27,653 nt of DNA from a virus: positions 1 through 27,653 of IMG/VR virus record IMGVR_UViG_3300032224_001557; one strand, given 5' to 3'. The notes under the pieces are model-generated. The model saw nothing but the letters and a program-made list of their open reading frames with translations. It did not search any database and had not been told where the DNA came from. The position numbers were made by a program, and so were the translations under genes. Below are positions 1-27,653 of the stretch, piece after piece; the stretch's first letter is position 1; each line of letters opens with the position of its first letter.

Positions 1-333
1 AAGGCCAATATGCCCGGACACGTTAGAGCCGCCATGAACTGGAATACTCTGCGCCGTATGCATGGAGATCAGTACAGCCTGAGCATCATCGATGGTATGA
101 AAACCATTGTGTGCAAACTCAAAGACAATCCCTTGGGCTATACCAGCGTGGGCTATCCCACTGACGAAACACACATTCCGCAATGGTTCAAGGACTTGCC
201 ATTTGATGATACCTTGATGGAGACCACTATTGTGGATCAAAAGGTAGAAAACTTGTTGGGTGTGCTAGACTGGCGCATCAATGAAAATACCCAGATCGCT
301 ACTACTTTTGATACCTTGTTTACTTTTGAATAA
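1..333 (+). CDS. 43: T4-like DNA polymerase (family B), C-terminal end, 5' truncated by window
   Basis: The reading frame is open from base 1, so this is the tail of a gene that begins before the window. The visible 110 residues resemble the thumb and C-terminus of T4/RB69 gp43: an early MPGHVRAAMNWN stretch, a VCKLKDNPLGYTSVGYP stretch matching the 'LREGNPFGDKCIAWPSG' region of RB69, and a final FDTLFTFE peptide like the RB69 LFDMFDF tail that docks on the sliding clamp. The catalytic domains are outside the window. A clamp gene of the same T4 type follows one gene later, which supports the call. The match is from memory of the T4/RB69 sequences, not from a search. Confidence 0.82.
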   Translation, partial: KANMPGHVRAAMNWNTLRRMHGDQYSLSIIDGMKTIVCKLKDNPLGYTSVGYPTDETHIPQWFKDLPFDDTLMETTIVDQKVENLLGVLDWRINENTQIATTFDTLFTFE

Positions 334-335
334 AT

Positions 336-357
336 ATATACACCAGATGGTGTATAT
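336..357 (+). promoter_or_regulatory. Perfect 9-bp hairpin just before the methyltransferase start
   Basis: ATATACACC (336-344) and GGTGTATAT (349-357) are perfect inverted repeats around a 4-base AGAT loop. The structure sits three bases after the polymerase stop codon and ends two bases before the ATG at 360, where a ribosome binding site would lie; no purine-rich Shine-Dalgarno is visible. It lacks a U-run, so it is unlikely to be an intrinsic terminator. It may be a translational operator or a processing site; that role is inferred. Confidence 0.6.
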
Positions 358-359
358 CA

Positions 360-1298
360 ATGAAACTGTATGATCTAGTAAAATTTCGACAACGCCTGCA
401 CGATGAATACAACGTGGATCGCTCTGTCACGGAATTGACTCAGGTGGTGTCTCAATTGACTGATCTGGAACGCGATCTGGCGCCTGCGTATGCTGAATAC
501 ATACGACAAAATATCACCGCACACACCGATTTAATTCAACGCATTCGGGAACAACACGGCACAAGAGAACAGTTTATTCGTGAACTGGATCAACATATTG
601 AACTGGTGACCTATGAGCTGTTCAGTGGCACCTACGATGAAGAGATAAACCGTGGCATGATGAACCACGAGCATAGAATGAATCGTTCAATGAGTATACC
701 AGACAATGCCAAGGATCTATTGATCAATCGTATACGATACTACAGCGACTGGCACTATCCCGGAATGGAATTGGGTTGCAGGAACGGAGAAATGACATCG
801 CATCTTGTGGCCAGTGATCCACTTTATATTGTAGACTTGGATCAGCGTTTTCTTGAAAAAACCTCTGAACAATTTTCGGGACTGTATCAAAGCCGACTAC
901 GACAGTATACCATCAATGTCATTCCAGATTTTTCAATATTGCCACAAGGTCAATTTGGATTTATCTTTAGTTGGGATTATTTTAACTATCTGGCATTGCC
1001 CACCATCAACATATATCTACGAGGATTATTCAAATTGCTACGCCCAGGTGGTACCGTGATGTTTACCTACAATGATGGAGAAACACCAACAGGTGCCGCC
1101 TATGCAGAAAGTCGATGGAACAGTTACGTGCCAAAAAGTCAATTGGTTGCCATGGCACAAGAAACCGGATTTGAAATAGTACACACCGAATCTTTCAACT
1201 CAGGTGTACTGAATTGGATCGAACTTCGCTGTCCAGGTGAACTACAAACGGTCAAAGCACATCAGGCATTAGGTGAAATTCGTCCCCGTTTTGTTTGA
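360..1298 (+). CDS. Class I SAM-dependent methyltransferase
   Basis: 312 residues. The first ~110 residues are charged and helical, probably coiled coil. A Rossmann methyltransferase domain follows: SAM-binding motif I GMELGCRNGEMT at about 135-146, an acidic end to strand 2 (YIVDLD, 156-161), a motif IV-like IFSWDYFNYL near 200-210, and LRPGGTVMFTYND as the typical post-I/motif VI segment. The C-terminal part has the usual strand pattern. The NPPY/DPPY signature of amino-DNA methyltransferases is absent, so a small molecule, sugar or protein substrate is more likely than DNA. It sits between polymerase and clamp, where T4 itself has regA, 62 and 44. The start at 360 is preceded by a hairpin rather than an obvious ribosome binding site. 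Substrate unknown. Confidence 0.72.
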   Translation: MKLYDLVKFRQRLHDEYNVDRSVTELTQVVSQLTDLERDLAPAYAEYIRQNITAHTDLIQRIREQHGTREQFIRELDQHIELVTYELFSGTYDEEINRGMMNHEHRMNRSMSIPDNAKDLLINRIRYYSDWHYPGMELGCRNGEMTSHLVASDPLYIVDLDQRFLEKTSEQFSGLYQSRLRQYTINVIPDFSILPQGQFGFIFSWDYFNYLALPTINIYLRGLFKLLRPGGTVMFTYNDGETPTGAAYAESRWNSYVPKSQLVAMAQETGFEIVHTESFNSGVLNWIELRCPGELQTVKAHQALGEIRPRFV

Positions 1299-1323
1299 CA
1301 TTCCACACATAGTCTAGTATACT
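1295..1323 (+). promoter_or_regulatory. Sigma70-type promoter for the sliding clamp gene
   Basis: TTGACA (1295-1300), 17-base spacer, TATACT (1318-1323). Predicted transcription start is near 1330, and a GGAG ribosome binding site (about 1341) precedes the ATG at 1350. The -35 lies in the stop region of the upstream methyltransferase gene. Confidence 0.75.
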
Positions 1324-1349
1324 TCAACATTACTCAACACGGAGAACTT

Positions 1350-2081
1350 ATGAGAGATTATCTATTAGACATTGTGCAACACACGCACGGCCTTGGTTTT
1401 ATTGACCTAATCAAAATTACCGGCACTGACACAGAAACCACCATCGACGGCCTGGCCGAAGACAAAAGCGTTATTGTGCAGGCACGATTTAAAAATCCAG
1501 TACCAGAATTTATTGGCACATTTGGTATGCCCAACTTGGGCAAACTGAAAACTATTTTGAGTCTTGAGGACTACAAAGAAGATCCCAAGATCACTGTGGT
1601 CACACAAAACCGTAATGGTGTGGATGTACTGTCAGGCATTCACTTTGAAAACAAAACAGGTGATTTCAAAAACGACTATCGTTTTATGATGGCAGAAATC
1701 ATCAATGACAAGCTCAAGTCAGTCAAATTCAAAGGTGTCAAGTGGGGTGTGGACATTGTGCCCACTGTGGCCGGTATCACACGCTTGCGAGCACAGGCCA
1801 GCGCCAACATCGAAGAAACCACATTTGTGGCCAAGGTTGAAAATGGTAACTTGATATTTTATTTTGGTGATCCAGGCAGTCACTCAGGCAACTTTGTGTT
1901 CCAAGCTGGAGTATCAGGTTCTTTGTCCAAGCCTTGGGATTGGCCTGTGGCAGCAGTAATGGCTATCCTGGCACAAACCGGAGACAAAACTCTTAAGATC
2001 AGTGACGAAGGTGCCGCAATGATCACTGTGGATTCGGGCATCGCAGAATACAACTATATCTTGCCAGCACAGAAAAAGTAA
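1350..2081 (+). CDS. 45: Sliding clamp, T4 gp45-like DNA polymerase processivity factor
   Basis: 243 residues, close to the 228 of T4 gp45. It has no enzyme motif and an alternating strand pattern expected of a PCNA-fold clamp. Shared features with gp45 include an early acidic segment, the 'FIGTFGMPNLGKLKTILSL' stretch corresponding to the gp45 'YDLNGFLGILSL' region, a central VAGITRLRAQAS helix, and the closing strand IAEYNYILPA resembling gp45 HANYVVALEA. As a ring it would tether the polymerase encoded just upstream, whose C-terminal FDTLF peptide is a plausible clamp ligand. In T4-type phages the clamp also activates late transcription. It has its own promoter and a clear GGAG ribosome binding site. 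Confidence 0.75.
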   Translation: MRDYLLDIVQHTHGLGFIDLIKITGTDTETTIDGLAEDKSVIVQARFKNPVPEFIGTFGMPNLGKLKTILSLEDYKEDPKITVVTQNRNGVDVLSGIHFENKTGDFKNDYRFMMAEIINDKLKSVKFKGVKWGVDIVPTVAGITRLRAQASANIEETTFVAKVENGNLIFYFGDPGSHSGNFVFQAGVSGSLSKPWDWPVAAVMAILAQTGDKTLKISDEGAAMITVDSGIAEYNYILPAQKK

Positions 2082-2707
2082 TGCTTGAGCATTTGGTCGC
2101 TAGAGGATATGTCCCGGGTGGCGGACTGCTGTCACCCGAAGGTGTGTTCTACTTGAATATACCCAAAAATGCTAGTACATATCTGACCAATTTGTTTTTG
2201 TCAAATGGATGGATACATTATAATTTATTTGAAAGTCCTTGCCCAACTCAGGCCATAGTGGTATTACGAGATCCTGTTGAACGTTGGATCAGCGGATATG
2301 CTACCTATGCGGCTGGTTGGGTATTGGGGTTCGGATATGGAAGTGATCATTTCAAAGAAGATTATAATAATCTCACAGAGCGTATTATTTTTGATCAATT
2401 GATATTTGACGACCATACCACTGAGCAAGTAAAATTCGTTGAACAAATAAAAGATATACCAACCACCTACTTTAAATTAAATCACGAATTGGGTAAAAAT
2501 TTAGAAAATTTTCTCAAATGCAGCCTAGATCTAAATAATCCAGTCAATGCCAACATTGGCGAAGACAATTACGATACAAAAATGATTGCCAAACTTTTGC
2601 GTGAACGAATAAATCAAGATCCGGTATTAAAAGCAAAAATCATCAAACAGTACAGTGCAGATTATACACTAATACAAACAGCAAACTATTACCATGAGCC
2701 AAGATAA
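2081..2707 (+). CDS. Sulfotransferase family protein
   Basis: 208 residues, starting inside the clamp stop codon (TAATG). Two signatures of PAPS-dependent sulfotransferases are visible: the 5'-phosphosulfate loop YLNIPKNASTYL (24-35), where the usual PK.G.T/S becomes PKNAST, and the 3'-phosphate-binding segment VVLRDPVERWISGY (60-73). The rest is helical with a KLNHELGKNLENFLKC segment typical of the C-terminal half. The enzyme would move sulfate from PAPS to a glycan or other acceptor. It is shorter than cellular carbohydrate sulfotransferases, as phage versions often are. The glycosyltransferase block downstream makes a sugar acceptor plausible, but this is inference. It is more AT-rich than the clamp gene, a possible sign of transfer. 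Confidence 0.72.
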   Translation: MLEHLVARGYVPGGGLLSPEGVFYLNIPKNASTYLTNLFLSNGWIHYNLFESPCPTQAIVVLRDPVERWISGYATYAAGWVLGFGYGSDHFKEDYNNLTERIIFDQLIFDDHTTEQVKFVEQIKDIPTTYFKLNHELGKNLENFLKCSLDLNNPVNANIGEDNYDTKMIAKLLRERINQDPVLKAKIIKQYSADYTLIQTANYYHEPR

Positions 2708-4241
2708 TTTAACAGCAAAACAAAATGACTACGCGGTATTCTTGCCTGCGATATCTGGCTTCTATGCAACCTTCATAGGCAAACAACGCAATGAACCTTA
2801 TGTGGATCCTGCCCGATTTCCACAAGGACTGGCCGACATGGAACAGATGAACTGGCTCAACAGCCAGAAAGCTCTGTTCCCATACCGGTGGTCTCTTTAC
2901 TCCGGAGGCCATGCAAATCTTGACCTTACCAAGCAAGACTGGAGTGAAGACATGGTTCGCAATCGTGAACCAGGTACATTTATTCTAGGCGACTCTGGAG
3001 GATTTCAGATTGCCAAGGGTCTGTGGGAAGGCAACTGGCGAGCCAACTCAGGTTGCCCCAAGGCACAAGGCAAAAGAGATGCTGTGCTCAAATGGATGGA
3101 TGGTGTTGCCGATTATGGTATGATTCTGGATATTCCCACTTGGGTCATTCATGACAAAAAAGCATCAAAGGCTTGTCAAATTACCACATTACAAGAAGCC
3201 GTGGATGCTACCAAGTTCAACAACGAATACTTCATGCGGCATCGTCGAGGAAAAAACAACGGTGGAGCCCGATTCTTAAATGTGCTACAAGGTGACAATC
3301 ACGACAGTGCCGACCAGTGGTATGATATCATGAAAGAGTACTGTGACCCTGTAAAGTATCCAGACACGCATTTTGATGGGTGGAGTATGGGTGGACAGAA
3401 CATGTGTGATGTTCATTTGGTACTTCGACGCCTGGTGGCGTTGCGTTATGATAATTTGCTACAAGAAGGTGTACACGATTGGATGCACTTCTTGGGCACA
3501 TCAAAGTTGGAATGGGCTGTGCTACTCACCGTGATTCAGAGGGCAGTTAGAAAATACGTTAATCCGAGTTTTACTATTTCCTTTGATTGTGCCAGCCCAT
3601 TCCTTGCCACAGCCAACGGACAGGTGTACTTTGAGAACGTGTTTGAGCACGATTCAAAATGGTCATATCGCATGGCGCCTTCTGCAGACGATAAGAAGTA
3701 TGCTCTAGACACACGCAAGTGGTCTACTGGAGTTGTAGCAGATGGCATATATGATACCTGGCAAGAAAGTCCCATCAGTGATATGCTCAAGATGAAAGAT
3801 ATCTGTATCTATGCGCCCGGAGACGTCAACAAGAATGGCAAAGAAGGCAAGACAAGTTGGGACAGTTTCAGTTATGCATTGTTAATGGGTCATAATGTCT
3901 GGATGCACCTGACTGCTGTGCAAGAAGCCAACAGACGCTTTGATGCTGGCGAACATCCAGCCATGATGCGTTACAGTGCTCCTACACAAGAATTGTTTGA
4001 AGATATTGTGGAGGCCATATTTGCCGCTCCCGACAGAGCAACTGCTGAAGAAATTATTGAACAGTACGACAGCTATTGGATGGAGATTGTGGGCACACGT
4101 GGATTCAAAGGCAAAAAAGCCAAGAACGCACGTACCATGGCCAATCGACACATAGAGATTGTGGGCAATCTGGGCAACGACAAACCTGAAAAGAAACCCA
4201 AAGCACAACCAGTGTTAGACAATAACTTATTTGGAGAATGA
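2694..4241 (+). CDS. dpdA: DpdA-like DNA 7-deazaguanine transglycosylase (TGT superfamily)
   Basis: 515 residues, overlapping the previous gene by 14 bases. TGT-superfamily landmarks appear in the right order: LGDSGGFQ (98-105) with the base-recognising Asp100, FLNVLQG (194-200) equivalent to the VQGG loop, GWSMGG (229-234) equivalent to the A(V/I)GG loop, LGTSK (267-271), and SFDCASPF (296-303), where Asp298 fits the nucleophile position. The C-terminal CxCxxC zinc site of bacterial tRNA TGT is not seen, and the protein is longer than tRNA TGTs (about 375), which fits phage DpdA proteins that swap guanine in DNA for a 7-deazaguanine. folE, queD and queE in the same window supply the precursor pathway. 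An unusual tRNA-modifying TGT cannot be excluded from sequence alone. Confidence 0.8.
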   Translation: MSQDNLTAKQNDYAVFLPAISGFYATFIGKQRNEPYVDPARFPQGLADMEQMNWLNSQKALFPYRWSLYSGGHANLDLTKQDWSEDMVRNREPGTFILGDSGGFQIAKGLWEGNWRANSGCPKAQGKRDAVLKWMDGVADYGMILDIPTWVIHDKKASKACQITTLQEAVDATKFNNEYFMRHRRGKNNGGARFLNVLQGDNHDSADQWYDIMKEYCDPVKYPDTHFDGWSMGGQNMCDVHLVLRRLVALRYDNLLQEGVHDWMHFLGTSKLEWAVLLTVIQRAVRKYVNPSFTISFDCASPFLATANGQVYFENVFEHDSKWSYRMAPSADDKKYALDTRKWSTGVVADGIYDTWQESPISDMLKMKDICIYAPGDVNKNGKEGKTSWDSFSYALLMGHNVWMHLTAVQEANRRFDAGEHPAMMRYSAPTQELFEDIVEAIFAAPDRATAEEIIEQYDSYWMEIVGTRGFKGKKAKNARTMANRHIEIVGNLGNDKPEKKPKAQPVLDNNLFGE

Positions 4242-4242
4242 T

Positions 4243-4779
4243 ATGATTAGAGCTGGTCACGAAGCAGTAAAATTTTTTACTGGTATTGAAGTAGAACACA
4301 CACCTGCATTGGGCAAGCATACTCTGTTTGTTGTAGGTGTACAGGATACGAAAGAAATCCAAGATTGGTTAGATGATTTTAATTCTTACGAAGACAAGAC
4401 CAAGCACATCCAGCATATCTACTTTGGTGCTAATCAAAGTTTCCCCAACCTGGCAGTAAACGACGGCGCTGAATGGGCCAAGTGGGAACGCATGATATAT
4501 CATTTCCTAGAACGAGACTATCTATGTACGCTGGATATCGATGTTGCCTGCACAGAAGGTCTGTTGGAGGCCGGCTTTGTTGAGAACCATAATTTTATTC
4601 CCATGATTTCGGTCAAGTTGCCTTACATCAATCAACTGGGCTACAATGCCACGCTCAAAATTGATGACAAGGATTTTCGTGCAACCAATCCTGGAGTATG
4701 GTGTCACAGCATACACGACTTACAAAAAAGATCAGTGTTCACAGACTGGTCTAAATATACCAAAGACGAGGTTATTTAA
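4243..4779 (+). CDS. Conserved-looking phage protein of unknown function
   Basis: 178 residues. A longer frame opens with TTG at 4231, but ATG 4243 is preferred because TTGGAGAATGAT supplies a GGAG ribosome binding site at 4233. The gene begins one base after the dpdA stop, so the two are probably co-translated. The protein is mixed alpha/beta with many aromatic residues and acidic patches (EIQDWLDDFNSYED, WAKWERMIYHFLERDYLCTLDIDV). There is no membrane segment, signal peptide or motif I recognise. Its tight placement behind dpdA makes a helper role in DNA modification possible, but nothing in the sequence shows it. Confidence 0.75.
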   Translation: MIRAGHEAVKFFTGIEVEHTPALGKHTLFVVGVQDTKEIQDWLDDFNSYEDKTKHIQHIYFGANQSFPNLAVNDGAEWAKWERMIYHFLERDYLCTLDIDVACTEGLLEAGFVENHNFIPMISVKLPYINQLGYNATLKIDDKDFRATNPGVWCHSIHDLQKRSVFTDWSKYTKDEVI

Positions 4780-5040
4780 ATGGGTGATGGAGGAAAAGGG
4801 TCGGCACCAAGACCTTTTAGTGTAGATCAAACCACATTTGGCAACAACTTTGATCGTATTTTCGATAAGAACAAGGTTGCAGTATTCGAATGTTACTGTT
4901 ATAATTGTAATAAGGGCAATATGTCTCAAATGTTTTTGTGCCCCGTATGCGGTAATAAACGTTGCCCACACGCAACCAACCATACCCTGGCTTGCACCAA
5001 CAGCAATGAGCCAGGACAACCAGGAAGTAGATATTCATGA
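4780..5040 (+). CDS. Small phage zinc-ribbon-like protein
   Basis: 86 residues in two recognisable pieces. The N-terminal half, GKGSAPRPFSVDQTTFGNNF followed by DRIF (5-28), resembles a short motif recurring in small phage proteins. The C-terminal half is cysteine-rich, with CYNC at 40-43 and CPVCGNKRCPHATNHTLAC at 54-72, ending NEPGQPGSRYS; this looks like a zinc-binding knuckle pair that I also associate with separate small phage proteins. Here both are joined in one reading frame. It starts directly after the preceding stop codon and overlaps the next gene by four bases (ATGA). Function unknown; a nucleic-acid or protein contact role is a guess based on the zinc-ribbon pattern. Confidence 0.75.
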   Translation: MGDGGKGSAPRPFSVDQTTFGNNFDRIFDKNKVAVFECYCYNCNKGNMSQMFLCPVCGNKRCPHATNHTLACTNSNEPGQPGSRYS

Positions 5041-5480
5041 ATCAAGAAGCAAGAGAAACTGTAGAGCGCATCAAAGCGGCGGCACAACGTACCATATTTG
5101 TAACTTTTCAAAAGGAAGGCATCCACTGTTATCCGGCTGCCGCAACAGATCCACAACTGGCCACTGGCGATGAATATGATGTCAGCTTTTTGGGATCACC
5201 ACATCGTCACATATTTCACTTCCGTGTGTCGATTGATGTGTTCCACAATGATCGTGACATTGAGTTTATTCAATTCAAACGCTGGTTGGAAAACTTATAC
5301 AAAGATAGTATACTAGCATTAGACTACAAGAGCTGTGAGATGATTGCAGATGACTTGTACATACAAATTGCCGCACGTTATCCTGGTCGCGACGTCACAA
5401 TTGAAGTATCCGAGGACGGTGAAAACGGATGCGTCATACACTACAATCTTACCCGTCCAAATCTTTCCATCGTAATCTAA
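5037..5480 (+). CDS. Putative tunnelling-fold (QueD/PTPS-like) protein
   Basis: 147 residues, starting at the ATGA overlap with the zinc-ribbon gene. The order of elements matches the 6-pyruvoyl-tetrahydropterin synthase/QueD fold. PHRHIFHFRVSIDV (55-68) aligns with the 'LHGHNYRFEV' zinc strand and keeps an HxH (His56, His58). DIEFIQFKRWLENL (74-87) aligns with the 'VMDFxxLK' helix. LDYKSCEMIADDLYIQIAAR (95-114) aligns with 'LDH...PTxENLA'. VTIEVSEDGENG (120-131) aligns with the 'VxVxET' substrate strand. This is a visual fold match, not a family hit, and the catalytic Cys of QueD is not obvious. Position three genes after dpdA suggests a link to deazaguanine or pterin chemistry. A genuine QueD candidate is present elsewhere in the window (13157), so this would be a second T-fold protein. 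Confidence 0.6.
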   Translation: MNQEARETVERIKAAAQRTIFVTFQKEGIHCYPAAATDPQLATGDEYDVSFLGSPHRHIFHFRVSIDVFHNDRDIEFIQFKRWLENLYKDSILALDYKSCEMIADDLYIQIAARYPGRDVTIEVSEDGENGCVIHYNLTRPNLSIVI

Positions 5481-5490
5481 GGAGACTATT

Positions 5491-5760
5491 ATGTCACAAC
5501 CAAAATGGCTTGAAAAATATCTAAGAATGAAGCCTGAAGTTTCAAACATCTATGATGATTTGGACGACTATCGAGAGTTCTGCGTCAAGCAGGGCTATGT
5601 GTTTAACGAAGCACACCTATACTATGAGAAAACTCCCTGGGGCGAGTTTCAACGTGTGTTGGCCGGAAAATGGCCCAAAGATAATTGGAGTCCACATCCA
5701 AAACCCGAGCGCACCAACTTCCGCCCTCGTGATACCAACTATCGTCCCAACAGGTACTGA
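5491..5760 (+). CDS. Small hypothetical phage protein
   Basis: 89 residues with a clear AAGGAGA ribosome binding site ten bases after the previous stop. The N-terminal half is helical and mixed charge (KWLEKYLRMKPEVSNIYDDL, then DDYREFC). The C-terminal third is basic, rich in Pro, Arg and Asn (HPKPERTNFRPRDTNYRPNR) and probably disordered, which could suit nucleic-acid contact. No motif recognised and no function assigned. The next gene starts two bases after its stop codon. Confidence 0.7.
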   Translation: MSQPKWLEKYLRMKPEVSNIYDDLDDYREFCVKQGYVFNEAHLYYEKTPWGEFQRVLAGKWPKDNWSPHPKPERTNFRPRDTNYRPNRY

Positions 5761-5762
5761 TC

Positions 5763-6968
5763 ATGCGTAAGTTGTATTACATGGGATTAGAGTCTTACAA
5801 GGCTCGTTATACACTACAACTCACAGAGTGGAACCGTCGTGTGTTTGATCGACGTGGACTTGATGTTGTTTATGTACCAGGTTTGACTCTTGACAACAGT
5901 CAAAAGATTGTTGTAGGGCAAGTGTTGGACGCACATGGTCGCAGTTACTTTGCCATGAGCCAAATGATGAATCTGGTTCGCTTGATGCAACAAGGCGAAA
6001 TCACCAGAGAAGATGTCATCTACTTTGAAGACATGTTTCAGCCCGGCTTTGAAAGTCTTGGCTATATCATCACACAGGTTCCTGAGGAACTGCGTCCTAA
6101 AATTTATGTACGTTGTCTGGCGCAGGCCATTGACCCCGATGACTTTGTACACGTCTGGGGCATGGGCCGGTGGATGATGGACTATGAGCGCATGGTCAAT
6201 GACATTGTGACCATATCGGGTGGTGCTGTGTTAGCCACCAACGAAGAGATGGTCATGCACATGAAAGTGGCAGGTTGGACGGCGCCCATCTACAATATCT
6301 CAGGCCTGGCATTTGGCAAGGCCGAAGTGCGTGAACGTGTACCTGGCAAACTACGCCCATTCTTGGAACGTACCATGCGTGTGGGCTTTGCGGCACGTTG
6401 GGACCAAGAGAAGCAACCTGATTTTTACATGGACTTGATCGAACTGTATCACAAACGCAATCCAGGCTCTAACATCGAGTTCAGTGTGTTTAGTGGCGCA
6501 AAGTTAAAGAGCAACAACGACAGCTACATGACTCGTACACGAGAAATGCAGGCGGCCGGGTCGCTCACCCTCTATGAGGACCTAGATAAAAACGACTACT
6601 ATGCTCTCCTTAACGATACTCGTGTGCTGTTTAACTGTGCTCTCCAAGATTGGGTCTCGAACACTGTCAGTGAAGCAGATACCCTCGGAGCCAATGTTCT
6701 ATATCCTGCTTATCGCAGTTTCCCTGAAACTTTTGCAAATGACTGTAATAGGCTCTATATCCCTTGGAGTTTAGAAGATGCAGTCATGAAGCTAGAGAAA
6801 CTGCTACATATGGAAAGTCCACGTATGGGCCGGATCAGTGCATGGAATGATGGCACTGTGGATCGTATTGTTGACATCATGACTGGCACAGGTGAGCAAT
6901 GGTTGCGTATGACCACAGACTATAGAAAATATACTCACGAAAGCAAATATCCAAACGCTGTACTCTAA
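5763..6968 (+). CDS. Glycosyltransferase, GT-B fold (group 1-like)
   Basis: 401 residues arranged as two Rossmann-like halves. The N-terminal acceptor half includes VIYFEDMFQPGFES (85-98) and a long helical region around 130-150. The C-terminal donor half opens with MRVGFAARWDQEKQPDFYMD (205-224), the usual 'VGR...KG' opening strand, then FSVFSGAKL (240-248). Near 285-315 DTRVLFNCALQDWVSNTVSE and then ADTLGANVLYP give the E-x-x-x-x-G-x-x-V-x-x-P sugar-nucleotide motif of GT4-type enzymes. It should transfer a sugar from a nucleotide donor; donor and acceptor cannot be read from sequence. It is the first gene of the glycan block that continues to 10239 and starts two bases after the preceding stop, so it probably shares a transcript. 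Confidence 0.75.
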   Translation: MRKLYYMGLESYKARYTLQLTEWNRRVFDRRGLDVVYVPGLTLDNSQKIVVGQVLDAHGRSYFAMSQMMNLVRLMQQGEITREDVIYFEDMFQPGFESLGYIITQVPEELRPKIYVRCLAQAIDPDDFVHVWGMGRWMMDYERMVNDIVTISGGAVLATNEEMVMHMKVAGWTAPIYNISGLAFGKAEVRERVPGKLRPFLERTMRVGFAARWDQEKQPDFYMDLIELYHKRNPGSNIEFSVFSGAKLKSNNDSYMTRTREMQAAGSLTLYEDLDKNDYYALLNDTRVLFNCALQDWVSNTVSEADTLGANVLYPAYRSFPETFANDCNRLYIPWSLEDAVMKLEKLLHMESPRMGRISAWNDGTVDRIVDIMTGTGEQWLRMTTDYRKYTHESKYPNAVL

Positions 6969-6971
6969 AGA

Positions 6972-7982
6972 ATGCATCAAGTATTTTCAGATTTAAAAAG
7001 TTTATTTCCAAAAGACACAATTATGGTTAGTGTCGATCTTGCTGGTCCCAATGAGATTGAAAAAATAATCAATAATCACAAATCTGAAAAATACCTGGTG
7101 TTAACTAACAAACACGTTTGGAGGTACTCCAACTATTTCAGCAAAAGAGATAACAACAAACAAAAAATTTTTGTAACAACGTTGGGATACGAACATAAAA
7201 AATTTTCAGAATCATATCATGAAATTTCGTTGCCTGTTTGGTACTATGAAAGAATCTGCCCAAAGCAAAATATTAGTATTGGGACACCGCGCAACTACGA
7301 ATTTAGTTGTCTGAACAACCGAGCATCGTTGCACAGAATTGTGCTAGGCTACTCGTTGTTTACAAAAGGATTATTGAATGATATGCTCTTTACTCAAAGA
7401 TTTCATCCAGCAGGTGAATTTGAACAAAATTCACTTTTATTGTTAGATGACAATTATATTAAAAACTATTTTGATTTTTCCAATCTTGAAAAATATAAAT
7501 CTATATTGCCTATAGTAGTAGGATCAGAATCTAAATTTTTAAGTTCTAATGATATGTTACAAGTGACCCATGATGGATTCAATGATAGTTACTGTAACAT
7601 TGTTACAGAAACTGAATGCGAAGAATGGCCATACGAGAACAATAACAATTTGCCCGCTGTATCGGAAAAATCTTATAAACCATTTATTGCAAAACAGATC
7701 CCAATATATCTGGCAGCAAGAGGGCATTTAAAGTATCTCAAAAGTTTAGGATTTGAAACTATGAATGATCTTTTACCATATGGATACGACGATTTTAATG
7801 TAATAGAAAAGATAAAAGCCATAGTCAGCATAGTTGAGTTCGGAAAAAAAAGAAAAAACTTCATAAGAGATTTTTATAATACGCATACAAAAGAAATAGA
7901 ACATAACTATAATCTCGTTACCAGTGATAAAGTTGATCAATTGATATTAAATCAAATTAAAGAATTTTTATATGACATTTAA
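6972..7982 (+). CDS. Glycosyltransferase-like protein (GT10/fucosyltransferase-type C-terminus)
   Basis: 336 residues, Lys/Asn/Ile-rich and clearly more AT-rich than both neighbours, a sign of separate ancestry. A segment near 208-247 with CNIVTETE, a short gap, then VSEKSYKPFIAKQIPIYL, followed by HLKYLKSLGFETM (252-264), resembles the donor-binding end of GT10/fucosyltransferase-like and related phage proteins, where 'E-K-x-x-x-P-x-x-x-x-x-I-P-I' is typical. The N-terminal half is not recognised. It begins three bases after the glycosyltransferase stop, with no strong ribosome binding site, and overlaps the SGNH gene by 11 bases. A glycosyl transfer role is likely but the sugar is unknown. 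Confidence 0.55.
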   Translation: MHQVFSDLKSLFPKDTIMVSVDLAGPNEIEKIINNHKSEKYLVLTNKHVWRYSNYFSKRDNNKQKIFVTTLGYEHKKFSESYHEISLPVWYYERICPKQNISIGTPRNYEFSCLNNRASLHRIVLGYSLFTKGLLNDMLFTQRFHPAGEFEQNSLLLLDDNYIKNYFDFSNLEKYKSILPIVVGSESKFLSSNDMLQVTHDGFNDSYCNIVTETECEEWPYENNNNLPAVSEKSYKPFIAKQIPIYLAARGHLKYLKSLGFETMNDLLPYGYDDFNVIEKIKAIVSIVEFGKKRKNFIRDFYNTHTKEIEHNYNLVTSDKVDQLILNQIKEFLYDI

Positions 7983-8691
7983 AATAGTTATCACCAGTGG
8001 ATGTAGTTTTAGCGATCCAGTATGGGAACGAACTTGGCCCGTACATCTGGGAGAAATTTTTCCTGATGTTGAGCACCGACATACCGGCTTGGGCAGTACT
8101 GGTAATGGGCTGATAAGTCGTAAAGTGATTTACGAAGTCGCCGAAGCACTAAAACTATACAAACCTGAAGATATCCTGGTCGGTGTCATGTGGTCTGGAA
8201 GAGACCGACACGATGTGTATCTACAGGAAACACCCCGATTTGAGGTCGACGAAGGTTGGAGACAAAATCCCACTGCGTTTGTTAAAAATTCCGACAGTCG
8301 TTGGGTATTATTGAATTGGTTTTGGAAAAACACTTTTGCAAAACAATATTACACACACTATCATGACAATATCGGTTCTCAAATTTATACAATAGAACAT
8401 GTGTTACGAGTACAGTGGTTTTTACAATTACATGGCATTCCTTATTTTATGTCAACTTTCACCAACGAAGTATTTGACAAGGGACTGATTAATCACATCG
8501 ATGTAGAACATCTGTATAAACAAATCAATTTTGAGAATTTTTTACCTATCGAGGGCAAACACGAATGGGCTAGAGATCATTCGGGACTTGCATTTGATGA
8601 AAGCGATCCCATGCATCCTTCGCCAGCACAGCATAAAAAATTTACCGACAATGTGATCATTCCTTTTTTACAAAATAAGAAATACATATGA
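7972..8691 (+). CDS. SGNH/GDSL hydrolase-like protein
   Basis: 239 residues. The N-terminus VITSGCSFSD (5-14) fits SGNH block I with the nucleophile Ser at 12 in a GCSFS context. GSTGNG (41-46) gives the Gly/Asn oxyanion block. ILVGVMWSGRDRHD (68-81) is the block III strand, and DPMHPSPAQHKKF (212-224) gives the C-terminal DxxH pair (Asp212, His215). Enzymes of this fold are esterases, often removing or transferring acetyl groups on sugars. No signal peptide is seen, so it would act in the cytoplasm. It lies between two sugar genes and overlaps galE by four bases (ATGA). Substrate unknown. Confidence 0.68.
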   Translation: MTFKIVITSGCSFSDPVWERTWPVHLGEIFPDVEHRHTGLGSTGNGLISRKVIYEVAEALKLYKPEDILVGVMWSGRDRHDVYLQETPRFEVDEGWRQNPTAFVKNSDSRWVLLNWFWKNTFAKQYYTHYHDNIGSQIYTIEHVLRVQWFLQLHGIPYFMSTFTNEVFDKGLINHIDVEHLYKQINFENFLPIEGKHEWARDHSGLAFDESDPMHPSPAQHKKFTDNVIIPFLQNKKYI

Positions 8692-9665
8692 AAATTGTTA
8701 TCACTGGTGGATGCGGCTATATTGGTAGTCATATCGCAAGAGCATTGCGACTTCAAAATTCCAAGAACGAAGTGTTTGTTATTGATCGCGAACGCAGAGA
8801 ACACACTCTTGGCAACGCGGCTGGATACCTACACACAGACTTTGCCAGCAAGAGCAGTCTCATGTGGATCACCGAACTTGAGCCAGATGTGGTGGTTCAC
8901 TGTGCCGCGGATACCATGGTGGGTGAAAGTGTTGCAGATCCTGCAAAGTATTACTGGAACAATATCAGCAAGACTGAGACCTTGATGACACATCTCAAGG
9001 ATCTCAAACGCAAGCCGTTGGTGCTGTTTAGTAGCAGTGCCAGTGTGTACGGTAATCCTGTGGGAGGCCAAGCGGTGGTCGAAACAGATCTCAAACTGCC
9101 CATCAGTCCATATGGTGTCAGCAAACATGTGGTAGAACGCATGCTCAGCGATTATTTTGATGCATATCAAATGCCCAGTGTCAGCTTTAGATATTTCAAT
9201 GCTGCCGGCGCTGGCATCGCAGATCAAATAGATCTTGGACAGGCCGCAGGTGCCAGTCATATCATTGCTAGAATACTAGAAGCCAAATTGGCCAACAAGA
9301 CCTTTACCTTGAACGGCACAGACTATGCCACCCCAGACGGCACCTGCATCAGAGACTACGTACACGTCTGGGACATCGCTCGAGCACACCTGCAGGCCAT
9401 TGACTGGGTGTTCAACAAAGGCAACTACTGTGCGGCTGCAATGAATCTAGGTACCGGTACCGGTATCAGCAATCAACAGATCATCAACTATGTGCGTGAA
9501 AAATATGGAGATTTTTTGGTAGACACAGGGCCACGTAGACCCGGTGATCCAGATAGACTGGTGGCTCGTGCTGATGTTGCTAGAGCTATCATTGGTTGGA
9601 CTCCAGAACACTCGACCTTGGAACAAATTGTAGACTCAGCTTGGAAGTGGTACAGCCGTGTATGA
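8688..9665 (+). CDS. galE: UDP-glucose 4-epimerase-like, extended SDR family
   Basis: 325 residues, near the usual 330-340 for GalE. NAD-binding TGGCGYIGSHIA (6-17), CAADTMVGESV (72-82), catalytic SSSASVYG (115-122) and Y142-x-x-x-K146 in SPYGVSKHVVE are present. FRYFNAAGA and GTCIRDYVHVWDIARAHLQA are close to GalE signatures, and the C-terminus has the NLGTGTGIS and PRRPGDPDRLVA segments of the family. The likely reaction is interconversion of UDP-glucose and UDP-galactose (or their N-acetyl forms), feeding the glycosyltransferases upstream. The start at 8688 is fixed by the ATGA overlap. Related sugar epimerases share most motifs, so the exact substrate is less certain than the family. Confidence 0.85.
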   Translation: MKIVITGGCGYIGSHIARALRLQNSKNEVFVIDRERREHTLGNAAGYLHTDFASKSSLMWITELEPDVVVHCAADTMVGESVADPAKYYWNNISKTETLMTHLKDLKRKPLVLFSSSASVYGNPVGGQAVVETDLKLPISPYGVSKHVVERMLSDYFDAYQMPSVSFRYFNAAGAGIADQIDLGQAAGASHIIARILEAKLANKTFTLNGTDYATPDGTCIRDYVHVWDIARAHLQAIDWVFNKGNYCAAAMNLGTGTGISNQQIINYVREKYGDFLVDTGPRRPGDPDRLVARADVARAIIGWTPEHSTLEQIVDSAWKWYSRV

Positions 9666-10239
9666 TGCATTATTTGAATTTGAAGATCGTCTAGCGCGAT
9701 TTACAGGTGCTCCGTATGTGGTGGCCACTGATGGTTGCACCCATGCTCTTGAACTGTGTTTTCGATACCAAATTATCAAGCACTGTAGATTCACAGCCTA
9801 CACATATCTCAGTGTGCCGCAAACACTGAGAAATCTTTATATTGATTTTGACTTGATTGATGAAATCTGGACTGGTGAATATCAATTCCATGAAACCAAT
9901 ATATGGGACAGTGCAAGACTGTTGCGACAAGGCATGTATCGACCAGGCCAGATGCAGTGTTTGAGTTTTGGAAATGGCAAACCATTACAGCTCGGACGTG
10001 TGGGTGCTGTGTTGACCGACGATGCTGAAGCTTATCGTGTGTTGAGTCGATGGCGCAGTGATGGCAGAGATCTACACATCGCACCCTGGAGTTCTGTTAA
10101 ACGATATGGACCAGGTTGGCACTATTGTCCTACTTTGGAAGATTGCACACGTGGCATCGAAAAACTTGCTTTGGTAGATCAAGAACCTAAATATATTCAA
10201 TATCCGGACTTGAGAACCATTGACTTTAAGTTCCTGTGA
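9658..10239 (+). CDS. Shortened DegT/DnrJ/EryC1-type PLP aminotransferase
   Basis: 193 residues. The only in-frame start after the upstream stop is GTG 9658, eight bases inside galE with GGAAG ahead of it. The N-terminus FEDRLARFTGAPYVVATDGC then THALEL (8-33) matches the 'FE..FA.y.g.kya..v.sGT.AL.lal' opening of DegT sugar aminotransferases. MQCLSFGNGKPLQLGRVGAV (98-117) matches the 'SFh.tKnl..GeGGav' strand holding the PLP lysine (the Lys in GNGKP). Full-length members are about 370 residues, so the middle is reduced and most of the C-terminal domain is missing. It may be a minimal active form, a partner subunit or a decaying gene. It would aminate a keto-sugar nucleotide if active. Confidence 0.68.
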   Translation: MYDALFEFEDRLARFTGAPYVVATDGCTHALELCFRYQIIKHCRFTAYTYLSVPQTLRNLYIDFDLIDEIWTGEYQFHETNIWDSARLLRQGMYRPGQMQCLSFGNGKPLQLGRVGAVLTDDAEAYRVLSRWRSDGRDLHIAPWSSVKRYGPGWHYCPTLEDCTRGIEKLALVDQEPKYIQYPDLRTIDFKFL

Positions 10240-10248
10240 CAGTATAAT
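10220..10248 (+). promoter_or_regulatory. Sigma70-type promoter for folE
   Basis: TTGACT (10220-10225), 17-base spacer, TATAAT (10243-10248). The -35 overlaps the end of the aminotransferase gene. Predicted start is near 10255, giving a leader of about 35 bases that contains CGGAGAA as the folE ribosome binding site. Confidence 0.78.
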
Positions 10249-10289
10249 CAATCAACGGCCATCCTCGGCCATAACTCGGAGAATAAAAA

Positions 10290-11060
10290 TTGACCTATAA
10301 CAAAGTATATATCAGCAACGATCCAGATGAAACAGCACTGGACGCAATGGCGGGCGCTGGCGGCTATTCAGAAGGCTATCTAGGCGGAGTGATTCGTGCT
10401 AAAATGAAACGTGATGGTAGGCGTTTCTGGGCAGGAGACAATATCAGCGAATATGTTTCAGATGTCATAAAAGACAAACTCATCGACGAAGCCACTGTAG
10501 CATTTGAAGGTGTACTGGACGCACTACTGATTGATCGTGAAACGGATCCTAACAGCAAAGGTACAGCTCGTCGCCTTGCTAAAATGTATTTTAATGAAAT
10601 AATGGCAGGAAGATATGAACCAGAACCAGATGCAACAGCATTTCCAAATGATTCGGCGGACCGTTACGAAGGCATGCTCGTTGTTCGCAGTGAGCTTAGG
10701 AGTATGTGCAGTCACCATCACCAACCCGTTGTTGGTGTTGCTTATATTGGTATTTTGGCTGCTAACAAACTTATTGGCTTGTCCAAGTACACACGAATTG
10801 CTCAGTGGTGCGCCCGGCGAGGTACTCTCCAGGAGGAACTTTGTATTGATATTGCTCGGGAGATACAACGTGCCACCGACTCAGAAAACGTAGCAGTCTA
10901 CGTTCAAGCAACTCACGGATGTTGTGAGAATCGTGGCATCATGGCACACAGTAGCCTAACACAGACCACAGTACTCAAAGGTGCATTCAACACCGACGGC
11001 AACACAAAGAAAGAGTTCTTTGACAACATCAAACTGCAACAAGAGTTTGCACCGAGGTAA
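10290..11060 (+). CDS. folE: GTP cyclohydrolase I (FolE)
   Basis: 256 residues starting at TTG 10290, chosen because CGGAGAA lies seven bases upstream and no ATG occurs before residue 20. Core signatures are complete: RSMCSHHHQP (137-146) with Cys140 and His143 as zinc ligands and His142 catalytic, KLIGLSKYTRIAQWCARRGT (160-179), QEELCIDIA (181-189) and VQATHGCCENRG (205-216) with Cys211 as third ligand. The enzyme opens GTP to 7,8-dihydroneopterin triphosphate, the first step of both folate and 7-deazaguanine synthesis. With queD and queE downstream and a DpdA-like gene upstream, the deazaguanine role is favoured. The N-terminal ~70 residues are an extension relative to the catalytic core. 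Confidence 0.92.
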   Translation: MTYNKVYISNDPDETALDAMAGAGGYSEGYLGGVIRAKMKRDGRRFWAGDNISEYVSDVIKDKLIDEATVAFEGVLDALLIDRETDPNSKGTARRLAKMYFNEIMAGRYEPEPDATAFPNDSADRYEGMLVVRSELRSMCSHHHQPVVGVAYIGILAANKLIGLSKYTRIAQWCARRGTLQEELCIDIAREIQRATDSENVAVYVQATHGCCENRGIMAHSSLTQTTVLKGAFNTDGNTKKEFFDNIKLQQEFAPR

Positions 11061-11063
11061 AGT

Positions 11064-11258
11064 ATGCTATTAGAATTTACCTGTATAGTGGCAGGATTTA
11101 TTGCAGGTATGACTTATCGTCAAGAACGCCTGTTCCAACAATATCAAAAGACTCGCGAAGAAGTCAAACGTGAGGTCAGTCAGGAATTTGACTACTACCG
11201 AAATCTCTGTGAAAGTTTGAAGCAAGACTTACATCATTTAAAAACTAAAGGAAAGTGA
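11064..11258 (+). CDS. Small membrane-anchored coiled-coil protein
   Basis: 64 residues, starting three bases after the folE stop. The N-terminus LLEFTCIVAGFIAGMTY is hydrophobic and could span or insert in the membrane. The remainder is charged and helical (QERLFQQYQKTREEVKREVS, then QEFDYYRNLCESLKQDLHHL), with coiled-coil spacing. No family recognised. It overlaps the region holding the ribosome binding site of the next gene, so the two are probably translated together. Confidence 0.65.
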   Translation: MLLEFTCIVAGFIAGMTYRQERLFQQYQKTREEVKREVSQEFDYYRNLCESLKQDLHHLKTKGK

Positions 11259-11260
11259 AC

Positions 11261-12229
11261 ATGATCAAACCTGAAGAAACCGTCAATCCTGAACATGAGA
11301 AACTGATTGAAGTTTTAAAATTCACACCACGCACCTATAAAATTCATTTGTGGGGTTACGGTGGTGAGTATATCATGGGCACAGTGGATCGCAAGATTTA
11401 CGATTACTTCCGTCATCGCAGACTGGATCTAAGCGACTTTGCTTGGGATAGCGACTATGCTGATGACAACAACATTCCCGAAGAAATGTGGCCATTTCCG
11501 CCCGGCAGTTATTACGAATGTGATGATATGGGTCATGTCTACGGTGTTGATCGTGCGGCTGGCACATTGCAAATTGATGACGAAAACGATCAAACAGTTT
11601 ATCAACGTGAATTATCCGACATTTCGGGAGACGAAGAAGATGATCCTCAATGGGGAGGCGGTGAAGAAGTTTGGATCACCAGCCGGTCCGCAGGTACTGT
11701 GGTATTCTTGGGTGTGAGCAACGAAAAAGGTACTTTTTTCGAAGGCGAGATCCCGCTGACACAACCATTTGATAGCACCAAGCTCACTATCAGTTATGAC
11801 GAGTTTGATGGTAACGATATCATTACTGGGGTAGAATATGATGGGGAACCCATAGACAACTGCGGTGGAGATACCAACGGCAAGAGTTCAGACTTTGGAT
11901 TCTACTTGATCAAAGATTCAAACTCCTGGGAAAAATATTCAAATATGGATGATATTGAGTACAAGATGACTGACTGGTTTCCTAAAAAAATCAAACCAGT
12001 TCGTGTAGGCAATTACATGGCCAAAACCGCTGGCAAGAATTCTTGGACTCATCTTTACTTGTGGACCGGGACGCAATGGGTCAACAACTGGACCGACAAA
12101 GATGACTACGACAACCCCGACAAAGCGGTCAAGATCAAAGAGTGGCAGGGCATTGCCCATGATCCAGATGAACTTGAAATACGCGAAGAGTTAGATAAAC
12201 TTGTTTTAGAATTCAACGAGGAGAAATAA
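11261..12229 (+). CDS. Acidic hypothetical phage protein
   Basis: 322 residues. A GTG at 11255 is in frame, but ATG 11261 is preferred because AAAGGAAA lies at the right distance. The protein is rich in Asp, Glu, Trp and Tyr (PEEMWPFPPGSYYECDDMGH, GDEEDDPQWGGGEEVW), with several segments that look like short beta strands and a final charged helix (DELEIREELDKLVLEFNEEK). No catalytic motif recognised. The YLWTGTQWVNNWTDKDDYDN stretch near the end repeats aromatic-acidic patterning. The next gene encodes another acidic, Trp-rich protein starting one base after the stop, so they may form a pair. Function unknown. Confidence 0.72.
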   Translation: MIKPEETVNPEHEKLIEVLKFTPRTYKIHLWGYGGEYIMGTVDRKIYDYFRHRRLDLSDFAWDSDYADDNNIPEEMWPFPPGSYYECDDMGHVYGVDRAAGTLQIDDENDQTVYQRELSDISGDEEDDPQWGGGEEVWITSRSAGTVVFLGVSNEKGTFFEGEIPLTQPFDSTKLTISYDEFDGNDIITGVEYDGEPIDNCGGDTNGKSSDFGFYLIKDSNSWEKYSNMDDIEYKMTDWFPKKIKPVRVGNYMAKTAGKNSWTHLYLWTGTQWVNNWTDKDDYDNPDKAVKIKEWQGIAHDPDELEIREELDKLVLEFNEEK

Positions 12230-12230
12230 C

Positions 12231-12734
12231 ATGGCAATTTGGACAGTACGAACGTACCATAAAAAGAATGTGCAAGAAGTTGAAACTTATGTACAAGACA
12301 ACGGCAACGGTCAAATAACTGTTACCAATGGATTCCGTTGGGGTTCATGGACTGTGGAAACCTCAGATGACAATCCTCCCGAGTTTGAGTTCACAGAAGT
12401 TCCCGGCGGTGATGGATCAAAAGACAGTATCAATATGCTGGACTGCGAAGTCAACAACATCGACAATGTCGAACTGATTGACATGGACGACGGTGGTTGC
12501 TGGTATGATATTGAAGTTGAAGGCCTAGACGAGGATGCCGAACAAGAAATTCGTGAGTTCCTTGACGAAAACGGTGTTTACGAACTAGAAGAACGTGAGG
12601 ACGATACTTGGCATCAAGATGAAACTGAATGGTGGATCTGGGGACCAATTGAAATCCAAAACGAAGCTGGTGACATTGTGCGTATTATTTGTGCAGATGC
12701 CGACGGCAATGTCATTGACTTTGTAGACCATTGA
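12231..12734 (+). CDS. Acidic hypothetical phage protein
   Basis: 167 residues, strongly acidic, with a GAGGAGAAATAAC ribosome binding region before the ATG. The first 50 residues look like paired beta strands (IWTVRTYHKKNVQEVETYVQ, GNGQITVTNGFRWGSW). The middle (LDEDAEQEIREFLDENGVYE) is a helix, followed by TEWWIWGPIEIQN. The overall charge resembles DNA-mimic proteins, but this is only a composition remark. No motif recognised. It follows another acidic gene with one base between them. Confidence 0.7.
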   Translation: MAIWTVRTYHKKNVQEVETYVQDNGNGQITVTNGFRWGSWTVETSDDNPPEFEFTEVPGGDGSKDSINMLDCEVNNIDNVELIDMDDGGCWYDIEVEGLDEDAEQEIREFLDENGVYELEEREDDTWHQDETEWWIWGPIEIQNEAGDIVRIICADADGNVIDFVDH

Positions 12735-12740
12735 CAATAT

Positions 12741-13079
12741 ATGATCGCACTGCCGCCAGGCTGTACTGTAAACTTTTCTATATGGATTGATGTTGATAGA
12801 TTGTCTGATGACATGGTCGAATGGTATCGCATGATCGATGGTGAGGTCAAATCCAGCGTCTACTACGACCATCGAGGTACGCCCAAGTACGAATACTTTG
12901 TACGCTATGGTAAAGCCAAATTCTGCCATCATCATCAAAATGGTACCGGTGGTACTAGACTACACTGGCACGGTGATGATGCGGCCACTGCCAGTGTGTT
13001 CTTGATCAAGTTTTTTGATCATGTCACACAGCATAACCTCAAGGAACAAATGGAACGTGTTGCACTGGATAAATACTAG
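12741..13079 (+). CDS. Hypothetical protein, His-rich
   Basis: 112 residues, starting six bases after the previous stop with no strong ribosome binding site. It contains a His cluster KFCHHHQNGTGGTRLHWHGD (60-79) that could bind metal, followed by a C-terminal helix (ASVFLIKFFDHVTQHNLKEQ). The N-terminal 40 residues are mixed alpha/beta. No family recognised. The last codons contain GATAAATA (13068-13075), resembling the T4-like late promoter core TATAAATA, but there is no other support for a late promoter. Confidence 0.62.
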   Translation: MIALPPGCTVNFSIWIDVDRLSDDMVEWYRMIDGEVKSSVYYDHRGTPKYEYFVRYGKAKFCHHHQNGTGGTRLHWHGDDAATASVFLIKFFDHVTQHNLKEQMERVALDKY

Positions 13080-13110
13080 TTCAACCAGGCGGTCTTGGCA
13101 TCACTCCCGC

Positions 13111-13139
13111 TCGACAAATTCTGCTGCCTATGCTAAAAT
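13111..13139 (+). promoter_or_regulatory. Probable sigma70-type promoter for queD
   Basis: TCGACA (13111-13116), 17-base spacer, TAAAAT (13134-13139), inside the 77-base gap before queD. Predicted start near 13146 would give a leader of about 11 bases carrying the AGGAG ribosome binding site (13146-13150). The -35 is one base off consensus and the -10 is also imperfect, so this is weaker than the others listed. Confidence 0.5.
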
Positions 13140-13156
13140 TAACATAGGAGAAAATA

Positions 13157-13606
13157 ATGGCAAAATATCTTTCAACAAAACACTACGGTCACAACATTGG
13201 ACTCAGTGCTGTGTTCCGTCAACCCAACGCAGATCATAGTCACTGTCACCTGCTACATGGTTACAGTCTGGCATTCACATTCACGTTTGGATGCGATCAA
13301 CTGGATGATAAAAACTGGGCAGTGGACTTTGGTGGACTCAAACAGCTCAAGGCCTGGCTAGAAGACAAGTTTGATCACAAGTTGGCTCTGGATCTTGCTG
13401 ATCCACATCTGAAAAAATTTCAAGAACTTGAAGATTTGGGCTTGGCCGAAATCAGAATTTTTGACGGTGTAGGCGCAGAGAAGTTTGCCGAACACGCATT
13501 TAATTTTGCCGATCAGTTGATCCGTGAAAAGACCAACAGTCGTTGTTATTGTGTTCGTGTAGAATGTGCAGAGCATGGGGCCAACAGTGCCATCTACGAA
13601 GGCTAA
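13157..13606 (+). CDS. queD: 6-carboxy-5,6,7,8-tetrahydropterin synthase (QueD), phage type
   Basis: 149 residues with an AGGAG ribosome binding site. The opening strands lead to DHSHCHLLHGYSLAFTFTF (26-44), corresponding to the catalytic Cys (Cys30) and zinc-binding 'C-x-x-x-HGH' of QueD, with the last His changed to Tyr36. DKNWAVDFGGLKQLKAWLED (51-70) is the family's 'V.DF..lK' helix, followed by KFDHKLAL with the 'LDH' catalytic His and VRVECAEHGANSAIYEG as the C-terminal substrate strand. QueD converts dihydroneopterin triphosphate, made by FolE upstream, to 6-carboxytetrahydropterin for QueE, encoded 400 bases downstream. The unusual HGY could be compensated by the neighbouring His27, His29 or His31. 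Confidence 0.86.
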   Translation: MAKYLSTKHYGHNIGLSAVFRQPNADHSHCHLLHGYSLAFTFTFGCDQLDDKNWAVDFGGLKQLKAWLEDKFDHKLALDLADPHLKKFQELEDLGLAEIRIFDGVGAEKFAEHAFNFADQLIREKTNSRCYCVRVECAEHGANSAIYEG

Positions 13607-13760
13607 GCAAGCGTGGCGCCTTTGGGCAAAAAGTTTAGGTGAGAAAGCAGGCACAACGGACAAAGAAGCTGATCGTATTGCTTGCATTCGTACTGTGATT
13701 GTGTTAACATATATCATCACAAACTGCTTCATCATAGCAGGAGTTATAAGGCATTGGTAA
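13575..13760 (+). CDS. Small single-pass membrane protein
   Basis: 61 residues from ATG 13575 (a GTG at 13566 is also in frame), overlapping the end of queD. The N-terminal half is basic and helical (STKAKQAWRLWAKSLGEKAG). The C-terminus TVIVLTYIITNCFIIAGVI is a clear transmembrane segment followed by RHW, so the protein would be anchored by its tail. I associate this pattern with small phage proteins but cannot name a family. The codons run cleanly to a stop ten bases before the next gene. Confidence 0.62.
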   Translation: MGPTVPSTKAKQAWRLWAKSLGEKAGTTDKEADRIACIRTVIVLTYIITNCFIIAGVIRHW

Positions 13761-13769
13761 GGATTAATA

Positions 13770-13994
13770 ATGAAGACTGCAAAAGAAATAGCCGATACAT
13801 TATTCAGTAGAGTCAAATCTACTGATATGCAATTTTATGAAGTGATAAGGGAAGTACAACCAGGTTGGTTACCTAATGGTACGGTACCATTCAATGTCAA
13901 ATGCCGTAATGGTGTAGCAACATTCACAGTATATGCATCAAATCAAATTGATGCAGAGGATCAAGTAACTAATTGGTTAGAAAAAGATGAGTAA
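13770..13994 (+). CDS. Small hypothetical protein
   Basis: 74 residues with an AAGGA ribosome binding site. An N-terminal helix (KTAKEIADTLFSRVKS) is followed by beta-like segments (FNVKCRNGVATFTVYASNQI) and an acidic end. No motif recognised. It overlaps the queE start by eight bases, which suggests translational coupling with queE; its position between queD and queE does not by itself imply a pathway role. Confidence 0.62.
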   Translation: MKTAKEIADTLFSRVKSTDMQFYEVIREVQPGWLPNGTVPFNVKCRNGVATFTVYASNQIDAEDQVTNWLEKDE

Positions 13995-14826
13995 AATTAA
14001 GATAGCAGAGCTGTTTTACAGCATTCAAGGTGAAGGTCGTTACATGGGTGTTCCCAGTGTGTTCCTTCGTACATTCGGTTGTAACTTCAAATGTGCAGGC
14101 TTTGGTATGCCTCGCGGCGAACTCAGTCGAGAAATTGAAGACATTGCCTCTCGGGTACATTATTACAAAACATATGAAGAACTACCACTGGTATCTACCG
14201 GGTGTGATAGTTATGCTAGTTGGGATCCTAGATTCAAAGACCTGAGTCCCATGATGGAGAGCAACGGCATTGTGGAACGTATCATGGAGATACTGCCGCA
14301 TGGTCGTTGGGAAGATGAGCATTTGGTGATCACCGGTGGTGAACCCTTGTTGGGTTGGCAACGTGCGTATCCAGAATTGTTGGATCACCCCAATATGCAT
14401 GGTCTTAAAGAAATCACATTTGAGACCAACGGCACTCAAAAGCTCACCGCAGAGTTCAAAGAATACCTACAGCGGTGGAGAGCACAACGTGAGATAACAT
14501 TCAGTGTCAGTGCCAAACTGAGTTGCTCAGGCGAAAGCAGAGACGAAGCCATACAGCCTGAAGTTGTATGCGAATACGAACAGGTAGGTACAGCATATCT
14601 AAAACTAGTTGTTGCAACGGAGGCCGATGTTGAAGAAGCACTATGGACAGTGGGAGCGTATCGTCAAGCGGGTTTTCAGGGTCATGTTTATCTTATGCCT
14701 GTTGGAGGGGTTGAAAGCGTGTACACTCTTAATAATCGCCGCGTCGCAGAACTCGCAATGAAGCACGGTCTACGCTACAGCGATAGATTGCAGGTACCGT
14801 TGTTCAAGAACGAGTGGGGCACTTGA
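13987..14826 (+). CDS. queE: 7-carboxy-7-deazaguanine synthase (QueE), radical SAM, with loop insertion
   Basis: 279 residues. The N-terminus ELFYSIQGEGRYMGVPSVFL (8-27) and RTFGCNFKC (28-36) are classic QueE. The third cluster cysteine appears only at Cys73 in TGCDSYASWD, so the iron-sulfur motif reads C-x3-C-x36-C instead of the usual C-x3-C-x2-C. LVITGGEPLLGWQ (about 113-125) and ITFETNGTQ are the SAM-binding and substrate strands, and VYLMPVGGVES sits near the C-terminus. The enzyme contracts 6-carboxytetrahydropterin to 7-carboxy-7-deazaguanine. The insertion looks like a phage-type variation rather than damage, since the flanks are intact. The gene overlaps its neighbours at both ends. 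Confidence 0.88.
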   Translation: MSKIKIAELFYSIQGEGRYMGVPSVFLRTFGCNFKCAGFGMPRGELSREIEDIASRVHYYKTYEELPLVSTGCDSYASWDPRFKDLSPMMESNGIVERIMEILPHGRWEDEHLVITGGEPLLGWQRAYPELLDHPNMHGLKEITFETNGTQKLTAEFKEYLQRWRAQREITFSVSAKLSCSGESRDEAIQPEVVCEYEQVGTAYLKLVVATEADVEEALWTVGAYRQAGFQGHVYLMPVGGVESVYTLNNRRVAELAMKHGLRYSDRLQVPLFKNEWGT

Positions 14827-15005
14827 TGAGTGAAACCCATAAACGTACCATTGTTAGAACACTGAGTTATAGGATAACCGCATTGTTGATAACTGCGGTC
14901 TGGACTGGATTGGGCGAAGCAGTGGCCATTCACATAGTTTTAGCTGTCTGGCAATATGTGGTGGAACGAGTATGGCTTCGAATCAAATGGGGTAGAATAG
15001 CGTAA
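14826..15005 (+). CDS. DUF2061-like small membrane protein
   Basis: 59 residues from ATG 14826, which sits in the queE stop (TGATG); an in-frame GTG at 14814 is less likely. RTIVRTLSYRITALLITAVW followed by TGLGEAVAIHIVL matches the DUF2061 pattern of 'R.l.K.isWRi.gt..t..i...tG....A..ig..e...K..lYy.HEr.W', and the C-terminus VVERVWLRIKWG fits too. Two short transmembrane segments are expected. Role unknown; members occur widely in bacteria and phages. Confidence 0.68.
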   Translation: MSETHKRTIVRTLSYRITALLITAVWTGLGEAVAIHIVLAVWQYVVERVWLRIKWGRIA

Positions 15006-15008
15006 ACA

Positions 15009-15086
15009 ATGCGTAGACTGTTTACATTTGGTTGTAGTTTAGATGGTCAAGAGTGGACCACCAGTAGACCTAAGAAAAGATTATAA
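15009..15086 (+). pseudogene. Possible SGNH-protein N-terminal remnant
   Basis: A 25-codon frame reads MRRLFTFGCSLDGQEWTTSR followed by PKKRL and a stop. The opening LFTFGCS resembles the 'LFTFGCSFT' nucleophile block that starts many phage SGNH-like proteins, including the style of the two longer SGNH-like genes in this window, but nothing else of the domain follows. It may be a leftover of a deleted gene or a chance short frame. It fills most of the gap before the next gene. Confidence 0.3.
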
Positions 15087-15098
15087 AGGAATGTAGAA

Positions 15099-15488
15099 AT
15101 GGCAACAGTTAAAAAACCCCCTGCAAAAAAAGTGCCAGCAAAGAAGGTGCCTGCCAAAGTAGAACCAAAACTCAAAGTTGGGGCCAGCGCCAAGACCGCT
15201 GCCACCAAAAAAGGCGAGCCTTATGTGAGTGTGGTCAGTGTAGAACTGGACCCTGACAATGTGGGCAATGGCGCTTTTGAATTAGACTGGAATGATATCT
15301 TTGTGGCCAAGCTCATGAAGGCCGGCTATGCAGGCAAGGATGATGCAGCCATTGTGGATCGTTGGTTCCAGGACATTTGTCGCAATGTGATCATGGAAAA
15401 CTACGAACAATGGGAAGCCAATCAAGCACCAGAAAATCGTATCGTGCAACGTAGAGATCTAGGTGACGGACGTAGCGAAGTATCGTGA
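15099..15488 (+). CDS. Hypothetical protein with Lys/Pro/Ala-rich N-terminus
   Basis: 129 residues with an AAAGGA ribosome binding site. Residues 3-30 are a low-complexity basic tail of PAKKV-type repeats, a likely disordered nucleic-acid-binding arm. From about 40 on there is a compact domain: YVSVVSVELDPDNVGNGAFE, then LDWNDIFVAKLMKAGY, AAIVDRWFQDICRNVIMENY and a charged end. The core is a pattern I associate with conserved uncharacterised phage proteins. It overlaps the following SGNH-like gene by four bases (GTGA). Function unknown. Confidence 0.7.
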   Translation: MATVKKPPAKKVPAKKVPAKVEPKLKVGASAKTAATKKGEPYVSVVSVELDPDNVGNGAFELDWNDIFVAKLMKAGYAGKDDAAIVDRWFQDICRNVIMENYEQWEANQAPENRIVQRRDLGDGRSEVS

Positions 15489-16201
15489 TTCTTTATGTGA
15501 ATGGTGACAGTCACTCAGCCGGAGCAGAGGCAGTCAACACCTATTGCTTTGCTGAAGATGATCCCAAATACCGTACATTGGGTCGTCGACCACATCCTGA
15601 CAATCTAGCAGTCAGTTACGGGCAAGTGTTGGCCAATCGAATGAATTGCAAACTTATATGTGATGCCGAGAGTGCCAGCAGTAACCATCGCATAATAAGA
15701 ACTGCGTGGGAATGTATTTTGGGCGGGTCTCCAGACTTTGTTGTAATAGGTTGGAGCACATGGGAACGCAAAGAGTTCTGCGACCCCGACACCGGTATCA
15801 CTTGGCAAGTCAATGCTGGGGGTGTTGGAGCAGATTGGCCCGAATGGTTGAAGAAACAGTATCCCAAATTTGTTGCTGAACTAGATTGGGCCAATGAAAT
15901 GCGACACAGTCACAGCAAAATACACCAGTTTCATTTGGACCTAAAACGAATGGGCGTACCACATTTGTTCTTTAACACCTATAATTATTTTGATCCCAAT
16001 GTGGTTGAGCACCAATATACCTGGAACAACTCCTATGTTGATCCTTACAACCCCGAAGGCACCTACTATGCTTGGTGCATCCAACAAGGATTCCAAACAG
16101 TTGGTCCAGATTCTTACCATTTTGGTCAAGCGGCCCATGCCGCTTGGGCCAAATTCTTGTATACCAAAATTGTCCACAACGAGTTGACAAGAATTGAATA
16201 A
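15485..16201 (+). CDS. SGNH/GDSL-like hydrolase, second copy type
   Basis: 238 residues, starting at GTG 15485 in a GTGA overlap; the next in-frame ATG would remove the nucleophile. ILYVNGDSHSAG (2-13) is block I with Ser9, ASSNHRIIRT (64-73) supplies the Asn block, FVVIGWSTWER (85-95) is block III, and PDSYHFGQAAHAAWAKFL (208-225) gives the C-terminal DxxH pair (Asp209, His212). It is unrelated at first sight to the SGNH-like protein at 7972 beyond these blocks. No signal peptide. The promoter of the exonuclease gene lies over its last codons. Substrate unknown. Confidence 0.66.
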   Translation: MILYVNGDSHSAGAEAVNTYCFAEDDPKYRTLGRRPHPDNLAVSYGQVLANRMNCKLICDAESASSNHRIIRTAWECILGGSPDFVVIGWSTWERKEFCDPDTGITWQVNAGGVGADWPEWLKKQYPKFVAELDWANEMRHSHSKIHQFHLDLKRMGVPHLFFNTYNYFDPNVVEHQYTWNNSYVDPYNPEGTYYAWCIQQGFQTVGPDSYHFGQAAHAAWAKFLYTKIVHNELTRIE

Positions 16202-16212
16202 TATGCTATTAT
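16184..16212 (+). promoter_or_regulatory. Near-consensus sigma70 promoter with predicted leaderless start
   Basis: TTGACA (16184-16189), 17-base spacer, TATTAT (16207-16212). The usual start point, six to seven bases after the -10, falls on the ATG at 16219, and no ribosome binding site is present. The exonuclease message would therefore be leaderless. Confidence 0.78.
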
Positions 16213-16218
16213 AACTGC

Positions 16219-17208
16219 ATGAGATACTTAATCGTAGATACTGCTAACACATTCTTTCGTGCCCGTCACAGTGCCCATCGCCAAAGCGATACTTGGGACC
16301 GATTGGGTTTCGCTATCCACGTGACCTTGGGTAGTGTCAACAAAGCCTGGCGTGATCAGAAAGCAGACCATGTGGTCTGGTGCTTGGAGGGTCGAAGCTG
16401 GCGTAAGGACTTTTATGAGCCGTACAAGAAAAACCGTGCAGTTGCCCGAGCCGCGCTCACGGAAACCGAAGCCGAAGAAGATAGACTATTTTGGGAAACT
16501 TTTGACGAGCTCAAAACGTTTCTGCAAGACAAAACAAATTGTACTGTTCTCCGGCACGACGAACTCGAAGCAGATGACTTGGTGGCAGGATGGATACAAA
16601 GTCACCCTGACGATGAACACGTCATTGTAAGCTCAGACACAGATTTTTATCAACTGCTGGCACCAAACGTGAAACAATACAATGGTATTGCAGATGAATT
16701 GCATACCCTGGATGGTATCCTTGACAAGAAAGGCCGGTTGGTCATAGACAAAAAGACCAAGGAGCCCAAGCGTATTCCTGACCCCAAATGGATCCTGTTT
16801 GAGAAGTGTATGCGTGGTGATGCCAGCGACAACGTGTTCAGTGCCTATCCGGGTGTGCGTACCAAGGGCACCAAGAACAAGGTTGGCTTGCAAGAAGCCT
16901 TTGAAGACCGAGATCGTCAAGGCTATGCGTGGAACAATCTCATGCTCCAGCGTTGGGTCGACCACAATGGTGAGGAACACAAGGTCCTAGATGACTACCA
17001 TCGCAATGTGACCTTGGTTGATCTTACTGCACAGCCCGAGGCAATCAAGACCAAAATTAAAGAAACTATTGCGGCTGGCTCAGTTCCAAAGAATCGTCCC
17101 ATGATTGGTGCTCAGTTCTTAAAACTGTGTGGCAAGTATGAATTGAATCGTCTCAGCGAACACTCCACACAGTTTGGTGATTTATTGAGTGCAGGGTATC
17201 CCCGATGA
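16219..17208 (+). CDS. 5'-3' exonuclease / flap endonuclease (T4 RNase H-like)
   Basis: 329 residues. FEN-family metal ligands are all in order: IVDTANTFFRAR (5-16) with Asp7, EGRSWRKDFYEPYKKNR (57-73) as the arginine/lysine-rich DNA-contact helix, HDELEADDLVAGW (113-125) with the paired acids, VIVSSDTDFYQLL (135-147) with Asp140 and Asp142, and CMRGDASDNVFSAYPGV (197-213) with Asp201 and Asp204. The helix-hairpin-helix region follows at GTKNKVGLQEAF. It would remove RNA primers and flaps during phage DNA replication, like T4 rnh, or degrade DNA from 5' ends like T5 D15. The start is fixed by Asp7 and by the promoter. Confidence 0.88.
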   Translation: MRYLIVDTANTFFRARHSAHRQSDTWDRLGFAIHVTLGSVNKAWRDQKADHVVWCLEGRSWRKDFYEPYKKNRAVARAALTETEAEEDRLFWETFDELKTFLQDKTNCTVLRHDELEADDLVAGWIQSHPDDEHVIVSSDTDFYQLLAPNVKQYNGIADELHTLDGILDKKGRLVIDKKTKEPKRIPDPKWILFEKCMRGDASDNVFSAYPGVRTKGTKNKVGLQEAFEDRDRQGYAWNNLMLQRWVDHNGEEHKVLDDYHRNVTLVDLTAQPEAIKTKIKETIAAGSVPKNRPMIGAQFLKLCGKYELNRLSEHSTQFGDLLSAGYPR

Positions 17209-17239
17209 ACGAACAAATTCAAGAACCGACTGGAGTTTG

Positions 17240-17419
17240 ATGATGTTCGAACTAGTGTTGACCCAATTGTTGATGTATCCGGGCAGTGCCACCACTGTAC
17301 AACGGACTGTGGTCGCCAGATACGAAACTGTCGGCCAGTGTGAAACTGCCAAACGCCATATTGACACTAGATACAATACATCATTGGAGTGTGTTGCTGT
17401 AGGAAAGAAAAAATTATGA
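17240..17419 (+). CDS. Small hypothetical protein with hydrophobic N-terminus
   Basis: 59 residues from ATG 17240, preferred over an in-frame GTG at 17189 because TGGAG lies just upstream and the longer version would run inside the exonuclease gene. MMFELVLTQLLMYPGSAT could be a signal or anchor segment. Two cysteines (in GQCETAK and LECVAV) in the remaining 40 residues could form a disulfide if exported. It overlaps the next gene by four bases (ATGA). Function unknown. Confidence 0.55.
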   Translation: MMFELVLTQLLMYPGSATTVQRTVVARYETVGQCETAKRHIDTRYNTSLECVAVGKKKL

Positions 17420-17649
17420 ACGAACGAATTAAACAACTTTGGGACACAGCGGCCAAACTTGAATCCGATCCTTCTTGGGAAGGGCAGACTAGGTTTATAG
17501 AAAAGTTCGCTGAGTTGATTGTGCGGGAATGTATGCAAGTAGTCCATAACGGAATTAATAATGCAACAGATTGGGATAGTAGTAGTTGGGATCAATGTTG
17601 TGAGAATAGAATGAATGCAATTCAAAGGCATTTCGGAGTTGAAGAATGA
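17416..17649 (+). CDS. Small hypothetical protein, MNERIK type
   Basis: 77 residues from ATG 17416, with AGGAAAG as ribosome binding site and an ATGA overlap upstream; a GTG at 17389 is in frame but unlikely. The protein is helical and acidic, opening MNERIKQLWDTAAKLESDPS, with EKFAELIVRECMQVVHNGIN in the middle and FGVEE at the end. I associate proteins opening MNERIK or MNKRIR with many phages, none with known function. An 11-codon frame just upstream (17205-17240) begins with similar bases. Confidence 0.68.
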   Translation: MNERIKQLWDTAAKLESDPSWEGQTRFIEKFAELIVRECMQVVHNGINNATDWDSSSWDQCCENRMNAIQRHFGVEE

Positions 17650-17810
17650 AAACAGTTAAAGAAATATTGGCCATTGCAATTTTGATAATGTGTACAATTA
17701 TGGTTGTAGCAACCTGGGATATGCCAGGCAACGCCGGATGGCTGATAGCCCTAGTGGGATGGCTCGAAATTGTAGTAAATCGACCCAAAGAAACAAATAA
17801 TGACCTTTAA
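17646..17810 (+). CDS. Small two-segment membrane protein
   Basis: 54 residues, ATGA overlap with the gene before and 11-base overlap with the gene after. ILAIAILIMCTIMVVATW and GWLIALVGWLEIVV are both long enough to span a membrane, separated by a short polar turn (DMPGNA), with a charged C-terminus (NRPKETNND). It has the size and layout of holin-like or accessory membrane proteins, but no lysis gene is nearby and no function is assigned. Confidence 0.6.
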   Translation: MKTVKEILAIAILIMCTIMVVATWDMPGNAGWLIALVGWLEIVVNRPKETNNDL

Positions 17811-18027
17811 ATCACACACGAGCTGTATACGCACCATTCGGCAGGGCGACGACAATTTCCTCGTACAAGATGGTATGGTACTCAGTCCCAGAGCAGGCTT
17901 CGAAATCTCATCAGAATGTCCCAATGAATATAAAATGATCATCAGCCGGTGCATTGATCGTGGCTGGCTACAACCCGTGGCATATATGAAAGATTCAGAA
18001 CTAACGTGGGAAATTTTGCAACAATGA
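17800..18027 (+). CDS. Small hypothetical phage protein
   Basis: 75 residues. A beta-rich start (SHTSCIRTIRQGDDNFLVQD, then GMVLSPRAGFEI) is followed by ECPNEYKMIISRCIDRGWLQ then PVAYMKDSEL, a helix-turn pattern I associate with small phage proteins. Overlaps neighbours at both ends (11 and 4 bases), so it is part of the translated train. Function unknown. Confidence 0.65.
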   Translation: MTFKSHTSCIRTIRQGDDNFLVQDGMVLSPRAGFEISSECPNEYKMIISRCIDRGWLQPVAYMKDSELTWEILQQ

Positions 18028-18404
18028 TCTACTTATTACTATTTTTATTCTTCTTCAAACACTTTCTGGCCGACTACCTGTGGCAAAATCAGCGTATGCT
18101 CACAGAAAAAGGAACCTATGGTGCTCTGGGTGGCCTACAACACGCCGGCTTGCACGGAGCCTTTACCTATGTGATCCTGTTGCATTTTTTGGATCCGGTG
18201 TTGGCCTTGGCCTTGGCTGTGTTTGATGCTTTCCTACACTATCACATAGACTGGGCCAAACGCCAGTTCAGTAAGGGACTCACACCAGATGATCGCACCT
18301 TCTGGATCTGGTTTGGCATTGACCAACTGTTACACGCCATAACCTATTTTGTTTTGGTCTACTTAACCGGACTACTCATATTCAACGGAACAACTAACAC
18401 ATGA
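18024..18404 (+). CDS. DUF3307-like membrane protein
   Basis: 126 residues from ATG 18024 (ATGA overlap); a GTG at 18006 is in frame but sits inside the previous gene. The opening LLLFLFFFKHFLADYLWQNQ matches the DUF3307 start 'l..fH.l.DF.lQ', followed by YGALGGLQHAGLHGAFTYVI (the family's 'L..H...H' His pair), a hydrophobic segment LALALAVFDAFLHYHIDW, and LLHAITYFVLVYLTGLL at the end. Three to four membrane spans. The conserved His and Asp suggest a membrane-bound metal site, but no activity is known. Confidence 0.72.
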   Translation: MIYLLLFLFFFKHFLADYLWQNQRMLTEKGTYGALGGLQHAGLHGAFTYVILLHFLDPVLALALAVFDAFLHYHIDWAKRQFSKGLTPDDRTFWIWFGIDQLLHAITYFVLVYLTGLLIFNGTTNT

Positions 18405-18619
18405 ACAAACCCATATCCAACAGCAGAAACACATCCGAACTTGCAGTGGCGCAGGTCGGCAATCGTTTTGATCTAATACTAATACTGGCCAAACGAGTTC
18501 GTGAACTCAAGGCCGGACACCGGGCCAAGATAACAGGTGCCGGTGGTATCAGTGCCACAGCCTTGATGGAAGTTGAACAGGGACTTATTGGTAGAGAATA
18601 CCTTAAGAAAGTAAAATGA
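18401..18619 (+). CDS. rpoZ: RNA polymerase omega subunit homologue
   Basis: 72 residues, ATGA overlaps on both sides. VAQVGNRFDLILILAKRVRE (16-35) matches bacterial omega '[20 protein letters not shown]', and ATALMEVEQGLIGREYL (52-68) matches 'VIALREIEEGLI'. The MNKPIS start replaces the host 'MARVTVQDC' strand. Cellular omega binds the beta' C-terminus and helps assembly. A phage copy could swap into, or compete within, the host enzyme to alter promoter choice. It is a little shorter than E. coli omega (91) and lacks the acidic tail. It sits in a train of small unknown genes with no other transcription protein recognised. Confidence 0.75.
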   Translation: MNKPISNSRNTSELAVAQVGNRFDLILILAKRVRELKAGHRAKITGAGGISATALMEVEQGLIGREYLKKVK

Positions 18620-18975
18620 TCAAACACATTCATCCCCGCGGTAGGTACATGATGGTCATAGGTGGCAGTAGCGGCACTTATGTCAATGCATACAGTGGCT
18701 CACAGGGTGTGGGTAATCTGCGTTTTAATACCACTAACCAACAGATGGAAGTGTATGATGGCACCGCTTGGACCTTGTTGAACACGCCCGATGCCACCAT
18801 AGGCCTAAACGACGAAGCCGAATCTTTGCTGGATTGGGCACGTGAACGACGCGAAGAAGAACGGGCATTCAAAGAGAGTATGAAACATCATCCGGGCCTA
18901 CAAGAAGCATACGAACGCCTTGAGATCATGAAGGCACTCACATTAGAACAGGACAAACAAAATGAAATGGTTTAA
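18616..18975 (+). CDS. Hypothetical protein with short virion-like motif
   Basis: 119 residues. GVGNLRFNTTNQQMEVYDGT (31-50) followed by AWTLLN resembles the 'lRyN..t..lEvYdG..W..l' motif found in phage tail-fibre and neck-type proteins. The C-terminal half is a charged helix (DWARERREEERAFKESMKHH, then LQEAYERLEIMKAL). It may be a virion accessory protein, but no other structural gene is near. ATGA overlap upstream, 14-base overlap downstream. Confidence 0.62.
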   Translation: MIKHIHPRGRYMMVIGGSSGTYVNAYSGSQGVGNLRFNTTNQQMEVYDGTAWTLLNTPDATIGLNDEAESLLDWARERREEERAFKESMKHHPGLQEAYERLEIMKALTLEQDKQNEMV

Positions 18976-19303
18976 GAAAAAAATTGCCGGTTGGGCCAGA
19001 GAAGGCAATCAATTGGAAGAGGCAAACATGATCGAATCCATGTCTGATCGTGACATGGCCGTGGTAAAATCAAAGAAGCATCGAGGTCTCAATATCATAG
19101 GCACTCAAGGCACAGCTCGCAGTTTTGACGCCGCGGGCATGACCTTTACTTTGTACAAGAGTGTGGGCGGCTTTGTGTTAGAAACACATAGGTATGACTC
19201 ACGAGCAGATCGTAGAATCAATGAGCTGTACATGATCGACGAAGAAAAGGATTTTGCCACTCAAGTGGCACAAGCGATCATGATTGAAAGTGTAAAACTA
19301 TGA
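18962..19303 (+). CDS. Hypothetical protein
   Basis: 113 residues with a basic start (MKWFKKKIAGWAREG), a central beta-rich part (RGLNIIGTQGTARSFDAAGM, TFTLYKSVGGFVLETHRYDS) and a C-terminal helix. No motif recognised. It overlaps both neighbours (14 and 4 bases) and is part of the same translated train. Confidence 0.65.
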   Translation: MKWFKKKIAGWAREGNQLEEANMIESMSDRDMAVVKSKKHRGLNIIGTQGTARSFDAAGMTFTLYKSVGGFVLETHRYDSRADRRINELYMIDEEKDFATQVAQAIMIESVKL

Positions 19304-19782
19304 CCGAAGAACGCATTGCAAGACCCATTGTCAAGAACAAATACTGGATTGTGGAAGACCATGGCCAGAAGGTGGCCACCATACAGGCAGTGGAAGAAGG
19401 TGGCTTTGTGTATGTACACGATGATCGACGCGAGCCGTTTGCTAGTATCAAAGTCCTAAGTCGGCAATACAACATTGTATTTGACAAGCCGGTACGGAAG
19501 ACTGCAGAACAACAGGTCGAAGGCAATCACGTTTACGGTTTCCCCACACAGTTCCGTCCACACAACGAACTGTATGATGTACAACGCAAGTTGCCGATCT
19601 TTACCAAGACCGCAAAAAGCAAAAGTTACTTTTGTGCCGGCTACTACATCATCAAGTTCGACAGTCATTGGGCCCGTGCCACGTGTCCAAAATTGATCAC
19701 ACTGAATCGTTATGAATTCCGTGGTCCTTACTTGACACCGGAACAAATGCAAACCGAGCTCAAAGCCGCCAATGGATCATAA
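19300..19782 (+). CDS. Hypothetical conserved-looking phage protein
   Basis: 160 residues, ATGA overlap upstream. The first half (RPIVKNKYWIVEDHGQKVAT, then EGGFVYVHDDRREPFASIKV) looks like a beta-rich domain and has the style of conserved phage proteins. The second half has SKSYFCAGYYIIKFDSHWAR and a helical end. No catalytic motif recognised. It overlaps the next gene by 11 bases. Confidence 0.68.
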   Translation: MTEERIARPIVKNKYWIVEDHGQKVATIQAVEEGGFVYVHDDRREPFASIKVLSRQYNIVFDKPVRKTAEQQVEGNHVYGFPTQFRPHNELYDVQRKLPIFTKTAKSKSYFCAGYYIIKFDSHWARATCPKLITLNRYEFRGPYLTPEQMQTELKAANGS

Positions 19783-19990
19783 TCTCAGCATTCATGTGCG
19801 TATGTTCAATGATCGTGTACGGGCCATGAACCAAACACAGAAGAAAGAACTCACTCTCACTGCCGCAGAAGCACGTAATCTACACTCAGATATATTTGCA
19901 TTGCTCACACACGTGGCTGAGATTTCTGGCAATAACACTGGCGGAACAGAAGATATCACTGTATTGATGGATGGTGGCGGTTTTAAGTAA
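19772..19990 (+). CDS. Small hypothetical protein
   Basis: 72 residues, overlapping the previous gene by 11 bases. The middle QKKELTLTAAEARNLHSDIF is a helix with a common small-phage-protein pattern, and the C-terminus ends in TVLMDGGGFK. Function unknown. It is the last of the tight train; the 44-base gap after it holds GATAAATA (20008-20015), a possible late-promoter core. Confidence 0.62.
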   Translation: MDHNLSIHVRMFNDRVRAMNQTQKKELTLTAAEARNLHSDIFALLTHVAEISGNNTGGTEDITVLMDGGGFK

Positions 19991-20034
19991 TATACGCCTA
20001 TAACGAAGATAAATAAAATACAGGAAACATTGAG

Positions 20035-20334
20035 ATGTCAAGACCAAAGCCAACAGTACTACTCGAGCATGTGAACAAGTTAAATTACAAGAGTGATCAG
20101 ATTCTGAGCTCTGAGGGAATTTGGGCTGTGTACTACGAAGGTAAACCCATCAACTTAAAAACGGCCAACGTGCTGATTGCATATCCAGGTCCAAAATACA
20201 AAAAGGTCTCGTTCTCCAACAGTGGTCACGCCATTAACTTGTGCAAGAAACTCAACGTATTATTTAAAACTGACAAATTCGAGGTTGTGTTATTGGCACA
20301 GGGTGAAACTGTTTTCTCGCAAAAGAAATTGTAA
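20035..20334 (+). CDS. Hypothetical phage protein
   Basis: 99 residues. A mixed alpha/beta domain: KPTVLLEHVNKLNYKSDQIL at the start, IWAVYYEGKPINLKTANVLI in the middle and FEVVLLAQGETVFSQKKL at the end. No motif recognised. It has its own upstream gap with GAGATG as a weak ribosome binding region. Nine bases separate it from the next gene. Confidence 0.68.
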   Translation: MSRPKPTVLLEHVNKLNYKSDQILSSEGIWAVYYEGKPINLKTANVLIAYPGPKYKKVSFSNSGHAINLCKKLNVLFKTDKFEVVLLAQGETVFSQKKL

Positions 20335-20343
20335 CTGTGTGCC

Positions 20344-20718
20344 ATGTCCGATGACGCAAGAACACAGGCGTATTGGCAACAGCATATTATAGATCATGTT
20401 GAGCATCCGTTGTGCCCTTGGCCCGAAACAACATTTCGTGATTTTTGGTTCAATCCACTGAATCGAACCAGTCTTAGACTGACCGAGTTTGGACATCGAA
20501 TAGCCGTGGGACTTGCTGGTCTAGAAAATTTTCGTGTGGATCTTGACAGCAAGATAAAACCCAAACATTTTCTATTATTCGAAAAGGCCTGCGTGAGTCC
20601 TTACTATGTGAAGAAGCTGGATCAGTTGGTGGTGTTTGACCAAGAGACTGCTGTGATGATACAGTTACACGCCGGCAATTTTGATGCTTACTTTAGGAAC
20701 CGTTTGACATTTAGGTAA
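20344..20718 (+). CDS. Hypothetical phage protein
   Basis: 124 residues. PETTFRDFWFNPLNRTSLRL then TEFGHRI and the following KIKPKHFLLFEKACVSPYYV give a helical, aromatic protein with a pattern I associate with uncharacterised phage proteins whose helix-turn-helix style segments suggest DNA contact. That is only a resemblance. It is the last gene before the promoter region of the right-hand cassette. Confidence 0.65.
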   Translation: MSDDARTQAYWQQHIIDHVEHPLCPWPETTFRDFWFNPLNRTSLRLTEFGHRIAVGLAGLENFRVDLDSKIKPKHFLLFEKACVSPYYVKKLDQLVVFDQETAVMIQLHAGNFDAYFRNRLTFR

Positions 20719-20725
20719 TACCTTT

Positions 20726-20759
20726 GTAGTACTTAAAAAGTAGTACTTTTGTAGTACTT
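20726..20759 (+). repeat. Three direct copies of GTAGTACTT before the cassette promoter
   Basis: GTAGTACTT occurs at 20726-20734, 20740-20748 and 20751-20759. The middle copy lies in a longer palindrome, AAAAGTA-G-TACTTTT (20736-20750), and the third copy runs into the -35 box at 20758. The arrangement looks like a repressor or activator site. The same 9-mer occurs in reverse orientation at the far end of the cassette. Confidence 0.65.
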
Positions 20760-20795
20760 GTCCATAATTCCTTTATTTGCTATAATACAGGCATA
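20757..20795 (+). promoter_or_regulatory. Cassette promoter, left copy of a 39-base repeated module
   Basis: TTGTCC (20758-20763), 17-base spacer, TATAAT (20781-20786). The 39 bases 20757-20795 match 27554-27592 at 35 positions. An AAAAAGGAG ribosome binding site follows before the ATG at 20818. Control by the overlapping 9-mer repeats is inferred. Confidence 0.75.
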
Positions 20796-20817
20796 GTGTA
20801 ACAAAAAGGAGTCTGCA

Positions 20818-20994
20818 ATGGACGAGCCGGTAAAACTGTATTGCACACAAGATCCAGAAACCAAAGAGTGGTTAGTGTGGTTCTCTCATCCTCTTGGTGG
20901 CATGAATGTAATTGAAACATTCAACGACGAAACCGAAGCACGAGAATTTTGGCAACAGCAGATAGATTCTGCAGACTTTGGAGATCAAGAATAA
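20818..20994 (+). CDS. Small hypothetical first gene of the cassette
   Basis: 58 residues with a strong AAAAAGGAG ribosome binding site. It opens MDEPVKLYCTQDPETKEWLV and ends in an acidic helix (NDETEAREFWQQQIDSADFG). No motif recognised. Its stop codon overlaps the helicase start (TAATG), so it could act as a leader for helicase translation or as a small partner or antidote protein. Neither role is shown by the sequence. Confidence 0.68.
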   Translation: MDEPVKLYCTQDPETKEWLVWFSHPLGGMNVIETFNDETEAREFWQQQIDSADFGDQE

Positions 20995-23219
20995 TGGACC
21001 GTATGTACTGCTACCTTTGGTGGGAAAAAAGCCACCCGGACGAGTGCAAGTTTGGCGAACGCTGGGTGTTCAATGGTCAAGATCCAAAGACAGAAATATA
21101 CAAACGCATCAAAGATAGTCTCGGAGTCCGCAAAGATTTGCTGAAGTCTGGCGAGGTGGAACTATTTGATCATTGGGATGTCACAGAATATGCTAAAAAG
21201 ATAAACCGCTACTATAAGCAAAGTCGTGTTGATGATGCTATTCGTCCTCACATTGGTCACCGCAAAGACGGTTCTAGAGAAGTCCATTCCTTATCACCTC
21301 AAGAGGTTAAAAACAAGGTTAGCAAGTTTTTAGCCAAACAAGGACAACCCCTCGACACATTGGGTTTGGCGGTCTGGCAAGCACGTGAACTTGAGAAATT
21401 TGTAGAATCTGTCAAACAAGGATCTCGTACCATCGGTAGTGAATATTGTGGACGGTTCGGCAAAACTACTTTTGCGGGCGCCGCTATACGAGAACTCAAC
21501 ACACCATTGACTGTAATTGCTAGTTATGTGTTGACCTCTTTTACTAGTTTTGAAAATGATTTGTCTAAATTTGAACAATTTAAAGATCTTGTGCTAGTAG
21601 ATACCAAAGACGATGATTATCAAGAAACCATCGATCTTAACCTAGCACACGGTAAACAAGTCGTTGCCTTTGTTAGTTTATGTGCCGGCGGCGCAAGGCA
21701 AAGTAGGATTGATTTTCTTTCTAGTCGTTCAGTTCAACGACTATGGTTCATTGACGAAGCCGACTACGGAGCCCAGCGGGCTAGTCAGGCTAATATGTTA
21801 AAAAATGCACGACATCTTAATGATATAGTATTTCCGATGACAGGTACTGATGCAGATCAGGCCACAGCATTATGGGAATTAGATGCTCCGTTGCGGACCA
21901 CTACCTATACAGCATTGTTGATGGAAAAACACAATCCTTGCAACAAGTATTCAACTACATTAAAATATTTTACTATTGATTCTAGAAGATCAGACAAGGT
22001 AGTAGACATTGAATTTTATCAAGCAGGAATTAAAGAATTAGTAGATCAATTCCTGAAGGAAAATCCTGATATTGACTCAGACTTATTAGGTTCTTGGGGT
22101 AAATCTGCACAAAATGTAGTTAAAGCCAAAGGTTGGTGGACTCGTTGGTTTGAAGCCGCCTTCTTAGGAAAAAGTGATTTTTTACAAATGAGCATTGATT
22201 ACCAAACTGGGAGAAAGTCTAAAGATGGCATCAAGGTGGCTATGGTATTTTTGCCCGGAAGTATGCCACGAAACAAAGACAATGATCAGTTAGCCGAATT
22301 GGTTGATGTTGCAAATCAATGTCTTCCTGCATATATCGTTGTTCCGGTGTATGGTCAAGTTACTACTAACAAACAAGCAGAAGCATTGGTAAAAGAAAAA
22401 ATTGAAACTGCAACAAAACAAGGAAAGAATGTTCTTATCCTTAGTGCCGGAATGGCACAAAGAAGTTTCGGAGTAGGAAAAATTACCGAGGTACACTTGT
22501 GCTATGATGGTAGCGATGCAAGTGGTACAAATCAAAAAATTTGGAGGGCAGTGACACCAGAAGACATTGGCAAAATTGCACGAATCTTCAGTTGGAGTCT
22601 TGACCCAAATCGAGATACCAAGTTTGATGCCGCAATTATAGACACTATTACCAATTTTAAACAAAGCCGTGGCATAGCAAGTGCAAAGGATGCGTTACGT
22701 GAAGTGTTAAAGACCTTAGATATCTTTCGATGCACCGAAGATGGCAGACTCAAAATTCAGCCCGACGACTACCTTGAACAACTACAGGCTAGAAATAGTA
22801 TCAGTCGAGTTGGCGGCATGCAAGCACCAGTTAGTAGTCTGACAGATGATGAACTTGAGGCTCTCAAAAACGGCAACGCAAATGCCTGGCATGCGGCAAA
22901 ACAAGAAGTTTCTGCCACTGGAAAAAAATACAAAGATTCAACCAAACAAGGCAACAAGCCTACTTCAACAAAATCCAGCCGCGCCAAACTACTAGAACAT
23001 GCTAGACAAGTGATTGCGACTATTATCGAAAATACAGATATTATTGTGTACGGAACAAATAGCACTCAACTCAATGAGGCACTAGAGAAACTCAAACATG
23101 ATAAACAGGCACAGCGATCTGTTGAAAGTGTGTTTAACATTCCTTTTGAACTGCTGAAAGATTTGTTTGATAGAAATATCATCAAACAAGATTATGTTGA
23201 ACTCTTAGTGGATCGATAA
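20994..23219 (+). CDS. GIY-YIG-like domain fused to an SF2 helicase
   Basis: 741 residues from ATG 20994; a longer frame from TTG 20949 would run inside the preceding gene. Residues 1-75 resemble a GIY-YIG/T5orf172 nuclease: YCYLW (5-9), KFGERW (19-24), IYKRIK with Arg38, and a possible Glu65. An SF2 motor follows: GRFGKTT (153-159) as Walker A, LWFIDEADYG (250-259) as DEAD box, PMTGTD (281-286) as motif III, a motif V-like AQRSFGVGKI segment and NQKIWRAVTPED as a motif VI-like segment. The last ~170 residues are helical and unassigned. Coupled with methyltransferases directly downstream, it resembles the restriction subunit of a type III or ISP-like system, except that the nuclease is GIY-YIG. 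It could also be a replication helicase. Confidence 0.7.
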   Translation: MDRMYCYLWWEKSHPDECKFGERWVFNGQDPKTEIYKRIKDSLGVRKDLLKSGEVELFDHWDVTEYAKKINRYYKQSRVDDAIRPHIGHRKDGSREVHSLSPQEVKNKVSKFLAKQGQPLDTLGLAVWQARELEKFVESVKQGSRTIGSEYCGRFGKTTFAGAAIRELNTPLTVIASYVLTSFTSFENDLSKFEQFKDLVLVDTKDDDYQETIDLNLAHGKQVVAFVSLCAGGARQSRIDFLSSRSVQRLWFIDEADYGAQRASQANMLKNARHLNDIVFPMTGTDADQATALWELDAPLRTTTYTALLMEKHNPCNKYSTTLKYFTIDSRRSDKVVDIEFYQAGIKELVDQFLKENPDIDSDLLGSWGKSAQNVVKAKGWWTRWFEAAFLGKSDFLQMSIDYQTGRKSKDGIKVAMVFLPGSMPRNKDNDQLAELVDVANQCLPAYIVVPVYGQVTTNKQAEALVKEKIETATKQGKNVLILSAGMAQRSFGVGKITEVHLCYDGSDASGTNQKIWRAVTPEDIGKIARIFSWSLDPNRDTKFDAAIIDTITNFKQSRGIASAKDALREVLKTLDIFRCTEDGRLKIQPDDYLEQLQARNSISRVGGMQAPVSSLTDDELEALKNGNANAWHAAKQEVSATGKKYKDSTKQGNKPTSTKSSRAKLLEHARQVIATIIENTDIIVYGTNSTQLNEALEKLKHDKQAQRSVESVFNIPFELLKDLFDRNIIKQDYVELLVDR

Positions 23220-23220
23220 T

Positions 23221-24444
23221 ATGATACCTCGTGTAAAATTTAACATTGAGCAAGTGGCACGGATGATGGTCGACCGGATCCCGGCAGAATATATTGATAA
23301 TCCAACCAGTCGATTCCTTGACCCTGCGATTGGCGGCGGCCAGGTTGTAAAACTACTTGAAGATCGTGTACAATGCAACATTAACACTCGGGTATTTGGA
23401 TGTGAGGCTGAGCCATTGTATGTAGATTATGCTCGTAACAAAAATCAGTTACAAGGTACCTATGCTACTGTTAAATACAATGATATAATAGAAAAAGGAT
23501 TTAATATGGATTTTGATGTAATTGTTGGCAACTTTCCTTTTACTGAAACTCCTGGTGAAGCGCGAGAAGAAAGCGGTAACAGTAATAACAGTACGTTGTA
23601 CAATGATTTTATGGAGGTTAGTTTTAGAACGGCCAAATATATCAATGTCATCATTCCGGCTGGTTGGGCAAAAAAGTCCATCCAAGTAACTCGTTACCTA
23701 AACAAAGGATTAAAAAGTGTAATCTTTTTAGATGCCAAAAAAGTATTTCCTGATGTTAATATCCGCAGTGGTATCACTGTAGTAGAATTTGAATTTGGTT
23801 ACGATGGTCCTGTATCTATTACTACCACCGACGGTGTAACGTATCAACAAACAAGACAAGATAGTATACAAGATATTAATCCAGCAGTAAAAACTGCATT
23901 ATCTAAAATTGATGCATTTGGTGGATTAAACGGAATAGTTAATCATGGAGATTTTGAAATTCCAAAAGGTACAAAAGGATCTTTAGACCGTTTGTTAGAG
24001 TCAAGCAAACTTTATTCCAAAGACAAAACAAACAAACATACTGTTCCGGTATTATTATACTCAGGTGGCAACACTAGAGAAGCAACCTGGGCCTATGCTA
24101 ACTATTCTATGGCTAGTGCGAGTGGATATAAAGTCACATTCCCAAAAGCCAGTGATCGTTTTATACTAGGTAAGGTTAGAATTTTATCTCCAGGACAAGG
24201 TGTTAGCACCGCTCTCTATTACATCAAATGTGATACCAAAAAAGAGGCTGAAAAATGGTTGGCTTGGTTAGAACATTCAATTGTTTCTTATTCATTGAAG
24301 TATCATAAAACAAACGATACTGTTAACACCTACAACAATAGTATGGGACACATTCCTAGGTGCCCACCTATAGAGTTGACTGACAAAAATCTTAAAAAAC
24401 TTTTTGAGTTCACTAATGAAGAATATGCTGTTATACAATCCTAA
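23221..24444 (+). CDS. Adenine-type DNA methyltransferase (Eco57I-like), NFPF motif
   Basis: 407 residues, starting one base after the helicase stop. Motif I FLDPAIGGGQVV (32-43), the acidic FGCEAEPLYVDYA (59-71) and motif IV in FDVIVGNFPF (98-107) are in the gamma-class order used by N6-adenine methyltransferases. The catalytic tetrapeptide is NFPF, not NPPF. The region after motif IV keeps the YNDFMEVSFRTAKYINVIIP (motif V-VI) and GITVVEFEFG pattern of Eco57I-type enzymes; the following ~200 residues are a plausible target-recognition part. AT-rich and Lys/Asn-rich compared with the gene at 24941. It would methylate phage DNA, protecting it from the neighbouring helicase-nuclease if the two form one system. 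Confidence 0.75.
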   Translation: MIPRVKFNIEQVARMMVDRIPAEYIDNPTSRFLDPAIGGGQVVKLLEDRVQCNINTRVFGCEAEPLYVDYARNKNQLQGTYATVKYNDIIEKGFNMDFDVIVGNFPFTETPGEAREESGNSNNSTLYNDFMEVSFRTAKYINVIIPAGWAKKSIQVTRYLNKGLKSVIFLDAKKVFPDVNIRSGITVVEFEFGYDGPVSITTTDGVTYQQTRQDSIQDINPAVKTALSKIDAFGGLNGIVNHGDFEIPKGTKGSLDRLLESSKLYSKDKTNKHTVPVLLYSGGNTREATWAYANYSMASASGYKVTFPKASDRFILGKVRILSPGQGVSTALYYIKCDTKKEAEKWLAWLEHSIVSYSLKYHKTNDTVNTYNNSMGHIPRCPPIELTDKNLKKLFEFTNEEYAVIQS

Positions 24445-24910
24445 TTCGATGACCTTAGAACAGATGATCACACATATAAGACATCGTGTTTATATGTCCG
24501 GAATTGAACGTGATACATTGAGAATAAAGGCTACTAGTGAAGTCTTTACTCCTACAGATATAGTTCAAACAACTTTAAATAAAATTTCAAAAGAAAAATT
24601 CCAAGATCCTACCAAAACGTTTCTGGACAATAGTTGTGGTGATGGGCAATTCCTTGGCGAAGTTCTAATACGCAAGATGGAGAATGGAAGCACCTTTGAA
24701 CAGGCACTGTCCACAATCTACGGTGTTGACCTAATGTCGGACAATGTAGACTTGTGCCGTGAGCGTTTGCTATGTGGTCAAGAACACTTGCGGCACATAG
24801 TAGAACGGAACATTGTGTGTGCCGATGCACTAACTTATGATTACAGTTTTAACGGAACAAACTCAAATCAAGAAGATTTAAATTGGGATAATTTATTTGA
24901 ATTCGTTTGA
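24416..24910 (+). CDS. Methyltransferase N-terminal half (SAM-binding part only)
   Basis: 164 residues if the ATG at 24416 is used; ATG 24449, just after the upstream stop, is the alternative, and no start has a good ribosome binding site. SEVFTPTDIVQ (41-51) is motif X, TFLDNSCGDGQFLGEVL (68-84) motif I, IYGVDLMSDNVDLCRERLL (101-119) motif II and NIVCADAL (132-139) motif III. The protein stops at LNWDNLFEFV, where an NPPY motif IV should follow. It may be an orphan SAM-binding subunit, a partner for the 407-residue protein upstream, or a truncated gene. Similar short phage proteins exist as far as I recall. Confidence 0.68.
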   Translation: MKNMLLYNPNSMTLEQMITHIRHRVYMSGIERDTLRIKATSEVFTPTDIVQTTLNKISKEKFQDPTKTFLDNSCGDGQFLGEVLIRKMENGSTFEQALSTIYGVDLMSDNVDLCRERLLCGQEHLRHIVERNIVCADALTYDYSFNGTNSNQEDLNWDNLFEFV

Positions 24911-24935
24911 CATCAAATTAATAATTCATTATAAT
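24907..24935 (+). promoter_or_regulatory. Consensus sigma70 promoter with predicted leaderless start
   Basis: TTGACA (24907-24912), 17-base spacer, TATAAT (24930-24935): both hexamers are perfect. The start codon at 24941 lies six bases after the -10, where transcription would begin, and no ribosome binding site is present. Confidence 0.82.
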
Positions 24936-24940
24936 AAACC

Positions 24941-25891
24941 ATGATCACAACCATCAATGGTGATATGCTGGACCAAGAGTCTGCAATCAAAGACAACTCA
25001 GTGGACCTGTTGTTGACAGATCCACCTTACAACATCAGTGAGGACGGTGCCCAACCAGTTTGGATCGACAAGGCCACCGGCAAAAACAAAACTACCATAC
25101 ACAATCAAAAATTCAGTGAGAGCTTTGACCAGAACTGGGACGAAGTTGATCACAATGAATTCTTATCTCAAATAGACAGTTGGGCCACGTTTTGGTTTAA
25201 AAAAATGCGTAAGGGCGGGGCCTTTGCCATCTTCATCAGTGACCAGTATGTGAGCTATCTGTGGACTGCCATGGAACGTGCAGGCTTTGAGCCCAAGCGA
25301 GTGTGGACCTGGAAGAAGCCAGCGGCAGTGCCATTTAATCGACAGGTCAATCCTGTGAGTGCCTGCGAGTATGTGTTGTTTGGTATCAAGCCCGGAGGCA
25401 AACGTACTTTCAACGCCGATACCGCTGAAGGCAGTCGTGTTGAACGTTATGCCAGTGCAGACAAGATCAGTAGTATTGTGTACAAGATGATCAAAGATGC
25501 TCCGGATCTAGCAGACCTTAATACCATCTTTGCTGAAGCCAAAAAAGAAGCGGTCAGGATGTTGCGAGATCGTAAGCGCACCGACACAGGACTGGTACAG
25601 TGTGTGATTCCCAACACCATCACCTACAGTGGCGGTCTGGGCAAAAACAAAATCCATCCCACACAAAAGCCCACCGAAATCTTGGAGTACTTCATTGAGC
25701 TGTTGAGCCGTCCCGGAGATCTGGTGTTGGATACCTTTGCTGGTTCGGGTGCCACCGGAGTGGCCTGCCATAATCTTGGGCGTGAGTGTGTTTTAATTGA
25801 GCGTGACACCAAGATGTTTGGTAAAATGCAGGCCAGGATTGATGCTCTTCACACCGAAACATTAGATAACAATTTGTTCGAAAACAGTTGA
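24941..25891 (+). CDS. Beta-class DNA methyltransferase (N6-adenine or N4-cytosine)
   Basis: 316 residues. Motif IV LLLTDPPYNISEDG (23-36) comes first and motif I VLDTFAGSGATGVA (262-275) near the end, the order that defines beta-class amino-methyltransferases such as CcrM and HinfI methylase. TQKPTEILEYFIELLSRPGD is the family's motif X segment. The DPPYN form favours adenine. The target sequence cannot be read. It has its own perfect promoter and higher GC than the cassette's other methyltransferase, so it may be an independent orphan enzyme rather than a system partner. Confidence 0.88.
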   Translation: MITTINGDMLDQESAIKDNSVDLLLTDPPYNISEDGAQPVWIDKATGKNKTTIHNQKFSESFDQNWDEVDHNEFLSQIDSWATFWFKKMRKGGAFAIFISDQYVSYLWTAMERAGFEPKRVWTWKKPAAVPFNRQVNPVSACEYVLFGIKPGGKRTFNADTAEGSRVERYASADKISSIVYKMIKDAPDLADLNTIFAEAKKEAVRMLRDRKRTDTGLVQCVIPNTITYSGGLGKNKIHPTQKPTEILEYFIELLSRPGDLVLDTFAGSGATGVACHNLGRECVLIERDTKMFGKMQARIDALHTETLDNNLFENS

Positions 25892-25916
25892 CCTTTATTT
25901 GACTTTATCGTATACT
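25888..25916 (+). promoter_or_regulatory. Sigma70-type promoter for the ParB-like gene
   Basis: TTGACC (25888-25893), 17-base spacer, TATACT (25911-25916), starting in the stop region of the methyltransferase gene. Predicted start is near 25923, giving a leader of about 47 bases before ATG 25970. Confidence 0.7.
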
Positions 25917-25969
25917 ATGATTGTCTTGTTTAAGTTATGAGACATTCAATCAACTTTAAAGGAAAAATT

Positions 25970-27139
25970 ATGACGACAGCAACTTTGCCACGAACTATAA
26001 ATCGTGGATCCAATCCCTATGCACCCATTGTTAAACAACAAAATCAGCGTTTGACTCCAGTGCATAACAACGGTGTATATCAGCCCATCACTCAACGTGC
26101 TGGTGCAGTACACAATCATTCCGGAATACAACAGGCACTAAAAATTCTTGCCGCTCGTATGGGTGGGAAGAAATTCTCCAACGCCCACTGTGGCGAATTG
26201 ATTTGGGTACCATTTAGTTTACTGGATATCAATATTGAAATTCAGCGAGATGTTGAGGTTGAACACCAGGCCAAAATTATCACACGTTTTGACCCACGCA
26301 TCTATATGCCAGTTATGGCAACCAAACTGGCTAATGGCAGATATTCTGCTTGGGAGGGTCAACAAACTGCCTGTACCTTGTATCATTTGCATCAAGCCGG
26401 ATTATTGGAAGAGGACTTCCTTGTACAAGTAAAGGCATTTGACGAAGACCTAACAGTCCCCGGTTCCACACTTGTTGGCGAGGCTGTTGGCAATTATGGA
26501 TTCCGACAAATCAACGGAGGTATGCGTAAGCCTATTGATGCATTCCATTTGCATCGTAGTCGTGTAAATGGTGTTCGTATGTACAATTCTGCGTTTGAAG
26601 AAGATGTACAAAGTGAAATTATTCAACAGACGCTAGAACAACACAATATGTTTCCTGCCAAATCCTCTGATGCCAAGTACAACAGGGCCACGCCAGGTAT
26701 GATAACTTACATTCATGGTTTGAACTTGATTGCCGGCCACGGTACCGAAATGAAAAAGTTTGATATAACCATTACTGATCTTGAATGGGCATTGAAATGG
26801 CATAACACCTACTACCCCAACGAAAAGGGAGTAGATGGCGGTTTTATTCTAGCATTCGGTCGATTACACGCCGCGGCTAGAGCCAGCAAGCCAGCAATCA
26901 CTTTAGATGCCGCAACAGAAGCAGATTTGTTCAAATTGTTTCAAAGCGAATATGGTAGTCCAAAGAGCTTTCATAATTTCTGCCAACAACGTTGGAAATC
27001 GTTTACTGCTCGTAACAATATGCCCGAGTCTTGGAGCGACAGTTGCCTAACACCAATCTTGGTAATGGACTATATCAATTGGGGCGGACAATGTGCATTG
27101 CCTCAAGTGCCTCACATGACTACCTACGCAGGTATATAA
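25970..27139 (+). CDS. ParB/sulfiredoxin-fold nuclease-like protein
   Basis: 389 residues from ATG 25970, chosen because AAAGGAAAA precedes it; an in-frame ATG at 25937 lacks a ribosome site. Residues 78-135 resemble a ParB-like nuclease domain: LIWVPFSLLDINIEIQRDVE (77-96), IITRFDPRIYMPVMATKL (103-120), then GRYSAWEGQQTA (123-134), where cellular ParB has 'y.vidGqhR..A'. The usual Arg is replaced (GQQTA). The rest is helical and unassigned. No Walker ParA partner is present, so chromosome segregation is unlikely. In phages such domains act as nucleases or DNA-modification partners. Confidence 0.68.
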   Translation: MTTATLPRTINRGSNPYAPIVKQQNQRLTPVHNNGVYQPITQRAGAVHNHSGIQQALKILAARMGGKKFSNAHCGELIWVPFSLLDINIEIQRDVEVEHQAKIITRFDPRIYMPVMATKLANGRYSAWEGQQTACTLYHLHQAGLLEEDFLVQVKAFDEDLTVPGSTLVGEAVGNYGFRQINGGMRKPIDAFHLHRSRVNGVRMYNSAFEEDVQSEIIQQTLEQHNMFPAKSSDAKYNRATPGMITYIHGLNLIAGHGTEMKKFDITITDLEWALKWHNTYYPNEKGVDGGFILAFGRLHAAARASKPAITLDAATEADLFKLFQSEYGSPKSFHNFCQQRWKSFTARNNMPESWSDSCLTPILVMDYINWGGQCALPQVPHMTTYAGI

Positions 27140-27505
27140 ATGATTGATGCCAAACAATATTATTTCTATTTGTGGCGTCATCGTTATGTTGACGATGCCA
27201 CAGACGAAATTGTCACACGCACCTGCCTAGGCATAACCAGTAATCCTACATCAAGGATACAGGGATATGAAGGACATGTTGGTCACGTGGTGCAGTTCAC
27301 AGGTCTATGGACCGGCACCGAACGTTTGATACGAGATCTCGAAGCCAGACTTAAAAGTGAGTTTTATGACTACCTGTTTGTTGGCACCGGAGATTTTAGA
27401 TATGAATGGATCGACGAAAACATAGTACACGAAGATGTGCATAAGTGGGTAGAATGGGAAGTGGCTAATTCCTACATTGGTATTGAAAAAGTACTACCTA
27501 GCTGA
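27140..27505 (+). CDS. GIY-YIG-like endonuclease
   Basis: 121 residues, abutting the ParB-like gene. YYFYLW (7-12) fits the GIY strand, CLGITSNPTSRIQGYEGH (29-46) fits the YIG strand and following helix with Arg39, and RLIRDLEARLKSEF (62-75) carries the usual metal-binding Glu (Glu68). GIY-YIG domains of this size are nicking or cutting enzymes, and as a single domain it would need a partner for DNA targeting. It shares a Y-x-Y-L-W opening with the helicase N-terminus at 20994. It is the last gene of the cassette, followed by a terminator. Confidence 0.62.
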   Translation: MIDAKQYYFYLWRHRYVDDATDEIVTRTCLGITSNPTSRIQGYEGHVGHVVQFTGLWTGTERLIRDLEARLKSEFYDYLFVGTGDFRYEWIDENIVHEDVHKWVEWEVANSYIGIEKVLPS

Positions 27506-27524
27506 TGTAATACTCAAGTACTAC
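27489..27524 (-). repeat. Two reverse copies of the 9-mer found at the cassette's left end
   Basis: AAGTACTAC, the reverse complement of GTAGTACTT, occurs at 27489-27497 (inside the last codons of the GIY-YIG gene) and 27516-27524. The second copy extends to a 14-base stretch that is the exact reverse complement of AAAAAGTAGTACTT at 20735-20748. Confidence 0.6.
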
Positions 27525-27530
27525 TTTTTG

Positions 27531-27553
27531 ACCCTGCCCAGTGCAGGGTTTTT
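27531..27553 (+). terminator. Rho-independent terminator ending the cassette
   Basis: ACCCTGC (27531-27537) pairs with GCAGGGT (27543-27549) around the loop CCAGT, followed by a U-run (27549-27553). It lies 25 bases after the GIY-YIG stop codon and immediately before the next promoter, insulating the two units. Confidence 0.9.
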
Positions 27554-27592
27554 CTTGTCCATAATTCCCCTTTTTGCTATAATATAGGCATA
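27554..27592 (+). promoter_or_regulatory. Right copy of the repeated promoter module
   Basis: TTGTCC (27555-27560), 17-base spacer, TATAAT (27578-27583). It matches the left copy at 20757-20795 at 35 of 39 positions, and the downstream CAAAAAGGAGT ribosome site is shared too. It drives the gene that begins at 27614. Confidence 0.75.
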
Positions 27593-27613
27593 CAAAGCAA
27601 AAAGGAGTTCAAG

Positions 27614-27653
27614 ATGCGACACGTAGCCGGTTTTAGTAACAGCACCAAAATTC
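27614..27653 (+). CDS. Start of next gene, truncated by the window end
   Basis: Thirteen codons, MRHVAGFSNSTKI, after an AAAAGGAG ribosome binding site. The VAGFSNST stretch loosely recalls the 'vGFSGGKDS' PP-loop of PAPS reductase-like and QueC-like ATPases, but the residues differ at the key positions and too little is visible for a call. Confidence 0.6.
   Translation, partial: MRHVAGFSNSTKI

Follow-up and report, generated by a model that had tools for sequence, protein, structure and literature searches.

The locus analysed here raises the question of whether a set of closely packed phage genes for a helicase-like motor, DNA methyltransferases and GIY-YIG-like proteins constitutes a restriction-modification system, and which of those genes belong to it. 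The DNA is an IMG/VR virus record (IMGVR_UViG_3300032224_001557), analysed on one strand, and "the window" refers to its whole length of 27,653 bases; related loci carry L numbers. We consider it probable that three of the genes form a phage-encoded, ATP-dependent restriction-modification module, Type ISP/Type I-like, split into subunits and with a GIY-YIG-like nuclease. The observations on which that reading is based are the gene order, the SF2 translocase fold, the methyltransferase motifs, the replacement of the C-terminal part of the methyltransferase between relatives and the clean presence or absence of the genes at one site.

Gene order and extent of the module

All seven open reading frames reported in the initial annotation are present on the same strand and are closely packed. 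From position 20,738 of the plus strand, they run in the order leader, motor, gamma-class methyltransferase, methyltransferase half (hereafter, the half), beta-class methyltransferase, an uncharacterised gene and a small GIY-YIG-like gene, with a terminator at the end. The leader (20818..20994) encodes an acidic protein of 58 residues (14 D/E, 3 K/R) with homologues in several loci, the motor (20994..23219) a protein of 741 residues, the gamma-class N6-adenine DNA methyltransferase (23221..24444) one of 407 and the half (24449..24910) one of 153. They are followed by the beta-class methyltransferase (24941..25891), the uncharacterised gene (25937..27139) and the small gene (27140..27505), whose product matches the endonuclease family phrog_681 at E 0.004. 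The reading frames lie where they had been placed except for two starts, ATG 20994 for the motor and, most likely, ATG 24449 for the half, which were preferred over the mechanical ORF starts because they better fit the homologues.

The description of the locus as extending from one promoter to one strong terminator is partly borne out. A sigma70-like promoter (20758-20786, scoring 10/12) lies 5' of the leader within a plus-strand block (TTGTCC-17-TATAAT with TG before the -10 element, 20758..20795) that has a near-identical copy after the terminator (27555-27592), and the plus-strand intrinsic terminator itself (27530..27550) is strong, with a fold z of -2.7. What did not stand is the single promoter: a perfect sigma70-like promoter (TTGACA-17-TATAAT, 24907..24935, plus strand) lies at the right-hand end of the module, directly 5' of the beta-class methyltransferase, and is absent in the related locus L004, and a further promoter-like site at 25888 scores 10/12. 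The left boundary carries an 11-base repeat, AAGTAGTACTT (20738..20748), which returns at 27489-27526 and has 5 matches against 0.43 expected. It also flanks the equivalent gene block on both sides in L004 (4380 and 7195), and the repeats at these block ends represent a possible operator or recombination site.

The extent of the module is defined by L004. This locus is 93.6% identical to the window over 17631-20995 and 97.7% over 24941-27653, the two matches meet within five bases, and positions 20994-24940 have no counterpart: the motor, the gamma-class methyltransferase and the half are all missing, and the stop of the leader homologue overlaps the start of the beta-class methyltransferase that it precedes. 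Because L004 is without exactly three genes, the beta-class methyltransferase, the uncharacterised gene and the small GIY-YIG-like gene are neighbours and not parts of the module. The missing block is 3.9 kb long with a GC content of 38.9%, compared to 45% in the upstream flank, and based on that lower GC an insertion of the module is favoured over its deletion in L004, which is retained as the alternative. A clean empty site, and the finding that comparable positions in related phages either have another module or lack one, are also consistent with a selfish homing-type cassette, in which the GIY-YIG-like nuclease would cut empty, L004-like alleles, the module would copy itself and methylation would protect the carrier. 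We regard that explanation as very unlikely since neither an SF2 translocase nor exchanged recognition domains are necessary for homing, and since this type of module occurs in unrelated contexts, with neighbours that vary between capsid, RNR, GroEL and recA-like genes (named by eye from sequence).

Consequently, the proposal of a self-contained cassette of seven genes has to be reduced to the motor, the gamma-class methyltransferase and the half, which alone travel together, often with a leader before them in this phage group. Leader homologues immediately precede the motor gene in L043, L021 and L116, and in L020 one is in frame with it; the leader may accordingly be a component of the module or of the slot that it occupies. 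In L116 (699-8408), upstream genes like those of the window are followed by several extra genes and then by a leader and a split motor of 55% identity, an arrangement that suggests turnover of modules at the leader.

Regarding the neighbours, close relatives of the uncharacterised and small GIY-YIG-like genes were found in L004 and L005 only, and of the beta-class methyltransferase in L004 only, with weaker general beta-class matches elsewhere. The former two genes (25937-27505 in the window) stay paired in both L004 and L005, the L005 pair (9013-10552) being within a 225-kb contig that has no motor match; a tblastn search of phage records with the two genes gave no matches, nor did a search of phage records at the DNA level. 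The beta-class assignment agrees with the match to N6_N4_Mtase (E 1e-36). The name "ParB-like" for the uncharacterised protein was dropped, as there was no match in Pfam, NCBIfam or PADLOC and only marginal ones in PHROG (E 0.17) and among PDB sequences (E 0.75). Elsewhere, the window has FolE-, QueD- and QueE-like genes (10290-11060, 13157-13606 and 13987-14826, respectively), and as these synthesis genes are consistent with it, deazaguanine DNA in the carrier phage is plausible; a candidate base-exchange gene (2694-4241) had no Pfam or PHROG family match.

The linkage of the three core genes was assessed by scanning IMG/VR with the half (389 hits, 80 loci kept) and with the motor (46 related loci). 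Homologues scattered independently among phages had been named as grounds for rejecting a unit; for the core we found strict linkage, with the methyltransferase next to the motor in 46 of the 47 testable non-redundant motor loci and the half present too in 41 of the 47. The half gene commonly overlaps or abuts the 3' end of the methyltransferase gene. In MA01, the motor and methyltransferase are fused into a protein of 1074 residues followed by the half, while in Synechococcus phage S-CAM7 the two genes are adjacent and different isolates hold two different versions at one locus. No motor came up when 84,980 bacterial and archaeal species were scanned, although the scan used short peptide patterns whose silence is no proof of absence, and the corresponding scan for the half gave three hits, with L145 having no system around it; alignments of more distant motors were too divergent for use in scans. 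Based on these near-empty scans, the module looks phage-borne.

The motor and its putative nuclease domain

The SF2 helicase fold suggested for the motor is confirmed by its predicted structure (pLDDT 83.6) and the PDB matches of that model, the best of which in Foldseek was SauUSI (7clg, E 4.5e-11), with EcoR124I HsdR (4beb) and LlaBIII also matched. Helicase motifs are evident in the sequence, including a Walker A-like CGRFGKT (residues 152-158, 21447..21467, plus strand), a DEAD box (residues 254-257, 21753..21764, plus strand) and QKIWR. In sister motors the Pfam family ResIII was matched with 61 bits in L043 (E 1.2e-16) and with 21.8 bits, compared to a cut-off of 22.5, in L054. Searches of PDB sequences with profiles of the motor and of its N-terminal domain gave nothing useful.

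The N-terminal domain (residues 1-133, 20994..21392, plus strand) is predicted to have a beta-beta-alpha-beta-alpha topology (separate model, pLDDT 90.3). Across 31 relatives K19, G21, D62, D80, D81, R84 and H98 are shared and Y7 is nearly invariant, most have a basic residue near position 40, and the acidic position is Asp80/Asp81 and not Glu. Three of the four best VIA-align matches were GIY-YIG nucleases, at a Z of only 4.8-5.3; those to HIGLE and Slx1 (Z 5.3) are weak, with unrelated ribosomal proteins close behind (Z 4.8), and Foldseek with the domain alone gave nothing below E 0.5, ribosomal proteins being on top. No nuclease family was matched by the sequence of the window motor's N-terminus. 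In the sister motors of L043 (E 9e-9) and L015, the GIY-YIG family T5orf172 was above the Pfam cut-off, and hhalign detected no relation between the window-type and T5orf172-type domains, so that their homology is argued from motif order and model topology only. The window domain is taken as a divergent subtype of GIY-YIG-like domain and, as sequence profiles fail to connect the subtypes, nuclease activity of the window motor is a prediction. The GIY-YIG label of the initial annotation is kept on the strength of a weak fold match and the sister proteins.

The divergence of this domain is of importance for a second explanation, that of a methylation-based exclusion or epigenetic system that does not cut, similar to BREX/Pgl, in which the phage genome would be marked by the methyltransferase, and DNA lacking methylation would be detected, and its replication blocked, by the motor with a degenerate nuclease domain. 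In favour of this, the glutamate expected in a GIY-YIG domain is not conserved in the window-type domain, where Asp80/Asp81 alone are invariant, and the protein is without a nuclease family match. Nevertheless, all 31 sequences of the family have the Y, KxG, D and E-x-H positions, and in sister modules either a T5orf172 domain can be recognised or there is a PD-(D/E)XK-like nuclease, which makes exclusion without cutting unlikely.

The PD-(D/E)XK-like nucleases were found where the motor has been exchanged. In L019, L033, L046, L053 and L085, and probably L027, a separate ResIII helicase and a small PD-(D/E)XK-like protein are beside the same methyltransferase and half. The small proteins have the D...(Q/E)xK arrangement of PD-(D/E)XK nucleases (assigned by eye), and two of them that were searched against Pfam had no match. 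In L034 and L045, the ResIII helicase and an Eco57I methyltransferase are fused in one chain. Isolates of Synechococcus phage ACG-2014f (L018, 3514-7083; L019, 1872-5819) have alternatives at the same place beside the half, either a GIY-YIG-type motor and methyltransferase, or a PD-(D/E)XK-like nuclease, methyltransferase and ResIII helicase; in L019 the ResIII/PD-(D/E)XK-like pair occupies the position that the GIY-YIG-type motor has in isolate KJ019151.

These exchanges, together with the 41 of 47 loci in which all three genes are linked, argue against a third explanation, that the motor is a replication or repair helicase and the methyltransferases are unrelated orphans adjacent to it by chance. 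The repair helicase RadD is the best structural match of the motor by VIA-align Z (20.8, versus 19.1 for LlaBIII 4xqk, with rmsd 4.7 over 396 aligned residues) and T5orf172 proteins have a reported link to phage recombination (PMC7824862), but with the motor replaced by a nuclease and ResIII pair beside the same methyltransferase and half we find the explanation scarcely credible.

In 19 of the 47 non-redundant loci, two genes encode the motor, divided between its two RecA domains at one of two positions (for example, L016 4354/4379, L020 4402/4389, L042 4384, L062 4458/4455 and L003 12555/12557), and there is often a sigma70-like promoter or an overlapping stop and start at the split. Sequencing errors are an unlikely cause, as many contigs have splits at these two places, and in several of them the stop and start overlap or there is promoter-like sequence at the split.

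The methyltransferase, its half and its variable part

The gamma class of the methyltransferase, as proposed from the window alone, is confirmed by Pfam Eco57I (35.6 bits, cut-off 25.3), and its family profile matches M.TaqI (E 2e-8). Motif I is intact (FLDPAIGGGQ, 23314..23343, plus strand), whereas motif IV is NFPF (23530..23541, plus strand), a variant that is rare in the family, in which 55 of 58 members have NPPY (41) or NPPF (14) and one each NYPY, NSPY and NFPF.

The half (phrog_4376, E 1.5e-21) has the AdoMet-binding motifs X and I without a motif IV and resembles the N-terminus of CamA (E 1.5e-5). That it is a decayed gene was ruled out, as it represents a separately conserved family whose gene usually overlaps or abuts that of its partner. 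The partner protein has motif IV at its very start in P-SSM2 (036/037) and S-CAM7 (075/076), and so the two proteins jointly have the motif set of one enzyme. The Prochlorococcus phage P-SSM2 pair (L006, 3406-4366), a protein with motif IV (NPPY) and an overlapping next gene with motif I, is an apparent split and permuted DNA methyltransferase. In the window, L069 and others the partner keeps a motif I of its own, and based on this the half may serve such systems as a second subunit with a regulatory or structural role.

Past motif IV, the methyltransferase is highly variable. The C-terminal part in the window (23542..24444, plus strand), the putative target-recognition domain, is 23-29% identical to those of its eight nearest relatives, compared to 45-50% for the motor and 46-75% for the half. 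In the closely related pair L120 and L122, the proteins are 96% identical in the motor, 84% in the N-terminal part of the methyltransferase, 28% in its C-terminal part and 80% in the half; their DNA is 91.5% identical from the start of the motor to about codon 112 of the methyltransferase (motif IV), beyond which there is no similarity until 76% is reached around the half. L134 and L137 are similar in this respect (93, 74, 23 and 92%, respectively), with DNA similarity also ending at about motif IV and returning at the half; L134 holds one whole methyltransferase gene more than L137, beyond which their DNA is 98.5% identical. Conservation up to motif IV with unrelated sequence after it is the signature of specificity domain exchange, and the C-terminal part looks like a recognition domain under selection for change. 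The evidence for this exchange comes from relatives and not from the lineage of the window itself.

The window has a single methyltransferase. Tandem arrays of methyltransferase genes were seen in L117 (3311-9817, five), L143 (4262-10571, four), L141 (10244-14324, three) and L016 (5734-11352, five). Such arrays adjoin one motor and one half, and some of the copies begin exactly at motif IV. Their N-terminal parts are up to 98% identical and their C-terminal parts 18-46%, the values within the five-copy array of L117 being 92-96% and 22-46%, respectively.

Proposed function and comparison with known systems

The restriction-modification reading envisages that the methyltransferase and the half form a heterodimer, the latter as a separate AdoMet-binding subunit, that the variable C-terminus recognises a short target sequence and that an adenine is marked in the phage's own DNA. 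On DNA without the mark, the complex would engage the motor for ATP-driven translocation and the N-terminal GIY-YIG-like domain would cut or nick that DNA, with rival phage, plasmid or host DNA as potential targets. The adenine target, the heterodimer, translocation and cleavage are all predicted from knowledge of the protein families. Set against this reading are the weak fold support for the window's N-terminal domain (Z 5.3; Foldseek E >0.5), the lack of a profile relation between that domain and the T5orf172-type domains, the NFPF in place of NPP[YF], the motif I that the partners of the half keep in the window, L069 and others, and the fact that the exchange of specificity is seen in relatives. 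The attack on unmarked DNA in the manner of Type III or ISP systems that was first envisaged for the locus fits all findings, including the linkage of the core, once it is separated from the seven-gene unit.

We also lean, with more reserve, towards a wider interpretation in which such modules represent a phage-restricted class of restriction-modification system for phage-phage competition, having a constant motor, a split methyltransferase, recognition domains that are exchanged at motif IV and kept as tandem methyltransferase cassettes, and an interchangeable nuclease-motor (GIY-YIG-like or PD-(D/E)XK). Phages are usually viewed as the targets of restriction; if the interpretation is true, dozens of phage modules would mean that large phages use diversifying restriction systems of their own to fight rivals. 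New DNA-methylation specificities could readily be drawn from the tandem methyltransferases, and the split methyltransferase, with motif IV and motif I in separate proteins, would make the assembly of a gamma-class enzyme directly testable.

We found no description of the module as a system in the open-licence full-text literature. The genes of S-CAM7 and MA01 are of the same family (motor, methyltransferase and half) and have the database label "type II restriction-modification system restriction subunit", although they are members of other subfamilies than the window. A phage-borne logic of mark and attack has been proposed for the Mom and REase-fold fusions of jumbo phages, but these have an acyl modification, an unrelated nuclease and no set of translocase, methyltransferase and half (PMC7824862). 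M.TaqI and CamA are related to the methyltransferase and the half by the profile matches given above, but in the phage family the AdoMet-binding and catalytic regions also occur in two proteins (P-SSM2, S-CAM7). SauUSI, the best Foldseek match of the motor, is a Type IV enzyme that cuts modified DNA and is without a methyltransferase. Type III systems combine a beta-class Mod with Res, whereas the methyltransferase linked to the motor here is gamma-class; the beta-class gene adjoins the module only in the window and occurs without it in L004.

The closest likenesses are to Type I and Type ISP systems. As in Type I (HsdR/HsdM/HsdS), there is a separate motor subunit, which resembles HsdR 4beb, and an exchangeable specificity part; unlike in Type I, that part is fused to the methyltransferase, the predicted nuclease is GIY-YIG-like and no HsdS-like gene with recognition domains was recognised among the module's open reading frames. 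With Type ISP (LlaBIII, LlaGI) the module shares the order of functions, namely (putative) nuclease, SF2 motor, gamma-class N6-adenine methyltransferase and recognition domain, as well as the motor's match to LlaBIII 4xqk and a gamma-class methyltransferase with a variable C-terminal part. It differs in consisting of three genes instead of one chain, in being phage-borne, in its predicted GIY-YIG-like rather than Mrr-family (PD-(D/E)XK) nuclease and in the AdoMet-binding half, while the single-chain trait of Type ISP is partly seen elsewhere in the fusions of MA01 and L034/L045. Since it has several chains, an apparently different nuclease and an extra AdoMet-binding subunit, the module is not a member of either type; it apparently works like a Type ISP or Type I system, yet by the tests made lies outside both.
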